Under the pieces are notes generated by a model. That model was not told the DNA's origin and did no database searches. It worked only from the letters and a program-made list of their open reading frames with translations. A DNA stretch of 64,000 nucleotides from Mycobacterium sp. Root265. GTDB taxonomy: Bacteria; Actinomycetota; Actinomycetes; Mycobacteriales; Mycobacteriaceae. The position numbers and the translations under genes were made by a program. Position 1 is the first letter of the stretch. Each line of letters begins with the position of its first letter. The DNA lies in contig NZ_LMJA01000012.1 in NCBI RefSeq assembly GCF_001428895.1, positions 311,313 through 375,312 on the forward strand. Reading direction: 5' to 3'. Of the stretch, positions 1 to 64,000 are shown piece by piece.

Positions 1-1793
1 ATGTGTTGCGCACCCACCCGGCAACGGTCGAGTCCGATGGTCCCGTACCGCATGACGAGCGCCCCGCCTTCAGCACCGAATGGGAACTGGCCGTCACCGA
101 AGGCCCGCACGGCGCACCGGAGTTCTTCACCCGCGGCGATATCGACACCCTGTTCGAGGCCGCCTACCGCGTGCACTTCAACTCCGCACGCACCGGTGTC
201 CGGCTGGAAGGACCCAAACCGCAGTGGGCCCGCCCCGACGGCGGCGAGGCCGGCCTGCACCCGTCCAACATCCACGACAACGCCTACTCCGTCGGCGCCC
301 TGGATTTCACCGGCGACACCCCGATCCTGCTCGGCCCCGACGGTCCCAGCCTCGGCGGATTCGTCTGCCCGGTCACCGTGGTGTCGGCGCAGCGCTGGAA
401 ACTGGGGCAGCTACGCCCCGGTGACACGGTGCGATTCGTGCCGGTGCGCGCGGCCCAGGCACCGTCACGGGCCGCACTCGGAGTCCACCGGGTGGCCGGG
501 CTACCCCGTGGCGGAGACGGCGATGACGGGGTGCTGGCCCGCCGGGCCGGTGTCGACGGCGCTCCGGCGGTCACCTACCGGCGCAGCGGCGATGACAACG
601 TGCTCATCGAATACGGCGACATCGTCCTGGATCTCGCATTGCGGGCCCGGGTGCATGCCCTGCACACGCGGCTGGTGGGCAGCGCCACCGGGATTCTCGA
701 CCTGACCCCGGGCATCCGTTCGCTGCAGGTGCACGTCGACCCGGACGTGCTGCCTATCCCCCGGCTGCTCGGCCTGTTGTCCGAGATCGAGGACGACCTG
801 CCGGCCTCCTCGGAGCTGGTGGTCCCCAGCCGTCAGGTCCGGCTTCCGCTGAGCTGGGATGACCCGGCCACCCGCGAGGCGATCGCCCGGTACACCTCCG
901 GGGTCCGCGATGACGCGCCGTGGTGTCCGTCCAACATCGAATTCATCCGGCGCATCAACGGTTTGGCCGGTCAGGCCGATGTCTACGACACGGTGTTCGC
1001 CGCGGAGTACCTGACCCTGGGTCTCGGCGACGTCTACCTGGGTGCGCCGGTGGCCACTCCGCTGGATCCCCGGCACCGGCTGGTCACCACCAAGTACAAC
1101 CCGGCCCGCACCTGGACCGCCGAGAACTCGGTCGGCATCGGCGGCGCCTACCTGTGCATCTACGGTATGGAGGGTCCGGGCGGCTATCAGTTCGTCGGCC
1201 GCACCACCCAGGTGTGGAGCCGGTACCGGCACACCGCACCGTTCGAGCCCGGCAGCCCCTGGCTGCTGCGATTCTTCGACCGGATCTCCTGGTACCCGGT
1301 GTCGGCCGAGGAACTGCTGGAGCTGCGCGCCGACATGGCCGCGGGCCGGGGTTCCGTCGACATCACCGACGGAACCTTCTCGTTGGCCGAGCACGACCGG
1401 TTCCTGGCCGACAACGCCGACGATATCGCCGCGTTCCGCGTCCAGCAGGCCACCGCCTTCGGCGCCGAACGGGCCGCCTGGGAGCGGGCCGGCGAATTCG
1501 ACCGGGCCGAGCGCGCCGCCACCAATGCCATTGTGCCGCAGAAGGACCTGGTGCTCGGTGACGGGGACCAACGCGTCGACGCACCGTTCTCGTCGAGCGT
1601 GTGGAAGGTCGATGTGGCCATCGGTGAACAGGTCGTCACCGGTCAACCGCTGCTGGCACTGGAGGCGATGAAGATGGAGACCGTCCTGCGCGCACCGTCC
1701 GACGGTGTGGTCACCCAGATCCTGGTCTCGGCGGGGCACCTGGTCGATCCCGGCACACCGCTGGTCGTCGTCGGCACCGGCGGTCGAGCATGA
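1..1793 (+). CDS. urea carboxylase, C-terminal part (truncated by window edge)
   Basis: Biotin-dependent enzyme that carboxylates urea (or, in some relatives, guanidine) to allophanate with ATP. The frame is open from the first bases, so the biotin carboxylase half lies upstream and only about 596 residues are seen; the family is near 1,200. In order there are an AHS2/KipA-like carboxyltransferase domain (about residues 20-200 of this fragment), an AHS1/KipI-like domain (about 200-430) and a C-terminal biotinyl domain with the EAMKMET motif, whose biotinylated Lys is about 39 residues from the end. The stop overlaps the allophanate hydrolase start by 4 bases (ATGA), so the two are translationally coupled, as in classical urea amidolyase pairs. 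Urea against guanidine cannot be settled here because the upstream genes are missing. Confidence 0.93.
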   Translation, partial: VLRTHPATVESDGPVPHDERPAFSTEWELAVTEGPHGAPEFFTRGDIDTLFEAAYRVHFNSARTGVRLEGPKPQWARPDGGEAGLHPSNIHDNAYSVGALDFTGDTPILLGPDGPSLGGFVCPVTVVSAQRWKLGQLRPGDTVRFVPVRAAQAPSRAALGVHRVAGLPRGGDGDDGVLARRAGVDGAPAVTYRRSGDDNVLIEYGDIVLDLALRARVHALHTRLVGSATGILDLTPGIRSLQVHVDPDVLPIPRLLGLLSEIEDDLPASSELVVPSRQVRLPLSWDDPATREAIARYTSGVRDDAPWCPSNIEFIRRINGLAGQADVYDTVFAAEYLTLGLGDVYLGAPVATPLDPRHRLVTTKYNPARTWTAENSVGIGGAYLCIYGMEGPGGYQFVGRTTQVWSRYRHTAPFEPGSPWLLRFFDRISWYPVSAEELLELRADMAAGRGSVDITDGTFSLAEHDRFLADNADDIAAFRVQQATAFGAERAAWERAGEFDRAERAATNAIVPQKDLVLGDGDQRVDAPFSSSVWKVDVAIGEQVVTGQPLLALEAMKMETVLRAPSDGVVTQILVSAGHLVDPGTPLVVVGTGGRA

Positions 1794-4291
1794 GCGCCGT
1801 GGCGCGGGTCCGCGCCGCCTACGCCGCCATCGAGGCCGCCGCCCGCCCGGAGATCTGGATCACCTTGCGGCCGTTGGCCGATGCGCTGGCCGATGCCGAA
1901 CAGGTCGACGCCCGGGATCAGCCGTCGCCGCTGGCAGGTCTGGTCGCCGCGGTGAAGAACAACATCGACATCGCCGGTATCGCGACCACCGCCGCGTGCC
2001 CCGGCTATGCCGAGGGTCCCGCCGCCACCGACGCCACGGTGGTCGCCCGGCTGCGTGCGGCCGGAGCGGTCATCATCGGTGCGACCAACCTGGACCAGTT
2101 CGCCACCGGCCTGGTCGGCACCCGCAGCCCGCACGGCGCGGTGCGGGATGCCCGCCGCCCCGAATACATCTCGGGTGGATCCAGTTCCGGCTCCGCGGTG
2201 GCCGTCGCCCTGGGCCTGGTGGACATCGCGCTGGGCACCGACACCGCCGGATCCGGGCGGGTCCCGGCCGCCCTGCAGGGCATTGTCGGGATCAAACCCA
2301 CCCTCGGCGTGGTCCCCACCGACGGGGTGGTGCCCGCCTGCCGCTCGTATGACTGCGTCACGGTGTTCGCCCGCGATATCGACACCGCCGACACCGCCGT
2401 GGGCGTGATCGCCGGCGGCGCCCGGCCCTTCCCGCACGACGCCCCGCTGGCCGCACCGCCCGCGACCCGGGTCGCGGTGCCCCGCGCGCTCCCCGGACTC
2501 ACCCCGGAGTGGGCGCAGAGGTTCCGTTCCGCCGCAGATCGCCTGTCCGCCAACGATATCGAGATCGTCGAGATCGACCTGGACCCGTTCCTGGAGGCGG
2601 CCCGGCTGCTGTATGACGGGGGCCTGGTCGCCGAACGGCACGAGGCGGTCGGCGCGTTCGTGGACGCCCACCGAGGCGCCGAGGATCTGGATCCGACCGT
2701 GGCGGGCATCATCGGCGCGGCCGGTGCGGTACCGGCCACCCGCCTGCTGGCCGACCGGGTGCGCCTGGCCGAGCTCACCGCGGCCGCGATGGCCGAGCTC
2801 GGCGACTGCCATGCCCTGCTCATCCCCACCACCACCGGGCATCCCACCATCGCCGAGGTGAACGCCGACCCCATCGGGGCCAACTCCCGGATGGGCACCT
2901 ACACCAACTTCTGCAATCTGATGGACCTGTGCGCGGTTGCCGTGCCGTCCGGAACCGACACGCAGGGCACCCAATTCGGGGTCAGCGTCCTCGCCCGCGC
3001 CGGTGCCGATGCCCTGGCACTGGACCTGGCGCGGCGGGTCGCATCGAGCACCGACGACGTCGCACTGCCCGGCGCTGCGTCGGCCCCCACGCCCACCACA
3101 CCGTGGCCGGCGCGGGCGGGGCTGGACACCACCGCCTTGCTGGTGGTGGGTGCGCACCTGCGCGGTCAGCCGCTGGCCTGGCAGCTCGACGACCGCGGGG
3201 CACGCTGGTGCGGGCCGGTGCGCACGGCACCGCAGTACCGGCTGGCCCGGCTGAACACCGACCCGCCGAAGCCAGGGCTGGCGCGCGTCGCCCCCGGTGA
3301 CGGCGCCGCCATCCACGGCGAGCTGTGGCTCATCGGCACCGCGATGCTCGGCGATTTCCTTGCCGCACTACCCGCACCGATGTCGCTGGGTCGGGCGACG
3401 CTCGCCGACGGCACCGAGGTCGTCGGGTTCGGGTGCACCGCCGAGGCGTGGGATGCCGGGCAGGACATCACCCATCACGGTGACTGGCCCGGGTATCTGC
3501 GCCGCGTCGGCCGCGGTGCCGACGTCACCCGCGGCGATCTCGGTCACCGGGTCTGGCGCCGCCTGGCCATGGCGGTGCCCGGCACCGTCGTCGACACCAC
3601 CACCGAGGTGCAGTGGTTGCAGGCCGGCGAGCTCTACATCGACCTACGGACCCCGGCCCGCATGCCTGCCATCACCGGCCGCGCGCTGGACGAACTGACC
3701 CGCGAGGACCTGCTCGCGCTGTGCGAACAGCAGGCCTTCGCCGGGCGCCTGGAGGACGACGGCGCCGCGTGGACGTGGTGGCGGGAGGTGGATCTGCACC
3801 CGGCCGATCCGCTGCCCGACCGCGGCCGGCTGCACCTGACCGACGGGATCCTCGTCGAAACCGGAATCGGCCGCGACTATTTCGAGGACTGGACGTCAGG
3901 GCCACCGCAGGCCAGTGCTCTGGAATTGGTGCTGCACGATGACACCGGCCGACCGGGGATGCTGCTGCGGGTGGGTGAGCACTTCGGCTATGTCCGGGGG
4001 CGGGCCGCCGGACTCGCACCGGCGCCCGGTGTGACGCTGCGGGACGCCGTGGCCCACGGCGATCTGGAGTCGGCGCGCGCCCTGATGGACCTGGACATCT
4101 CGCTCGGCGCCGTCGAGGACGGCCGCTGGGTCATCACCCGATCGACATTGCCCTTCCGTATCGGTGACGATCTGGCACCCGAGCTCGGGCCCGGCGAGAT
4201 CACCGTCGCAGAACGTGACACCGCAGGCACACCCGTCCGGCGCCGATGGACCGTCGCCCTGGACCGCTCCGAACCCTTACTGGCCCTTTAG
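1790..4291 (+). CDS. atzF: allophanate hydrolase with extra C-terminal domain
   Basis: Splits allophanate to ammonia and CO2, completing urea breakdown begun by the carboxylase just upstream. The N-terminal amidase-signature domain is intact: general-base Lys56 in VKNN, the Ser-rich loop GGSSSG at 129-134 and nucleophile Ser155 in DTAGSGRVPA. A family-type C-terminal domain follows at about 445-570. The protein is 833 residues, where the family is usually about 570-620; residues from about 575 to the end form an additional region rich in Trp and Gly (WRRLAM, WLQAGELYIDLR, WWREVDL). It resembles a lipocalin-like/Hri1-type beta-barrel, but that match is from memory only. No frameshift or stop separates it, so it is a genuine fusion. 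Confidence 0.92.
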   Translation: MSAVARVRAAYAAIEAAARPEIWITLRPLADALADAEQVDARDQPSPLAGLVAAVKNNIDIAGIATTAACPGYAEGPAATDATVVARLRAAGAVIIGATNLDQFATGLVGTRSPHGAVRDARRPEYISGGSSSGSAVAVALGLVDIALGTDTAGSGRVPAALQGIVGIKPTLGVVPTDGVVPACRSYDCVTVFARDIDTADTAVGVIAGGARPFPHDAPLAAPPATRVAVPRALPGLTPEWAQRFRSAADRLSANDIEIVEIDLDPFLEAARLLYDGGLVAERHEAVGAFVDAHRGAEDLDPTVAGIIGAAGAVPATRLLADRVRLAELTAAAMAELGDCHALLIPTTTGHPTIAEVNADPIGANSRMGTYTNFCNLMDLCAVAVPSGTDTQGTQFGVSVLARAGADALALDLARRVASSTDDVALPGAASAPTPTTPWPARAGLDTTALLVVGAHLRGQPLAWQLDDRGARWCGPVRTAPQYRLARLNTDPPKPGLARVAPGDGAAIHGELWLIGTAMLGDFLAALPAPMSLGRATLADGTEVVGFGCTAEAWDAGQDITHHGDWPGYLRRVGRGADVTRGDLGHRVWRRLAMAVPGTVVDTTTEVQWLQAGELYIDLRTPARMPAITGRALDELTREDLLALCEQQAFAGRLEDDGAAWTWWREVDLHPADPLPDRGRLHLTDGILVETGIGRDYFEDWTSGPPQASALELVLHDDTGRPGMLLRVGEHFGYVRGRAAGLAPAPGVTLRDAVAHGDLESARALMDLDISLGAVEDGRWVITRSTLPFRIGDDLAPELGPGEITVAERDTAGTPVRRRWTVALDRSEPLLAL

Positions 4292-4298
4292 GACTGAT

Positions 4299-5330
4299 AT
4301 GACCACCGATTTCACCGATATCCCGGTACTGGACGTCTCGGGGCTGCTCGACGAGTCCGGCCCCGGCTACCGTGCCGCGGTCCACGCGCTCGGCGATGCC
4401 GCCCGCCATGTCGGTTTCGCCCAGATCATCGGGCACGGCGTGGATCCCGCGCTGTTCGAGACACTGCTGGAACGCACCAAGGCGTTCTTCGCGCTGCCCG
4501 ACGCCGAGAAGCAACGCGTGCACATCGCCAACTCCTCCAATCACCGCGGCTACGTACCGCCCGGGGAGGAGATCTTCTCCGCAGGCACCGCCGACGCCAA
4601 GGAGGCCTTCGACCTGTCCATCGATCTGCCCGCCGACGACCCCCGCTACCTGGCGGGTCACCCCCTGCTCGGGCCCAACCAGTGGCCCGAACTGCACGGT
4701 TTCAAAGAAGCCGTGACGGCCTGGTATGACGCGGTATTCGCGCTGGCGCGGATCCTGCTGCGGGCCTTCGCAGTGGCGCTCGACGAGCCGGCGGACCGTT
4801 TCGACCGGTATGTCACCGCGCCGCCGTCACAGCTGCGGCTCATCCACTACCCGTATGACCCGGCCGCGGCCGACCGTCCCGGGATCGGCGCACACACCGA
4901 CTACGAATGCTTCACCCTGCTGCGGCCCACCGCGCCCGGACTGGAGGTGCTCAACGCCGCAGGCACCTGGGTCGACGTTCCGCTCATCGACGGAGCGTTC
5001 GTGCTCAATATCGGTGACCTGCTGGAGATCTGGACCAACGGCGAGTTCGTGGCGACCAGCCACCGGGTCCGCAAGGTCGCCGAGGAGCGCTACTCCTTCC
5101 CGCTGTTCGTCAACGTCGACGCCGACACCGTGGTCGCCCCACTGGACGCCTTCATCGGCGGGAACGCGACCTCGGTCCGGCCCACCGTGATCGCCGGCGA
5201 TCACCTGTTCGCCCAGACCGCCCAGAGCTTCCGTTACCTGCAGGACCGGGTCCGTCGAGGGGAGGTGACGATGCCCGAGGGTGCCCAACCGTTGGACAGT
5301 TTCGGGCGAGATGCGTTGCTGCATCGCTAG
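4299..5330 (+). CDS. 2-oxoglutarate/Fe(II) dioxygenase, isopenicillin N synthase family
   Basis: A 343-residue non-heme iron oxygenase. The iron ligands fit His199 and Asp201 in AHTDY and His255 in TSHRV; the 2-oxoglutarate-binding RxS fits RYS at 264-266. The N-terminal DIOX_N region (GFAQIIGHGVD) is also present. The ATG at 4299 is preferred over upstream in-frame starts because they lie inside atzF; it is 7 bases after that stop. It sits between allophanate hydrolase and a solute symporter, so it may act on a nitrogen compound feeding the urea pathway. EFE-like family members release guanidine from arginine analogues, but the substrate here is unknown. Confidence 0.88.
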   Translation: MTTDFTDIPVLDVSGLLDESGPGYRAAVHALGDAARHVGFAQIIGHGVDPALFETLLERTKAFFALPDAEKQRVHIANSSNHRGYVPPGEEIFSAGTADAKEAFDLSIDLPADDPRYLAGHPLLGPNQWPELHGFKEAVTAWYDAVFALARILLRAFAVALDEPADRFDRYVTAPPSQLRLIHYPYDPAAADRPGIGAHTDYECFTLLRPTAPGLEVLNAAGTWVDVPLIDGAFVLNIGDLLEIWTNGEFVATSHRVRKVAEERYSFPLFVNVDADTVVAPLDAFIGGNATSVRPTVIAGDHLFAQTAQSFRYLQDRVRRGEVTMPEGAQPLDSFGRDALLHR

Positions 5331-5415
5331 TTCTGTCCCGCAGTACCCGCTCGACCGGCAACGGCGCCGTGTGCCTTTCACTTCCTGAAATCCGCCTCCC
5401 CCTTTGGAGTTCGCC

Positions 5416-6909
5416 ATGATCATCACCGGCGTTGCCATATTCCTGCTCATCCTCACCGTCAGCGGCGTGGTCTCCGCGCGACGGGTACGCGGCGACTGCT
5501 CGAACTATCTGGTCGCGGGCCGCGCGCTGCCCGCCGCCCTGGTCGCCGCGGTCCTCATCGCCCAACCGGTCGACTCGAACGCCACCATCGGCAATGCCGA
5601 CCTGTCAGCGGCTTTCGGCTTCTGGGCCGGGGCCGCACTGCCGATCGGCCTGGCTCTGTGCCTGCTGCTGATGGGACTGTTCTTTGCCAAACGCATGCGC
5701 ACCACCGATGTGGTGACGCTGCCCGAGTACTTCCGTAACCGGTTCGGCCGCGCCACCGAAGTCGCCTCGTCCTACCTGACCATCGCCAGTTTCATCATCT
5801 TGCTGGCCGGCAACCTGGTGGCCATCGGCTTCCTGCTCGAACGCTTCGTCGGCGTCTCCTACGCCTACGGAATCGTGCTGACCATCCCGCTGGCGCTGCT
5901 CTACACCATCACCGGCGGCATGTTCGCCAGCGTCTACACCGGCGTCACCTGCGTCGTCGTCAACATCATCGGCGTTGTCGCCCTGGTGATCTGGACGGGC
6001 ACCACACACGGCTTCAGCGCGCCCGAGGGTATGGGTGTCGGCGATCTGGAGCAGCTCACCTCCAGCTCATCAGGTGCGGTCATCAACTGGGCCACCATCA
6101 TCGCCCTCGGTCTGGGCAACCTGGTGGCCATCGACCTGATGCAGCGGGTGTTCTCCGCCCGCACCCCCGGCGGGGCCCAGAAGGCGTGCTTCGCCGCGGC
6201 CGCGGGCATCCTGATGCTCTGCATCCCGCTGTCGTTCGTCGCGCTGGCCGCGGTGAGCATCGTCGGCGACGCCGCGGCGGACGGGCCGATCCTCTACACC
6301 CTGCTCGCACAGTACGCGCCGGTGTGGCTGGCCATCATCGTCATCTCCGGACTGCTGGCGGCCACCCTCACCACCGTCAGTGGCATCCTGCTCGCGACGG
6401 CGGCGGTGCTGGTGCGCAACGTGTTACGCATCGACGCCGATGCGCCCGTGATGACACCGCGGATGTTGCGCGCCACCCGGTGGGCGACGCTGCCGATGGC
6501 CGTCCTGGCGGGCGTGGTCGCGCTGCGGGTGCCGCAGACCGGCATCCTGCTGACACTGTCCTTCGACCTGCTGCTGGCCAGCCTGGTGGTGCCGTTCGTC
6601 CTGGGGCTGTACTGGTCGCGTGGCGGCGCCGCGGCAGCGGGCGCGGCCATCGTGGTCGGTATCGGGGTGCGACTGACGTTCTTCGTACTCACCCCCACCA
6701 TCTACGGCGTGGACAACACCCTGTTCTACGTGCCCAACGACTGGGTGACGACGGCAGCCGACGGCTGGAGCACCTTGCTGGCCGGTGCCGCGTCGCTCAT
6801 CGCCTACGTGCTGGTCGCCGCACTCACCTCGCGGCCGGTCGCGCCTGTCGAGGCGGCCGAACCGGAGGTGCAGCCCGCCCCGGCCATCCTCACGTCGGCG
6901 CAGCCCTGA
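5416..6909 (+). CDS. sodium:solute symporter (SSS family)
   Basis: Integral membrane transporter of 497 residues with about 12-13 hydrophobic segments. Family landmarks include YLVAGR after the first helix, TLPEYFRNRFG after helix 3 and YTITGG near helix 5. The ATG at 5416 is chosen because TTTGGAG sits 6 bases upstream; a TTG four codons earlier is less likely. Its place after urea carboxylase, allophanate hydrolase and a dioxygenase suggests uptake of urea (as for Dur3, same superfamily) or of the nitrogen compound whose degradation gives urea. The substrate is inferred from context only. Confidence 0.9.
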   Translation: MIITGVAIFLLILTVSGVVSARRVRGDCSNYLVAGRALPAALVAAVLIAQPVDSNATIGNADLSAAFGFWAGAALPIGLALCLLLMGLFFAKRMRTTDVVTLPEYFRNRFGRATEVASSYLTIASFIILLAGNLVAIGFLLERFVGVSYAYGIVLTIPLALLYTITGGMFASVYTGVTCVVVNIIGVVALVIWTGTTHGFSAPEGMGVGDLEQLTSSSSGAVINWATIIALGLGNLVAIDLMQRVFSARTPGGAQKACFAAAAGILMLCIPLSFVALAAVSIVGDAAADGPILYTLLAQYAPVWLAIIVISGLLAATLTTVSGILLATAAVLVRNVLRIDADAPVMTPRMLRATRWATLPMAVLAGVVALRVPQTGILLTLSFDLLLASLVVPFVLGLYWSRGGAAAAGAAIVVGIGVRLTFFVLTPTIYGVDNTLFYVPNDWVTTAADGWSTLLAGAASLIAYVLVAALTSRPVAPVEAAEPEVQPAPAILTSAQP

Positions 6910-6920
6910 GCAACGTCCCG

Positions 6921-6959
6921 CACGTGTCGGTCCTGCCCACCTGGCAGGATCGACACGTG
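6921..6959. promoter_or_regulatory. 17-bp inverted repeat over the TetR start codon
   Basis: Left arm 6921-6937 and right arm 6943-6959 match at 16 of 17 positions around a 5-base spacer; each arm ends in CACGTG. The last three bases of the right arm are the proposed GTG start of the TetR gene. There is no T-run, so a simple terminator is less likely than an operator or an mRNA hairpin covering the start. It could be the TetR's own site. Confidence 0.6.
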
Positions 6960-7640
6960 CGCACCCCCGCGAGCGGCCGACCCCGACTGGAGGGACGTAA
7001 GCGGCCGGGCAAGACCGCCCGCGATGAAGTGCTGGACGCGGCCGCCGAACTGTTCACCACCCTCGGCGTGGCGGCGACCTCGACCCGGCAGATCGCCGAG
7101 GCCGTCGGGATCCGCCAGGCCTCGCTGTATCACCACTTCCGCACCAAGAACGACATCCTGGCGTCCCTGCTCAGTGGGACTGTGGTGTCCTCGCTGCGGG
7201 CCGCGCACCAGTTGCGGGACCGGCCCGAACCCGCGGTGGTGCTGCTGCACGCACTGAGCCATCTGGATTGCCGGCTGCTGTGGGACAGCCCGTGGAATCT
7301 GGGCATCCTGTACCTGCTGCCCGAGGTCCGCGATCCGCAGTTCGACGAATTCCACCGGCAGCGCACCGAATTGCGCAACGCATATCACGACCTCTCGCGC
7401 CGTGTGCTGGCCGAACTGGATCCGCCGGCGCCGGACGCCCTCGATGTCGGGGTCGATGGCGATGTGGTCTTCCGATTGGTCGAGACGCTGCCGAACCTGC
7501 GGGTCGACGGGCTCGGCGTGCCGAATCAGCCGCAGCGCACGGCCGATCTCGCCGTGCACCTGCTGGGCTGGCGGGGCGATTGGGAGGCGCTGCGGGCGGC
7601 GTCACGGGTGGTGGCCGACGAGGTGGGAGCCTCGCAATAA
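6957..7640 (+). CDS. TetR family transcriptional regulator
   Basis: A 227-residue repressor-type protein. The N-terminal helix-turn-helix is clear at about residues 20-65 (AAELFTTLGVAATSTRQIAEAVG, then ASLYHHFRTKNDIL). The C-terminal part is the variable ligand-binding domain. The GTG at 6957 is chosen because AGGA lies 7 bases upstream and the homologous region begins soon after; an in-frame GTG at 6924 is possible. It follows the symporter by 47 bases in the same direction and probably controls the urea/dioxygenase/symporter genes, or itself, through the inverted repeat at its start. The inducer is unknown. Confidence 0.88.
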   Translation: MRTPASGRPRLEGRKRPGKTARDEVLDAAAELFTTLGVAATSTRQIAEAVGIRQASLYHHFRTKNDILASLLSGTVVSSLRAAHQLRDRPEPAVVLLHALSHLDCRLLWDSPWNLGILYLLPEVRDPQFDEFHRQRTELRNAYHDLSRRVLAELDPPAPDALDVGVDGDVVFRLVETLPNLRVDGLGVPNQPQRTADLAVHLLGWRGDWEALRAASRVVADEVGASQ

Positions 7641-7679
7641 TGCGTTGAGCTCCATGATGCGGGCACGTTGAATGGCGGC

Positions 7680-8570
7680 ATGCCCGATTCCTGGCCTTCG
7701 CTGGCCGATGAACGTGACCTCGCGACCGCCTTGTTCGGTGCCGACGGCCGGCAGCGGCTCCAGACGTGGCTGGACGGTGAGTTGGCCCGTACCACCGATG
7801 CCGCATTCGCCCGATCGTTTTCCGATCACATCGACCTGCCGGGCGTGGTCAGTGACGACTACCTGCACCGGGTGATCCGCACAGCGCACGGAAACCTGTT
7901 GGGCGGCATCCGCTTCTACGGTCGCGATATCGGCCGGCCCTTCGTCGAGATCGTGGCGCACAGCTTCGATGACCCGGACCGGTTGCGCGACTGTGCCGCT
8001 CGGGAGTGGGCGACGTTCGCGCCGTCAGCGCTACGCCTGACGTGCCGTCCCGGCCGGCTCGCGGGTCCGCACGTGCAGCTCGACAAGACCATTCACGTCG
8101 CGCGGTGCCGCGATATGCGTGCGCCCGCACCGCAGGTGGTGCTGGCGCCCTTCGCCCGCGCCGAGGACGCGATATCCATGGTGACCGCTCGATATCGAGA
8201 GCTGTCGCCCGAGTTGGCCCGCAATATCACCGCGGCCGCCGAGGAGGATCTGCGCGACTGGCACGCGAACGGGGAGGTGCACGCTGTGCAGTCGGGCGAG
8301 TCCGTGGTCGGTCTGCTGGCGGTGGCACCGGGTCGCATCGGCTGGATCGAGGGCGAGGAGATCAACGAGGAGGTGGTGGCGGTCGAGCACAGCGGGCATG
8401 GTTACGCCGCGCACGCCCAGGCGTACTGGGCCGCGCACCTCACACCGGACGGGGACCGGTTCCTGATCGGCACCATCGACCGGCTCAACGCGGTGTCCCG
8501 CCGGACCGCGCAGGGGGCGGGGCGAGCCAGGGTGCTCGACATGGTGTTCGTCACGCTGGGCGGTCGTTGA
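7680..8570 (+). CDS. GNAT-like conserved hypothetical protein
   Basis: A protein of about 296 residues with no recognised specific function. The C-terminal half (LAPFARAEDAISMVTARYRE, then HAVQSGESVVGLLAVAPGRIGWIEGEEI, then GHGYAAHAQAYWAAHL) has the layout of a GNAT acetyltransferase fold, including a plausible acetyl-CoA-loop-like GHGYAA. The N-terminal half may be a second degenerate GNAT-like domain. The start is uncertain: ATG at 7680 is used and TTG at 7668 is an in-frame alternative. It stands between the TetR and the molybdate operon with no clear functional link to either. Confidence 0.7.
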   Translation: MPDSWPSLADERDLATALFGADGRQRLQTWLDGELARTTDAAFARSFSDHIDLPGVVSDDYLHRVIRTAHGNLLGGIRFYGRDIGRPFVEIVAHSFDDPDRLRDCAAREWATFAPSALRLTCRPGRLAGPHVQLDKTIHVARCRDMRAPAPQVVLAPFARAEDAISMVTARYRELSPELARNITAAAEEDLRDWHANGEVHAVQSGESVVGLLAVAPGRIGWIEGEEINEEVVAVEHSGHGYAAHAQAYWAAHLTPDGDRFLIGTIDRLNAVSRRTAQGAGRARVLDMVFVTLGGR

Positions 8571-8640
8571 CTCTGCACTGAAGGCGCAGAAGTGCGAGTA
8601 GGGCGCACCCTGACCGCAGAGTCGACGCGGGTACTATGAA

Positions 8641-8652
8641 CCGCATTTGCGG
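8641..8652. promoter_or_regulatory. palindrome upstream of the molybdate operon
   Basis: CCGCA-TT-TGCGG, perfect 5-bp arms, 25 bases before the start of the HTH-Mop regulator. A -10-like TACTAT lies just upstream at 8632-8637, and TAGGGT at 8666-8671 is 6 bases before the ATG. It may be the operator of the regulator that heads this operon. Confidence 0.4.
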
Positions 8653-8677
8653 ATCTTTTTACCGTTAGGGTACGCAT

Positions 8678-9082
8678 ATGCCGGAGATTCGCGTCAAAGA
8701 AGCCGCGGCCCTGCTCGGGGTCAGCGACGACACCGTGCGCCGCTGGATCGACAGCGGGGTGCTGGCAGCGCACAAGGACGACACCGGCCGCAAGGTCATC
8801 GCCGGCGATGTACTGGCGGCGTTCGTCCGCGAACAGGCCACGCCGCCGACCGACCCCACCGGCGCCAGCAGTTCGGCCCGCAACCGGCTCGTCGGCCTGG
8901 TCACCAAGGTGACCTCGGATCGGGTGATGAGCGAGGTCGAGATGCAGTGCGGCCCGTTCACCGTCGTCTCGTTGATGAGCACTGCCTCGGCACAGCAGCT
9001 GGGCCTGGAACCCGGGGCGCTGGCCGTGGCCGTCGTCAAAGCCACCAATGTCGTCGTCGAAACCCCCGGAGGAACCTCGTGA
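8678..9082 (+). CDS. HTH-Mop molybdate-responsive regulator or molybdenum-binding protein
   Basis: A 134-residue protein with two parts. Residues 1-45 are an excisionase/MerR-type helix-turn-helix (VKEAAALLGVSDDTVRRWID). Residues about 65-130 are a Mop/TOBE domain (RNRLVGLVTKV, then VMSEVEMQCGPFTVVSLMS), the fold that binds molybdate in ModE and in the ModC C-terminus. It is thus a small ModE-like sensor and probably represses the mod operon when molybdate is plentiful. Its TGA overlaps the modA GTG by 2 bases. No strong Shine-Dalgarno precedes the ATG; a leaderless message from the -10-like TAGGGT is possible. Confidence 0.85.
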   Translation: MPEIRVKEAAALLGVSDDTVRRWIDSGVLAAHKDDTGRKVIAGDVLAAFVREQATPPTDPTGASSSARNRLVGLVTKVTSDRVMSEVEMQCGPFTVVSLMSTASAQQLGLEPGALAVAVVKATNVVVETPGGTS

Positions 9083-9834
9083 AATCGCTGGCCCTCGCTG
9101 CGCTCGGCGTGACGGCACTGCTCGCCGGATGCTCACCCCAGACCTCGAATACACCGGCAGCCTCCGAACTCACCGTGTTCGCGGCGGCGTCTCTGAAGAA
9201 GACGTTCACCGAACTGGGCTCGCGGTTCGAGACCGACCACCCCGGAACCACAGTCACCTTCAACTTCGCCGGTTCCTCCGACCTCGTCGCCCAACTCGCC
9301 CAGGGCGCCCGGGCCGACGTGTTCGCCTCGGCCGACACCAACAACATGACCAAGGCCTCCGACGCCGGGGTGGTCGCCGGCTCCCCGGTGAACTTCGCCA
9401 CCAACACGTTGACCATCGTCACTGCACCCGGAAACCCCAAAGGCATAACCGCTTTCGCGGATCTGACGGAGCCCGGCACGCAGGTCGTGGTGTGCGCACC
9501 CCAGGTGCCGTGCGGGTCGGCCACCGAGAAGGTCGAGAAGGCCGCCGGCGTCGAGCTGTCCCCGGTGAGTGAGGAATCCGCCGTCACCGACGTGCTGGGC
9601 AAGATCACGTCCGGGCAGGCCGATGCCGGGGTGGTGTATGTCACCGATGCCGCAGGCGCCGGCGACAAGGTGACCGCCGTCGCGTTCCCGGAGTCCGCCG
9701 ACGCGGTGAACACCTACCCCATCGCCATCCTCAAGGACGCAGCCAATCCGCAAGCGGCACAAGCGTTCGTCGACCTGGTGACCAGCCCCGTCGGTCAGGA
9801 TGTGCTCACGGCGGCGGGTTTCGCGGCACCGTGA
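9079..9834 (+). CDS. modA: molybdate ABC transporter, substrate-binding lipoprotein
   Basis: A 251-residue extracellular binding protein that captures molybdate (or tungstate) for ModBC. A lipoprotein signal ends with the lipobox LLAGC (Cys18). The mature part begins with the ModA signature [17 protein letters not shown], with [13 protein letters not shown] and [11 protein letters not shown] further on. The GTG start at 9079 is supported by GGAGGAA at 9068-9074 and by the lipobox position. It overlaps the regulator upstream and modB downstream. Confidence 0.96.
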
Positions 9835-10639
9835 CCGCCGCGCGCCGCCACGGTGGGCTGATCCAGGTCGGCCTGCCGGCCTGGGTCTACCTGCCCGCCG
9901 CGCTCGGCGCCCTGTTCGTGGCCGCGCCGCTGATCGCGATCCTGCTGAAGATCGACTGGCCGAACTTCATCCCGCTCATCACCTCCGAATCGTCGCGGGC
10001 CGCACTGGTCTTGAGCTTGAAGACCGCCGGTGCCAGCACCGTGGTCTGTGTGCTGCTCGGCGTGCCGATGGCACTCGTGCTGGCCCGCGGCCAGTTTCGC
10101 GGCCAGTCCCTCCTGCGTGCCCTGGTGCTGCTGCCGCTGGTGTTGCCGCCGGTGGTCGGTGGCATCGCGCTGCTGTACACCTTCGGTCGGCAGGGACTGC
10201 TCGGCGAGTACCTCGACCTGTGGGGTGTCCGGATCGCCTTCTCCACCACCGCGGTGGTGCTGGCCCAGTCGTTCGTCTCACTGCCGTTCCTGGTCGTCAG
10301 CCTGGAAGGCGCTCTGCGCACGGCGGGCACCGGCTACGAGCACATCGCCGCCACCCTCGGTGCCCGGCCCACCACCGTGCTGCGCACCGTGACACTGCCA
10401 CTGGTGCTGCCCGGACTGCTCTCGGGCGCGGTGCTGGCGTTTGCCCGGTCCCTCGGTGAATTCGGGGCGACGCTGACGTTCGCCGGCTCACTGCAGGGCG
10501 TCACCCGGACGTTGCCGCTGGAGATCTACCTGCAGCGCGAATCCGATGCCGACGCCGCCGTCGCGCTGTCACTGCTGCTGATCGTGGTGGCGGCGGCGAT
10601 CGTGATCGCCTCGGGCACCCGGCGGCTGGCGGGCCCGCT

Positions 10640-10643
<4 letters not shown>
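9831..10643 (+). CDS. modB: molybdate ABC transporter permease
   Basis: A 270-residue inner-membrane permease with about five or six hydrophobic segments. The binding-protein-dependent EAA loop reads about [26 protein letters not shown], and [13 protein letters not shown] follows, both typical of ModB/CysT permeases. The GTG start overlaps the modA stop and its own stop overlaps modC by 4 bases, so modABC is one coupled unit. Confidence 0.96.
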
Positions 10644-11725
<1,082 letters not shown>

Positions 11726-11728
11726 GGC

Positions 11729-13663
11729 ATGCTCGAAGACAACCTCGTAGAGCGCCCGGCGGCACCCGAGATCCGACCGCTGCGTCTGGCGATCATCGTC
11801 GGAGCGCTGGGCGTGGTGTTCGGCGATATCGGCACCAGCCCCATCTACACCCTGCAGACGGTGTTCAACCCGGCCGACCCCCATCCGGTGCCGCTCGACG
11901 AGTCGAACGTGTACGGGGTTGTCTCCCTGATCTTCTGGTCGGTCATGCTCATCGTCACCTTCACCTACGTCACGCTGGTGATGCGCGCCGACAACCACGG
12001 CGAGGGCGGCATCATGGCGCTGATCACCCTGCTCCGGCGCGGCGCAGGCACCCGGGGCCACCGGACCGCGATCGCGCTCGGGTTCCTCGGCCTGTTCGGG
12101 GCGGCACTGTTCTTCGGCGATTCCATGATCACGCCCGCCATCTCGGTGCTGTCGGCGGTCGAAGGACTCAAGACCATCGAACCCGACCTCAAGGACTGGG
12201 TGGTGCCGATCACCGCGGTGATCATCGTGGCGCTGTTCAGCGTGCAGCGCCAGGGCACGGCGGTCGTCGGCCGGTTCTTCGGCCCCGTGATGATCGTGTG
12301 GTTCGTCGCGATCGGCGCCTGCGGGATCAACGGTATCGTCGCCAATCCCGGCATCCTGGCGGCGCTGTCACCGACCTACGCCATCGCCTTCATCGGCGGG
12401 CATTTCCACATTGCCTTCTTCGCGCTGGCCGCGATCGTGCTCGCGGTCACCGGCGCCGAGGCGCTGTACGCCGATATGGGCCACTTCGGGCGGCGTGCCA
12501 TCGTGTTCGGTTGGCTGAGTCTGGTCCTGCCGGCCTGCACCCTGAATTATTTCGGCCAGGGTGCGCTGCTGCTGCACGACGACAGCGTGCACAGCGCGCC
12601 GTTCTTCCTGCTCGCTCCGGAGTGGGCGCGGCTGCCGCTGGTCCTGCTGGCCACCGCGGCCACCGTGATCGCCTCGCAGGCGGTGATCACCGGAGCGTTC
12701 TCGGTGGTCTCGCAGGCCGTTCAGCTGGGATACCTGCCGCGGCTGCGGATCACGCACACCTCGGCCAAGGCCATCGGGCAGATCTACGTGCCGTGGATCA
12801 ACTGGGTGCTGATGGTCTCGGTGCTCACGCTGGTGTTCGCGTTCGAGACCTCCGCGGCGCTGGCCTACGCCTTCGGCATGGCGGTGAGCGGCACCATCAC
12901 CATCACCACCCTGCTGTTCCTGTATTACGCACGCCAGCAGTGGAAGTGGCCGCTGTGGTTGCTGGTGATCGGCGGGGGCGCGCTGCTCACCGTGGACCTG
13001 ATGTTCTTGACCGCGAACCTCACGAAGTTGGTGCACGGCGCGTGGCTCCCGTTGGCGATCGCCATCTTCGCGTTCACCGTGATGACCACCTGGCAGCGCG
13101 GCAGGCACCTGGTGACCGATTCACGGCGCGAGATCGAGGGTCCCCTGCGTCCGTTCATCGACGAACTGGCCGACCGGCGGCCGGCCCTGGCACGGGTTCC
13201 CGGCACCTCGGTCTTCCTCAACCGCACCGACGACACCACCCCGCTGGCCATGCGGGCCAATGTGGAACACAACCACGTCCTGCACGAACACGTGATCATC
13301 GTGTCGGTGGAGACCCTGCCGGTCCCACGACTGACCGAGGATGAGCGCATCGCCGTGGACGCCCTCGGGTACCACGACGACGGCATCGTGCACGTCACGG
13401 TGCACGCCGGCTACATGGAGCGACCCGATGTCCCGGCCGCGCTGCGGATGCTGCCCGCCGACGTCACCGAGGGCGGCGTCGACTTGGACAAGGCCTCCTA
13501 CTTTCTGTCGCATCTGGAGCTGGTGCCCGGGGACAGCACCGACATGACGGGCTGGCGCAAGCGACTGTTCGTGGCGACGTCCTTCCTCACCGCCGATGCC
13601 GCCGGCTACTTCCACCTGCCCCAGGACCGGACGATCCTCATCGGCTCGCGGATGGAAGTGTGA
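11729..13663 (+). CDS. kup: Kup family potassium uptake transporter
   Basis: A 644-residue membrane protein with about 12 transmembrane segments followed by a cytoplasmic C-terminal region. The N-terminal family signature VVFGDIGTSPIYTLQT is present, as are ADNHGEGGIMALI and the late helix run before residue 440. Kup proteins carry K+ (often K+/H+ symport) across the plasma membrane. The ATG lies 3 bases after modC, so read-through from the mod operon is possible, though the functions are unrelated. Confidence 0.95.
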   Translation: MLEDNLVERPAAPEIRPLRLAIIVGALGVVFGDIGTSPIYTLQTVFNPADPHPVPLDESNVYGVVSLIFWSVMLIVTFTYVTLVMRADNHGEGGIMALITLLRRGAGTRGHRTAIALGFLGLFGAALFFGDSMITPAISVLSAVEGLKTIEPDLKDWVVPITAVIIVALFSVQRQGTAVVGRFFGPVMIVWFVAIGACGINGIVANPGILAALSPTYAIAFIGGHFHIAFFALAAIVLAVTGAEALYADMGHFGRRAIVFGWLSLVLPACTLNYFGQGALLLHDDSVHSAPFFLLAPEWARLPLVLLATAATVIASQAVITGAFSVVSQAVQLGYLPRLRITHTSAKAIGQIYVPWINWVLMVSVLTLVFAFETSAALAYAFGMAVSGTITITTLLFLYYARQQWKWPLWLLVIGGGALLTVDLMFLTANLTKLVHGAWLPLAIAIFAFTVMTTWQRGRHLVTDSRREIEGPLRPFIDELADRRPALARVPGTSVFLNRTDDTTPLAMRANVEHNHVLHEHVIIVSVETLPVPRLTEDERIAVDALGYHDDGIVHVTVHAGYMERPDVPAALRMLPADVTEGGVDLDKASYFLSHLELVPGDSTDMTGWRKRLFVATSFLTADAAGYFHLPQDRTILIGSRMEV

Positions 13664-13677
13664 TCTGGGTCATTGAT

Positions 13678-13702
13678 GATTGAGTCGGCGATCTTGTGGG
13701 TA
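13678..13702 (+). promoter_or_regulatory. SigF-like promoter of the first CsbD gene
   Basis: GATT at 13678-13681 and GGGTA at 13698-13702 with a 16-base spacer fit the mycobacterial SigF pattern (about GnTT-N15-17-GGGTA). They lie about 45 bases before the csbD start. The paralogue at 35184 has a matching arrangement. Confidence 0.5.
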
Positions 13703-13744
13703 CCAAGGCTCCCAGCGATCAACATCGATCTGGGGAGGAACCTG

Positions 13745-13984
13745 ATGGCTGACAGTGGACCCGAGAACGCCGTGAGCGGCATCGTCGAAGACGTCAAGGG
13801 CAAGGTCAAGGAAGTTGCCGGCACGGTGACCGACAACGACTCCCTGCGCGAAGAGGGCAAGGCCCAGCAGGACAAGGCCGAGGCCGAGCGCGACGTGGCC
13901 AAGAAGGAAGCCGAGGCCGAGGCCGCCCGCGGCGCAGCCGAAGCTTCCGAGGCACGCCAGCAGGCAGCGGAGAAGTCCAAGTAA
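13745..13984 (+). CDS. CsbD family stress protein (first copy)
   Basis: A 79-residue, charged, probably helical cytoplasmic protein. It has the CsbD signature (VSGIVEDVKGKVKEVAGTVTDN) and then a long Lys/Glu/Ala-rich stretch likely to form a coiled coil. CsbD proteins are general-stress proteins of unknown mechanism. The ATG at 13745 follows GGGGAGGA with good spacing. A SigF-like promoter upstream fits stress control. A close paralogue lies at 35184-35426 with the same first ten residues. Confidence 0.9.
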   Translation: MADSGPENAVSGIVEDVKGKVKEVAGTVTDNDSLREEGKAQQDKAEAERDVAKKEAEAEAARGAAEASEARQQAAEKSK

Positions 13985-14000
13985 TACCCCGCCTACGTAG

Positions 14001-14031
14001 CGATGGGTCCCGCCACCGGCGGGGCCCATCG
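14001..14031 (+). terminator. hairpin terminator after CsbD
   Basis: 14-base arms (14001-14014 and 14018-14031) with one G-T pair and a 3-base loop, followed by TTTCG. It lies 17 bases after the csbD stop. Confidence 0.75.
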
Positions 14032-14116
14032 TTTCGCGGAAGATCCGTCGCGCGCGACCACCCGCAGCGCACGGGTACCCCACCAGACTTTCCGGAGCGG
14101 GTAGCTCCAGGCCCAT

Positions 14117-14150
14117 GGAACGGCCCCGGTGTGTTTCCCGGGGCCGTTCC
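14117..14150. terminator. second hairpin between CsbD and the convergent GntR gene
   Basis: Perfect 13-base arms (14117-14129 and 14138-14150) around an 8-base loop, followed by GAATTTT on the plus strand. It sits 42 bases beyond the stop of the minus-strand regulator, so it may insulate both transcription units. Bases 13985-14191 hold nothing else recognisable. Confidence 0.7.
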
Positions 14151-14191
14151 GAATTTTCTGGGCCAGACCGCTTTTCGCGGATGCCCGGCAG

Positions 14192-14911
14192 CTAGTCGGC
14201 GGCGCGCAGCAACGCCACGTCCGACACCATCATGATGTGTTCGGCCATCGCGCGGCCGGCCTCGGCCGGGTCCTGCCGCCGCACCGCCTCGGCGATGCGC
14301 TTGTGGCTCTCCAGCGATGCCTTCGGCCGATCCTGCTGGGAGAGCGATTCGATGCGCGTCTCCCGGACGAGGCCGGAGATCTCGTGCATCAACTTGGCCA
14401 GCAGCGACGAATGCGCCGCGGTGGTGATCGCCTCGTGAAACATCTCATCGCCGACCACACCTCGATCGCCGGAGGCGATTTCTGCGTCCATCTTCGCGAT
14501 CGCCGCGTCGATGGCCGTCATCTCGTCCTCGCTGCGGCGCAGCGCCGCCAAGCCTGCCAGCTTGACCTCGAGTGCTTCGCGCGCCTCGATGATGTCGGGG
14601 ATCCGGTCGGCATGTTCACGCAGCGCCTTGATGGCGCGCTCTTCGGTGGGACGCCGGATGAGAATCGCGCCGTCCCCGTGCCGGACCGAGAGGACGCCCT
14701 GCACTTCCAATGCCACGAGGGCCTGACTGAGGGAGGCGCGGCTCACGCCGAGGTTCGCCGCGAGCTCGCGTTCGGCGGGCAGCCGATCGCCCGGCGCCAT
14801 GTCGTTGTCAGCCATATACCCACACAGCTGTTCGACGATGACCTCGTACAGCCGCGGCCTGGTGACCGGTCTCAGTTGCTCTGCCACTGACTCACCTACT
14901 CTCCGGGCCAC
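14192..14911 (-). CDS. GntR/FadR family transcriptional regulator
   Basis: A 239-residue regulator. The winged helix is at about residues 25-85 (LPAERELAANLGVSRASLSQALVAL, then GVLSVRHGDGAILIRR) and a FadR/FCD-type all-helical ligand domain follows (about 95-225), with conserved EAREALEV and FHEAI. Some members bind a metal and a carboxylate there. It is divergent from the MatC-type carrier, so it probably controls the acid-uptake genes at 15041-19297. The GTG at 14911 is used; a GTG at 14887 is also possible. Confidence 0.9.
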   Translation of the reverse strand: MARRVGESVAEQLRPVTRPRLYEVIVEQLCGYMADNDMAPGDRLPAERELAANLGVSRASLSQALVALEVQGVLSVRHGDGAILIRRPTEERAIKALREHADRIPDIIEAREALEVKLAGLAALRRSEDEMTAIDAAIAKMDAEIASGDRGVVGDEMFHEAITTAAHSSLLAKLMHEISGLVRETRIESLSQQDRPKASLESHKRIAEAVRRQDPAEAGRAMAEHIMMVSDVALLRAAD

Positions 14912-14962
14912 AGAATACCCGCAGGTGGAAGAGATCAGACGTAGGCCAGTTCACATCGAATG

Positions 14963-15014
14963 GTTGACAGTGATCCAGCACACTGGTGTACTGGCTAGGC
15001 CAGTGAGCCACTGG
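14963..15014. promoter_or_regulatory. promoter and GntR operator region upstream of the MatC gene
   Basis: TTGACA at 14963-14968 is a good -35. Downstream is a cluster of ACTGG/CCAGT half-sites: a perfect palindrome ACTGGC-TAG-GCCAGT at 14990-15004 and an overlapping CCAGTG-AGC-CACTGG at 15000-15014. A TGGCTAG-CCA core recurs before the next gene at 16538-16548, which fits a shared GntR/FadR operator. Confidence 0.65.
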
Positions 15015-15040
15015 AGCCCACCCTGAAGCCGGAGGCTGCC

Positions 15041-16414
15041 ATGCCGTTAGAGCTGATCCCGATCCTCGCGCTCATCGCGATGTTCGTGGCCGCAACCCTG
15101 TTGCCGATCAACATGGGGACACTCGGCTTCGTCGCCGCGTTCCTCGTCGGCACCCTCGCCGTCGGGATGAACACCGACGACATCATCGCCGGATTTCCCA
15201 GCGATCTGTTCCTGACCCTGGTGGGCGTCACCTACCTGTTCGCCATTGCCCAGAACAACGGAACCGTCGATCTGATGGTCCGCGGCGCCCTGCACCTGGT
15301 GCGCGGCCGGGTCGCACTCATCCCCTGGGTGATGTTCGGCATCACCGCGGTACTGACGGCGTTCGGTGCCCTCGGACCGGCAGCCGTCGCGATCATCGCA
15401 CCGATCGCGCTGACCTTCGCCCGGCAGTACAAGATCAACGCGCTGCTGATGGGCATGATGGTGATCCACGGCGCGCAGGCCGGCGGATTCTCGCCGATCA
15501 GCATCTACGGTGTCACCGTCAACAACATCGCCGCCAAGGCCGGCCTGGTGAACAGTCCGCTGACACTCTTCCTCGGCAGCCTGCTGTTCAACGCCGGGAT
15601 CGGCGTCGCGCTCTTCGCGTTCCTGGGCGGACGAAAGCTGCTCGGGCGGACGATTCACGACGAACACGACGAGGTCGCCGACGGCTCCGCCGGAACGGCA
15701 CCCGCGCCGCACCATCCGGGCAACGCCCCCACCTTCTCCGGCCACGGCACCAGCGCCTCCAGCGCCACGCTGGTGGCACCACCGAATTCCCCGACGAGTC
15801 CGCTTCCCCGACATTCGGTTTCGTTCAATCAGGTCCTGACCCTGATCGGCCTGGGCGCGCTGGCGGTGTTCTCTCTCGTCCTCGACCTCGACATCGGCTT
15901 CGTGTCGATGACGGTTGCCGCGGTGCTGGCACTGGCCTCACCGAAGGCCCAGAAAGGCGCTGTCGCGCAGATCAGCTGGTCCACCGTGCTGCTCATCGGC
16001 GGTGTGCTGACCTTCGTGGGCGTACTGCAGGAGGCCGGCAGCGTCGAGTGGGTCGGCAATGGTGTCGCGAGTATCGGTATGCCGCTGCTGGTTTCGCTGC
16101 TGTTGTGCTACCTGGGCGCCATCGTGTCGGCGTTCGCCTCCTCGGTGGCCATCCTGGGCGCCACCATCCCACTGGCGGTACCGCTGCTGCTGGCCGGCGA
16201 GATCGGACCAGTGGGTGTCATCGTCGCACTCGCCATCGCCTCGACGATCGTCGACGTCAGTCCATTCTCGACCAATGGGGCGCTGGTGCTCGCGAACGCC
16301 CAGGGCGTCGACCGAGACACCTTCTACAAACAGATCCTCAAATACAGCGCGATCGTGGTCGCCATCGGACCGCTCATCGCATGGGCGATTCTGGTCGCCC
16401 CGGGCTGGCTCTAG
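15041..16414 (+). CDS. MatC-type malonate/dicarboxylate carrier (SLC13-like)
   Basis: A 457-residue polytopic membrane protein with about 11-12 hydrophobic segments. The N-terminal part has the MatC-N pattern (NMGTLGFVAAFLVG, then DDIIAGFPSDLF, then FGALGPAAVAIIAPIAL, then HGAQAGGFSPISIYG). A central hydrophilic loop at about residues 205-265 is rich in Pro, Ser and His. The family imports malonate or related dicarboxylates. Its GntR neighbour and the CoA-transferase and carboxyltransferase downstream support an acid-degradation cluster. Confidence 0.88.
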   Translation: MPLELIPILALIAMFVAATLLPINMGTLGFVAAFLVGTLAVGMNTDDIIAGFPSDLFLTLVGVTYLFAIAQNNGTVDLMVRGALHLVRGRVALIPWVMFGITAVLTAFGALGPAAVAIIAPIALTFARQYKINALLMGMMVIHGAQAGGFSPISIYGVTVNNIAAKAGLVNSPLTLFLGSLLFNAGIGVALFAFLGGRKLLGRTIHDEHDEVADGSAGTAPAPHHPGNAPTFSGHGTSASSATLVAPPNSPTSPLPRHSVSFNQVLTLIGLGALAVFSLVLDLDIGFVSMTVAAVLALASPKAQKGAVAQISWSTVLLIGGVLTFVGVLQEAGSVEWVGNGVASIGMPLLVSLLLCYLGAIVSAFASSVAILGATIPLAVPLLLAGEIGPVGVIVALAIASTIVDVSPFSTNGALVLANAQGVDRDTFYKQILKYSAIVVAIGPLIAWAILVAPGWL

Positions 16415-16504
16415 ACCGGACCAGCACGTTGCGCCCGCGGTCAACCATGACCGCGGGCGCTTCTGTAGTGCACCAAGTCACAAGAATTCCTCACGTTTGC
16501 CCTG

Positions 16505-16548
16505 TTGACAGCGCTGAGCGCAGCTGTTTTGCTTAATTGGCTAGTCCA
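16505..16548. promoter_or_regulatory. promoter and second GntR operator before the CoA-transferase
   Basis: TTGACA at 16505-16510, a -10-like TTGCTT at 16529-16534, and TGGCTAGTCCA at 16538-16548, which repeats the TGGCTAG-CCA core of the matC promoter (10 of 11 bases). The arrangement mirrors the upstream promoter, so both genes probably answer to the same regulator. Confidence 0.6.
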
Positions 16549-16583
16549 CTAGGACACTCCTCCACCAATCCAAAGGCTGACCG

Positions 16584-17789
16584 ATGGACAACTCGCACAC
16601 TCACACCGACCAGTCGGCGGGCCCGCTGCACGGGCTGCTCGTCATCGATCTCACCCGGGCCCTGGCCGGTCCGCACGCCGCGATGATGCTGGGCGATCTC
16701 GGCGCCGAGGTCATCAAGGTCGAGAACCCCCAGGGCGGCGATGACACCCGCGGCTGGGGACCGCCCTTCGTCCAACCCGAGGCCGCCGACCGCGAGTCGA
16801 CGTACTTCCTGTGCGCAAACCGCAACAAGAAGTCGGTGACCCTCGACCTCAAGGACGACTCGGACAAGAGGGCCCTGACCGAACTGCTGAGCCGCGCCGA
16901 CGTGCTCATGGAGAACTTCCGCCCGGGCGTGCTGGACCGGCTCGGCTTCTCCCACGAGTGCCTCGAGGGGATCAATCCGCGCCTGGTGGTGCTGTCCATC
17001 AGCGGCTTCGGGCACGACGGGCCCGAGGCGTCCCGGGCCGGTTATGACCAGATCGCCCAGGGCGAGGCCGGGCTGATGTCGGTGACCGGATCCGGCCCCG
17101 ATGATCTTCAGCGCGTGGGAGTTCCGATCGCCGACCTGCTGGCCGGCATGTACGGCGCCTTCGGGGTGGTGGCCGCGCTGCAGGAGCGCGAACGCACCGG
17201 GCTCGGACAGGTCGTCCGCTCGTCGCTGTTGTCGGCGGTCGTCGGAGTGCACGCCTTCCAGGGCACCAAATGGACGGTGGCCGGCCAGATCGGCGAAGCG
17301 ACGGGCAATCACCATCCGTCCATCTGCCCCTATGGCCTGTTCGACACGGCCGACGGAGCCGTGCAGATCGCGGTGGGCAGCGAGGGGTTGTGGCACCGCT
17401 TCTGCGACGGCTTCGCCTTGGACGCTGCAACACCGGGAATGGAATCCAACCCCGACCGGGTGGCCAACCAGAAACAGGTCAACGAACTCGTCCAGAGCGT
17501 GTTCGCGCTCTATTCGACCGACGAACTGCTCGACAAACTGGACCTGATCGGGGTGCCCGCCGGCAAGATCCGATCCATCCGCGAGGTCTACGAATGGGAA
17601 CAGACCCGCTCGCAAGGACTGGTGATCGGGGTCGAGCACGCCACCCTGGGCCCCATCGAACTCCCCGGGCCCCCACTGCGATTCTTCGACGCGCGCGGTA
17701 CCGAACGCACCCGGCGCGCACATACCGCGCCCCCGGTGCTCGGCGCGGACAACCACCTCATCGACGCGCTTCAGGTTCGGTCCCGATGA
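16584..17789 (+). CDS. CaiB/BaiF family (class III) CoA-transferase
   Basis: A 401-residue cytoplasmic enzyme that moves CoA between carboxylic acids. It has the family opening (LLVIDLTRALAGPHAAMMLGDLGAEVIKVE), the NRNKKSV motif and the GVPIADLLAGMYGAFGV segment, whose Asp184 aligns with the catalytic Asp of formyl-CoA transferase. With a MatC carrier before it and a carboxyltransferase after it, a role in activating imported malonate (or a substituted malonate) to its CoA ester is likely. The donor CoA is unknown. Confidence 0.92.
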   Translation: MDNSHTHTDQSAGPLHGLLVIDLTRALAGPHAAMMLGDLGAEVIKVENPQGGDDTRGWGPPFVQPEAADRESTYFLCANRNKKSVTLDLKDDSDKRALTELLSRADVLMENFRPGVLDRLGFSHECLEGINPRLVVLSISGFGHDGPEASRAGYDQIAQGEAGLMSVTGSGPDDLQRVGVPIADLLAGMYGAFGVVAALQERERTGLGQVVRSSLLSAVVGVHAFQGTKWTVAGQIGEATGNHHPSICPYGLFDTADGAVQIAVGSEGLWHRFCDGFALDAATPGMESNPDRVANQKQVNELVQSVFALYSTDELLDKLDLIGVPAGKIRSIREVYEWEQTRSQGLVIGVEHATLGPIELPGPPLRFFDARGTERTRRAHTAPPVLGADNHLIDALQVRSR

Positions 17790-19297
17790 CCAGGGCCAGC
17801 GCACGCCGGTTGATCGAGACCCTGGTCGACGCCGAATCCTGGCGGCCCTGGGACCGGCCCGTGGTCGATCCGCCCGTCAACGCCGGGTACGCCGCCGAAC
17901 TCGCCCGGGCACGCCAGAAAACCGGTCTCGACGAGGCCGTTCTCACCGGGCACGCCACCGTCCGTGGCCGTCGCGTCGCGATGTTGTTGTGCGACTTCGG
18001 TTTCCTCGGTGGGTCCATCGGAGTATCCGCCGGTGAACGGCTCACCGCGGCGATCCGGCGCGCTACCGCCGAGGGGCTGCCGATCCTCGCGCTGCCGACC
18101 TCGGGCGGCACCCGCATGCAGGAGGGCGCCACCGCCTTCCTGCAGATGGTCAAGATCACCGCCGCGGTCGTGGATCACAAGGCAGCGCACCTGCCCTATC
18201 TGGTGTACCTGCGGGATCCGACGACCGGTGGTGTCTTCGCCTCCTGGGGATCGTTGGGCCACGTCACGTTCGCCGAACCCGGTGCACTGGTCGGCTTTCT
18301 GGGTCCACGGGTCTACGAAGCCCTGTACGGCAGCCAGTTTCCGGTGGGCGTACAGACCTCGGAGAATCTCTACTCGTGCGGCCTGATCGACGCGGTCGTC
18401 GCCATCGACGAACTCGCCGGCATGGTCGACCGTGCCCTGACCATCATCGACGCACCCGCCACGGATACCGGCGCACCCGCTCCACAGGTGGCACCCGCTG
18501 TCGATGTCCCGGCCTGGCAGTCGGTGGTGGCCACCCGGAGACCCGATCGTCCCGGGGTCCGAGATCTGTTGCGACACGCCGCATCAGATGTTCTGGCGCT
18601 CAACGGCAGCGGCCAGGGCGAGAACGAACCCGGACTGTTGCTCGCACTGACCAGATTCGGCGGCCTGCCCTGCGTGCTGCTCGGACAGGACCGTGCGGGC
18701 CAAACCGCTGAAGAACCCCTGGGCCCCGGTGCCCTGCGCCAGGCCCGCCGCGGCATGCGACTGGCCGCCGACCTGGGCCTGCCGTTGGTCACGGTGATCG
18801 ACACGGCCGGTGCGGCGTTGTCCCGCGAGGCCGAAGAGGGGGGACTCGCCGGCGAGATCGCCCGCTGTATCGCCGAGATGATCGGGCTCGAGGTGCCCAC
18901 CGTGTCGTTGCTGCTCGGCCAGGGCACCGGCGGCGGAGCGCTCGCGCTGGTACCCGCCGACCGGGTGCTGGCCGCCCAGCACGGCTGGCTGTCGCCATTG
19001 CCGCCGGAGGGGGCCAGTGCCATCCTGCACCACACCATCAGCAAGGCCGCACAGATGGCCGCCGAGCAGGGAGTCCGATCCGCGGATCTGCACAGTGCCG
19101 GGATCGTTGACCACGTGATCCCCGAATATCCGGATGCCGCAACAGAACCCGAGAAGTTCTGTGTCAGGGTGGGCGCGGCGCTACGCTGCGAGCTCGCCAC
19201 CCTGGCAGCCGCTGACGCCACCGACCGCAAGGCGGAGCGGGCCCGCCGGTTCGAACGACTCGGCAAGGCCGGCCCGCTCCTCGCCCAGGTCGGCTGA
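17786..19297 (+). CDS. fused carboxyltransferase (AccD-AccA type), possible acyl-CoA decarboxylase
   Basis: A 503-residue protein joining a beta-type carboxyltransferase half (about 40-240; TSGGTRMQEGATAFLQM, then DPTTGGVFASWGS) to an alpha-type half (about 290-490; VTVIDTAGAALSREAEEGG, then GQGTGGGALAL). Both oxyanion-hole Gly-Gly patterns are present. No biotin carboxylase or biotinyl protein is nearby, so it may run in the decarboxylating direction, turning a malonyl-CoA-type ester to acetyl-CoA, as malonate decarboxylase beta/gamma subunits do. Its ATG overlaps the CoA-transferase stop by 4 bases. A biosynthetic carboxylase role with distant partners is the alternative. Confidence 0.85.
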   Translation: MTRASARRLIETLVDAESWRPWDRPVVDPPVNAGYAAELARARQKTGLDEAVLTGHATVRGRRVAMLLCDFGFLGGSIGVSAGERLTAAIRRATAEGLPILALPTSGGTRMQEGATAFLQMVKITAAVVDHKAAHLPYLVYLRDPTTGGVFASWGSLGHVTFAEPGALVGFLGPRVYEALYGSQFPVGVQTSENLYSCGLIDAVVAIDELAGMVDRALTIIDAPATDTGAPAPQVAPAVDVPAWQSVVATRRPDRPGVRDLLRHAASDVLALNGSGQGENEPGLLLALTRFGGLPCVLLGQDRAGQTAEEPLGPGALRQARRGMRLAADLGLPLVTVIDTAGAALSREAEEGGLAGEIARCIAEMIGLEVPTVSLLLGQGTGGGALALVPADRVLAAQHGWLSPLPPEGASAILHHTISKAAQMAAEQGVRSADLHSAGIVDHVIPEYPDAATEPEKFCVRVGAALRCELATLAAADATDRKAERARRFERLGKAGPLLAQVG

Positions 19298-19302
19298 TCG
19301 CC

Positions 19303-19338
19303 GCTGTACCGCGCCGTCACACCCCGGCGCGGTACAGC
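19303..19338. terminator. bidirectional hairpin between convergent genes
   Basis: Perfect 14-base arms (19303-19316 and 19325-19338) with an 8-base loop. The right arm lies inside the last codons of the minus-strand response regulator, whose stop is in the loop. It would end transcription from both sides. Confidence 0.7.
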
Positions 19339-20006
19339 CGTTCCGGGCGGCCGCCGCCGTACTTCAGACGCACCCTGGCCTCCCGCCGTTCCACCAGATA
19401 CTCCAGATAACGGCGCACCGTCGCGCGGGCCATCCCGGTCGCTTCCGCACAGGTCGTCGCCGACAGTTCGGCGCCGTCGGCGAGTGCGTCGCGCACCAGG
19501 TCCAGGCTTTCGTTGCTCAGCCCCTTGGGCGGCAACGGAACCGAGGGCGCGGCCCGCGGGTCGGCACCGATCGAGAAGACACTGTCCACCGCATCCTGAT
19601 CGGTCTTGCCGCCCGCCAGCCGCACCCTGGCGTAGTGCTGAATCCGTACCTTCAACTCGTCCAGATCGAACGGCTTGATCAGATACTGGGCGGCGCCGCC
19701 ACGCAAGGCCGCCTTGACGAAGGTGGCGTCACGCTCAGCGGTCACCACGATCGCGTCGACGTCGTCGCCGCGCTCACGCAACCGCTTGAGCACTTCGATT
19801 CCGCTCATGTCCGGCAGGTGCACATCGAGCAGCAGAAGATCGGGGGCCAGTTCGGCCACCATCTTCAACGCCTGTTCTCCGTTGACCGCTTTCCCCGCGA
19901 CCCGGAAGCCGTCCACCTCCTCGACGAGCTCCGCATGGATGCTCGCCACCATGAAGTCGTCATCGACTACCAGGACCGCGATGTCCCCGGTCTCACCCGG
20001 CCGCAT
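19317..20006 (-). CDS. CitB/DcuR-type response regulator
   Basis: A 229-residue two-component response regulator. The receiver domain is N-terminal (VLVVDDDFMV, then phospho-Asp in LLLLDVHLPDMSG, then Thr in VVTAERD, then Lys in YLIKPF). A linker and a C-terminal helix-turn-helix follow (TTCAEATGMARATVRRYLEYL), as in CitB/DcuR/DctR regulators. The ATG at 20006 is 4 bases after the stop of the lyase-family gene. Its partner is the CitA-like kinase at 20961-22589, one gene upstream. The expected target is the divergent tctCBA operon. Confidence 0.92.
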   Translation of the reverse strand: MRPGETGDIAVLVVDDDFMVASIHAELVEEVDGFRVAGKAVNGEQALKMVAELAPDLLLLDVHLPDMSGIEVLKRLRERGDDVDAIVVTAERDATFVKAALRGGAAQYLIKPFDLDELKVRIQHYARVRLAGGKTDQDAVDSVFSIGADPRAAPSVPLPPKGLSNESLDLVRDALADGAELSATTCAEATGMARATVRRYLEYLVERREARVRLKYGGGRPERLYRAGV

Positions 20007-20010
20007 GCAC

Positions 20011-20907
20011 TTACGATACGGGCTGCTCGGCTTCGCCCGAGCCACGGACGAAGCGCTTCTCGATATCGAAATACGCGTCGATGTCCATCAGCTCGTACCA
20101 CTCCTCGGGCTTGAGCATGTGCGGGCGGACGCTGGTGCTCTGCCCCTCGTCACGCAGGGTCTCCAGGGCTCGCCTGGCGGCGGCCGCCATCGAGAAGCGG
20201 ATCGGTCCGGGGTAGAGCGCCAGCGAGAACCCGAGCTTCTCGATCTCCGAGACGTGCAGGGTCGACATCGGCCCTTTTTCCTCGACCAGGGTCAGCAGCG
20301 GGGTGTCGATGATCGACATGACAATCTCGACGTCGTCCTTCTCCCGGACGCCGATGATCAGCGCGGAATCCGCACCGAGTTCGATGGCGCGCTTGGCGCG
20401 CAGTGCCGCGGCCTCGACGCCCAGTGTGTTGGCGGCGTCGGTGCGGGCGATGATGAGGAAATCGGGATCCTTGCGCGCCCACAGCGCGGCCTCGATCTTG
20501 CCGAGGTACTCCTTCTCGGTGACCACCGGGATCGGCACATCGAGCACGCCGCATCGTTTGGGCGTCACCTGATCTTCGAGTTTGATGGCGGCGACCCCGG
20601 AATTCTCGAACTCCTGGACCGCCCGGGTGACGTTGAGTGCGGTCCCGTACCCGGTGTCGGCGTCGAAGATGACCGGAATATCCACTGCACCTGCGATATT
20701 GCGCGCCACCTGTGAGCTCTCGGTCAGCGAGACCAGACCGACGTCGGGACGGCCCAGCAGACTGGCGGCCACCCCGTTGCCGGTGACGCTGATCGCCTGG
20801 AAGCCGGTCGCCTGCGCGAGCCGCGCCGAGATGCCGTCGAAGACGGAAGGGACCTGCGTGATCTCCGGTGAGTGCAGCAGTTCCCTGAGTTTCTGACGGG
20901 CGTTCAT
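20011..20907 (-). CDS. isocitrate lyase/PEP mutase superfamily enzyme
   Basis: A 298-residue TIM-barrel lyase. Landmarks are PSVFDGISARLAQATGFQAISVTG, the Mg-binding FDADTGYG, KLEDQVTPKRCG (the K-R-C-G loop of methylisocitrate/isocitrate lyases, here followed by Val rather than His) and IIARTDA. Such enzymes split 2-alkyl-malate/citrate-type acids or act on carboxyphosphonates. GGAG sits just upstream of the ATG. It lies between the kinase and the response regulator, so it probably metabolises the acid sensed by the pair and imported by TctCBA. Confidence 0.9.
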   Translation of the reverse strand: MNARQKLRELLHSPEITQVPSVFDGISARLAQATGFQAISVTGNGVAASLLGRPDVGLVSLTESSQVARNIAGAVDIPVIFDADTGYGTALNVTRAVQEFENSGVAAIKLEDQVTPKRCGVLDVPIPVVTEKEYLGKIEAALWARKDPDFLIIARTDAANTLGVEAAALRAKRAIELGADSALIIGVREKDDVEIVMSIIDTPLLTLVEEKGPMSTLHVSEIEKLGFSLALYPGPIRFSMAAAARRALETLRDEGQSTSVRPHMLKPEEWYELMDIDAYFDIEKRFVRGSGEAEQPVS

Positions 20908-20960
20908 CGATCTCCTTCGGTATGAGGTGAGATCAACGTCACGCCTGCACGTGTGGCGCG

Positions 20961-22589
20961 TCAATCTTGCGCTGAAACTTGGCGTTGTGCTCGTTGTGCT
21001 ATCGGGATCTGCGCGGTGAACACGGCACCGTGGTCGTTGTGCACGTCGACGCGGCCGCCACGCTGCTCGCACACGCTCTTGGCCAGCGCCAGACCGAATC
21101 CGCGGGTGCGGTCGGTGGCCTTGGTGCTGACGCCGCGTTCGAAGATGGTGCTCAAGATCGCGTCGTCGACCCCGGGGCCGTTGTCGCGCACCTCGATGGC
21201 GATGCTGTCATCGCGTTGCTCGATGCGCAGCCTGATCTCCGGGTCCGGTGCGCCCGCACAGGCTTCCAGGGCATTGTCGACGAAATTGCCGATCACCGTC
21301 TCCAGCGTGGTGGCGGTGTCCAGGCTCATTTCGCCGACATGTGACTGGTCGTCGACCACGAGGTCGACCCCGCGTTCGGAGGCCAGACTGCCCTTGGCCA
21401 CGACGAGCGCCGCCAGTGTGGTGTCGTCGATCCGCGCCGCGACCGCTTGGAGGAACTGATTGTGACCGGTCTGCACGTCGGTGACATACCGCTGGGCGCG
21501 CTGCACGTGGCCGAGGCGCAACAGGCCCGCGATAGTGTGCAAGCGGTTGGAGAACTCGTGGGTCTGCGCCCGCAGCGCGTCCGCGGTGTGCCGGGTGACG
21601 TCCAATTCGCGTCGCAGACCCCACAATTCGGTGCGGTCACGCAGGGTGACGACGGCGCCGATGACCCGGCCGCGGGTGGTCACCGGCATGCGGTTGAGCA
21701 CCAGGTGCCGGGCATCGGTGTCCAGGATGCGGTCGGTACTGCGGCGTGCGTCAGTGAGGGCGTCGACCACTTCCTGGCTCAGTCCCAGCTTTTCGAGTCG
21801 TTTGCCCACCGCGTCGCCGGGAAGACCGAGCAGTTCGATCGCCTCGGCGTTGACGATGGTGACCCGATGTTCGAGGTCGAGGCCGAGCACCCCTTCCCGG
21901 ATGCCGTAGAGCAGCGCCTCACGATGCTCTACCAGGCCGGCGATGTCCCGCGGTTCCAGCCCGAAGGTCTGCCTCTTGATGCGGTTGGCCAGCAGCACCG
22001 AACCCAGCAGTCCCAGCGCGGAGGCCACCCCCACATAGATCAGCAGGTCGGGGACGGCGCCGGTCAACCGTTCGGCCACGCTGGGCGAATAGCTGCCGAC
22101 GACGACGTAGCCGAGCCGCCCGCGGTTTTCGGGATCCAGGACGGCGACGTGCGCCTGTATCGACAGACGCCCGTCGGGCAGGGTGGCCGCGCCCACCCAC
22201 GCCCGGCCCGACAGCACATCACCGCTGGCGAAAGACCAGCGCGTACCGAGATGACTCGGATCCTGGCTGGCCAGCACATCACCGTCCAGATCGACGACCA
22301 CCACGAAGTCCACCCCGGACACGCTCTGCACCCGGGCAGCGGCCGGCGGGACCGCGCTCAGCGGAAGGTCACCGCGCAACGCGGAACGCACGATCCCGTC
22401 GGTCGCGAACACCTCGGCGAGCCCCAGCACCCGGTTGCCGGTCGTGCGCTGATAGTCGGTGCCGGACTGCACGTAGGTGATGGCGACGACCACAGCGAGG
22501 ACGGCCAGGATGATCACCGTCTGCAGCACCAACAGCTGCCGCGCCAGGGGCAACCTGCCGAGCCACCGATCCGCCGAGGGAGTCGACAC
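20961..22589 (-). CDS. CitA/DcuS-type sensor histidine kinase
   Basis: A membrane sensor of about 542 residues. An N-terminal transmembrane helix (VLQTVIILAVLAVVVAITYV) leads to an extracytoplasmic PAS/CACHE-like domain (about 45-175), a second helix (LLIYVGVASALGLLGSVLL), a cytoplasmic PAS domain (about 225-310), the H-box RAQTHEFSNRLHTI with phosphoacceptor His, and a HATPase domain (NFVDNALEA, DNGPG, GFGLAL). This is the layout of citrate/C4-dicarboxylate sensors. The start is uncertain among GTG codons; 22589 is used. Confidence 0.92.
   Translation of the reverse strand: MSTPSADRWLGRLPLARQLLVLQTVIILAVLAVVVAITYVQSGTDYQRTTGNRVLGLAEVFATDGIVRSALRGDLPLSAVPPAAARVQSVSGVDFVVVVDLDGDVLASQDPSHLGTRWSFASGDVLSGRAWVGAATLPDGRLSIQAHVAVLDPENRGRLGYVVVGSYSPSVAERLTGAVPDLLIYVGVASALGLLGSVLLANRIKRQTFGLEPRDIAGLVEHREALLYGIREGVLGLDLEHRVTIVNAEAIELLGLPGDAVGKRLEKLGLSQEVVDALTDARRSTDRILDTDARHLVLNRMPVTTRGRVIGAVVTLRDRTELWGLRRELDVTRHTADALRAQTHEFSNRLHTIAGLLRLGHVQRAQRYVTDVQTGHNQFLQAVAARIDDTTLAALVVAKGSLASERGVDLVVDDQSHVGEMSLDTATTLETVIGNFVDNALEACAGAPDPEIRLRIEQRDDSIAIEVRDNGPGVDDAILSTIFERGVSTKATDRTRGFGLALAKSVCEQRGGRVDVHNDHGAVFTAQIPIAQRAQRQVSAQD
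20983..21000. repeat. copy of the tct-promoter repeat within the kinase 3' end
   Basis: On the minus strand this reads as two tandem AGCACAACG units and shares 16 bases with 22613-22628 (plus strand). It lies about 80-95 bases before the lyase-family start, where a response regulator could act. It also encodes AQRAQR of the kinase, so coding coincidence is possible. Confidence 0.4.
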
Positions 22590-22612
22590 CTGTTGCACAC
22601 CCTTCGTCGTCG

Positions 22613-22638
22613 AGCACAACGAGCACAAGATTCGTTGT
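22613..22638. promoter_or_regulatory. candidate response-regulator site before tctC
   Basis: ACAACGA at 22616-22622 and TCGTTGT at 22632-22638 form a perfect 7-bp inverted repeat with a 9-base spacer in the kinase-tctC divergent region. Bases 22613-22628 also match the element at 20985-21000 in inverted orientation. It is well placed to be the CitB-like regulator's operator. Confidence 0.5.
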
Positions 22639-22716
22639 CAGCGCAAGCGTGACAGGCTCGTGTGGCAACCGTCACTGTTCCTGGGACAGCGTAGTGCTCA
22701 TCACAGGAGGTACATC

Positions 22717-23700
22717 ATGGGCCGACTCACCAAAAGCCTTGGAGTGACGGCAGCTGCCGTCACCGTCAGCCTCGTCGCCGCATGCTCGGGTGGCTCGAAC
22801 GCGGGTGGCGGCGACGGCGAACTCGGGCAGTTCCGGTACCTGGTGCCGAACTCGGCGGGCAGCGGCTGGGACACCACCGCGCGCACCGCCGCCAAGATCA
22901 TGGAAGACGACGGCATCGCCCAGCGGATCGACGTGTTCAACGTCGACGGCGCCAACGGCACCGTCGGGTTGTCCCGCCTCGTGGACGAGAAGAACAACGG
23001 CGAACTCGTCATGCAGATGGGCTTCGGTCTGGTGGCGGCCACGGTGTCGCAGTCGTCGCCGGTGTCCTTCGCCGACACCACCCCGCTGGTGAAGTTGCTC
23101 GACGAGTACCTCGCGGTGGTGGTGCCCGGTGATTCACCGATCAACAATTACGACGATCTGGTGGCGGCGTGGAAGAAGAACCCGCGGCTCAACGTCGGCG
23201 GCGGTTCTGCCATCGGCGGTGCGGACAACGTGGCGACACTGCAGATCGCCGCGGCCAATGACATTCCGCGCGGGGACGTCAACTACATCACCTTCGGCGG
23301 CAGCGGAGTACTGCCCGCCGTGCTCGGCGGCCAGGTCGATGCCGCCGTCACCAGCGCCGCCGACGTGGCCGAACAGGTGAAGTCCGGCGACCTCAAGGCC
23401 GTTGCGATCACGGGCGAGGAACGCGCCGATTTCCTGCCCGACGTACCCACCCTGACCGAAGAGGGAACCGAGGTCGTGGTCGCGAACTGGCGCGGCGTGG
23501 TCGCGCCTCCCGGGATCAGCGCGGAAACCCGGCAGGCCCTCATCGATGCCTTCGACAAGATGCATCAGAGCGAGGCCTGGAAGTCTGCCGTCGAGAGCAA
23601 CGGCTGGATCGACGCCTTCATGTCCGGTGACGAGTTCGGCACCTATCTGTCCGAGCAGGCCGGCGATATCAAGGCGGCCCTCGAAGGGGTCCAGCAATGA
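22717..23700 (+). CDS. tctC: tripartite tricarboxylate transporter, substrate-binding lipoprotein
   Basis: A 327-residue binding protein. The signal ends in a lipobox (VAAC) near residue 27, followed by a Gly/Ser-rich linker. The mature part has the TctC/Bug family pattern (YLVPNSAGSGWDTTARTAA, then LVAAWKKNPRLNVGGGSAIGG, then DVPTLTEEG, then WRGVVAPPGIS). It captures a tricarboxylate or similar acid for TctAB. ACAGGAGGT precedes the ATG with ideal spacing. It opens an operon divergent from the two-component system. Confidence 0.94.
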   Translation: MGRLTKSLGVTAAAVTVSLVAACSGGSNAGGGDGELGQFRYLVPNSAGSGWDTTARTAAKIMEDDGIAQRIDVFNVDGANGTVGLSRLVDEKNNGELVMQMGFGLVAATVSQSSPVSFADTTPLVKLLDEYLAVVVPGDSPINNYDDLVAAWKKNPRLNVGGGSAIGGADNVATLQIAAANDIPRGDVNYITFGGSGVLPAVLGGQVDAAVTSAADVAEQVKSGDLKAVAITGEERADFLPDVPTLTEEGTEVVVANWRGVVAPPGISAETRQALIDAFDKMHQSEAWKSAVESNGWIDAFMSGDEFGTYLSEQAGDIKAALEGVQQ

Positions 23701-24212
23701 CCTCTGCGGTCGGCACGGCACGCTCCGCGCTGGCCGACAAGTCCGAGTTTCTGGTTGCCGCACTTCTTTTCGTTCTCGGCGTGGTGTCCTTGATCGACGC
23801 CGCGATGCTGACGGACAATGCCGCCAGCGTCGGTCCGCTCAGTTCGTCGGTGTTCCCCACCGTCGTCGGGCTGATGTTGCTCGGCGTCGGGGCCGCGCTG
23901 CTGGTCGACGTGCTGCGTGGTGGCCGTGGCGAGATGGAGGGCGGCGAGGACGTCGACCTCGATCAGCCCACGGCGTGGGCGCCGTTCTTCGCCGTCGGTG
24001 GGTTCTTCCTGGCCAATGCGGTGCTGATCGAATCGGTCGGGTGGCCCCTCACCGGGACTCTGCTGTTCTTCGGCAGCGCCGTCGCGCTGGGCAGCCGCCG
24101 GTTCGTCATGACGCTGGTCGTGTCGGCCGTCATCGCCTTCGGCAGCTATCTGCTGTTCGTGTACGCCCTCGGCGCCTACCTGCCCGCCGGGATCCTGCAG
24201 GGAATCATCTGA
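23697..24212 (+). CDS. tctB: tripartite tricarboxylate transporter, small membrane subunit
   Basis: A 171-residue membrane protein with four hydrophobic segments (about 18-38, 50-75, 95-115 and 120-165), typical of TctB, which partners the large TctA subunit. The [17 protein letters not shown] segment is characteristic. The ATG overlaps the tctC stop by 4 bases; tctA follows 1 base after its stop. Confidence 0.92.
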
Positions 24213-24213
24213 C

Positions 24214-25767
24214 ATGGAATCGATGACCCTGCTCATGGAGGGCTTCGCCGCGGCGATGACGCCCACCTACCTGATGTTCGCGCTGATCGGCGTGCTGCTG
24301 GGCACCGCGGTCGGTGTGCTGCCCGGGATCGGGCCCGCGATGACGGTGGCGCTGCTGCTCCCACTCACCTTCTCGCTGGACGCCACCGGTGCGATCATCA
24401 TGTTCGCCGGCATCTACTACGGCGGAATGTACGGCGGCTCAACGGCTTCGATTCTGTTGAACACGCCAGGTGAGGCCTCGGCAATGATGACGGCCATCGA
24501 GGGCAACAAGATGGCCAAGTCCGGTCGGGCCGCTCAGGCGCTGGCCACCGCGGCCATCGGATCGTTCGTCGCAGGCACGATCGCCACCGGCCTGCTGGTG
24601 CTGGTGGCCCCGCTCGTCGTCGACTTCGCCATCTCGATCACGCCCGCCGACTACTTCGCCCTGATGGTGGTGGCCTTCGGTGCGGTGACGCTGGTGCTGG
24701 GCAGTTCGCGCATCCGCGGGTTCGCTTCGCTCGGTATCGGGTTGTTCATCGGTCTCATCGGTATCGATGGCTCGACAGGTCAGGAGCGCTTGACCTTTGG
24801 CCTGCCCCACCTGATGGACGGCGTCAACGTCATCGTGGTCGCGGTCGGCATCTTCGCGCTCGGTGAGGCGTTGTGGATTGCGCTGCATCTGCGACGCAAC
24901 CCTCCGGGCATCATCCCGGTGGGCCGCCCGTGGATGGACAAGTCGGACTGGAAGCGATCGTGGAAGCCGTGGCTGCGCGGCGCGGCACTGGGTTTCCCGT
25001 TCGGCGCCATGCCCGCCGGTGGCGCGGAGATCCCGACCTACCTGTCCTACGTCACCGAACGCAAGCTGTCGAAGCACCCCGAAGAGTTCGGCAAGGGGGC
25101 CATCGAGGGGGTCGCCGGACCCGAGGCCGCGAACAACGCCTCCGCGGCGGGGGTGCTGGTACCGCTACTGACACTGGGGCTTCCGACCTCGGCGACCGCC
25201 GCAGTGTTGTTGGCCGCGTTCCAGCAGTACGGTATCCAGCCCGGCCCGCTGCTGTTCGACAACGAACCCGGCCTGGTGTGGGGATTGATCGCCAGCCTGT
25301 TCATCGGCAATGTGCTGCTGCTCGCGCTCAACCTGCCGCTGGCACCGCTGTGGGCCAAACTGCTGCGCATCCCGCGTCCGTACCTGTACGCCGGCATCCT
25401 GGTGTTCGCCGCCGTCGGCGCCTACGCCGCCGACGGCTCCAGCATGGGCCTGTATCTGCTGCTGGTGATGGGGCTGCTCGGAGTCGTGATGCGCCGGTAC
25501 GGGTTACCGGTTGTGCCGGTGATCATCGGGGTGATCCTCGGTCCACTCGCCGAGTTGCAGCTGCGGCGCGCCATGCAACTGAGCGGCGGCGATCCCGCGG
25601 CGCTGGTCGCATCCAATCTGTCGATCGGGCTGTACGCGCTGCTGGGCGTGGCATTCGTGGTGCCGTTGATCCTGCGCTGGCGCAGCGCGCGGTCACAGAC
25701 CGGCGCGGATGCTCCGGTGCCGGTCACGGAGGAGAAGGTGCCGGCCGGCCCGGAACATGACCGCTGA
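24214..25767 (+). CDS. tctA: tripartite tricarboxylate transporter, large membrane subunit
   Basis: A 517-residue permease with about 12 transmembrane segments. The two conserved TctA motifs are present: [20 protein letters not shown] near residues 39-58, and a second Gly/Pro-rich loop [20 protein letters not shown] at about 260-280, plus [25 protein letters not shown]. It is the ion-driven channel subunit of the TctCBA importer. Confidence 0.95.
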
Positions 25768-26908
25768 TTCCAGGCCGCACAGCGGGTGGAGGGCGTGGAC
25801 CCCGATCGGGGTCCACGCCTTCTCCGTGCAGGCAGTCGGATTCTCGTTGCGGCCGGCGGTCGCCTACGCCGCGCTGGACGCCGGGGTGGCGCCCGCCCTG
25901 CTCGGTGCCCTGTCCGCGAGTTACGCACTGGCGCCGCTGTTCCTGGCACTACCGGTGGGACGCGCGGTCGACCGGTTCGGCGAACGCCCACCGCTGATCG
26001 TCGGCGGCGTGCTGATGGCCACGTCCTGCGTGGTGTTGTTGGCGGGTTCCACGCACGCCCTGTGGCTGATCGTCGGGCTGATGCTGGCAGGTGTCAGCCA
26101 CCTGTTGTGTGTCATCGGCGAGCAGACCGCGGTGGCCCAGATGAGTTCGGGGTCCAGCGATTCCCGCTTCGGCACCTACACTCTGGCGGGATCGTTCGGG
26201 CAGGCCATCGGCCCGCTCTTCCTCGGATTGGGCGACGGCACACCGTTCCGGCCGACTCCGGTTCTCGTTGCGTCGCTGATCCTGTCCGGACTGATCCTGG
26301 TCACATCGATGTTCATCGGCGGACGGAACGCGAAAACCGATCAACGACCGGCCGGTATCGCATCATCATTGCTGCGCGACAAGCGGATTCGATCAGCCCT
26401 CATCGTCAGCGGCATCGTGATGGCCGCCGTAGACATCACCCTCATCTATCTGCCGGCGCTGGGCCGCGAGGTCGGGCTCAGCGCTGCGTTCATCGGTGGG
26501 GTACTCGCATTGCGGGCCGTGTCATCGATGGCCGTGCGCGGCGTCACCGGGCGCGCCGTGCTTCGGTGGGGACGCCGCACGGTGCTGGTGACCGGCATCG
26601 GCTCTGCAGCCGCGGCCATGACCGCGCTCTCGATATGGCCGCACCCCCTCGTGCTGCTGATCGCGGCGGTGGCGCTGGGCGCCGGGCTCGGGGTGGGCCA
26701 GCCCGTCACCATGGCGATGGTCGCCGACCTGGCGCCCTCCGGGCAGCGCGGCACCGCGATGACGCTGCGCCTGATGGGCAACCGCCTGGGTGTGGTGGTC
26801 CTGCCGGTGTCCGTCGGTGCGGTCGCTGCCAGTGCAGGTGCGGGCGGGGTGCTCGCCGCCACCGCCGCGCTGCTGTGCGCGAGTTGCGTGGTTTCGGCGC
26901 GGCGCTGA
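25757..26908 (+). CDS. MFS transporter
   Basis: A 383-residue major-facilitator protein with about 11-12 hydrophobic segments and the cytoplasmic loop 2-3 motif [17 protein letters not shown]. The start overlaps the end of tctA by 11 bases, so it belongs to the tct operon. It could export a product of the imported acid or act as a second uptake route. The substrate is unknown. Confidence 0.88.
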
Positions 26909-26967
26909 GCAACTTGCCTGGCCTGCGCCCGTCACGGCGCCGGGGACGGCCCCTCACCTGCACGTCA

Positions 26968-26986
26968 TTAGGCTAGGCTAAGCTCT
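26968..26986. promoter_or_regulatory. IdeR/DtxR-type iron box upstream of the gltB-like gene
   Basis: TTAGGCTAGGCTAAGCTCT matches 15 of 19 positions of the mycobacterial IdeR consensus as I recall it (TTAGGTTAGGCTAACCTAA), including the whole TAGGCTAA core. It lies about 110 bases before the gltB-like start, in the only gap large enough for that operon's promoter. Whether IdeR would repress or activate from here is not visible. Confidence 0.6.
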
Positions 26987-27096
26987 TCGCGAGCACCGGA
27001 GCCTGCGGTCACCGCACGGGCCGAGCGGGATCCCTCAGTGTCGAGAACCCATGCGGTGCGATCTGTGCATCTGCAGCGTTGAGGAGGTACCGCGTG

Positions 27097-30000
27097 ATGG
27101 GGCTGCATGATCCGGATCTGGAAAAGAACAGCTGTGGTGTCGGCTTCCTGACCCGCAAGGACGGCCGCCAGACCCACGACGTGATCCAGATGCTGCACGA
27201 TGCTTTGTGCGCCGTGCCCCACCGCGGCGGCATGTCCTCCGAGGGCGTCGGTGACGGCGCCGGCGTCAACCTCGACCTCTCGGTCCGCTTCTTCGCCGAT
27301 GTGACCGGCCGGCCCGACCTTGCCCTCGGACAGTTCGGCGTCGGCAACTTCTTCCTGCCCAACGACCCGGACTTCCACTCCGAGGCCGAACGGGTCATCG
27401 AGGACGCTTTGACCGCACGCGGTCTGCGCATCCTGCTCACCCGCGACGTGCCGGTCAACAACACGGCCATCCGCCCCGCCGCCGTCAAGTACCAGTCCCC
27501 CATCAGGCAGTGGATCTTCACCGCCGACCGACTGTCCGACAAGGTGATTCACGAAGCGCTCATGGCCATCGAGGCCGTCGCGTACACCCGGGCGGAGCTC
27601 TCGGGCCTGTACCCGCTGTCGCTGAGCGCCCGCACCCAGGTGCTCAAGGGCCGGTTGAACTCCAATGAGGTGGTCCCCTACTTCGACGATCTGTCGGATC
27701 CGCGGATGGAAGTCCACTCGATGTTCTTCCACACCCGCTTCTCCACCAACACCGCGCCCAACGCCACGATGGCGCAACCCTTCCGATTCATGGCGCACAA
27801 CGGCGAACTCAACACCGACAAGAAGAACCGGCTGTCGGACAACGCCATCGCGCTGGCCCGCAACCGGGCCATCATCCGTCCGGTCGGCCAGTCCGACAGC
27901 TGCCGACTCGATCAGACCCTGCAGAACCGCGTCCTGGAGGACGATCTGGATCTGGTCACCGCGGTGGTCGCGATGATGCCGCCGGCCTGGGAGAACGACA
28001 CCACGCTCTCACCGCAGGTGCGGGCCATGCTGGAGTACTTCAGCCTCTACGAGGAGAAGAACGACGGCCCGGCGGCGCTGATCTTCGGTGACGGCACCTA
28101 CATCGGCGCCCGGCTGGACCGGCTCGGACTGCGCCCGCTGCGCACCGTGGAGACCGACGAGTATCTGGGCGTCATGTCCGAGGCCGGGCAGGTCAACTTC
28201 GCACCCGGACAGGTGATCAAGCGGGGCCGCATCGAGGCAGGCGGCATGCTGTACTTCGACCACCGTGAGCAGCGGTCCTACGGCACCACCGAGGCCCTGG
28301 AAATGCTTGCGGCCAAACATGATTACCAGGACATGCTGGCCGTCGCACGGGTAAATCTGGCGGCGCTGCCCGCCGTGCCGCCGGAGAGTCAGCTGTCCCC
28401 CGCCCGCTACAACGGGGACCTCAACCGCCACCAGCGCTACGTCTGTTACTCGATGAGCCAGGAAGACTTCAAGTTCCTGATGGACCCGATGCTGACCACC
28501 GGGCAGGAGAAGATCTCCGCGATGGGCTACGGCGCGGCCATCAACGCGCTGTCCAACCACGAGGGCGGTATCGCCCGGTACTTCTCCCAGCGTTTCGCCC
28601 AGGTCACCAACCCACCCCTGGACAGCATCCGCGAGGCCGACGGCATGACACTGCGGGTCGCGTTGGGCGCCAAGCCCAACAGCGGCGCCCAACCCGCCCC
28701 GCAGATCGTGATCCCGTCACCGATCCTCGGTCACCTGGACATGCTGAGCATCCGCGATCAACAGCACACCCCGGTGCGGCGCTTCGGGATGCGCTACCGC
28801 GTGGACCTCACCGATCGCCATGCCAACGCCGACGCACTGGTCGCCGCCATCGACGCCCTGTGCGATGACATCGAGGCCTATGCCCGCGAGTCCGGCGGCA
28901 TCGCCGTCATCTCCGACCGGCACATCGAAAGCGGTCTGGCACCGATACCGGTCATCATCGCCGTCTCGGCCATCAACCAGCGGCTCATCGAACAAGGCCT
29001 GCGGCTGCGGGTTTCGGTGATCGCCGAGAGCGGCCAGCTGGCGTCCTCGCATCACATCGCCACGGTCCTCGGTTTCGGTGCCTCCGCGGTGTATCCGCTG
29101 GCGGTCCAGATGCGGGCCGAGGAAAAGTTCGGCCCCGATGAGACATTGGTGACCGCCGCCTACAAGCGGTTCGCCAAGGCCGCCGAGAAGTCACTGATGA
29201 AGACCATGGGCCGGGTGGGTCTGTGCACCGTGGAGAGCTACATCGGCGGTGAATTCTTCGAACCCAGCTACCTGGGCACCGGGGACCCGGTGTTGCACCG
29301 CTACTTCCCGAACGTGGTGTCCCCGGTCGGCGGTGTCGGATTCGACACGCTGGCAGCCGCTGTCGCCGAATGGCACAACCACGCGCTGTCGGTCACCGGC
29401 GAGAAGGACGTGCCCCTGCTCGGCCTGTTCAAGGAACGCGCCGAGGGGTCCGGGCACTCCTACGGCACCACCGCCGTACGCGGATTCGTCGACATGACCG
29501 AGGAAGCCATCTCCTTCGGCGACGAGGGGCGCCCGGAGAACCCGGGCATGACCGACCCGGCGTTTCTGCGGTCGCTGCCCCTGCACCAGCTCGAAGGCGC
29601 CTTCGGACTCGACGATGAGGCCTACCAGCACAACAGCTTCGAGGAGATGACGCCGCGGGCGATCAACAGCTTCGACATCACCCCGGGCTACCGGCACTTC
29701 GTGTTCGCGATGAACGCCGAGCGGGCCCGCCGCCCCGCCGCCCTGCGCGATGTCCTGGCGCTGCCGGCAGACGTCAACTTCCTACACACCGCCGACGAGT
29801 TCCGTTCCGAACTGGGGCAGTTCGCGAGGTTCGGCAACAACAGCTTCCAGGTCCGCGGCCTGACCTGCGTTCAGGTCGGCGATGAGTTCACGCTGCGCCT
29901 GGGCCACAGCGCGCAGCGGCTGGAGGCACTCGCGGAATCACTGTTGCGCCGCTTCGGCGCCGATATCGTCGACCACGAGATCATCGTGGACCGGTTGTGG

Positions 30001-32526
30001 ATCCGCGCCCGGGGCGCCGCCCGCGACTACCTGACGATGGTGCAGACCGCACCGGACTCGATGCCACTGGCCGCGGTGCAACCCGCCAGCGAGATCGCGG
30101 CGACGCTGACATCGGGTGCGATGAGCCACGGCGCCCTGGTGGCCTCGGCGCACGAGGCTGTTGCGCACGGCACCAACATGGTGGGCGGACTGTCCAACTG
30201 CGGTGAGGGCGGCGAGCACATCACCCGGTACGGCACCATCCGCGGCTCCCGAATCAAGCAGTTCGCCTCCGGCCGGTTCGGGGTGTGGGCCGGCTACCTG
30301 GCCGACCCGATGCTGCGCGAACTGGAGATCAAGATCGGCCAGGGCGCGAAACCGGGTGAGGGCGGCCAGCTCCCGGCCCCAAAGGTCACCGTGCAGATCG
30401 CGGCCGCCCGCGGCGGGACACCCGGCGTGGAACTGGTCTCTCCCCCGCCGCACCACGACACCTATTCCATCGAGGATCTCGCCCAACTCATCCACGACTG
30501 CAAGGCCGCCCGGGTCCGGGTGGTCGTCAAGCTGGTCTCCAGCGAAGGCATCGGCACCATCGCCGTCGGCGTTGCCAAGGCCGGTGCCGATGTCATCAAT
30601 GTGGCCGGCAACACCGGCGGTACCGGTGCTGCGGCCGTCACCAGCCTCAAGTACGCCGGGCGTTCCGCCGAGATCGGCGTCGCCGAGGTGCATCAGGCCC
30701 TGGTGGCCAACGGAATCCGGCAGAAGGTCGTGCTGCGCTGCTCGGGTGCACACCAGACGGCCAGCGATGTGATCACCTCGGCGCTGCTCGGCGCGGACAG
30801 CTTCGAGTTCGGCACCACCGCACTGATGATGCTCAAGTGCGTGATGGCCAAGAACTGCAACATCAAATGCCCGGCCGGGTTGACCACCAACCCCGAGGCC
30901 TTCGACGGTGACCCGCGCGCGCTGGCGCAGTATCTGCTGAACATCTCCCACGAGGTGCGCGAGATCCTCGCCACGCTCGGCATGCCGTCGCTGGCAGCCG
31001 CCCGCGGCCGCAGCGATCTGCTGCATCTGCTCGACCACCCGTCGAGCATCGGCAGGCTGGACCTGCGCGCCATGCTGCAGGTCGCCAGGGGTTTCGTGCC
31101 GGAGGATCCGATCTACATGGAGAAGGACTACGCGGTCGACGACGCGTTCCTGGCCCAACTGGATCTCGACGGTGTCGAGATGACACCGGTGGCGTTGACG
31201 AACCAGAACAAGAGCGTCGGCGGACAGCTGGCCGTCGACATCGAACGCAAATTGAACCACCAGGGCGCCAGTGGGACCGCGGTCGCGGTCGACGTCCGTG
31301 GCCGGCGCTACCTGACACCCGACAGCGTGGTGATCACCACCACCGGATCGGCGGGCCAGAGCTACGGGGTGTTCTGCAACGACGGCATGACGATGACGCA
31401 CACCGGAACCTGCAATGACGGCGTCGGCAAGAGTCAGTGCGGCGGCACCATCGCGGTGCGCTCCCCCGGCGGCGGGTCGGCCCGCCCCGGCGGCAATGTG
31501 CTGATCGGCAACTTCGCGCTGTTCGGGGCCTCCGGCGGCCGGTTGTTCGTCGAAGGTGAAGCCGGCGACCGGTTCGCGGTACGCAACTCCGGGGCCACCG
31601 CCGTGGTCGAGGGTGTCGGAGAGTTCCTGTGCGAGTACATGACCAACGGCGCGGTGTTCAACATCGGCGGCTTCGGCAAGGGCGTCGCCAACGGGATGAG
31701 CGGCGGCTTCCTCTACCAGTACGACCCGGACGCCGAACTGGCCGCCAAGGTCAGCGCCGACTCGGTGCTGCTGGCCCCGATCAGCGAGGCACCGTTCCAC
31801 GAGGTGGCTGCGCGCACCATGCTGCAGTGGCACCTCGACGCGACCGGATCGGCGAAAGCCGCTGCTCTGCTTCAGGATTGGGCGGTCACCCGGCTGCAGG
31901 TCAGCTACGCGATGCCGCGGGCACTGCTGCAGTACCAGGATGCCGAGGCGATCCTGGCGGCCAAGACCCGCAAGGAACTGCTCGACGAGTTGGCCTCCGC
32001 GCTGGCCGGCTACCAGGTGCACAAGTTCAAACGCTCTTACCGCCACGGTGAGACGGTGCTCGGCGGCGCGGTGCCCGGCTACGGTGAGACCGACACCGAG
32101 GCCATGTTCGCGCTGCTGAACACCTACACCGTGCTGAACATGGCACAGCGCCTCGCGCTCACGCGACTGCCCGGCGTCACCGACGTCGCCGATCCGCGGG
32201 TCGCCAAGATGGTGCGCAACCTGGTGCTCACCGAGGACTTCTTCCTGATCCAGAAGCTGCAGCGCTTCGCCCGGGAAGCTATCGACGATTTCAGCGACGA
32301 GAACCTGGCCGTATTCATCGCCGACAAACGCATCACCGACTACAAGGATGCGCTGGCCCAGCGAAACGTGTTGTCGATGGACAGCCCGGGAACCTACGGC
32401 TGGATCCTGTACCAGAACGCCAAGAACGTCGACATGATCGGCCGGCTGCCCTCGTTCGAGGAACTGTTTGCCGCGCAATCGGTTCCGGACGTGGTGGCGT
32501 CCCTCACCTCGCTGGAGACCGCGTAA
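27097..32526 (+). CDS. gltB: divergent glutamate synthase large subunit (GltB-like)
   Basis: An 1,809-residue homologue of GOGAT alpha, which makes glutamate from glutamine and 2-oxoglutarate; bacterial GltB is usually about 1,500. The order is Ntn glutaminase (Cys13 in NSCGVGF, then HTRFSTNT, then AHNGELNT), central domain, FMN/synthase barrel (SNCGEGGEH, IGQGAKPGEGGQLP, SPPPHHDTYSIEDLAQ), iron-sulphur Cys1248/1254/1258, and GXGXG beta-helix. About 300 C-terminal residues are extra. Differences from canonical GltB are Cys spacing x5/x3 instead of x5/x4, and GNTGGTGA where GHDGGTGA is usual. Start at ATG 27097 or GTG 27094 after GAGGAGG. No GltD follows; a diflavin reductase does. Confidence 0.9.
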   Translation: MGLHDPDLEKNSCGVGFLTRKDGRQTHDVIQMLHDALCAVPHRGGMSSEGVGDGAGVNLDLSVRFFADVTGRPDLALGQFGVGNFFLPNDPDFHSEAERVIEDALTARGLRILLTRDVPVNNTAIRPAAVKYQSPIRQWIFTADRLSDKVIHEALMAIEAVAYTRAELSGLYPLSLSARTQVLKGRLNSNEVVPYFDDLSDPRMEVHSMFFHTRFSTNTAPNATMAQPFRFMAHNGELNTDKKNRLSDNAIALARNRAIIRPVGQSDSCRLDQTLQNRVLEDDLDLVTAVVAMMPPAWENDTTLSPQVRAMLEYFSLYEEKNDGPAALIFGDGTYIGARLDRLGLRPLRTVETDEYLGVMSEAGQVNFAPGQVIKRGRIEAGGMLYFDHREQRSYGTTEALEMLAAKHDYQDMLAVARVNLAALPAVPPESQLSPARYNGDLNRHQRYVCYSMSQEDFKFLMDPMLTTGQEKISAMGYGAAINALSNHEGGIARYFSQRFAQVTNPPLDSIREADGMTLRVALGAKPNSGAQPAPQIVIPSPILGHLDMLSIRDQQHTPVRRFGMRYRVDLTDRHANADALVAAIDALCDDIEAYARESGGIAVISDRHIESGLAPIPVIIAVSAINQRLIEQGLRLRVSVIAESGQLASSHHIATVLGFGASAVYPLAVQMRAEEKFGPDETLVTAAYKRFAKAAEKSLMKTMGRVGLCTVESYIGGEFFEPSYLGTGDPVLHRYFPNVVSPVGGVGFDTLAAAVAEWHNHALSVTGEKDVPLLGLFKERAEGSGHSYGTTAVRGFVDMTEEAISFGDEGRPENPGMTDPAFLRSLPLHQLEGAFGLDDEAYQHNSFEEMTPRAINSFDITPGYRHFVFAMNAERARRPAALRDVLALPADVNFLHTADEFRSELGQFARFGNNSFQVRGLTCVQVGDEFTLRLGHSAQRLEALAESLLRRFGADIVDHEIIVDRLWIRARGAARDYLTMVQTAPDSMPLAAVQPASEIAATLTSGAMSHGALVASAHEAVAHGTNMVGGLSNCGEGGEHITRYGTIRGSRIKQFASGRFGVWAGYLADPMLRELEIKIGQGAKPGEGGQLPAPKVTVQIAAARGGTPGVELVSPPPHHDTYSIEDLAQLIHDCKAARVRVVVKLVSSEGIGTIAVGVAKAGADVINVAGNTGGTGAAAVTSLKYAGRSAEIGVAEVHQALVANGIRQKVVLRCSGAHQTASDVITSALLGADSFEFGTTALMMLKCVMAKNCNIKCPAGLTTNPEAFDGDPRALAQYLLNISHEVREILATLGMPSLAAARGRSDLLHLLDHPSSIGRLDLRAMLQVARGFVPEDPIYMEKDYAVDDAFLAQLDLDGVEMTPVALTNQNKSVGGQLAVDIERKLNHQGASGTAVAVDVRGRRYLTPDSVVITTTGSAGQSYGVFCNDGMTMTHTGTCNDGVGKSQCGGTIAVRSPGGGSARPGGNVLIGNFALFGASGGRLFVEGEAGDRFAVRNSGATAVVEGVGEFLCEYMTNGAVFNIGGFGKGVANGMSGGFLYQYDPDAELAAKVSADSVLLAPISEAPFHEVAARTMLQWHLDATGSAKAAALLQDWAVTRLQVSYAMPRALLQYQDAEAILAAKTRKELLDELASALAGYQVHKFKRSYRHGETVLGGAVPGYGETDTEAMFALLNTYTVLNMAQRLALTRLPGVTDVADPRVAKMVRNLVLTEDFFLIQKLQRFAREAIDDFSDENLAVFIADKRITDYKDALAQRNVLSMDSPGTYGWILYQNAKNVDMIGRLPSFEELFAAQSVPDVVASLTSLETA

Positions 32527-32530
32527 CACG

Positions 32531-34270
32531 ATGAAGATCGCCTACATTCCCCAAGACGCCCCGTTCAACGAGGACCAGCGCGCCTGGCTGTCCGGTTTCC
32601 TGGCCGGCCTGCACTCCCGGCTGGCGATGAACGTCGCGCCACCGCCGGCCATCCCGGGTGATCAGTCCGCCCCGCGTCCCGCGCTGCGCATCCTGTACGG
32701 CACCCAGACCGGCAACGCCGAGGGTGTCGCCAACGACGCGGCGGCCGCGGCCAAGGCACAGGGTTTCGACGTGAAGGTCAGCGGACTCGACGAGATCGAA
32801 CTCGACGAGTTCGCCGGCCTCAAATACGTGCTGATCGTGACGTCGACCTACGGCGAGGGCGAAATGCCCGACAACGCCGAACTGTTCTGGGAGGCCCTGT
32901 CGGCGTCGACCGCCCCGCGCCTGGAAGGGGTGTCCTTCGGGGTGCTGGCGCTCGGCGACACCAGCTATGACGAGTTCTGTCAGGCCGGAAAGCTTTTCGA
33001 CACCCGCCTCGAGCAACTCGGTGCCGCGCGGGTGGCGGCCCGCGCCGACTGCGATGTCGACTACGAAGCCCAGGCCGCCGAATGGATCCAGTCCGCCGTC
33101 TCGGCGCTGGTACCCAGCTCCGGGGCCAGCGGCGCACCCAGCACGCCGCCGCCGAGCGCGGTGGCCCGTTCCGGGTGGACCCGCAAGAACCCGTTCGTCG
33201 CGGACGTCGCCGTCAACCGTCTGCTGTCGGGGCCCGGCTCGGACAAGGAAATCCGGCATTTCGAGTTCGATCTGGCCGACAGCGGGATCGAGTACGTCGC
33301 CGGCGACGCGCTGGCCGTCATCCCGGAGAACGACCCGGTGCTGGTGGACGCCATCGCCGGTCATTTCCGGGTGTCTGCCGACACCCTCGTCAGCGATGAG
33401 CCGCTCGGAGATCTGCTGGGCCACCGGTACGAGATCAGCGCGCCGTCCAAGGATCTGCTCGGCGAGGTGGAACGCCGCGCGGAGAACCCCGAGCTGTCCC
33501 ACGTGCTGCGCGGCGGGGTGAAGGAGACCCTGGAGCGCTGGCTCTACGGCAAGGACATCCTCGACGTACTGAGCATCGCCGGGGACGATCTCAGCCTCGA
33601 GGAGTTCATCGGTTTGCTCAAACCGCTTCAGCACCGGGCATATTCGATCTCGTCGAGCGCGCTGGCGCATCCGGACCGGATCCACCTGACGGTGGCCAGC
33701 GTCCGCTACCACAACAGCGGACGGATGCGCGGCGGAGTCTGCTCGACGTTCCTGGCCGACCGCGGCACGGCGTCCAAGATCTTCCTGCAACCCAACAAAT
33801 CGTTCCGGGTGCCGGCCGATGACAACGCTCCGATGGTCATGGTGGGCCCGGGCACCGGGGTGGCGCCGTTCCGCGCGTTCCTGCAGGAACGCGAGCAGCG
33901 TGGCGCCGGCGGACGCAACTGGCTGTTCTTCGGCGATCAGCACCGCGAGCACGACTTCGCCTACGCCGACGAGATCTCGGCGTGGCAGGACTCCGGACTG
34001 CTGAATCGGTTGGAGCTGGCGTTCTCCCGGGACCAGGCCGAGAAGGTCTACGTGCAGACCCGGATGCGCGAGCACGGCAAGGAACTGTTCGGCTGGCTCG
34101 AAGAGGGCGGCCACTTCTACGTCTGCGGCGACGCGACGCGGATGGCCAAGGATGTCGACAAGGCGCTGCACGATGTCGTCGCCACCCACGGCGGGATGGA
34201 CGCCGACGGTGCCGTCGAGTACGTCAACACACTGAAGCGGGAGAAGCGGTACGTTCGCGATGTGTACTGA
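32531..34270 (+). CDS. CysJ-like NADPH diflavin reductase
   Basis: A 579-residue FMN/FAD reductase moving electrons from NADPH to a partner protein. After about 60 residues comes a flavodoxin domain (ILYGTQTGNAEG, TSTYGEGEMPDNA, LGDTSYDEFC), then an FAD-binding domain with the connecting region (HRAYSISSS; RGGVCSTFLADR) and an NADPH domain (VGPGTGVAPFRAF, then FGDQHREHDF, then VCGDATRMAKDVD). It ends RYVRDVY, like the CysJ terminus. It begins 4 bases after the gltB-like stop, so it is probably that enzyme's or the HemS-like protein's electron donor. No sulphite reductase haemoprotein is near. Confidence 0.92.
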   Translation: MKIAYIPQDAPFNEDQRAWLSGFLAGLHSRLAMNVAPPPAIPGDQSAPRPALRILYGTQTGNAEGVANDAAAAAKAQGFDVKVSGLDEIELDEFAGLKYVLIVTSTYGEGEMPDNAELFWEALSASTAPRLEGVSFGVLALGDTSYDEFCQAGKLFDTRLEQLGAARVAARADCDVDYEAQAAEWIQSAVSALVPSSGASGAPSTPPPSAVARSGWTRKNPFVADVAVNRLLSGPGSDKEIRHFEFDLADSGIEYVAGDALAVIPENDPVLVDAIAGHFRVSADTLVSDEPLGDLLGHRYEISAPSKDLLGEVERRAENPELSHVLRGGVKETLERWLYGKDILDVLSIAGDDLSLEEFIGLLKPLQHRAYSISSSALAHPDRIHLTVASVRYHNSGRMRGGVCSTFLADRGTASKIFLQPNKSFRVPADDNAPMVMVGPGTGVAPFRAFLQEREQRGAGGRNWLFFGDQHREHDFAYADEISAWQDSGLLNRLELAFSRDQAEKVYVQTRMREHGKELFGWLEEGGHFYVCGDATRMAKDVDKALHDVVATHGGMDADGAVEYVNTLKREKRYVRDVY

Positions 34271-35087
34271 TGGACAGCGCTGCAGCTCCTGCCCCGCGAG
34301 ACGGCTGAACGCCGGTAGCCGAGAGATCGGCGCGGCCCTGCCCGCCCTGGGCACCGTGGTGTCCTGCACCGCCAATGATGCTGCACTGCTGAGTCATACC
34401 GGTGAATACGCCACACCCGCACACCCCGGCGAGGCGCTGATCTGCGGTCACGAACAGATCAGCGTGCGCCTCGGCGCGGGCGTGACCGGCTATCTGACGC
34501 CGCAGGCCCTGACGCTCACCGGTAGCTTCGGCACCCATCGGTCCCACCTCACGCCGATGTCGGATCCGATTGTTGTCAAGGGTCTTTCGCTCGCGCCGCG
34601 CGGTCCGCAGATGGCGTTCACGCCCGAGGACTGGGTGGGTGTGGACTGGAACGACACCGACCAGATCGACCACCTCGATTCGCTGACATCCGAGCGGTAC
34701 CGGGTGCTGCCGTTCACCGGGGCCCGCAAGGTCGACCCCAGGGTGCTGCCGCATCTGCTGGTGTATCTGGTCGAGCAGGACGTGGAGTACACGGTCGCGG
34801 TGCCGGGCGGCGGGTGCGTGCAGTTGCATCGCGGCCGGGCGGCAATGGCCGATACGTCGGGTCCCGCCGTGGCGGTGATCTTCGGTGCGGCCCGGTATGC
34901 GCTGGATCCGGCGCAGGTCGGCGAGTGCTGGGTGACCTCACTGCACGGTGCGGCCGGCCCGACCGCCGCGATCGAGATGTACGACCACAGCCGGCGGTGC
35001 GTGACGATGCTGACCCTCACCGGGTCGGTGTGCGGGCGCGCCCACGACGACTGGCAGGCCATCGCGAGGTCCCTGCCAGGCCTGTGA
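34260..35087 (+). CDS. HemS/HmuS/ChuS-like heme-handling protein
   Basis: A 275-residue protein that looks like a shortened hemin-degrading factor. The N-terminal half has the pattern ALPALGTVVSCTANDAALLSHTGEY, as in HemS. The C-terminal half has EYTVAVPGGGCVQLHRG, CWVTSLH, AAIEMYDHSRRCV and a terminal DDWQAIARSLP, echoing the IQIHTGPV...W...FDA...W..L pattern of that family. Members bind cytosolic heme and some open the ring given reductant. Its ATG overlaps the diflavin reductase by 11 bases. The match is from memory of family patterns and is divergent. Confidence 0.65.
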   Translation: MCTDGQRCSSCPARRLNAGSREIGAALPALGTVVSCTANDAALLSHTGEYATPAHPGEALICGHEQISVRLGAGVTGYLTPQALTLTGSFGTHRSHLTPMSDPIVVKGLSLAPRGPQMAFTPEDWVGVDWNDTDQIDHLDSLTSERYRVLPFTGARKVDPRVLPHLLVYLVEQDVEYTVAVPGGGCVQLHRGRAAMADTSGPAVAVIFGAARYALDPAQVGECWVTSLHGAAGPTAAIEMYDHSRRCVTMLTLTGSVCGRAHDDWQAIARSLPGL

Positions 35088-35118
35088 CCTGCATGTCCGG
35101 TGACGCCGGTCACATGAT

Positions 35119-35144
35119 GTTGATTGTGCTGCCGGGCGGGGTAT
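35119..35144 (+). promoter_or_regulatory. SigF-like promoter of the second CsbD gene
   Basis: GTTG at 35119-35122 and GGGTAT at 35139-35144, spacer 16, about 40 bases before the start. Same pattern and spacing as at 13678-13702. Confidence 0.55.
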
Positions 35145-35183
35145 TCCTTGCCGAGCAGTGCTTCCCCTCTGAAAGGAATCAAC

Positions 35184-35426
35184 ATGGCTGACAGCGGTCC
35201 TGAGAACGCCGTGAGTGGTGTGGTCGAAGACGTCAAGGGCAAGGCCAAGGAAGTCATCGGCATCGTCACCGACAACGACTCCCTTCGCGAAGAGGGTAGG
35301 GCCCAGCAGGACAAGGCCGACGCACAGCGTGACGTGGCGAAGAAGGAAGCCCAGGCCGACGCCGCCCGCGCCGCGGCGAGCGCAGCCGAAGCCCGTCAGG
35401 CGACGGCCGAGGCAGCCGACCAGTAG
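35184..35426 (+). CDS. CsbD family stress protein (second copy)
   Basis: An 80-residue paralogue of the 13745-13984 protein, nearly identical over the first half (MADSGPENAVSG; EDVKGKAKEVIG; TDNDSLREEG) and diverging in the Ala/Lys/Glu-rich tail. AAAGGAATC precedes the ATG at 35184. It has its own SigF-like promoter and a strong downstream hairpin, so it is monocistronic. The function is a general stress response of unknown mechanism. Confidence 0.9.
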   Translation: MADSGPENAVSGVVEDVKGKAKEVIGIVTDNDSLREEGRAQQDKADAQRDVAKKEAQADAARAAASAAEARQATAEAADQ

Positions 35427-35435
35427 ATCTCTCGC

Positions 35436-35475
35436 ATCAGCGGGCCCCGTCCAGCAATGGGCGGGGCCCGCTGAT
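35436..35475. terminator. bidirectional hairpin between CsbD and the P450 gene
   Basis: Perfect 14-base arms (35436-35449 and 35462-35475) with a 12-base loop, between convergent genes. Confidence 0.75.
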
Positions 35476-35481
35476 TGTCGT

Positions 35482-36927
35482 TCAGCGGCTCGCAGGTCCG
35501 CGCCGGCGCAAGATGATCGGCAACCCGTCGGCCGGCGTCGGGCCCGTTCCCCAGCTGAGACGGGGCCGGTACCCCGACCGCACCCGCCAGTCGAACTGCC
35601 GCAACAGCTGCACCATGATCGCCTTGACGCTCATGTCGGCGAACTGCTGCCCGATGCACTTGTGCACCCCACCCCCGAACGGCGCAAAGGCGTATCGGTG
35701 CACCGGAGCCGCGTCGGCGCCGTCGGTGAACCGGCTCGGGTCAAACCTGTCCGGATCCGGCCACCAATCAGCCAGCCGCATCGATGCATAGACGTTGATG
35801 GCCACTTGGCTCTTTCGCGGGATGTGATGTCCGGCGACCACCGTGTCCTTGATGGTCTGGCGGAACAAGGTTCCCGCAGGTGCATACATCCGCAGGATCT
35901 CCTTGACGGCGGCATCCAGCAATGGAGACTGCTGCAGCCCGTCCAGGGTCGGTTCACCCTCATACGACAGCGACTCATCACGAAGAGCGTCCTGCCACAA
36001 CACATTTCGGCCGAGTTCGTAGACCAGCATCGAGATCGCGATCGCGCTGGTATCGTGCGCGGCCATCAGCAGGAAGATCATGTGATTGACGATGTCGGCG
36101 TCGGAGAAACTCTCGCCGTCCTCGCTACGGCTGCGGCACAGCATCGAGAACAGATCCGTGCCCTCACCGGACCTGCGACGGGGCAGTTGCGCACCGAAAT
36201 AGCGCTCCAGCCGTTCGCGGGCGCGCAGGCCGCGAGCCCATGTCCCGCCCGGTACGTCGGCCCGGATGATCGCCTGACCGCCACAAACGGTGTCGTGGAA
36301 GTCGGCTGAGAGCTGGGCCGACTCCGCGCCGAGGGCCGCACCGACAAAGACCTCGGCGGCCTGTTCGAGCAGCAGGTCCTTGACCGCGGTGTAGAACGGG
36401 AACCGTTGCGCCGAGCCCCAATTCGTGACGGTCCGCGCGATCCCGGGTCGCATCAGTGCCAGGTACCCCTCGAGCGCGGTGCGCGTGAAGGACTGCTGCA
36501 TGATGCGGCGGTGATCCCGGTGCTCGTCGAAGTCCAGCAACATGATGCCGCGATGGAAGAACGGCCCGATGACCGGCGCCCAGCCCCTGGTGCTCGAGTA
36601 CGCCTTGTCCTTGTTGATCCACACTGTTTCCAGAGCCTCCGGGCCCATCAGCGTGACGATGCGGAAGCCGACGCCACCGGCCCAGGACACCGGTCCGTAG
36701 CGGTCGTAGCGCGCGCGGGCGAACTCCAGTGGGTCGACCAGTGAGCTCATGATGTGTCCGATGACCGGAAATCCGTAGTTGCCCATCACCGGACGGAGTC
36801 CGGAACCGTCCGGCGGCCGCGCCAGCGCCCGTTCCCGGCTCGGGAAGCGGGACGTCACCCCTGCCGCCGCGTACTGCAGGCGAACCTTCGCCGCGGCGGC
36901 CGCCTCGGGTGCGATGACCCCGGTCAC
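35482..36927 (-). CDS. cytochrome P450
   Basis: A 481-residue heme monooxygenase. The I-helix oxygen-activation motif is AAHDTSA, the ExxR motif is EILR, and the heme-ligand loop is FGGGVHKCIG with the Cys thiolate. There is no N-terminal membrane anchor, so it should be soluble and need ferredoxin partners, none of which is adjacent. It overlaps the upstream SDR gene by 4 bases, forming an operon with the SDR and an unknown protein under the TetR at 38510. Steroid- or terpene-like substrates are possible, but this is inference. Confidence 0.95.
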   Translation of the reverse strand: MTGVIAPEAAAAAKVRLQYAAAGVTSRFPSRERALARPPDGSGLRPVMGNYGFPVIGHIMSSLVDPLEFARARYDRYGPVSWAGGVGFRIVTLMGPEALETVWINKDKAYSSTRGWAPVIGPFFHRGIMLLDFDEHRDHRRIMQQSFTRTALEGYLALMRPGIARTVTNWGSAQRFPFYTAVKDLLLEQAAEVFVGAALGAESAQLSADFHDTVCGGQAIIRADVPGGTWARGLRARERLERYFGAQLPRRRSGEGTDLFSMLCRSRSEDGESFSDADIVNHMIFLLMAAHDTSAIAISMLVYELGRNVLWQDALRDESLSYEGEPTLDGLQQSPLLDAAVKEILRMYAPAGTLFRQTIKDTVVAGHHIPRKSQVAINVYASMRLADWWPDPDRFDPSRFTDGADAAPVHRYAFAPFGGGVHKCIGQQFADMSVKAIMVQLLRQFDWRVRSGYRPRLSWGTGPTPADGLPIILRRRGPASR

Positions 36928-37733
36928 TGGCCGATCCGGTCGAGGTATTCGCGCCTGCCGTCGGTGTCGAAGTCTCCGGGCGGACGCCGCAGGGTGGCAA
37001 GGTGTTTGAGACGCTGCATGAGTGGCTCCGGCATCAGTTCCTCGACCGCCCCGGCCGGCGCGAGCCAGCGTGGCACGGTGACCTCACGCCACGGGTGCCC
37101 GACGCTGTCGGCGATCACCTCGGCGATCTGCTCGGGCTGACGCGTCGGTAGCAGGTCCAACGACACACCGGCGGTCAGTTCGGTGTGCACCGCGGTCGGC
37201 ATCACCGTGGTGAGAGTCACCGCGGATGAGGCGATCTCGGCCCGCACCGCCCGGGAGAGTGCGGCGACGGCATACTTGGTGGCGCAGTAGACCGACATGC
37301 CCGGCGTGGTGACCTTCGCGGCCATCGAGGCGATGTTGACGATGTGGCCGTGATCGCGCGCCAGCATGGCGGGCAGGAACGTGTGCATGCCGTTGATGAC
37401 GCCGAGCAGATTGACCGACACCTCCCGGTGGTAGAGGTCCAGTCGCTGCTCGGCGAAGGGTCCCATGTACTGGATACCGGCATTGTTGACCAGCATGGCG
37501 GGAGGACCGAGCTGCTCTGCGTCGTCCCGGAATGCTGCGACGCTGGCCGGGTCGGTGACGTCGAGATGAGTGGCGTGCACGCCGATCTGAGCAGCGGTAC
37601 GTTCGGCCTCGTCGGCGTCGAGGTCACCGATGAGCACCTGCGCTCCGCGCCGGGCGAGCGCTTCCGCGGTGGCGCGGCCGATGCCCCGGGCGCCGCCGGT
37701 GACACAGACCACCGCGCCGTCGAGCTCGATCAT
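36924..37733 (-). CDS. short-chain dehydrogenase/reductase
   Basis: A 269-residue NAD(P)-dependent oxidoreductase. The nucleotide motif is TGGARGIG near residue 12, then NNAG, a catalytic Ser in NIASMAA and the YxxxK motif YCATK. It overlaps the P450 gene by 4 bases and the unknown gene upstream by 4 bases. It may oxidise the alcohol made by the P450. Confidence 0.93.
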   Translation of the reverse strand: MIELDGAVVCVTGGARGIGRATAEALARRGAQVLIGDLDADEAERTAAQIGVHATHLDVTDPASVAAFRDDAEQLGPPAMLVNNAGIQYMGPFAEQRLDLYHREVSVNLLGVINGMHTFLPAMLARDHGHIVNIASMAAKVTTPGMSVYCATKYAVAALSRAVRAEIASSAVTLTTVMPTAVHTELTAGVSLDLLPTRQPEQIAEVIADSVGHPWREVTVPRWLAPAGAVEELMPEPLMQRLKHLATLRRPPGDFDTDGRREYLDRIGQ

Positions 37734-38416
37734 GCGTGCGCCGCGCTCTCGTCGCTGAACTCGCGCAGCGCGAAGTAGGCGATCAGCCGGACTTCCCCGC
37801 TGGGCATCGTCAGCAGCGCGCGCCCCAGATAAAACCCGGGCAGCAGTTCGACGATCTCGTCGCGGGTGCGCTTGATCGGGAAGGTGCGCACGCTGGGATT
37901 CCGGTACTCCTCGACCCCGTAATCGAGTGCGCACACCGTGACGAACGGTGCCACAGCGGCGGTTTCGGTGCTGTGCTTGAAGTCGAAGCCCACCATCTCG
38001 GAGCCAACGCGGCGCAGGCCGCGGTAACCCGGAGCGATGACCGGCATCACCGCCCGGGAGACCAGCGCCAGCCGGTTGTAGCCCGTACCGGTGTCGGCGT
38101 CGAAGGACTTGCCGCGCCAGGTCGGCTCGATCTTCAACAGCGGGTTGGCCAGATAGGCCTCGGGGATTCCGAACAGGTTGCCCACGATCAGGCCTTCCAG
38201 CGCCCCGTCGAGCCGGTGCGGCGCCGCGCCCTGGGAGAACAGGAAGTGCAGTTGGTTGCGCCGTCCGCGGTCCCCGAGTTCGCGCACGTAATCCCACCCG
38301 TGCCGCCGGGCCAGCCCGGGCGCGGTGACCGCCAGTTCGCGCAGATCGGTCAGCACCGAACCACGGACCGTGCGCTCGGGACCGTCGGTGACGCGGGCCG
38401 CTGTTGCCATGTTCAT
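37730..38416 (-). CDS. unknown protein heading the SDR-P450 operon
   Basis: A 228-residue protein with no function I recognise. It lacks a signal peptide or clear membrane segment. Noticeable stretches are QLHFLFSQGAAPHRLDG, then PTWRGKSFDADTGTGYNRL, then PIKRTRDEIVELLPGFYLGR. The Trp/Gly and aromatic pattern could suit a lipid- or substrate-binding beta-barrel, which is speculation. GGGAG precedes the ATG at 38416 (38410 is an alternative). It is the first gene behind the TetR operators. Confidence 0.75.
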   Translation of the reverse strand: MNMATAARVTDGPERTVRGSVLTDLRELAVTAPGLARRHGWDYVRELGDRGRRNQLHFLFSQGAAPHRLDGALEGLIVGNLFGIPEAYLANPLLKIEPTWRGKSFDADTGTGYNRLALVSRAVMPVIAPGYRGLRRVGSEMVGFDFKHSTETAAVAPFVTVCALDYGVEEYRNPSVRTFPIKRTRDEIVELLPGFYLGRALLTMPSGEVRLIAYFALREFSDESAAHA

Positions 38417-38431
38417 GATCTCCCTCAAATT

Positions 38432-38476
38432 CTGGTACGAGTTGGTGCCACTTATACTGGTACCGAACCGTGCCAG
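38432..38476. promoter_or_regulatory. paired TetR operators in divergent promoter
   Basis: Two copies of one palindrome: 38432-38451 (CTGGTAC-N6-GTGCCAC) and 38457-38476 (CTGGTAC-N6-GTGCCAG), centres 25 bp apart. They occupy the gap between the P450 operon and the TetR gene, as expected for a repressor controlling both. Confidence 0.7.
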
Positions 38477-38509
38477 AATCTGGCGACACCTGTCAAGGGG
38501 GTGCCCCAC

Positions 38510-39187
38510 GTGCAATGGGACGATGACGAGGTGTCCGAGGCTCCGCAACGCAGCTACGGCGGCCAGTCTGCCCAGACCCGCCGCAGGGAGCGGCGGGAAC
38601 GGTTGATCGAAGCCGCCCTGGATGCCGCCGCCGACAATGCCTGGCGGACCATGACCGTCGACAAACTCTGCGCCGCGGCAGGCCTGAACAAGCGGTACTT
38701 CTACGAGAGCTTCACCGACCTCGACGCGGTCGCCGCCGCGGCGGTCGATGACATCGCCGCCCAGGTCAGTATCGCCACCATGACCGCGGTGAGCTCGGTG
38801 CTGGGCGAATCGCTCGAACGCCAGGCCACGGCCGCAGTGGACGCACTGGTGCGAACCCTGGTGCAGGATCCGCGACGGGCCCGGGTGCTGCTCGGCGGGG
38901 TGGCCATATCGCCTGCGCTGCACCAGCACCGCGAAGCGGTGATGCGCGGCCTGACCGAGGTACTCATCGGGCATGCGCGCGTCGTGCACGGTGTCGAACT
39001 CGAGAAGGACCCGCTTGCCGAGATCGCGCCGGCGTTCGTCGTGGGCGGGACCGCCGACGCCATTCTGGCTTTCACCGAGGGACGGGCCCGGCTGTCGATC
39101 GAGCAGCTGGTCGACGGGCTGGTGACCCTGTGGCTCATCACCGGCAATGGTGCGGCCGATGTCGCGCGGTCACGAATCGAGCGTTGA
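38510..39187 (+). CDS. TetR family transcriptional regulator
   Basis: A 225-residue regulator divergent from the unknown-SDR-P450 operon. The helix-turn-helix is at about residues 30-75 (RLIEAALDAAADNAWRTMTV, then DKLCAAAGLNKRYFYESF). The GTG at 38510 is used because AAGGGGG lies 8 bases upstream; 38501 is possible. It probably represses both directions through the paired palindromes. Its end overlaps the convergent PAS-ANTAR gene by 18 bases. Confidence 0.9.
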   Translation: MQWDDDEVSEAPQRSYGGQSAQTRRRERRERLIEAALDAAADNAWRTMTVDKLCAAAGLNKRYFYESFTDLDAVAAAAVDDIAAQVSIATMTAVSSVLGESLERQATAAVDALVRTLVQDPRRARVLLGGVAISPALHQHREAVMRGLTEVLIGHARVVHGVELEKDPLAEIAPAFVVGGTADAILAFTEGRARLSIEQLVDGLVTLWLITGNGAADVARSRIER

Positions 39188-39877
39188 ACGCGCGCTGCCG
39201 TCCTGCGCGCCGCGCACCCTTTCGTGCGCGGTGAGCAGTAGATGGTCGAACGTCGATCGCGGCGGCAGCGTGCCGTCGTGAACCAGTTGTTCGAAGTCGG
39301 TCATCAATTGTTCGGCCAGCGCGCGTAGCTTGACGTTGGTGTCCTGAGACCGCCACCTGAGCAACTCGAATGCCGCGTCGGCATCGATGCGGTAGACCAG
39401 TCGCAGAATGCCCTTCACCTGTTCGATGACGGCGCGGTTGTCGGCGATCGCGGATACCGCCTCGGTGATCGCGGCATCGGTGGCCTCGACATCCGGGGTG
39501 ACATCGATGTAGAAACCCTGGGCGCCCTGCACCTCTCCTTCACCGTCGTGCAGACGCCGGCCGATGACCAGTACTTCGCGGATGTCGTTCTGCGTGGTGA
39601 TGATTCGGTGCCGTGTGCTGAAAGCACCACGGGTGCCACGCAGTTCCTGCAGGGTGGCGGCGACCATCTCACGGTCTTCGGGGTGTTGATGCCTGAGCAC
39701 CAATTCGGTGGTGAGACAAACGGTTCCAGGCTCGTACCCGTAAATGGATTCGACATCGGGTGACCACTCCCAACGCTCATCGTCGAAGTAGTACCGGTAC
39801 CACCCGACGCGCTGGGGTATCCCGCCGGCAAGCGCCAATTCCACCGGCGAGACTTCTGGATCCTCACATGTCGACAT
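39170..39877 (-). CDS. PAS-ANTAR domain protein
   Basis: A 235-residue predicted RNA-binding antiterminator. A PAS domain (about 20-130; RYYFDDERWEWSPDVESIYGY, HPEDREMV, GFYIDVTP) is followed by a coiled stretch and an ANTAR domain (about 145-205; DNRAVIEQVKGILRLVYRI, then AFELLRWRSQDTNVKLRALA). ANTAR domains bind paired hairpins in nascent mRNA. This PAS-ANTAR pair is common in mycobacteria. The signal is unknown. Confidence 0.9.
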   Translation of the reverse strand: MSTCEDPEVSPVELALAGGIPQRVGWYRYYFDDERWEWSPDVESIYGYEPGTVCLTTELVLRHQHPEDREMVAATLQELRGTRGAFSTRHRIITTQNDIREVLVIGRRLHDGEGEVQGAQGFYIDVTPDVEATDAAITEAVSAIADNRAVIEQVKGILRLVYRIDADAAFELLRWRSQDTNVKLRALAEQLMTDFEQLVHDGTLPPRSTFDHLLLTAHERVRGAQDGSARSTLDS

Positions 39878-39967
39878 CGTCGTGTATTACTCGTGTGCCG
39901 TGGGCTGACAGCGGTGCGCGGTGCACGGCTGCAGCCGAGGGCCGCAGCCGTGCGCCTGTCGATGCGG

Positions 39968-40411
39968 TTAGCTCGAGTCGACCGTGGACGACTCGATGGT
40001 GCGGGCGGCGCCCGCGTGCTCGACGTCGATGCGCCGCGGTTTGGCGCGTTCGGCGAGCGGGATGCTCACCGTGAGCACACCATTCTCGTACGTGGCGGAG
40101 ATGCGGGAGCAGTCGACGCCGTCACCGAGAGACAACTGGCGGCGATAGGTGCCCGAGAACCGTTCATTCGAGAGCCACTGGACGGCGTCTTCAGATCGCG
40201 CGCTGCGGTGCGCCGTCAAGGTCATCGTCCCGTTGTCGACGCTGACGTCCACCGAACCGGGGTCGACACCGGGCAGGTCCGCCGTCAGCACGTAATGATC
40301 GTCGACCTTGTACAGGTCCATCGGCATGAATCGCGGCACGCGGCCGGAGCCGACCTGGCCCGCGAGCACGTCCCGAGTCAACGCATCACCAAACGGATCG
40401 AAACGAAGCAC
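39968..40411 (-). CDS. Hsp20/alpha-crystallin small heat-shock protein
   Basis: A 147-residue ATP-independent chaperone. It opens VLRFDPFGD and has an alpha-crystallin domain at about 40-130 (MDLYKVDDHYVLTADLPGVDPGSVDV, then RRQLSLGDGVD, then ATYENGVLTVSIPLAE, carrying the A-x-x-x-n-G-v-L motif). The GTG at 40411 is chosen because AGGAGGT lies just upstream; the longer open frame is not needed. A CIRCE-like element 72 bases upstream suggests HrcA control. Confidence 0.93.
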   Translation of the reverse strand: MLRFDPFGDALTRDVLAGQVGSGRVPRFMPMDLYKVDDHYVLTADLPGVDPGSVDVSVDNGTMTLTAHRSARSEDAVQWLSNERFSGTYRRQLSLGDGVDCSRISATYENGVLTVSIPLAERAKPRRIDVEHAGAARTIESSTVDSS

Positions 40412-40482
40412 AGCAATCCACCTCCTCGTCGTCCATGGAACCCGCCTGCTGGCGGGCCGCTCATCACTGTGCAATCAGAAAT

Positions 40483-40509
40483 TTAGCACTCGGGGCCCGA
40501 GAGTGCCAG
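40483..40509. promoter_or_regulatory. CIRCE-like HrcA operator
   Basis: TTAGCACTC at 40483-40491, a 9-base spacer, then GAGTGCCAG at 40501-40509. The consensus is TTAGCACTC-N9-GAGTGCTAA, so the left arm is perfect and the right arm 7 of 9. It sits upstream of the minus-strand hsp20 and is the only strong element in this 270-base gap. Confidence 0.7.
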
Positions 40510-40680
40510 TATCAATTTTGGGGTTATCCGGACCGGGTCCTGCTGCGCCACAGACCTTCCCACTCTTGCCGGCTGACGAGGCGGGCCGGAACCCACCCCG
40601 GTGGCGCGGTGACAACAGGAGCCCAACGCGGACCGCCGGTACCGTCGTTGGCAGTGATCCCTGTACACGATCGAGGTGCA

Positions 40681-41868
40681 ATGACCGACAACCCGGCCGA
40701 AGTAGTAGAAGAAGCCGCACACCCACCACGGCGAGCCGGAGCTCGGTGGCGCCGCACCGCAGTGGTGTCGGCGGTGCTCGCCTTGCTGTTCGGGGTGCCG
40801 TGGTGGACGGTGGTCGCCGCCGGCGGGTGGCCGCTGCCCGTGGTGATCGCGGGAACCGCGCTGTTCGTCGTTGCCCTGGTGGCGCTGCCCACGCTGCTGT
40901 TCACCGGCCACGGCAAGCACCGCGATCTGCCCTCGGCGCTGGGCGATGCGCTGCTCGGGACGATGTGGGTGCTGTTCGTGTGGTCGGTACTCGGCAATGT
41001 GCTGCGACTGGTGCTGCTGGCCATCGGCGTCGAAGACCCGGTGCGGTCCCGGGTGGTCGCGGTGGCGACCATCGTGGTGTCAGGGGTGCTGCTGGCGTGG
41101 GGCCATTTTGAGGCGATGCGGGTGCCACGGATCCGCCCGGTCGAGGTGCGCATCCCCCGGCTGGGCCGGGGCCTGGACGGGCTGCGGGTGGCCATGATCA
41201 CCGACACCCACTACGGACCACTCGATCGGGCCCGATGGTCGGCGGATGTGGTGGAGCGAGTCAACGGTCTCGATGCCGACATCGTCTGCCATGTCGGCGA
41301 TATCGCCGACGGCACCGTCGAGGTGCGCCGCAACCAGGCCGGCCCGCTGGAGACGGTGCGGGCCGCATCGGCGCGGGTGTATGTGACCGGCAACCACGAG
41401 TACTTCAGCGAGGCTCAGGGCTGGCTCGACTACATGGAGAGCATCGGCTGGTCGGCCCTGCACAACCGGCACATCGTGATCGAGCGCGGCGGTGACCGGT
41501 TGGTGATCGCCGGGGTCGACGACGCCACCGCCGAGGACTCCGGATTACACGGCCACGGCGAGGATCTGGCGACCGCACTGTCGGGCGCCGATCCCGCGCT
41601 GCCGGTACTGCTGCTGGCACATCAGCCCAAGCAGATTCCGCAGGCGGTGGCCGCCGGGGTGGACCTGCAGATCTCCGGGCACACCCACGGCGGCCAGATC
41701 TGGCCGTTCAACTTCCTGGTCCGGCTGGACCAACCGGTGGTGCAGGGGCTGAGTGCGCACCGGCCGCGCACCCAGCTCTACACCAGCCGCGGCACCGGTT
41801 TCTGGGGTCCGCCGTTCCGGGTGTTCGCACCCAGTGAGATCACCCTGCTGACCCTGCGCGCCGGGTAG
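40681..41868 (+). CDS. membrane-anchored metallophosphoesterase
   Basis: A 395-residue protein. The first 150 residues hold about four hydrophobic segments; the rest is a calcineurin-like phosphoesterase domain with the metal ligands in ITDTHYG, HVGDIADG, TGNHEYF, LLLAHQP and ISGHTHGGQ. The active site may face either side. The ATG at 40681 is chosen at the start of the clear homology. Relatives are YkuE-like and are not well assigned. Its stop is 4 bases from a convergent gene. Confidence 0.9.
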   Translation: MTDNPAEVVEEAAHPPRRAGARWRRTAVVSAVLALLFGVPWWTVVAAGGWPLPVVIAGTALFVVALVALPTLLFTGHGKHRDLPSALGDALLGTMWVLFVWSVLGNVLRLVLLAIGVEDPVRSRVVAVATIVVSGVLLAWGHFEAMRVPRIRPVEVRIPRLGRGLDGLRVAMITDTHYGPLDRARWSADVVERVNGLDADIVCHVGDIADGTVEVRRNQAGPLETVRAASARVYVTGNHEYFSEAQGWLDYMESIGWSALHNRHIVIERGGDRLVIAGVDDATAEDSGLHGHGEDLATALSGADPALPVLLLAHQPKQIPQAVAAGVDLQISGHTHGGQIWPFNFLVRLDQPVVQGLSAHRPRTQLYTSRGTGFWGPPFRVFAPSEITLLTLRAG

Positions 41869-41872
41869 CCCG

Positions 41873-42754
41873 TCAGTGGATGACGAGCAGCCGCTTCAGC
41901 TCGTCACGGCCACCCTCGTCGAGCGGCAGCAGCGGCGGGCGCGGCGCCCCGACGCCCTGTCCGAGCACCTCGAGACCACCCTTGACCGTCGTCGGGAGTC
42001 CGCCGGCGACGATGAACTCCAGCAGTGGGCGCAGATCCTCGTAGAGTGCTTCGGCGCGGGGCTGATCACCGGCGCGGATGGCCGCGTAGAGGTCCAGGCA
42101 CGGCTGCGGACGAAGGTTGGACGCCGCGGTGCACCAGCCCTTGGCTCCGGCGTTGAATGCCTTGAGCACCATGGGGTTACTGCCGTTGTAGAAGGGCAGC
42201 TGGCCGCCGCTGAGCTCGGCGATGCGCAGCATGCGGGTCAGGTCGCCGGTGGATTCCTTGACCATGGTGACGTTGTCGACTTCGGTGAACATCTGCACCA
42301 GCAGCTCCGGACGCATGTCGATGCCGCTGGTGGCCGGGTTGTTGTACACCATGATCGGGATGCCGATGGCGGCACCGATGGCGCCGTAGTGCTGCACGAT
42401 CTCGCGCTCCGACAGCTTCCAGTACGAGATGGGCAGCACCATCACCGCATCGGCACCGGCCCGCTCGGCGTACTGCGCCCGGCGGATGGTGTTGGCGGTG
42501 GTCAGGTCCGAGGCGCCGATGATGACGGGGACCCGGCCGGCAACCACCCCGATGGTGGTGTCGATGACGGCGTCGAATTCCGCCTCGGTGAGGTAGGCCG
42601 ACTCCCCCGTGCTGCCCAGCGGCACGATGCCGTGCGCACCGTCGGTGACCAGTCGCTCGACGAGGGCCGCGAGCTTGCCGGTATCCACGTCGTTGTCGTC
42701 GGTGAACGGTGTGACGGGATAGGCGAGGATGCCGTGAATGTCTTTGGTGCTCAT
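41873..42754 (-). CDS. DapA/NanA family lyase (dihydrodipicolinate synthase-like)
   Basis: A 293-residue class I aldolase-type TIM barrel. The Schiff-base Lys lies in MVKESTGDL, the catalytic Tyr in MVYNNPATSG, and the GxxGE motif is in LGSTGESAYL. The family includes DapA, sialic acid lyase, KDG aldolase and dehydratases of sugar acids. Since it follows a class II aldolase-like gene under an XRE-cupin regulator, a catabolic role is more likely than lysine synthesis. The ATG at 42754 has GGAAGG 8 bases upstream. Confidence 0.92.
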   Translation of the reverse strand: MSTKDIHGILAYPVTPFTDDNDVDTGKLAALVERLVTDGAHGIVPLGSTGESAYLTEAEFDAVIDTTIGVVAGRVPVIIGASDLTTANTIRRAQYAERAGADAVMVLPISYWKLSEREIVQHYGAIGAAIGIPIMVYNNPATSGIDMRPELLVQMFTEVDNVTMVKESTGDLTRMLRIAELSGGQLPFYNGSNPMVLKAFNAGAKGWCTAASNLRPQPCLDLYAAIRAGDQPRAEALYEDLRPLLEFIVAGGLPTTVKGGLEVLGQGVGAPRPPLLPLDEGGRDELKRLLVIH

Positions 42755-42773
42755 GGTCATGTCCTTCCAGGGT

Positions 42774-43559
42774 TCAGTTCGAGAGCGCATCGGGGTGGTT
42801 GCGGTACGCGCGCCGCGCGTAATAGGCGAAGTTGGCTTCGCTGCGTTTGGGGCTCAGCGTCCAGTCGTGTGCTTCGCGGGCAAGCCGCGGGGGCAGGTCG
42901 GCGATGGTGCCGGCCGCCATCGCCGCCAGTTGCAGTTCCGCGCCGCGCTCGATCAACACGGCCAACGAGCACGCTTCCTCGACGCTGGCGCCGGCGACCA
43001 CGTGACCGTGGTGGGCCAGCAGGATGGCCTTCTTGTCACCCAGTGCGGCGCTGATGATCTCGCCCTCCTCGTTGCCCACCGGAACGCCGGGCCAGTCGGC
43101 GAGGAACGCGCAGTCGTCGTACAACGGGGCGATGTCCATCTGGGATACCTTCAGCGGCACCTCCAGCATCGACAGCGCGGCGACGTGAAATGGGTGGGTG
43201 TGCACGATGCACTGCACGTCCGGGCGAGCGCGGTAGATCCAGGAGTGAAACCTGTTGGCGGGATTGGCCATTCCGGTTCCGTCCAGCACGTTGAGGTCCT
43301 CGTCGACGAGAAGCAGGTTGCCCTCGGTGATCTCGTCGAAACCCAGACCCAGGCGCTGGGTGTAGTAGGTGCCCGGTTTTTCCGCCCGTGCGGTGATCTG
43401 GCCGGCCAGTCCCGAGTCGTGTCCGGCGTCGAACAGCGCCCGGCAGGTGAGCGCCAGCTTCTGTCGCGTCGTCAGGGTGGATTCCTCGATGTGCGCGGAC
43501 AAACCGTCCAGCGCCCGCTGCATCAGGACTTGTTTCGAATCTCCGAGTGTCGTGGTCAT
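42774..43559 (-). CDS. class II aldolase/adducin family protein
   Basis: A 261-residue zinc-dependent aldolase/epimerase-type protein. Metal ligands are in the HTHPFH and HHGHV motifs (about residues 120-125 and 185-190), with LGLGFDEITEGNLLLVD before them. It is the first gene of a two-gene operon with the DapA-like enzyme, which begins 19 bases after it. Together they may break down a sugar acid or hydroxy-acid. A perfect palindrome lies 36 bases upstream. Confidence 0.9.
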   Translation of the reverse strand: MTTTLGDSKQVLMQRALDGLSAHIEESTLTTRQKLALTCRALFDAGHDSGLAGQITARAEKPGTYYTQRLGLGFDEITEGNLLLVDEDLNVLDGTGMANPANRFHSWIYRARPDVQCIVHTHPFHVAALSMLEVPLKVSQMDIAPLYDDCAFLADWPGVPVGNEEGEIISAALGDKKAILLAHHGHVVAGASVEEACSLAVLIERGAELQLAAMAAGTIADLPPRLAREAHDWTLSPKRSEANFAYYARRAYRNHPDALSN

Positions 43560-43594
43560 CTGCTCACACCTTCCGCGTGGTCGAGACACTGCGG

Positions 43595-43625
43595 TGACTG
43601 TAGGACACTTTGTGTCCTACAGTCA
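43595..43625. promoter_or_regulatory. perfect operator before the aldolase operon
   Basis: 14-base arms (43595-43608 and 43612-43625) around TTT; the core is TAGGACAC-N3-GTGTCCTA. The same core with the same spacing lies before the XRE-cupin gene. Confidence 0.75.
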
Positions 43626-43674
43626 ATGCTGCGAGGTCAACCCGGAAGCGCGCGAAAGGCGGTCGGGCACCGCC

Positions 43675-44202
43675 TCAGCGGTTGCGGGTGTATTCGGTGT
43701 GGATCACCACGAGCACTTCGCTGCGGGTACCGCCCCGCTGGCGGAGTTGATGCGGAATCGAGGAATCGAAGTACACGCAATCGCCGGCCTCCAGGGCCAC
43801 CGATTCATCGCCGAGGCGCAATTCGACCGCACCGGCATGGACGAACACCAGTTCCTGACCGGCGTGTGCGGGATGCGGGTGTTCGGAGAATTTGAGGGTG
43901 GGACGCACGACGAACGGGGACATCGCCTTGCCGAGCATGGACGCTGCGACGGCGTGGTAGCGACTGAGATCGCGCTCCGCGGCGCGGTCCACCGACAAGG
44001 TCGTCGCCGACTGATCCTCGGCGAAGAGCTGTGCGACGTCGACGTCGAGCGCGCGGGCCAGTCGCATGGCCACCGCAATCGAGGGTGTCGAACGCTGGCG
44101 TTCGATCTTCGACAGGTAACTCTTGGTCAGCTCGGTCTCGGCGGCGAGTTCCTCGAGCGTCATACCGCGCTGTTGACGCACGGCACGCAGCAGAGCACTC
44201 AT
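43675..44202 (-). CDS. XRE-cupin transcriptional regulator
   Basis: A 175-residue regulator. The N-terminal XRE helix-turn-helix (about 5-60; RGMTLEELAAETELTKSYLSKIER) is joined to a C-terminal cupin_2 domain (about 100-172; HPHPAHAGQELVFVHAGAVELRLGDE, then GDCVYFDSSIPHQLR) that probably binds the effector. It is followed in the same direction by the aldolase/DapA-like operon. Matching operators precede that operon and this gene, so it is likely an autoregulated local repressor. ATG 44202 or 44205 may be the start after GGAGGG. Confidence 0.92.
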   Translation of the reverse strand: MSALLRAVRQQRGMTLEELAAETELTKSYLSKIERQRSTPSIAVAMRLARALDVDVAQLFAEDQSATTLSVDRAAERDLSRYHAVAASMLGKAMSPFVVRPTLKFSEHPHPAHAGQELVFVHAGAVELRLGDESVALEAGDCVYFDSSIPHQLRQRGGTRSEVLVVIHTEYTRNR

Positions 44203-44248
44203 CATCCCTCCATCGGATCCGGCTGCCGAAAGTGTCACATATCTGCCG

Positions 44249-44269
44249 ATAGGACACGAGGTGTCCGAT
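44249..44269. promoter_or_regulatory. second XRE-cupin operator, autoregulatory
   Basis: ATAGGACAC-GAG-GTGTCCGAT, 47 bases upstream of the regulator start. It matches the TAGGACAC-N3-GTGTCC core at 43595-43625. Confidence 0.7.
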
Positions 44270-44494
44270 GGACGACACGCGGCTGGAGCACGATTGCACC
44301 TACGTTGTGACGCCGGACACCCCTGCCGCCGCGAATGCGGCTGCGCTGTCGTGGAACTCACAGATAATAAATTGCTTTACGCAGAATTAACACGGACCAT
44401 GGAGGCGTTGCACAGAACGGGTGATCCCCGATCTGGCCCCACCAGATACAACCGAAGTCCCTGTGACCCAGGGCACTTACAAGGAGTGAGAACA

Positions 44495-44644
44495 ATGTCC
44501 CTCGCGCAGTTTCGCGACAACATGAAGCGCGCCAACAATCGGCGTCGCCTCTACGCGCGGATCAACGCAATGCCCGATTCCACGGTTCGTGAAGAACTGA
44601 TCGCGGTAGCGCAGCGCTACGAGTTCGAGGACTCCGTTCGCTGA
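44495..44644 (+). CDS. small conserved-looking protein, 49 residues
   Basis: Starts at ATG 44495 with AAGGAGTG 6-8 bases upstream. It is basic in the first half (RDNMKRANNRRRLYARI) and acidic at the end (RYEFEDSV), with no membrane segment. A well-formed terminator follows, and the AT-richer stretch at 44360-44400 could carry its promoter. I do not recognise the family. The strong ribosome site and clean terminator argue that it is real. The rest of 44206-44494 holds only the operator. Confidence 0.65.
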   Translation: MSLAQFRDNMKRANNRRRLYARINAMPDSTVREELIAVAQRYEFEDSVR

Positions 44645-44666
44645 TTTTGATCCCGTTTCCGCTGAC

Positions 44667-44699
44667 CAGAGCCGGTGGCCCCACAGGGCACCGGCTCTG
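44667..44699. terminator. hairpin between the small gene and the convergent isomerase gene
   Basis: 11-base perfect arms (44667-44677 and 44689-44699) with an 11-base loop; serves converging genes. Confidence 0.7.
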
Positions 44700-44701
44700 A
44701 G

Positions 44702-45511
44702 CTATTCCGGAGGGTTGTGCCACGGGCCGCCGCGCCGAGACCGCGGGAGCCATCCGAAAGGATCCGGCCCGTCGGCGCGGTACTCCAGGCTGACATCGCC
44801 TCGGTAACCGCCACCGGCCAGCCGCCGCAGGTACCGGTCGATGTCAAGGGATCCGGTACCCGGGGCACCACGCCCGGGTGCGTCCGCGATCTGCACGTGC
44901 CCGATGCGGTCCACCTGGGCATCGATGACAGCGTCGATATCGTCGCCGTTGACACTCAGGTGATACAGATCAGCCAGCAGCCGCAGCGAGGTGACCTCGA
45001 CGCGGTCGATCACCGCGAGGACGTCCGCGGCTGTGCGCAGTGGATAGTCGTCGACACCGCTGAGCGGCTCGATGAGGACGATCGCTCCGCGGCGCGCGGC
45101 CATCCCGCCGACGTGTTCGAGGTTCGCGGTGGCCGTCTCGTCCTGCTCCGCGGCATCGATGCCGGCGAGGCGGTTTCCGTAGAGCGCGTTGAACGCGCGG
45201 GTGCCCAGCCGGTCCGCGATGCCGAAGGCGACATCCACGTTGTCGCGGAACTCCTGTCGCCGGCCGGGATCGGACAACAGCCCGCGCTCCCCCGCGGCCA
45301 TGTCGCCGCCGGCGAAGTTGAGTGCGGTGAGCCGGACTCCGGCGTCGGCCACCGCCGCCACGAACGTGTCGACCTCGGCGTCGCCGGGCACCGCGTCGTC
45401 GAAGGGCCACCAGAACTCGACCGCGTCGAACCCGGCGTCGCGGGCCGCCCGCGGCCGCTGCAGCACGGGCAGATCGGTCAACAGCATCGAGCAGTTGACG
45501 ACGAATGACAT
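44702..45511 (-). CDS. hydroxypyruvate isomerase-like TIM-barrel sugar isomerase
   Basis: A 269-residue xylose-isomerase-like TIM barrel. Metal-site residues appear in AVEFWWPFDDA, LIEPLSGVDDYPL, LLADLYHLSVNGDD and SLEYRADG, matching the Hyi/OtnI family that interconverts hydroxypyruvate and tartronate semialdehyde or related 2-oxo sugars. It begins 1 base after the SDR stop, so the two likely act in succession on a small hydroxy-acid. Confidence 0.9.
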   Translation of the reverse strand: MSFVVNCSMLLTDLPVLQRPRAARDAGFDAVEFWWPFDDAVPGDAEVDTFVAAVADAGVRLTALNFAGGDMAAGERGLLSDPGRRQEFRDNVDVAFGIADRLGTRAFNALYGNRLAGIDAAEQDETATANLEHVGGMAARRGAIVLIEPLSGVDDYPLRTAADVLAVIDRVEVTSLRLLADLYHLSVNGDDIDAVIDAQVDRIGHVQIADAPGRGAPGTGSLDIDRYLRRLAGGGYRGDVSLEYRADGPDPFGWLPRSRRGGPWHNPPE

Positions 45512-45512
45512 G

Positions 45513-46217
45513 TCAGCCGCGACCGACGTAGCGCATGCCCCGCGCCATCACGGTGATCGTGGGCACCGAGACGTCCACCGGCAGGTCCACGATGTGCGCG
45601 ATGGTGGTCGCCACATGGGTGACGTCGATCGTCGGTTCGGCGGTGAATCCGCTGGTCATATCGGTGGCGGCATTGCCGATGTCGATCTGGGTGACGTCGA
45701 TGTCGAGGTCGCGCAGGTCCAGCAGCATCGATGCCGTCAGTCCGCTGATCGCGTGCTTGGTGACCGCGTAGGCCAGGGTGTTCGGGCGCGGGCGGTGTGC
45801 GGCCAGCGAGCCGTTGTTGATGATTCTGCCGCCGCGCGGCAGTTGCGCGGTCATGATGCGGGTCGCTTCCCGCGCGCAGAACACGGCGCCGTCGACGTTG
45901 GTGCGCCACGTGGCGTGCCACTGCTCGTCGTCGATGTCGGCGATCGAGGCGGCCGGGCCGAAGGCGCCCGCGTTGTTGAACAGCACGTCCACCCGTCCGA
46001 AGGACGACACCGTCTGCTCGAACAGCGCCCGCACCGCCGCCGCGTCGGCGACGTCGGTGGGCACTGCCAGTGCGTTCGGGTGACCCTGGGCGGATTCAGC
46101 GAGCTGCTCTGCCCGGCGCCCCGCCAGCACCACGTGGTGGCCGGCGTCGAGCAGAACCCGGGCTGTGGCCCGACCGATACCGCTGCCCGCGCCGGTGATG
46201 ACGACGACCTTGTTCAT
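45513..46217 (-). CDS. short-chain dehydrogenase/reductase
   Basis: A 234-residue SDR. It has TGAGSGIG near residue 9, NNAG, Ser in IINNGSLAAHRP, and YAVTK. The length and the motif VTKHAISGL are like those of YdfG/serine-3-dehydrogenase-type enzymes. Paired with the hydroxypyruvate isomerase-like gene; a small protein gene lies 58 bases upstream in the same direction. Confidence 0.9.
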   Translation of the reverse strand: MNKVVVITGAGSGIGRATARVLLDAGHHVVLAGRRAEQLAESAQGHPNALAVPTDVADAAAVRALFEQTVSSFGRVDVLFNNAGAFGPAASIADIDDEQWHATWRTNVDGAVFCAREATRIMTAQLPRGGRIINNGSLAAHRPRPNTLAYAVTKHAISGLTASMLLDLRDLDIDVTQIDIGNAATDMTSGFTAEPTIDVTHVATTIAHIVDLPVDVSVPTITVMARGMRYVGRG

Positions 46218-46275
46218 GACGCCGATTCTTCACTGTGGTCGTCGCGAACTCGACCGACGGTGCAGGGTGTCCGGC

Positions 46276-46461
46276 TCAGGCGGTACGCCGAAGCCTCATC
46301 ACATCACGTTTGGCGCAGCCGACACGCTCGGCGGCTTCGGCCGGCGACAACAGCGGGTCCAGCAGGATGCTGAGTTCGCCGGCGGAGAACTGCGGTTCCT
46401 GCTCCCACGGCGCGAAATCCCACCCCGCGTCCTCGAAGCCGACTGACGATCGCTCGCTCAT
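46276..46461 (-). CDS. small putative HTH-like protein, 61 residues
   Basis: Starts at ATG 46461 with AGGAAA 6 bases upstream. The acidic, Trp-rich N-terminal half (FEDAGWDFAPWEQEPQFS) is followed by LSPAEAAERVGCAKRDVMRLRR, which looks like a short helix-turn-helix with a basic end. I do not recognise a family. It may be the first gene of the SDR/isomerase unit. Confidence 0.6.
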   Translation of the reverse strand: MSERSSVGFEDAGWDFAPWEQEPQFSAGELSILLDPLLSPAEAAERVGCAKRDVMRLRRTA

Positions 46462-46651
46462 GGTTGTTTCCTAGAGTCGTTTGCCGGTACCCGCTGCCGT
46501 CGATGGAACGCATCGAAAACGGCGGCGCCACAGAGCGTCCGCGATGACACCGGTTCAAGCCTAAGGACATTTGCGCGCACCCGCTGACTGAACTGGAATG
46601 CGAGCGTTTTCTGGACGGCCCGCCGGGCGGTCACGGTGGAACAATGAAGCG

Positions 46652-47374
46652 ATGAGCTCTCCGATCAGTCCCGAAGCCGACAGGGCGCTCGCCGACATCG
46701 CGACACGGCACGGTCTTTCACGCGAGGCGGTGCGGGCCATGCTGTACGCGCTGCATGCCGGCGGCGGCACGATGGCGCAATTCGACATCCCCGAATTGGG
46801 TGGGTCCGGGCAGTGGATGCGCGGCGGCATGACCATGGTCGGCAACATGTTCGACAATGCGCTCAAGGCACGAGTCGACGCGCTGTGCGCCGAGTTGGCC
46901 CAACTGCTCGCCACGACGGCGGTCTTCCCCGCGCGCCGCACTGCCCCGACCGGCTCCGGTGGCTGGTGGCCGGCCGACCTCGGCGTGCCGAGCGCGACCG
47001 GCGGCCAGAACGATGCGCGTTACGCGATTTTTCCCGCCACCCGGCGGTTGGCCATCCACGTCGACGGTGCCACCCGGGTCTTCGATACCGGCGACCACCA
47101 GATCGGCGGAGTGCAGCAGCAACAGGGCGGCCGACGCGGCAGCGTGACCTTCACCAGCCAACTCGGCGCCTTCGACGTGTCGAGCCTGACCGAACTCGGT
47201 GCCCAACCCACGGCCGAACCGCCCGCGGCCGCGCAGGCAACACAGCCGCCGGCGGCCGGTGACACCGCGGCGATCATCGGGGCGATCGAGGCGCTGGCCG
47301 AGTTGCACGAGCGGGGCATCCTCTCCGCTGGCGAGTTCGCGGCCAAGAAGACCGAACTGCTCGGCCGGCTCTAG
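46652..47374 (+). CDS. SHOCT-domain protein
   Basis: A 240-residue soluble protein. The N-terminal region contains LADIATRHGLSREAVRAMLYALHAGGGTMAQF, perhaps a helix-turn-helix, and Gly-rich stretches follow. The last 35 residues are a SHOCT domain (IEALAELHERGILSAGEFAAKKTELLGRL), a short helical module usually at the C-terminus. A Pro/Ala linker precedes it. No enzymatic motif is seen and the function is unknown. It stops 3 bases before the convergent GGDEF-EAL gene. Confidence 0.8.
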   Translation: MSSPISPEADRALADIATRHGLSREAVRAMLYALHAGGGTMAQFDIPELGGSGQWMRGGMTMVGNMFDNALKARVDALCAELAQLLATTAVFPARRTAPTGSGGWWPADLGVPSATGGQNDARYAIFPATRRLAIHVDGATRVFDTGDHQIGGVQQQQGGRRGSVTFTSQLGAFDVSSLTELGAQPTAEPPAAAQATQPPAAGDTAAIIGAIEALAELHERGILSAGEFAAKKTELLGRL

Positions 47375-47376
47375 TT

Positions 47377-49707
47377 TCAGCTCGGACGCCGCAGATCGGC
47401 CACCGCGGCAGCGGAGCGGGCTGTCGAGGCGCTGCGGGTGCTCAAGGTGTCCTGCATGTGCGACGCCGACATGGGCGGCCCGCAGTAGAAGCCCTGCATT
47501 GCGTCGCAGTGCAGTTGGGCAAGCCGATGGACTGTCGTGGAATCCTGTACCCCCTCGGCTACACAGCGGAGCCCGAGCGTGTGCGACAGGCCGATCATCG
47601 CCCCGACAATCGCCTCGGCACGCGGATCGGTGGTCATCGGCGTGATCAGGTTCTGGTCCAGCTTGACCTCGTCGACCTCAAGTTGCCGCAGGTAGTTCAG
47701 ACCCGCATAGCCACTGCCGAAGTCATCGATCGAGATCCGGATGCCCATGTTGCGCAACCGGTACAGCACCTCCTGTGCGGCGGGTTCGTGGGCCAGCAGG
47801 ACATCTTCGGTGATCTCGACGGTCAAACAGTCCCCACGGAGGCCTCCCCCGTCGAGCATCTCAGCCAGATGTTCGGGCAGCCGGGGATCACCCAGCGACG
47901 GCGGGAACAGGTTGATCGCGAACGGTACGTCGAAACCGGCTGTGCGCCAACGGGCACTGTCGCGCACCGCGGTCTGCAGCACCTGGTCGGTGAGCGCCCC
48001 CATCAGGTCGTTGTGGCGCACCACGGGAAGAAACTCGTCGGGACGCAGCATTCCGCGCTGCGGGTGGTGCCAGCGCACCAGCGCTTCGACGGCGATGATG
48101 TCGCCGGTGGTGACAGCGAACTGCGGTTGATACACCACCCCCAGCTCACCGTGTTCCAGGGCGTGCCTCAGCTGGTCGGCGAACTGCAGGGTCGCCGTGC
48201 GACCATCGCGGGGGATGAACCTGTTCTCCCACAACGAGTCATGTTCGACGCGTTGCATCTCCACGGCGAAGTGCCGCACACCGCCACCGTTGCGCTTGGC
48301 CGAATACATCGCCATATCAGCCTGTTTGAGGAGGGCGTCGACCTCGAATGATTCGCCGCCGTCCGTGGTCGTCACACCGACGCTCGCGCGGGCCAGCACG
48401 TGGTGCCCGTCGACCGGAAACGGGTTGTCGAAGCTACTGAACACCTGGTGGGCAATCTGATGCGGCGATTCGGAGCTGTCGATCAGCAGGACCGCGAACT
48501 CGTCGCCGCCCAGACGTGCGACCACCTGGTCGGCAGGCACGCATCGGCGCAGCCTCTCGGCGACGGCGATGAGCAGTGCGTCACCGGCGATGTGCCCCAG
48601 CGAGTCATTGACCGATTTGAAGTCATCGAGGTCGACCGACAGCAGTGCGACGCCGCGCCGATCACGGTGTGGCGCGGTCAGGGCGCGGGTGAGCCGGTCG
48701 CGGAACATCTCCCGGTTCGCCAGGCCGGTCAACGAATCCCGCGACGCCTGCTCGGACAACGATGCCAACAGTCGGCTGTTCTCGTCGGCCACGACGAACT
48801 GCCGTCCCACGACGGCGAAGACCACGAGGAGGGAGGCGAGGAGCAGCGGGGCCGAGCCGCGACTGTCGACCACGACGACGACCGCGCCGGTCACCGGTAC
48901 ATACGGCAGCCAGAACGCCACCCGCGACGGAATGAGCGCGGTGTCGGTCGCGTGGTGGTCCACGCGCGCACCCACGGTGGCGGCGACACCGAGCAGCAGC
49001 AATCCGGCGACCCAGGCCATGTCGACGTAGCCACCGCTGCGGTATTGCCCGCGCGCATCGAGCACCGCGAACAGCCCGTCGGCGACAGCGAGCAGGCCGA
49101 TTCCCAGGGTGAAGGTCACCAGCACGGCGCGCTGCCCGGTCGGGGCCGTCAACAGGATCAGGGCCGCCACGGTGATCAGCAGCAGGTCCGCCATAAAATA
49201 GGCCACCGACATGGTGAAGGCAAACCATCGACCGTCACTGCTGTCGAATACCTCGCCGAGGCCGGCGGACCAGAAGATGATGAATACCGAGCCCGCAACC
49301 ATCAGGCCGTCGAAGAGGACCCGTATCAGCAAGCGGCCCGACGCCGAGAACAGCAAGAGCAACGCCGCACACGCACACAGGTAGAACAGCACATAGCCGA
49401 TGTCTGCCGGCGACGGAAAGGGCGATGCGCGAAGAACCAGGGAGTACAGCGCCCACACGCTGTCCCCGAGCACCCAGCACCCGATCGCTGCGGCGAGCAT
49501 GCACCAGGCCCGGCGCCGGCGCCCGGCGCTGAGGCGCATCGTCGCCAGCGCGCAGAACACGGCAAAGCAGCCCGCCAGGACTGATCCGATGTCGCCGACT
49601 GCACTCACCACCGAGGGCCCGCCCCACCCGCGCTGCAGCCAGAGCGCAAACGTCAAAAAGAAGGCGGCCGCGGCTACTGCCACGCCGAGGACCGGTGAAC
49701 GCGACAT
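47377..49707 (-). CDS. membrane GGDEF-EAL cyclic-di-GMP protein
   Basis: A 776-residue signalling protein. About eight or nine hydrophobic segments fill residues 1-300; there follow a GGDEF domain (about 325-490) with the intact active-site loop RLGGDEFAV, and an EAL domain (about 510-765) with EALVRWHHP, ITEDVLL and IDDFGSGYAGLNYL. The metal-ligand pattern looks intact, so it could both make and degrade c-di-GMP. The signal entering through the membrane part is unknown. Confidence 0.94.
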   Translation of the reverse strand: MSRSPVLGVAVAAAAFFLTFALWLQRGWGGPSVVSAVGDIGSVLAGCFAVFCALATMRLSAGRRRRAWCMLAAAIGCWVLGDSVWALYSLVLRASPFPSPADIGYVLFYLCACAALLLLFSASGRLLIRVLFDGLMVAGSVFIIFWSAGLGEVFDSSDGRWFAFTMSVAYFMADLLLITVAALILLTAPTGQRAVLVTFTLGIGLLAVADGLFAVLDARGQYRSGGYVDMAWVAGLLLLGVAATVGARVDHHATDTALIPSRVAFWLPYVPVTGAVVVVVDSRGSAPLLLASLLVVFAVVGRQFVVADENSRLLASLSEQASRDSLTGLANREMFRDRLTRALTAPHRDRRGVALLSVDLDDFKSVNDSLGHIAGDALLIAVAERLRRCVPADQVVARLGGDEFAVLLIDSSESPHQIAHQVFSSFDNPFPVDGHHVLARASVGVTTTDGGESFEVDALLKQADMAMYSAKRNGGGVRHFAVEMQRVEHDSLWENRFIPRDGRTATLQFADQLRHALEHGELGVVYQPQFAVTTGDIIAVEALVRWHHPQRGMLRPDEFLPVVRHNDLMGALTDQVLQTAVRDSARWRTAGFDVPFAINLFPPSLGDPRLPEHLAEMLDGGGLRGDCLTVEITEDVLLAHEPAAQEVLYRLRNMGIRISIDDFGSGYAGLNYLRQLEVDEVKLDQNLITPMTTDPRAEAIVGAMIGLSHTLGLRCVAEGVQDSTTVHRLAQLHCDAMQGFYCGPPMSASHMQDTLSTRSASTARSAAAVADLRRPS

Positions 49708-49889
49708 GGCCCTCCGCCCCCGCCCTGAGCACGCCCCCAGCTACTGCTCAACAGCACTTCAACACAACCATACGAGAATTCAGCAAAGCAGTACAGATCG
49801 CCCCACGCGGTCAGGTTCCGGCGCCGCACACGGCTTGCTTCCATGTGCAGTCCGATGGGTACTGCACTACCCATGATGAGTGCGCGACG

Positions 49890-50876
49890 GTGACCGCTCC
49901 CGTGGACGTCGATTGTCCGAAGCGGATGGACTACGGGCCCTGCGGAGGGGTGCTGCCCGACGGTGGATGCGAAATGCGTCCAGGTCGGTGCGCCTTCTCC
50001 GACGTGGTGCCCTGGACCGGTGTCCCCGCTGAGCCGCGACCGGTGAACGCGCCCCGCGTGCTGACGGACTTCAGCTGTACGCCCTTCGACAGGCGCGAAG
50101 TTCAGGCGACCGCGGCGATCCTCGCCTCGTCCTGTGACGCAGTGCTCGTCGGCGAACACCAGAACAAGCCGGACTTTCCGCCGACACTGATGGGCTCCCT
50201 GCTGCTCGAATGCGGAATCGACCCCTGGATCACGTTGTCCTGCCGGGACCGCAACCGCGTCGTGCTCGAACAAGAGCTGCGGGGTCTGAGCAGCGTGGGC
50301 ATACGCACGGTGTTCTGCGTGACCGGCGACGGACGCGGCTATGACGTGCGGCCCGAGGTGACACAGACATTCGATCTGGACGGCCCGCGTCTGGTTGCGC
50401 TGGCCGCGTCACTGGGAATGACGCCCGGCGTCCCGGAAACGCCGACCGCACCCCCGGTGCACGGTCGGCCCACCCGTCTGGTGCACAAACAACACGCCGG
50501 AGCGCAGCTGGCCGTGCTCAACCATGTGCCGTCGCCCACGATCATCGCTGCGTTCATGGCCGCCGCCAGGTCCGCGGGCCTGCGGATCCCGGTGGTGGCC
50601 GCGGTCGCAGTGTTCACCGACCACGTGTCCGCGGCGGTGCTCCAAGGCCTGCCCGGGCTCGAACTCGACCCCCAGGTGACCGAAACGGTCTTGACTGCAG
50701 ACGATCCGGTGGAAGCGGGGATTGCCGCAGCCGTCACCGAAGCTCGTGCGCTGCTGGCCATCGAGGGCGTCGAGGGCGTCAACGTGTCCGGTCTGGCATC
50801 GGCGTCCGGACCGCGCGCAGGTGCCGAGATCAAGGCCGAAGTCGGCCGTCGGATCCGGGTTGATCGCGATGAGTGA
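49890..50876 (+). CDS. methylenetetrahydrofolate reductase-like protein with N-terminal CPKRM motif
   Basis: A 328-residue protein. Near the N-terminus is CPKRMDYGPCGG with further Cys (CEMRPGRC), the putative metal-binding motif of the MTHFR C-terminal domain family. It is followed by a MetF-like barrel: LVGEHQNKP, then SCRDRNRVVLEQELRGL and GIRTVFCVTGDG. It probably handles folate one-carbon units with flavin. The start is uncertain; GTG 49890 is chosen to begin just before the Cys motif, with GTG 49845 as an alternative. It overlaps the downstream methyltransferase by 8 bases. Confidence 0.85.
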   Translation: MTAPVDVDCPKRMDYGPCGGVLPDGGCEMRPGRCAFSDVVPWTGVPAEPRPVNAPRVLTDFSCTPFDRREVQATAAILASSCDAVLVGEHQNKPDFPPTLMGSLLLECGIDPWITLSCRDRNRVVLEQELRGLSSVGIRTVFCVTGDGRGYDVRPEVTQTFDLDGPRLVALAASLGMTPGVPETPTAPPVHGRPTRLVHKQHAGAQLAVLNHVPSPTIIAAFMAAARSAGLRIPVVAAVAVFTDHVSAAVLQGLPGLELDPQVTETVLTADDPVEAGIAAAVTEARALLAIEGVEGVNVSGLASASGPRAGAEIKAEVGRRIRVDRDE

Positions 50877-51630
50877 CGCGCTGAATGCCGAATTCGACAC
50901 CGTGGCGGATTGGACTGCCCGCGTGGCGATGAGCCTCGGCACCGACTTCTACATTCCGGCCGCCTGCCGGGGAAGCGGCAGTCCCGCGGCGCTGGACTGG
51001 CTGATGGACAGGATGGGGCTGGCACCGGGAGATCTGCTGCTGGATTGCGGTGCCGGGGTGGGCGGCCCGGCCGCGTATGCGGCCCGTACCCGCGCCGTCC
51101 GGCCCGTTCTGGTCGAACCGGAAACAGGTGCGTGCCGCGCCGCGCAAATGCTCTTCGACCACGACATCGTGCAGGGCCTCGGCACCGCGCTGCCGGTGCC
51201 CGATGCGACGTTCGATGCCGGCTGGGCACTCGGCGTGCTGTGCACGACGGCAGAACAAAGCGCACTGCTGCGCGAGCTGCACCGGGTGGTCCGTGTGGGA
51301 GGGCCCATCGGCCTACTCGTCTTCGTCGCCGACCAGAAAATCCCCGCCGACTACGTGGAGGACAACCACTTCCCCACTACCGACGAACTCGCGCACCAGC
51401 TGGCCGCAGCGTCGCTCACGGTCACCCACCGGATCGGCACGTCTGAACTGCCGGCCATACCGGATATCTGGAACGAACGCGTCGCGACGGTGGAGCGCAC
51501 CCTCGAGGAGCGCTACGGCGAGAGCCCCACATGGCAGCTCGCCAAACGGCAGAGCAGCAGAATCGGTCGACTGTTGGCCGATGGCGAGCTGCGGGGCGAA
51601 CTTCTCGTCGTCCATCAACGCCCTGTGTGA
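50869..51630 (+). CDS. SAM-dependent methyltransferase
   Basis: A 253-residue class I methyltransferase. The SAM-binding motif I is LLDCGAGVGGPAAY (about residues 58-70), the post-I acidic residue is in PVLVEPE, and motif IV is in DAGWALGVLC. The rest resembles UbiE/ubiquinone-type methyltransferases. Its start lies within the end of the MTHFR-like gene, so the two are coupled and may share a one-carbon pathway. Confidence 0.88.
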   Translation: MSDALNAEFDTVADWTARVAMSLGTDFYIPAACRGSGSPAALDWLMDRMGLAPGDLLLDCGAGVGGPAAYAARTRAVRPVLVEPETGACRAAQMLFDHDIVQGLGTALPVPDATFDAGWALGVLCTTAEQSALLRELHRVVRVGGPIGLLVFVADQKIPADYVEDNHFPTTDELAHQLAAASLTVTHRIGTSELPAIPDIWNERVATVERTLEERYGESPTWQLAKRQSSRIGRLLADGELRGELLVVHQRPV

Positions 51631-51645
51631 CCTGACACCGGGTGG

Positions 51646-51855
51646 TCAGGCGGAAACCGGGGGCGCAGCCAGCACCGGCTCCGGTCGCGGCTGCGCGTTC
51701 GCTCGGCGGCGCTTCACGACGACGAGCGCCGCAACGCCCGCTGCCGCTCCGGTCAGGATCACCGTGGGCCACCACAGGGCCTGCGCGATCACGATGCGGC
51801 GTTGCACCTTGATCCCCGTGCGGGTGATCGATCGTGCCCTACTGGTGACGCTCAC
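51646..51855 (-). CDS. small membrane protein, 69 residues
   Basis: GTG start at 51855 with GGAGGG 6-7 bases upstream. A single central hydrophobic segment (about 28-47, TVILTGAAAGVAALVVV) is flanked by Arg/Lys on both sides. It follows the YihY/BrkB gene by 15 bases and is probably co-transcribed with it. Function unknown. Confidence 0.75.
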   Translation of the reverse strand: MSVTSRARSITRTGIKVQRRIVIAQALWWPTVILTGAAAGVAALVVVKRRRANAQPRPEPVLAAPPVSA

Positions 51856-51870
51856 AGGCGTCCCTCCCCT

Positions 51871-52893
51871 CTAATGGCCTGCCCCCGCAATACCCTCGCC
51901 CTGCCTGCCGGAAACGCCGTCGTCGTCGCCGACTACATCGTCGGGTTCGTCGAAGCTGACATTCACCCGCTGAAATCCTTTGGCCTGCTGGGCTTCCGCT
52001 TGCCCTGCGTACATGCGGCGATCGGCGGCGGTCAGGTCGACGTTGTCGGTGAAGGGTGTGAGCAGCGCGCGCGGATGCAGCCGGTCCACCCGTACCGCGT
52101 TGATCTCGGCGCACACCAACAGTGACGTACCGACCAGGTACAGGAATGCCAGCAGGCCGAGCACGATCGCGAACACACTGTTGGTCACGCTGGCCGACGC
52201 GACCACCGAGGACACGTAGGTCGCGCCGAACCACTGCAGCATCTGCCAGAGCACCGCGGCGAGCACCGCCCCGGGCAGCACCTGCAGGACGGTCAACGAC
52301 CGCACGGTGGTGACCCGGAAGGCGACGACGCAGACGCCGGTGTTCAGCACCAGCGACGCGATGACGACGCCCGCGGTCCCGACAAAGCCCAGGTCGGCCC
52401 AATTCTTGCCGACCGCGGTGAGCAGCGTCGTGGCGATCAGCGCCGACCCGAGCACGATCAGCAGCATCAGGCTGCGCACCCGCGCCTTGATCGGGTCGGG
52501 GCGGACATAGCGGGGCACGGCCCACACAGTGTCCATCGCGTTCTGCAACGCCGTGCCGACGCCGAGGCCGCCGTAAAGCGCGCCGGCGATGCCGATCACC
52601 ACTGCGGTCGTGCCGCCGCTGAGCGCATTCGGTTCGCTGAGTTGGTTGCCGAGCAGCGGAAGCTGACTGATCGCGGAGTCCACGATCTGCTCGCGCCACT
52701 CGGGCCGGTCCCGCAGCACCACCCCGAGCGCCGTCGTGAGCAGCAGCAGCAGCGGGAACAAGGAGACGAAGGCGTAGTAGGTGATGAGCGCGGCGAGGTA
52801 ATTGGCCTGGTCATCGACGTACTTGTAGATGACGGCGATGGCGAAGCCGGCCGCCCGGCTGCGCTGCTGCAAACGATCGAGCCATCCCAGCAT
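51871..52893 (-). CDS. YihY/BrkB family membrane protein
   Basis: A 340-residue integral membrane protein with about six hydrophobic segments; typical pieces are YLAALITYYAFVSLFPLLLLL, PRYVRPDPIKARVRSL and FLYLVGTSLLVCAEINAV. The C-terminal tail (about 275-340) is hydrophilic and acidic. The family is sometimes mislabelled RNase BN; its role is unclear (membrane or transport function). GGAGG lies 5 bases before the ATG at 52893. Confidence 0.92.
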   Translation of the reverse strand: MLGWLDRLQQRSRAAGFAIAVIYKYVDDQANYLAALITYYAFVSLFPLLLLLTTALGVVLRDRPEWREQIVDSAISQLPLLGNQLSEPNALSGGTTAVVIGIAGALYGGLGVGTALQNAMDTVWAVPRYVRPDPIKARVRSLMLLIVLGSALIATTLLTAVGKNWADLGFVGTAGVVIASLVLNTGVCVVAFRVTTVRSLTVLQVLPGAVLAAVLWQMLQWFGATYVSSVVASASVTNSVFAIVLGLLAFLYLVGTSLLVCAEINAVRVDRLHPRALLTPFTDNVDLTAADRRMYAGQAEAQQAKGFQRVNVSFDEPDDVVGDDDGVSGRQGEGIAGAGH

Positions 52894-53003
52894 CGTGTCC
52901 TCCACCCACCACCCGGCCCAGTGCCGACGAGCAGGAGTACCCAGTTGACGCGCGCTTCTCACGCGAGACTGCGGGATGGGCAGGCTCGGGACCTCGCCAG
53001 AAC

Positions 53004-54089
53004 TCAGTGGGCGATCTCGACGCGGTCACCGCCGGCGCGCTTGGCGGCATACATGGCGTGGTCGGCGGCGTCGAGGAGGTGTTCGGTCAGCGCGATGGTG
53101 TCGACCGCGCCACGGGTCGCCAAAGCCGACGTGGCGATGCCGATGCTGGCGGTGAAATTCGCCGGCGCCTCCCGGAACTCGAGGCGCAGACTTTCGGCCA
53201 TCTGCAGCGCGGCATCGGGACGGCCGATTGTGACGATGGCGAATTCCTCGCCGCCGATCCGGGCGATCACCGACTCACCGGGGCAGGCCCGACGAAGCGA
53301 CTGCGCGAGGGCGACCAGCACCTGATCACCGGCGGTGTGCCCGCGCGTGTCATTGATGGACTTGAAATCGTCGATGTCGATCATCGTCATGCTGACACGA
53401 GTACGGCCTTGCGCTGCCGCGGCACCGACGAGCTGACCCATCGCGCGAAACAGACCGCGGCGGTTGGCCAGGCCGGTGAGCGGATCGATGTCGGAGAGCA
53501 CGGCGGTGTCCCCGAGCAATTGCACCAGTGTCCGCAGCGACATCGGGACCACGATGACCGATGCGAGGCGCAGCGCGCCATCTGCCAGACCGACCCACGG
53601 GTCGCCCGCCAGTGTCTCGGTGACGATGCTCAAGGCGATGGGCACCACGGCCATTGCCAGCACCACCGTGAGGTGCGGCAGGGTGTGCACGCAGGCCACG
53701 TAGCTCGCGGTGAGCGCGAACGCGAGCGTGCCGGTAACCGCTTTGTCCTCCAGGATGTAGAGCACGCAATTGACCGCGATGGTCGCGTTCAGCATCACCA
53801 CGATGACCTTCGATTGTCGGCAGGTCGGCCATCCGGACACCCACCAGCACGCGAAGATCAGGGCGAGCACACCGCACACCGCGGTCACGATCCGGCTGGC
53901 GGTCCCGGTGACACCCTGCGCGCTGAACACCATGAGAAGCGGCCAGGCACCGATCGCCGCGCAGGACGCGGCCACACCTGATCGGGTGAACCGCCCGTAG
54001 CCACTGGTCTCCACCAGCTGCACCACCCAGTCGTAGCGATCCGGCTGGCGCCACCACCCCGCGAGACCACCGGCCGGACCACCGTGCAC
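53004..54089 (-). CDS. membrane diguanylate cyclase (GGDEF)
   Basis: A 361-residue protein. Residues 35-190 contain about six hydrophobic segments (a sensor like MASE). The GGDEF domain at about 200-358 has IDPLTGLANRRGL, IDIDDFKSINDTRGHTAGD and the active-site variant GGEEF, which is catalytically competent. It should make c-di-GMP. The GTG start at 54089 has AGGGGG 7 bases upstream. Confidence 0.93.
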   Translation of the reverse strand: MHGGPAGGLAGWWRQPDRYDWVVQLVETSGYGRFTRSGVAASCAAIGAWPLLMVFSAQGVTGTASRIVTAVCGVLALIFACWWVSGWPTCRQSKVIVVMLNATIAVNCVLYILEDKAVTGTLAFALTASYVACVHTLPHLTVVLAMAVVPIALSIVTETLAGDPWVGLADGALRLASVIVVPMSLRTLVQLLGDTAVLSDIDPLTGLANRRGLFRAMGQLVGAAAAQGRTRVSMTMIDIDDFKSINDTRGHTAGDQVLVALAQSLRRACPGESVIARIGGEEFAIVTIGRPDAALQMAESLRLEFREAPANFTASIGIATSALATRGAVDTIALTEHLLDAADHAMYAAKRAGGDRVEIAH

Positions 54090-54212
54090 CGTTTAGCCCC
54101 CTGTCCCCGCATGCCGTGCCGACGATGCTGCCACGGCATGGTGACGACCCCGGGTGAAACGGGCGCCAACCGTGAAATCAGCCTGACCGATGTTGTGGTG
54201 ACCGAACACCCA

Positions 54213-54218
54213 TATAGT
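54213..54218 (+). promoter_or_regulatory. -10 box giving a likely leaderless message
   Basis: TATAGT ends 7 bases before the GTG at 54225. Transcription starting about 7 bases downstream of the -10 would begin at the start codon; there is no ribosome site between them. Confidence 0.5.
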
Positions 54219-54224
54219 CGACGT

Positions 54225-55145
54225 GTGGTCGACCAGCGTCCCGCTGACAAGCCGATGTTCGCCATGGTGCAGTCCGGTGTGCTCGATGTCGCCGTGGAGC
54301 GCCACGGCGACGACGGCGGGTGGCCGGTGGTACTACTGCACGGATTCCCTTACGACGTCCGCGGTTACGACGAGGTGGCCGAACACCTGTGCGCGGCGGG
54401 AGCGCACGTGGTCGTGCCCTACCTGCGCGGCTACGGTCCGACCCGTTTCCTCGACGCGGCGACGCCCCGCTCCGGACAGCAAGCCGCTCTGGCCGCGGAC
54501 CTTCGCGCGCTGATCAGCACCCTCGACCTGGACCGGCCGATCGTCGCCGGTTTCGACTGGGGCGGGCGCGCGGCGTGCATCACCGCCGCGCTCTGGCCGG
54601 AATCGGTGAGCGCGCTGGTGACGGTGTCCGGCTACAACGTGCAGAACATCGCGGCCGCCGACACCCCGGCGCTCCCTCAGTTCGAACGGAACCACTGGTA
54701 TCAGTACTACCTGCACGGCGAGCGCGGTGCGGCAGGGCTGGACGCACATCGTCGAGAGTTCGCACACTTGTTGTGGCAGGAGTGGTCACCGACGTGGGAC
54801 TTCACCGAAGCCCAGTTCGAGGCCACTGCACCGTCTTTCGACAACCCTGACTTCGTCGAGGTCGTGGTGCACTCGTACCGGCACCGTTACGGCCTGGTCG
54901 ATGGCGATCCGGCCTACCAGGACGTGGAAGATCGGCTCGCCGCCCAGCCGAGCATCGGGGTGCCCACCGTCATCATCGATCCGACCCGGGACCCGCTCGT
55001 TCCGAACCCACCCCCGCGCGCGACGCATGAATCGCATTTCGCTGCGCTGCTCGACATCCGCGCGGTGCCGGCCGGGCACAACGTGCCGCAGGAAGCTCCG
55101 CGAGCGTTCGCTGAGGCCATCGTGCATGCGCACCGGTCCAGCTGA
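54225..55145 (+). CDS. alpha/beta hydrolase (epoxide hydrolase-like)
   Basis: A 306-residue hydrolase. HGFPYDVRGYDE is the oxyanion-hole region; the nucleophile loop is GFDWGG, with Asp where esterases carry Ser, as in epoxide hydrolases and dehalogenases. The catalytic His is in AGHNVPQEAP, and an acidic residue is likely in IDPTRDPL. The gene starts at GTG 54225, right after a -10 box, so a leaderless mRNA is likely. Confidence 0.9.
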   Translation: MVDQRPADKPMFAMVQSGVLDVAVERHGDDGGWPVVLLHGFPYDVRGYDEVAEHLCAAGAHVVVPYLRGYGPTRFLDAATPRSGQQAALAADLRALISTLDLDRPIVAGFDWGGRAACITAALWPESVSALVTVSGYNVQNIAAADTPALPQFERNHWYQYYLHGERGAAGLDAHRREFAHLLWQEWSPTWDFTEAQFEATAPSFDNPDFVEVVVHSYRHRYGLVDGDPAYQDVEDRLAAQPSIGVPTVIIDPTRDPLVPNPPPRATHESHFAALLDIRAVPAGHNVPQEAPRAFAEAIVHAHRSS

Positions 55146-55201
55146 GCGCTTCCCGCCGCTGCAGACGATACGGCCGTATCCGCGGATGAGTCCTGCCGAC
55201 G

Positions 55202-56371
55202 TCACTCACCCGGTCTTTCGAAGGGGATGATCGGCGGAACCTGAACACCATCCGGAAGCACCAACTCGCCATCGGTATTGATGTAGCCGGAGTGCTTCGT
55301 CGGTATTGGCAGATCTGGGTTGGGGCATGGCTTGTCGGTCCCTTCGCCACAGATGCCGCCGATCAGATACGAACGCTTCTGATGATCCTCGGGCCAGGGG
55401 TCGGAGTGCATACCTATCCACTGCGCCGGGACGTTGTAGAAGATGAAGAAGCAGGAGCTGACGCCGGCGAAGATGGCCAGGAACCGAACGAATTGCTGCT
55501 TGGCGAATCCGCCTCTGACGCTGTCGAGTCCGCGCTCGACGATGGTGCGACCGCGATCGTCGGTGAAGAACCGCAGACAACACAGTGCCGCCTGGACCGC
55601 TCCCCACATCAACCCTTCATAGATCGGCCATTGGTAGTAGGTGCCGGCATTGAAGGAGACCGCTCGGATGGAGCCGGGGTACGTGTAGAACCCGATCGGC
55701 AGCATCACCAGTGCCTCCATGACGAAGTCGAAGGCAAAAGAGATCGCATAGGTGACGGCGATCAATCGCAGGGTGCTGATGCCGGGCCAGCGCGTCTTTA
55801 TCTTGCGCATGATCCAACAGCCGACGATGGTGATCATCAGCACCCCATAGGCGTAACCCGGCGCGTTGGTCAGCAGCGGCTCGGCGACCATGGCGCCGGG
55901 CTCCTCCGGGGAGACCCAACCCGGGATGTTCGATGACCAGGAGCCCATGTTGAACGACCAGGTGTTGTAGGTGCACCAGGTATTGAAATAGTTCAGCAAC
56001 GGATCCTGGAAGAACATCAGGCCCATCGAGACCAGCAGCATGCCGTCGAGAGTGATCCTGCGTTCTTGGCGCCACGGTTTGATGAAGAAGAACCACAGGG
56101 CGAACGGCAAAGCGAGCCACAGAACGATCGCGTTCGCCAGCAGCGGGATCTTCATGTACAGCGGCGGTTCCGACGGACCCGACGGCACTCGCTCGAAGTA
56201 CGGTCCGGTGACCCAGCTGATCCAGACATACAGCTGGAATGCCAGGAGAACGCCGCCGATGACGGCGAAGATCCTGACGGTGTTCGACTTCTGCTTCACG
56301 TCTCCGCTGGACAGCGTTGCCACGCTTGCTGACTCGGTAATTTCCGACCTTGCATTCGATGCCTCGCTCAC
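55202..56371 (-). CDS. AveC-family membrane protein (first copy)
   Basis: A 389-residue polytopic membrane protein of the family named for AveC, the Streptomyces spirocyclase/dehydratase of avermectin synthesis; the mycobacterial members have unknown function. About seven hydrophobic segments span residues 32-310. Conserved blocks include WFFFIKPWRQERRITLDG, FFQDPLLNYFNTWCTYNTW, EPLLTNAPGYAYG, FVMEALVMLPIGFYTY and CCLRFFTDDRGRT, and a conserved hydrophilic tail ends PIIPFERPGE. GTG start at 56371 after AAGGAG. A closely similar copy lies at 58980-60152. Confidence 0.9.
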   Translation of the reverse strand: MSEASNARSEITESASVATLSSGDVKQKSNTVRIFAVIGGVLLAFQLYVWISWVTGPYFERVPSGPSEPPLYMKIPLLANAIVLWLALPFALWFFFIKPWRQERRITLDGMLLVSMGLMFFQDPLLNYFNTWCTYNTWSFNMGSWSSNIPGWVSPEEPGAMVAEPLLTNAPGYAYGVLMITIVGCWIMRKIKTRWPGISTLRLIAVTYAISFAFDFVMEALVMLPIGFYTYPGSIRAVSFNAGTYYQWPIYEGLMWGAVQAALCCLRFFTDDRGRTIVERGLDSVRGGFAKQQFVRFLAIFAGVSSCFFIFYNVPAQWIGMHSDPWPEDHQKRSYLIGGICGEGTDKPCPNPDLPIPTKHSGYINTDGELVLPDGVQVPPIIPFERPGE

Positions 56372-56429
56372 GAATCAACTCCTTCTCGATGCGCCACACC
56401 ACGTGGGCGGCGCGTCCGCGATCACCTAA

Positions 56430-56447
56430 AGATACTGATAGGTATCT
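56430..56447. promoter_or_regulatory. TetR operator upstream of AveC copy 1
   Basis: AGATAC-N6-GTATCT, a perfect 6-bp inverted repeat about 60 bases before the gene. On the minus strand TTGAAA (56464-56469) lies just upstream as a -35, so the site would cover the -10. The identical arms recur at 60162-60179. Confidence 0.7.
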
Positions 56448-56491
56448 GAGTTACCGAGTAGACTTTCAAAACTCACAGCGAACACGCAGGT

Positions 56492-58189
56492 TCACCGAGG
56501 CGTCGGCCCCTGGGGTGCCGCGAGTTCCTGCAGCGCCGAGAGGAACAGCTCGTCCATCCGCGGGCTCAGGTCGGCCAGTGCAGTGCCGGTGGCAGAGCAC
56601 GCCGAGCCAAAGACGCGGGCAATCGCCTCGCTGTCGATGCCGGCCCCGATCGACAGGCACAGGCAGGCCATACCGTCGGCACGCAGTTCTTCGAGTGCCT
56701 TGTGAGTGTCGGCTTCGGCGTAGCGGCCCTCATAGCCGTCGTCGTAGGGGAATCCGTCCGAGAGCACCACCAGCAGGCGGTTCGGCGTGCCTGCTTCGTT
56801 CTTCAGGATCTCGCCGGCCCCACGGATACCGGCGCCCAGACGGGTGTAACCCGATGGCTGCAACTGGTTGAGCCGAGCCCGTGCCACCGCGCCGAAACGC
56901 TGCCCGAAAGTCTTGATGGCCGGTAGGTGCACGGCGTGGCGGCCCTGCGACCGGAAGGCGTAGACGGCGACCCGATCACCGAGTTCTTCCAGGGTGGCCG
57001 CGATGGTGGCCGCTGCCCGGCGCTGATGCTCGTGCACGGCGAGGCCGTCTGGGTCGGCATCGGTGGCCGATCCGGATGCGTCGACCAGGATGAGGACGCC
57101 CAGGTTGCGTTCCAGCTTGCGTCGTTCGATGTAGACGTTCTCCGGGGGTGAGTACCCGGAGCGCAGGTCCACCGACATGGCAACGAGCGCTTCGGTGTCC
57201 AGCTCGTCGCCATCCGCCCGGCCGCGCAACCGTTTGGGACCCAGGCCAACTCGGGACAGGCGCCGGCGCAGCACATCATCGTGCGGCACCTCGGCAGCGG
57301 ACACGTCTGCCTGGGTCGTCAAGGGGAAGTCGATGACCCGGCACCAGTCGGATCGGTATCTGTTGTGGTGGACGTCCCACTCCGGATACAGGGCGCCGCC
57401 AACCCCGATCGCAGCTCCGGGCGCGCCCCGGTCGGTGAATCGGATCTGCGTCGGCGACGGTCGGGCGTTGAGGCCCACCTCCTGAACCCGGCGGATGGAG
57501 CCGACCCGCAAATCGCCGCCGGCAGCCTCGTCCCCGGAGGAACGTGCACCGCCGAACAGCTTGCGCAGGAAGTTCGACAGCGCCTCGGAGTTGACGGGTG
57601 CCGCGAACAACTTGAGGATCTTGCTCTCCCCACCGGGCTCGTCGTCGTCCTCGGAAGCGTCGTCATCGGTTTCGTCGTCCCCCGACAGCCCGGCAGCATC
57701 GAAGTGCAGCGCGAGATCCTCGTCGGTGGCCGTTGCGCCGGGTCCGATCGGGTTGGCGAACAGACTGGACGGTCTGATGACGCCGAACCACTCCGGGTCA
57801 TCGGCGAGGTGCTTTCTACTCCGTGCCATCGCGAGTGACTCGCCGCTGGTTGCGGTACGCGCTGTGCCGGGCAGGTGCAGCTGAGCGGCAAGCGGCAGCC
57901 GCTCCGCCAACTCCCCCAGCACTCGGTGACCTTCGAGTGCCAGATAGCGCCGGGCGAGGGCAGGCCGGGCTCGCAAGGCCCTGACATGCACTGCGTCCAG
58001 GCTGCCGGCACCGAGAAGTGCGCTCTGTAACAGCATTTCGCGGCGTTGATGCACCGGCGAGCTTCCCGCCGTGACGAAGACGACCCTGCCGTCGGTATAC
58101 GCCGGCTGACCAGCCGGTGCTTCCATCACCTCCACCGACCTGCCAGCGATGAAGGTGGCGACGAACCGAAGTCGACCCGGAGTGCTCAC
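56492..58189 (-). CDS. VWA-domain protein, CbbO/NorD family
   Basis: A 565-residue cytoplasmic protein. A long N-terminal region carries an acidic stretch (DDETDDDASEDDDE). The C-terminal von Willebrand A domain (about 368-545) has the MIDAS motif DASGSA, then SGYTRLG, then VLSDGFPYDD. CbbO/NorD proteins work with a MoxR-type AAA+ partner (CbbQ/NorQ) to insert metals into or remodel an enzyme such as Rubisco or NO reductase. Here the partner is directly upstream, overlapping by 4 bases. Confidence 0.9.
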   Translation of the reverse strand: MSTPGRLRFVATFIAGRSVEVMEAPAGQPAYTDGRVVFVTAGSSPVHQRREMLLQSALLGAGSLDAVHVRALRARPALARRYLALEGHRVLGELAERLPLAAQLHLPGTARTATSGESLAMARSRKHLADDPEWFGVIRPSSLFANPIGPGATATDEDLALHFDAAGLSGDDETDDDASEDDDEPGGESKILKLFAAPVNSEALSNFLRKLFGGARSSGDEAAGGDLRVGSIRRVQEVGLNARPSPTQIRFTDRGAPGAAIGVGGALYPEWDVHHNRYRSDWCRVIDFPLTTQADVSAAEVPHDDVLRRRLSRVGLGPKRLRGRADGDELDTEALVAMSVDLRSGYSPPENVYIERRKLERNLGVLILVDASGSATDADPDGLAVHEHQRRAAATIAATLEELGDRVAVYAFRSQGRHAVHLPAIKTFGQRFGAVARARLNQLQPSGYTRLGAGIRGAGEILKNEAGTPNRLLVVLSDGFPYDDGYEGRYAEADTHKALEELRADGMACLCLSIGAGIDSEAIARVFGSACSATGTALADLSPRMDELFLSALQELAAPQGPTPR

Positions 58190-58983
58190 GTTCCGAGCAA
58201 CACCGCGTCGACCAGTTCACCGAGGGCACGCACGATGTCGGCGTCATCGGACAACGCCTGGACAATCCCCGCTTGAACAGCGCTGCGCAGGTTGAGTCCC
58301 TCGGCCACGAGTCCGCCGGTGAGAATCAGCATTCGGGTCGACGATCCTTCGCGCAGCGGTGATCCATCCAGGTTCCGGATGGCGTTCGCCAGTCGCACCA
58401 AGGAACGGGCGGTCGCGAACTCGATCCCGGCCTCGTATGCGACCACCTCGGTTTCGACTTCCGGTGGCGGGAAGCCGAGCTCGATGGCGATGAAGCGCTG
58501 GCGGGTCGATTCCTTGAGGCTCTTCAGGACGCTCTGATAGCCGGGGTTGTACGAGATCACCAGCTGAAAGCCTGGCGCCGCAGGCAAAGTCACGCCGAGC
58601 CGGTCAACCGGGAGTTCACGCCGATGATCAGCGAGCGGATGAATGACGACGGTGGTGTCCTGACGAGCTTCCACGATCTCGTCAAGGTAGAAGATCGCGC
58701 CTTGGCGCACCGCACGGGTGAGCGGACCGTCCACCCACACGGTCTCACCGCCCTTGAGCAGGAACCGGCCCACCAGATCCGCCGACGTCATGTCCTCGTG
58801 GCCGGCAACGGTGATCAGCTCACTCCCGAGTTCGTGGGCCATGGCTTCCACGAAGCGGGTCTTGCCACAGCCCGTCGGTCCTTTCAGCAGTACCGGTAGT
58901 CCCCGGCCCGCGGCGGCACGGAAGACCTCCACCTCCTCACCGACTGCGCGGTAAAAAGGTGCACGCGAGGGCGTTTCGATCAT
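58186..58983 (-). CDS. MoxR-type AAA+ ATPase, CbbQ/NorQ family
   Basis: A 265-residue AAA+ protein. Walker A GPTGCGKT at residues 35-42, Walker B FYLDEI at about 95-100, sensor 1 in VISYNPGYQ and the arginine finger region STRQRF are all visible. It forms a ring motor with the VWA protein. It overlaps AveC copy 2 by 4 bases and the VWA gene by 4 bases, so AveC2, NorQ and NorD are one operon. No nitric-oxide reductase or Rubisco gene lies in the window, so the client is unknown. Confidence 0.92.
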   Translation of the reverse strand: MIETPSRAPFYRAVGEEVEVFRAAAGRGLPVLLKGPTGCGKTRFVEAMAHELGSELITVAGHEDMTSADLVGRFLLKGGETVWVDGPLTRAVRQGAIFYLDEIVEARQDTTVVIHPLADHRRELPVDRLGVTLPAAPGFQLVISYNPGYQSVLKSLKESTRQRFIAIELGFPPPEVETEVVAYEAGIEFATARSLVRLANAIRNLDGSPLREGSSTRMLILTGGLVAEGLNLRSAVQAGIVQALSDDADIVRALGELVDAVLLGT

Positions 58984-60152
58984 TCTCCATTCCGTTCGAA
59001 CGGGATGACCGGTGGCATGGTCGCGCCTTCGGGGAGCACGAACACTCCGTCGGTGTTGACGTAACCCGAATGCCTGGTCGGTACCGGCAGGTCCGGGTGC
59101 GGACAGGGCTTGTCCGTGCCGTCACCGCAGATCCCACCGTTGAAGTACGACCGCTTCATGTGGTCCTCGGGCCAGGGATCGGCGTGCATGCCCAACCAGA
59201 TCGCCGGGATGTTGTAGAAGATGAAGAAGCACGCGCTCACGCCGGCGAAGATGGCGAGAAAGCGGGTGAACTGCTGCCGGACGAATCCTCCACGGACGCT
59301 GTCGAGTCCGCGTTCGACGATGGTGCGGCCGCGATCGTCGGTGAAGAACCGCAGGCAACACAATGCCGTCTGGACCGCTCCCCACATCAAGCCCTCATAC
59401 ACCGGCCACTGGTAGTAGGTGCCTGCGTTGAACGACAGTGCCCTGATGGCTCCGGGATAGGTGTAGAGCCCGGTCGGAAGCAGGACGAGGGCTTCCATCA
59501 CGAAATCGAAGACGAACGCGATGGCGTACGTAACGGCGATCAACCGAAGCGTGCTGATATTGGGCCAGCGCGTCTTGATCTTGCGCATGATCCAACAGCC
59601 GATGATGGTGATCATCAGCACGCCATAGGCATAACCCGGCGCGTTGGTCAGCAGCGGTTCGGCCACCATGGCGCCGGGCTCCTCTGCCGAGGTCCACCCA
59701 GGAATATAGGGGGCCCACGAACCCATGTTGAACAGCCAGGTGTTGTAGGTACACCAGGTGTTGAAGTAGTTCAGGAACGGGTCCTGGAAGAACATCAGGC
59801 CCATGGATATCAACAGCATGCCGTCGAGAGTGATCCTGCGTTCTTGACGCCACGGTTTGATGAAGAAGAACCACAGTGCGAACGGCAGAGCGAGCCACAG
59901 AATGATCGCGTTCGCCATGAGCGGGATCTTCATGAAGAGCGGGGGTTCACTCGGCCCTTGAGGCACCCGCTCGAAGTAGGGCCCGGTGATCCACCGGATC
60001 CACACATATATCTGCATCGCGAGGATCAGGCCGCCGACGACGGCGAGGATCTTGACCGTATTCGACTTCTGCTTCACCCCGGCGGTGGATAGCGTTGCGG
60101 CGCTGACAGACTCGGTGACTGCGGGGTCGCTTCGGTTGGACAGTTCACTCAT
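58980..60152 (-). CDS. AveC-family membrane protein (second copy)
   Basis: A 390-residue paralogue of the 55202-56371 protein, by eye above 80% identical outside the first 30 residues, with the same PYFERVP, PWRQERRITLDG, FFQDPFLNYFNTW and CCLRFFTDDRGRT blocks. The ATG at 60152 is used; an in-frame GTG at 60170 lies inside the operator. It leads an operon with norQ and norD and is divergent from a TetR gene. Mycobacterial AveC homologues have no assigned reaction; a spirocyclase role is only by name. Confidence 0.9.
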   Translation of the reverse strand: MSELSNRSDPAVTESVSAATLSTAGVKQKSNTVKILAVVGGLILAMQIYVWIRWITGPYFERVPQGPSEPPLFMKIPLMANAIILWLALPFALWFFFIKPWRQERRITLDGMLLISMGLMFFQDPFLNYFNTWCTYNTWLFNMGSWAPYIPGWTSAEEPGAMVAEPLLTNAPGYAYGVLMITIIGCWIMRKIKTRWPNISTLRLIAVTYAIAFVFDFVMEALVLLPTGLYTYPGAIRALSFNAGTYYQWPVYEGLMWGAVQTALCCLRFFTDDRGRTIVERGLDSVRGGFVRQQFTRFLAIFAGVSACFFIFYNIPAIWLGMHADPWPEDHMKRSYFNGGICGDGTDKPCPHPDLPVPTRHSGYVNTDGVFVLPEGATMPPVIPFERNGE

Positions 60153-60161
60153 AGACGAAGA

Positions 60162-60179
60162 AGATACCACTCAGTATCT
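60162..60179. promoter_or_regulatory. TetR operator upstream of AveC copy 2
   Basis: AGATAC-N6-GTATCT, arms identical to those at 56430-56447. It lies between AveC2 and the divergent TetR gene. A TATAG core at 60189-60193 can serve as the -10 in both directions (TATAGT for the TetR gene). Confidence 0.75.
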
Positions 60180-60222
60180 GGTTAACTCTATAGTTTCTCG
60201 GATCCTGTGCCACAATGGGCCC

Positions 60223-60825
60223 ATGGTCGAGCAGTGGACACGCGAGCGTCGCCTCGAGCGCACCCGAGCACTGCTGCTGGATGCCGCCGAAGAGGTGTTC
60301 GCCGACAAGGGGTTCGCCCCTGCCAGCCTCGACGACATCGCCCGGGCTGCCGGCTACACAAAGGGCGCGATCTACAAGCACTTCGACACCAAAGAAGAAC
60401 TGTTCTTCGCCGTGAGCGACCGCTACTGGCGCCGCTACTTCGACAATTTTGCCGAGGTGCTGTCCTCGGCCACCGAGGTCGGTGCGCACGAACTCGACGC
60501 CATCGCCGCGAGGTGGCGACAGTTGAGCCTCGACCGGGGCGCCGAGCACAGTGCACTGGGCCACGAGTTCACCCTCTACCTGCTGCGCAACCCCGACGCG
60601 CGGGAACGCGTCGCCGGCAAACGTTCCGAAGTTGTCGAGGCGCTCAGTCGATTCATCATCGAGGGCATGGAGCGTATCGGCGCGACGCTGCTCATACCTC
60701 CCCTGACCTTCGCCCAGGTCCTGGTTGCCACCAGTGACTCAGTGGTGCTGGGGAGTCAACTCGATGATGTCGATCTCTACCGGCCGATCGTGGAGATGTA
60801 CATGTCGGCCATCAAACTGAGCTGA
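60223..60825 (+). CDS. TetR family transcriptional regulator
   Basis: A 200-residue regulator. The helix-turn-helix is at about 15-60 (LLDAAEEVFADKGFAPASL, then DDIARAAGYTKGAIYKHF, an almost canonical TetR motif). ATG 60223 is used and ATG 60214 is an alternative; no strong ribosome site is seen. It is divergent from AveC2-norQ-norD and is the natural owner of the two AGATAC-N6-GTATCT sites. Confidence 0.92.
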   Translation: MVEQWTRERRLERTRALLLDAAEEVFADKGFAPASLDDIARAAGYTKGAIYKHFDTKEELFFAVSDRYWRRYFDNFAEVLSSATEVGAHELDAIAARWRQLSLDRGAEHSALGHEFTLYLLRNPDARERVAGKRSEVVEALSRFIIEGMERIGATLLIPPLTFAQVLVATSDSVVLGSQLDDVDLYRPIVEMYMSAIKLS

Positions 60826-60894
60826 CCTGTCTCCAGAGACACGGGCGCTGCGACCGACAGTTCGGCGGCCGCCGGAGTTCGACGATGCGAACCG

Positions 60895-61725
60895 TCAGCT
60901 CGCCGAGACCATCTGTCGCAGTTCGGAGATTGCTCCGGATCGGGTGTCGTAGACCTGGACAACGGCCTGGTCGCCGGGCTGAAGGAAGGTCGTTGCGCCC
61001 AGCGGGGTGTACTTCGTCGCCCCGATACCGATCAGCACGTTCTCGGGGTGACCACTGGCCGCCATCAACGCGCCGACATCCTCGAGCGGGCTGTCCGGGG
61101 AGCCCTTTTGGTTGGAGAGCCGCTCGACAATCCAGTCGAGTAGCACCTCACCGTAGTACGAGTAGCCCGACAGCGGGCTGTCGACTCCGTAGGCGTGCTC
61201 CTGGCCGTCGGCGGTGTGCAGATAACACGCCAGCCGCAGCGTGGACGTGGGGCCGTCCGGCGTCAGATCCGAGATCTCGAAGAACTGTGGCGCAACCCCC
61301 TTGGACGCCGGACCCCAATTCTTCTTGTGACTGATCTTCGCGGCGTTGGGCCGCCGGATCGAGCAGTCATTGAACGCACCGAGCGCGAACGGCTGCACAC
61401 CCACCACCGTGTCGCCACGCCACGACACGCGGCACGCCACAGCGACCTCGGGCTCGATCTGCAAGTTGAGCGGGCCGTCCACGGTGCCCGACCGCGGCAG
61501 GCCGATCATGGTGCGCGACAGTGGAAACTCACCGAGGAAGGTGTCGTGTCCCGGTGCGTACCAGGGGAAGATGCCCTTGGGCGCGGCTCCCTCGGAGTCG
61601 ACGTTCACGAAGTCCGCCGCTTCCCCGGCCTGCTCCAGGTGGCCGGCGAAATTGCCGGCCACACCCAACCCGAACCATGTCCGCAGCTCGGCATCGTCGA
61701 GCGTGATCAAGCGTGGGCCGCTCAT
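60895..61725 (-). CDS. DUF5718-like protein (FAH-related) of unknown function
   Basis: A 276-residue protein. It has GLGVAGNFAGHLEQAGEA, PKGIFPWYAP, NLQIEPEVAVAC and FGAFNDCS-type motifs (here ALGAFNDCSIRRP, then KISHKKNWG), which I recall from the uncharacterised DUF5718 family; parts resemble the fumarylacetoacetate hydrolase fold. It overlaps the preceding dehydrogenase gene by 4 bases. It may act on the keto-acid product, but this is inference. Confidence 0.75.
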   Translation of the reverse strand: MSGPRLITLDDAELRTWFGLGVAGNFAGHLEQAGEAADFVNVDSEGAAPKGIFPWYAPGHDTFLGEFPLSRTMIGLPRSGTVDGPLNLQIEPEVAVACRVSWRGDTVVGVQPFALGAFNDCSIRRPNAAKISHKKNWGPASKGVAPQFFEISDLTPDGPTSTLRLACYLHTADGQEHAYGVDSPLSGYSYYGEVLLDWIVERLSNQKGSPDSPLEDVGALMAASGHPENVLIGIGATKYTPLGATTFLQPGDQAVVQVYDTRSGAISELRQMVSAS

Positions 61726-62801
61726 GGCGCCGTCACCGCGTCGGCGACCGCTTGCCCGAGAGTCTCGGTGGTGGCCATTCCGCCCATGTCCGGGGTCAAC
61801 GTGTCACCGCCGCGGGCTAGCACCGCCTCGACCGCAGTGAGCACTGCGGCGCCGGCCTCAGGTTCACCGAGGTGCTCCAGCATCATGGAGGCGCACCAGA
61901 TCTGGCCGATCGGGTTGGCAATTCCCTTTCCGGCGATGTCGGGCGCGGACCCGTGCACGGGCTCGAACAGGCTGGGAAACTTCCGCTCCGGGTTGATGTT
62001 GGCGCTGGGAGCGATGCCGATGGTGCCGGTGCACGCGGGGCCGAGGTCGGACAGGATGTCGCCGAACAGGTTCGAGGCGACGACGACGTCGAACCAGTCG
62101 GGGTGCATGACGAAGTTCGCCGTGAGGATGTCGATGTGGTACTTGTCGACATCGATATCGGGGTAGTTGGCGGCCATTGCCTGTACGCGTTCGTCCCAGT
62201 ACGGCATGGAGATGGAGATGCCGTTGCTCTTGGTGGCTGATGTCAGGTGCTTCTTGGGCCGGGTCGCGGCGAGATCGAACGCGAACTTGAGTATGCGGTC
62301 GACTCCGGTGCGAGTCATGGTGGTTTCCTGCATGACGATCTCGCGGTCGGTGCCCTCGAAGATCTTTCCCCCGACGCTCGAGTATTCGCCTTCGGTGTTT
62401 TCCCGGACGACATAGAAGTCGACGTCACCGGGTTGGCGTCCGGCCAGCGGGCTGGGCACGCCGGGCATCAACCGGACCGGCCGCAGGTTGACGTACTGGT
62501 CGAACGCACGTCGGAACTGCAGCAGGCTCCCCCACAGCGAGATGTGATCGGGCACCACGTCCGGCCAGCCGACCGCACCGAAGTAGATGGCGTCGAACTC
62601 CTGCAGTTCACCGAACCAGTTGTCGGGCAGCATTTTCCCGTGCTTGAGGTAGTAGTCGGCACTGGAATGGTCGAAGTGCTCGAAGTCGAGGTTCAGGTCG
62701 AACGCGTGCGCGGCCGCCTCCAGGACGCGCAGCCCTTCGGGCACCACTTCGGTACCGATGCCATCGCCGGGGATGACGGCGATGCGATGGGTCCGTGACA
62801 T
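61722..62801 (-). CDS. tartrate/D-malate dehydrogenase (isopropylmalate dehydrogenase family)
   Basis: A 359-residue metal- and NAD-dependent beta-decarboxylating dehydrogenase. Motifs include AVIPGDGIGTEVVPEG, the substrate-binding YVNLRPVRL, VRENTEGEYSSVGG and NLFGDILSDLGP, and the NAD-binding GSAPDIAGKGIANP. The pattern is closest to tartrate dehydrogenase/D-malate dehydrogenase rather than LeuB. It starts 1 base after the D-2-hydroxyacid dehydrogenase stop. Confidence 0.93.
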   Translation of the reverse strand: MSRTHRIAVIPGDGIGTEVVPEGLRVLEAAAHAFDLNLDFEHFDHSSADYYLKHGKMLPDNWFGELQEFDAIYFGAVGWPDVVPDHISLWGSLLQFRRAFDQYVNLRPVRLMPGVPSPLAGRQPGDVDFYVVRENTEGEYSSVGGKIFEGTDREIVMQETTMTRTGVDRILKFAFDLAATRPKKHLTSATKSNGISISMPYWDERVQAMAANYPDIDVDKYHIDILTANFVMHPDWFDVVVASNLFGDILSDLGPACTGTIGIAPSANINPERKFPSLFEPVHGSAPDIAGKGIANPIGQIWCASMMLEHLGEPEAGAAVLTAVEAVLARGGDTLTPDMGGMATTETLGQAVADAVTAP

Positions 62802-62802
62802 G

Positions 62803-63774
62803 TCAGGAAGGTCCTTTCGGTGCGTGTTCAGGGTTTGTTGACGGGATGGCGTGGTTCGGCCCGCCCAGGACGGCGATGACGTCGGCGGCGGCGCTCAAAC
62901 CGGCCCGCGACCGGGCCTCGACGGTCTGCCCGGCGAGATGGGAGGTCACGATGACGTCGTCGCGGCCCCGCAGCCGGCTTTCGGCCGGCAACGGTTCGGC
63001 GTCGAGTACGTCGAGGGCTGCCCCGGCGATCGCACCGGAGTCCAATGCGTCGACGAGGGCCTCCTCGTCGACCAGCGATCCGCGGGCGGTGTTGATGAGC
63101 ACGGCGGTAGGCTTCATCGATTCGAACGCCGAGGCGTCGATCATCCGTCGGGTGCGGTCATCGGTCTTGGTGTGCAGGCTCAGGTAGTCAGCCCGGTTCA
63201 GAACGGTGTCGCGGTCGACGAACTGCACCGCCGTTGCAGCGTTGTCCGGGTGCGCGGTATGCACCAGGACAGTCATCCCGAAGGCGGTCGCGAGCGTGGC
63301 GACTGCGCGACCGCTCGGCCCGAAACCGATTATTCCCAAGGTCGTTCCGCGGAGTTCGCGTCCGGCGTCACGCGGCCAGCCGCCCGCCCGCACGCCATCG
63401 ATGATGGCGGTGAGTCGGCGCGCCGACATCAGCATCAAGGCAATTGTCATCTCGGCGACGGCGTCGTGGTTCACGCCCGGGGTGTTGCAGACCCGGATCC
63501 CGCGGTCGGTGGCGGCAGCGACATCAATGGAGTCGTACCCCACGCCGCTGCGCGCGATCACCCGCAATACGGTCGCGTCCGCAAGCATGTCGGCGGTGAC
63601 CGGCTCACTGGCGATGATGGCGCCGTGCACGCCATCGAACAAGGCTCGCGCTTCCTCGCGATGTCGTGGTCTGGTCGCCGGGCGGTAGATGATCTCGTGG
63701 CCGTGTCGGCGCAGGAGTGTGTCGACCTCGCCGCCCGGGACGAGGTAGTCGGTGGTCACCAGAACGCGCGACAT
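62803..63774 (-). CDS. D-2-hydroxyacid dehydrogenase
   Basis: A 323-residue NAD-dependent dehydrogenase of the phosphoglycerate dehydrogenase family. The Rossmann motif is LGIIGFGPSGRAV, the catalytic Arg lies in INTARGSLVDEEAL, Glu in DVLDAEPLP and His in TSHLAGQT. It is the first gene of the three-gene unit with the tartrate/D-malate dehydrogenase and the DUF5718-like gene; oxidation of a 2-hydroxy-acid is likely. Confidence 0.92.
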   Translation of the reverse strand: MSRVLVTTDYLVPGGEVDTLLRRHGHEIIYRPATRPRHREEARALFDGVHGAIIASEPVTADMLADATVLRVIARSGVGYDSIDVAAATDRGIRVCNTPGVNHDAVAEMTIALMLMSARRLTAIIDGVRAGGWPRDAGRELRGTTLGIIGFGPSGRAVATLATAFGMTVLVHTAHPDNAATAVQFVDRDTVLNRADYLSLHTKTDDRTRRMIDASAFESMKPTAVLINTARGSLVDEEALVDALDSGAIAGAALDVLDAEPLPAESRLRGRDDVIVTSHLAGQTVEARSRAGLSAAADVIAVLGGPNHAIPSTNPEHAPKGPS

Positions 63775-63860
63775 CGTTTCTTCCTACTCTTCGTGTCCGT
63801 GGTCGGGTCGGAGTGCTCGATCTGGCATGGCTCGGCAGTGGCCACCCGCTGAGCACCGCG

Positions 63861-63889
63861 GGCCGCCGCCCGGTCCGTGGGCGGCGGCC
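63861..63889. terminator. GC-rich hairpin near the window end
   Basis: Perfect 11-base arms (63861-63871 and 63879-63889) with a 7-base loop and no T-run. It could end transcription of a unit coming from either side; the genes beyond the window are not seen. The rest of 63775-64000 has no supported gene. Confidence 0.5.
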
Positions 63890-64000
63890 ATCCTCAGCAT
63901 CGAGGATTACGGAGTGACGGTCACGATGACGCGGCAGCGGTGTGCCGGCTGCCGCGGACCGTTGTGTCCTCAGCCGGCCCGTCCATCGCGGCATGTTCGC

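Follow-up and report, generated by a model that had tools for sequence, protein, structure and literature searches.

Organization of the locus

The window, the whole 64,000-nucleotide stretch of Mycobacterium sp. Root265 DNA that was analyzed, contains one tight three-gene unit behind a 15/19 match to the DtxR/IdeR-type box, as found by checking its open reading frames (Table 1). The genes encode a glutamate synthase large subunit (GltB-like), an NADPH diflavin reductase (DFR), and a HemS-fold protein (HemS-like). The GltB-like stop is followed after a 4-base gap by the DFR start at 32531, and the HemS-like ATG at 34260 overlaps the DFR end (34270) by 11 bases, so that the arrangement described in the first-pass annotation stands. 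The longest GltB-like frame opens at TTG 27079 and ends at 32526; GTG 27094 or ATG 27097, after GAGGAGGT, is the better choice of start. Scans of the window for promoters and terminators gave nothing above shuffled sequences, so the probable co-transcription of the three genes is read from their spacing.

Table 1. Features of the three-gene unit, in positions of the window
Feature	Position	Strand	Basis
DtxR/IdeR-type iron box TTAGGCTAGGCTAAGCTCT, 15/19	26968..26986	+	Consensus match; sites in the same genome
GltB-like, glutamate synthase large subunit, 1,809 aa	27097..32526	+	Pfam domains; alignment to solved glutamate synthases
Codon of Cys13, aligned with residue 1 of chain 1ea0	27133..27135	+	Alignment
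Family-specific insertion, residues about 894-985, poorly conserved	29776..30051	+	Family alignment
Cluster-cysteine motif CVMAKNCNIKC, residues 1248-1258	30838..30870	+	CX5CX3C; canonical form CX5CX4C
Family-specific C-terminal extension, residues about 1641-1808	32017..32520	+	Family alignment; helical in a low-confidence model
DFR, CysJ-like NADPH diflavin reductase, 579 aa	32531..34270	+	Flavodoxin, FAD-binding, and NADP-binding domains
HemS-fold protein, 275 aa, with Cys2, Cys8, Cys11, Cys223, and Cys247	34260..35087	+	Pfam, profile, and alignments

Matches to the GltB-like protein were found in 82 other genomes (lists of 23 and 62, two shared and the window's own genome removed). Loci from 62 of these were taken in, the other 20 genomes all belonging to genera already represented; with 23 named loci they make 85, and merging ten duplicate pairs leaves 75 distinct loci. 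In one genome outside this set (G603), the GltB-like match is split over two separate frames. Searches of full-text literature showed no description of a GltB-like/DFR/HemS-like system among the matches listed.

A GltB-like large subunit with no GltD gene nearby

The GltB-like protein carries the Pfam domains GATase_2, Glu_syn_central, Glu_synthase, and GXGXG. Cys13 aligns with residue 1 of 1ea0, the glutaminase nucleophile. The three cluster cysteines occur at every locus that includes the region (84, of which 10 are duplicates), meaning that the enzyme would not be iron-free. Motifs HNGE, QGAKPGEGGQLP, SPPPHHD, and GGTGA are found in 19/19 family members and YSIEDLAQLI in 18/19. All 19 have methionine at the column of Met479, which lies on the electron path in Azospirillum brasilense glutamate synthase (PMC8097209).

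The same genome encodes two canonical GltB proteins, each gene adjoining a GltD-type open reading frame (Fer4_20 plus Pyr_redox_2). A tblastn search with a single query, the GltD of L061, detected no GltD near the GltB-like gene in 85 actinobacterial and 5 plasmid loci; its lone match, 132 aa in L202, falls at an annotated dienoyl-CoA reductase. Domains and search together bear out the earlier description of a first gene that resembles glutamate synthase and has no GltD. A ferredoxin-type reading was also set aside, since the alignment gives the GltB-like protein none of the 1llw residues between 914 and 933, presumably the position of the ferredoxin loop.

How far has this family diverged from canonical GltB? 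A set of 8 canonical GltB proteins has 343 invariant columns. All 19 family members retain 236 of these, 104 of 137 in the synthase domain among them, and the other 107 are altered in at least one member, making a different substrate possible. There are 41 near-invariant family-specific changes at such columns, four of them deletions, one adjoining Met476, and a very long branch, flagged with a long-branch warning, separates the family from canonical GltB in the tree. The NCBIfam equivalog model for GltB (NF008730) is missed narrowly, at 1044.8 against a cut-off of 1047. These features would suit an enzyme, still driven by the DFR, that catalyzes some other, related reductive amination or transfer of amide nitrogen, for instance toward a siderophore precursor. 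We consider this quite unlikely, as the glutaminase and synthase motifs are intact and, in a comparison of clusters with few flanking genes profiled, no gene group besides HemS-like was seen to be widely common across genera. The surroundings of the GltB-like/DFR pair vary between lineages.

Two segments are specific to the family. Either might be where a new reductase docks, yet conservation is modest at best and so speaks against this: across the 19 members, 27 of 168 columns are invariant in the C-terminal extension and 1 of 92 in the insertion. The extension is a candidate docking part for the reductase; the structure predicted for the GltB-like C terminus from an alignment of 21 sequences has a mean pLDDT of 48.2.

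The diflavin reductase and its pairing with the GltB-like protein

Pfam assigns flavodoxin, FAD-binding, and NADP-binding domains to the DFR, and its closest solved structures are CysJ. The cysJ model TIGR01931 is matched over nearly its full length, to the last model position, with 607.7 bits, below the cut-off of 668.15. The broader model PRK06214 (sulfite reductase subunit alpha) is passed at 461.2 against 432. The protein could accordingly be taken for an ordinary CysJ that serves sulfite reductase or other acceptors and lies beside the GltB-like gene by accident, a view that we consider highly improbable. No CysI exceeds the cut-off in the genome of the window, the best TIGR02041 match having 115 bits against 756.55, and plain CysJ was set aside on that ground. 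In a midpoint-rooted tree, the DFRs of this module also form a group separate from the two further diflavin reductases that this genome encodes, and the pairing with the GltB-like gene is fixed in two phyla.

This pair is the invariant part of the locus. A DFR gene directly follows the GltB-like gene in all 74 distinct loci that could be evaluated (75 in total, one cut by a contig end), which span 10 genera. Of 8 alphaproteobacterial plasmid records, 4 loci were examined, and the two genes are adjacent in each. The motif SR..K.YVQ is present in the DFR of the window and at 83/84 other loci. Distances between GltB-like proteins and between DFRs co-vary (r 0.957 over 39 loci, with 0 of 2,000 permutations as high), a mirror-tree correlation of a kind that can also come from shared inheritance.

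HemS-like, by comparison, is accessory: it is present in 38/75 distinct loci and missing from 37, the latter including one contig end, one fragment, and one weak trace. A profile search behind the DFR of 44 negative or fragmentary loci recovered just the weak trace, at E 5e-4, in both copies (L017 and L154) of the Nocardia cyriacigeorgica locus; L030 and L141, from one species with a HemS-like fragment, were scored as lacking the gene. Hence, of the trio proposed in the first pass, the GltB-like/DFR pair recurs as a fixed unit and the third gene does not.

Iron boxes upstream of the unit

The 15/19 box is the best in the window, where the runners-up score 12. With at most 1 mismatch allowed, its 14-base core TTAGGYTAGGCTAA has a single match in the window, where 100 shuffles give an expectation of 0.00, and the slightly wider core TTAGGYTAGSCTAA has one exact occurrence in the 6.67-Mb genome. 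Allowing up to 3 mismatches to the consensus, this genome has just two sites, one preceding a siderophore-interacting protein gene and the other a ferritin gene. Genes 3' of the unit also point to iron: in Ketogulonicigenium a siderophore uptake set comes after the trio, and in genus g129 a PF01497 periplasmic binding protein gene does so in 3/6 loci (two of these three genes were profiled).

Boxes of at least 12/19 precede 72/85 loci, compared to 44/677 other gene starts used as a control; 13 of the 85 score exactly 12, the level that those 44 control gene starts reach or pass. At 13 or more, the control falls to 17/677. With duplicates merged, 62/75 distinct loci reach at least 12 and 53/75 at least 13. 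These counts refer to actinobacterial loci. The distinct loci that score below 12 are all 12 of one genus plus a single other locus. We dropped the idea that every family member is iron-controlled, since that genus lacks the box throughout; iron control of the GltB-like/DFR unit would be common but not universal. The first-pass proposal of an iron-regulated redox module in which a DFR replaces GltD finds support in the fixed pairing, co-varying distances, recurring box, and absence of GltD nearby, and its predicted iron regulation would extend to most of the family and not to all.

A HemS homologue with fixed cysteines

Searched alone, the HemS-like protein of the window passes Pfam HemS (40.8 bits, cut-off 24), finds its best solved HemS at E 0.0013, and has no NCBIfam family match. 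A profile of 24 members reaches a solved HemS at E 3.1e-31 over most of its length, and 23/24 members match Pfam HemS at E 0.01. A spurious match can thus be rejected, the resemblance first noted from the sequence survives profile search, and these comparisons make the third protein a genuine homologue of HemS. Its predicted structure, from an alignment of 14 sequences, has a mean pLDDT of 36.4.

The 24 chosen members were aligned with three HemS proteins from annotated heme/iron-chelate uptake operons. At the column of His196, the heme-ligating residue of HemS, histidine occurs in 3/3 heme-operon proteins and 1/24 HemS-like members; the other 23 have D, A, T, Q, or E. In the window, Asp137 occupies this column, with His138 beside it. 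Cys2, Cys11, and Cys247 are present in 24/24 members and none of the three heme-operon proteins (in a first alignment Cys2 was nearly, not fully, invariant). The Arg70 and His93 columns are common to HemS-like and HemS/ChuS. Because the histidine is lost in 23/24 members and fixed cysteines stand instead, an ordinary heme protein was set aside, a role in heme turnover is doubtful, and the suggestion that the DFR feeds a heme-handling protein is weakened. The pattern agrees better with a redox protein whose cysteines ligate a metal or an Fe-S cluster, perhaps acting on siderophore iron.

Could the DFR mainly serve HemS-like, releasing iron from heme or siderophores, while the GltB-like protein moonlights or yields a side product? 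HemS-like lies directly 3' of the DFR gene, and a genus sample of 298 genomes contained 23 with a GltB-like match, among them all 16 with a HemS-like match (one a fragment). Boxes of at least 12/19 precede all 38 loci carrying HemS-like, and the siderophore uptake set of Ketogulonicigenium would suit this reading too. For HemS relatives, NADH-dependent degradation of heme has been reported in vitro (PMC12670364). Such an iron-release module is nevertheless unlikely, given that HemS-like is missing in 37/75 loci while the GltB-like and DFR genes are never separate, and that 23/24 members do not keep the heme-operon histidine.

Proposed function of the unit

The reading that we favor, and hold to be moderately probable, is that the unit provides an extra glutamate synthase, repressed by iron, with a flavodoxin-type reductase standing in for the iron-sulfur protein GltD and with a lower iron cost. 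From the features above we infer the electron path, complex formation, iron response, glutamate synthesis, and third-protein role set out here. With plentiful iron, a DtxR/IdeR-type repressor would occupy the box, and the operon would be expressed as iron falls. Electrons would pass from NADPH to the FAD of the DFR and the FMN of its flavodoxin domain, and on to the GltB-like FMN by way of the three-cysteine cluster, presumably [3Fe-4S]. The GltB-like protein would form glutamate from glutamine-derived ammonia and 2-oxoglutarate. With the DFR in place of GltD and its two [4Fe-4S] clusters, an active unit would need about 3 iron atoms instead of 11. In loci that have it, HemS-like would also accept electrons from the DFR: a HemS fold minus the usual heme histidine and with added cysteines, it is a likely holder of a metal or Fe-S cluster and would aid iron release from an imported ligand, such as a siderophore.

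Glutamate synthase is a main nitrogen entry to metabolism, with 11 iron atoms per NADPH-dependent unit by the described cofactors. A version with a flavin-only reductase, encoded alongside ordinary copies and preceded by an iron box, would directly exemplify iron economy in core nitrogen assimilation and offer a new modular route for electrons into GltB, and HemS-like would be a heme-handling fold rebuilt as a cysteine-based redox protein. In Bacillus subtilis, the iron-sparing response lowers the iron-containing glutamate synthase (PMC9938188). Some mycobacteria and their relatives seem to keep a spare nitrogen-assimilation enzyme on an iron-free electron donor, induced at low iron. More speculatively, and with considerable doubt, the unit may represent a third, diflavin-driven class of electron input to glutamate synthase, an iron-sparing isoenzyme found in many Mycobacteriales and exchanged with Alphaproteobacteria. 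Its reductase might also drive a HemS fold that has changed from binding heme to ligating a cluster through cysteines and that reduces imported ferric ligands, one iron-repressed reductase thereby serving both nitrogen assimilation and iron release.

Comparison with known systems

With GltBD (7mfm, 6s6s, 2vdc, and 1ea0, which we take to be from B. subtilis and A. brasilense), the unit shares a four-domain large subunit with a glutaminase cysteine, FMN synthase domain, and three cluster cysteines, as well as a pyridine-nucleotide reductase encoded next door. It differs in that the GltB-like protein is about 300 residues longer with a CX5CX3C cluster motif, the reductase is a flavodoxin-type diflavin enzyme rather than a two-cluster GltD, and an iron box lies upstream. 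Ferredoxin-dependent glutamate synthase (1llw/1ofd, presumably from Synechocystis) likewise has a large subunit that functions without GltD. Its donor is a small electron carrier, often replaceable by flavodoxin, whereas the GltB-like protein lacks the 1llw residues at the ferredoxin-loop position and has a dedicated NADPH reductase in its operon. CysJ (6efv) has the same flavodoxin-FAD-NADP architecture, and the DFR matches its model to the last position, but the DFR scores below the cysJ cut-off and is partnered by the GltB-like protein instead of the siroheme protein CysI. HemS/ChuS (2j0p, 7qxv, and 4cdp) belong to the same family as HemS-like by profile and share its Arg70 and His93 columns; in contrast to them, HemS-like has given up the heme-operon histidine in 23/24 members and carries Cys2, Cys11, and Cys247 in 24/24, against 0/3 of the heme-operon proteins.

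Conservation and distribution of the GltB-like/diflavin reductase pair

The unit in the window encodes a GltB-like protein (1,809 aa), a CysJ-like NADPH diflavin reductase (DFR; 579 aa) and a HemS-like protein (275 aa) in a genome of 6.67 Mb. Reading the ORFs of the window bore out the first-pass annotation of three genes separated by a 4-base gap and an 11-base overlap. The trio proved to be conserved in part: the GltB-like and DFR genes are adjacent in 23/23 named loci and in 74/74 evaluable loci of the 75 distinct actinobacterial loci left after merging duplicates, while the HemS-like gene lies directly downstream of DFR in 38 of the 75. The nearest GltB-like proteins among the named loci, 97% identical each, belong to Mycolicibacterium frederiksbergense and Mycolicibacterium sp. 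P9-22. A search of the module loci with one GltD query (tblastn) found no GltD beside the GltB-like gene, as had been claimed; the two canonical GltB of the same genome each have GltD next to them. Pairwise distances of GltB-like and DFR proteins correlate (r 0.957, 39 loci), and from genome data alone we infer that the two interact. The module is found in many different gene neighborhoods and thus acts as a self-contained genetic block. Flanking genes are included in the table.

Locations of features in the window and in related loci (L-numbers)
Location	Strand	Feature	Remarks
Window 19317-25767		Tripartite tricarboxylate transporter set (TctC, TctB, TctA), sensor kinase, response regulator	Also found upstream of the module in L023
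Window 26968-26986		19-bp DtxR/IdeR-type box	
Window 27097 (or 27094)		Probable GltB-like start, ATG (or GTG)	Behind GAGGAGGT site
Window 35482-36927	minus	Cytochrome P450 gene (PF00067)	Shortly after the unit, oriented toward it
L063:2235-3407		Second, truncated DFR (FAD and NADP domains only)	Downstream; groups with module DFRs; same place in L196
L019:16292-19399		P450-diflavin reductase fusion, ~1,036 aa	Downstream of the pair; same gene near L022 and L026 (some Mycolicibacterium)
L157:10328-10774		Stand-alone flavodoxin, 149 aa, PF00258	Behind DFR; same place in L158, L159, L160

GltB-like proteins occur in 23/298 genomes of the genus, in 62/301 genomes of the family (10/31 genera) and in 3/396 genomes of a phylum sample, all three within the window's family and its own genome counted. 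In a search of 72,556 plasmid records the large subunit found 210 matches, of which 201 are under 60% identity; the other nine (Shinella, 2; Sinorhizobium, 1; Neorhizobium, 1; Ketogulonicigenium, 4; Tsukamurella, 1) match at 62.7 to 70.4% identity over nearly the whole length, with DFR adjoining in 5/5 loci examined. Both midpoint-rooted trees nest the alphaproteobacterial copies among actinobacterial ones, a placement that is moderately supported for GltB (90 and 92), weakly supported for DFR, and suggests that the pair was transferred between phyla.

A predicted iron box upstream of the unit

We took TTAGGTTAGGCTAACCTAA as the iron-box consensus and scored the best 19-mer within 300 bp upstream of each unit, the control being 677 starts of other genes at these loci. 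The consensus sequence is also listed among DmdR1 sites in PMC7174319. The IdeR-like box noted before the unit has four mismatches to the consensus, and such a predicted box recurs: scores of at least 12 were obtained in 72/85 loci (62/75 after merging) versus 44/677 control starts, and of at least 13 in 53/75 merged loci versus 17/677. Only two places in the same genome differ from the consensus at three positions or fewer, both upstream of iron genes, namely those for a siderophore-interacting protein and a ferritin. The loci scoring below 12 comprise all 12 of one genus (g127) and one of another (g123), and the HemS-like gene is absent from all 13.

The large subunit and its reductase

All four glutamate synthase large-subunit domains were detected in the GltB-like protein (Pfam). 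We compared 19 family members with eight canonical GltB from Actinomycetota, Bacillota and Pseudomonadota; 236 of the 343 columns invariant in the latter are identical in all 19 (glutaminase, 59/82; central, 28/45; synthase, 104/137; GXGXG, 34/50). The motifs HNGE, QGAKPGEGGQLP, SPPPHHD and GGTGA are each present in 19/19 and YSIEDLAQLI in 18/19. All three cluster cysteines are retained in 84/84 loci holding the region, always as CX5CX3C, in contrast to CX5CX4C in the eight canonical copies. The family also differs by an insertion (~894-985) and a C-terminal extension (~1641-1808), and a quick tree, to which a warning about long-branch effects applies, parts 39 family members from the canonical proteins by a very long branch. 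In alignment, the GltB-like protein lacks the residues that ferredoxin-dependent Fd-GltS (1llw) has at the ferredoxin-loop position. Met476 is the counterpart of Azospirillum brasilense Met479, placed on the electron path from GltD in a review (PMC8097209), and is Met in 19/19 members; the residues that follow differ, being G-[TDNY]-D-[TA]-[PA] in canonical GltB and G-[YF]-[GD]-[ANL]-A in the family.

DFR has flavodoxin, FAD-binding and NADP-binding domains (Pfam), and CysJ is its closest solved structure. It scored 607.7 on the cysJ model, under the cut-off of 668.15, and passed that of the broader PRK06214 model. The motif SR..K.YVQ, an NADPH-binding feature of the diflavin reductase superfamily, occurs in the window DFR and in 83/84 other loci. 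Two further diflavin reductases of the same genome (52% and 43% identity) fall outside the module DFRs in a midpoint-rooted tree; three other loci have truncated DFR copies, which the tree places within or beside the module group. No CysI scored above cut-off in a profile search of this genome.

The variable third gene

The resemblance to HemS held under profile search (Pfam in 23/24 members; family profile E 3.1e-31 to solved HemS); the window protein alone matches HemS in the PDB weakly. In the genus sample, 16 of the 298 genomes have a match, one a fragment, all within the 23 having GltB-like. Against three HemS annotated in heme/iron-chelate uptake operons, the 24 members share Arg70 and His93. 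A column that is His in those three is A, T, D, E or Q in 23/24 members and His in one; the window protein has Asp137 followed by His138, so this His may be shifted by one residue in its subclade. Cys2, Cys11 and Cys247 are present in 24/24 members, Cys223 in 22/24 and Cys8 in 20/24, whereas the three operon HemS have no Cys at these columns. We favor, tentatively and as the least certain part of our interpretation, a redox or metal site that has cysteine ligands and receives its electrons from DFR.

Downstream of the Ketogulonicigenium trio lie genes for an AraC regulator and a TonB siderophore receptor, together with siderophore ABC genes; a PF01497-type binding protein gene follows in 3/6 loci of another genus, g129 (two of three profiled). 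A stand-alone flavodoxin occupies the HemS-like position in 4/10 g123 loci (one profiled). Short HemS-like-resembling fragments behind DFR in Mycobacterium sp. 141 (L030, L141) and Nocardia cyriacigeorgica (L017, L154) suggest loss of the third gene there.

Comparison with known glutamate synthases

A full-text search of openly licensed literature returned no description of the pair or trio among the matches listed. The word "diflavin" does not occur in the glutamate synthase (GltS) review (PMC8097209), and a Tn-seq study (PMC7058343) names glutamate synthase a single time, for rv3859c. According to the GltS review, the enzyme carries two [4Fe-4S] clusters in GltD and one [3Fe-4S] cluster in GltB; with a diflavin enzyme in place of GltD, three of eleven iron atoms would remain. 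The Bacillus subtilis iron-sparing response lowers the iron-containing glutamate synthase (PMC9938188), a precedent for economizing on this enzyme at low iron. Given this saving and this precedent, we read the module as an iron-repressed glutamate synthase isoenzyme with DFR as its electron donor.
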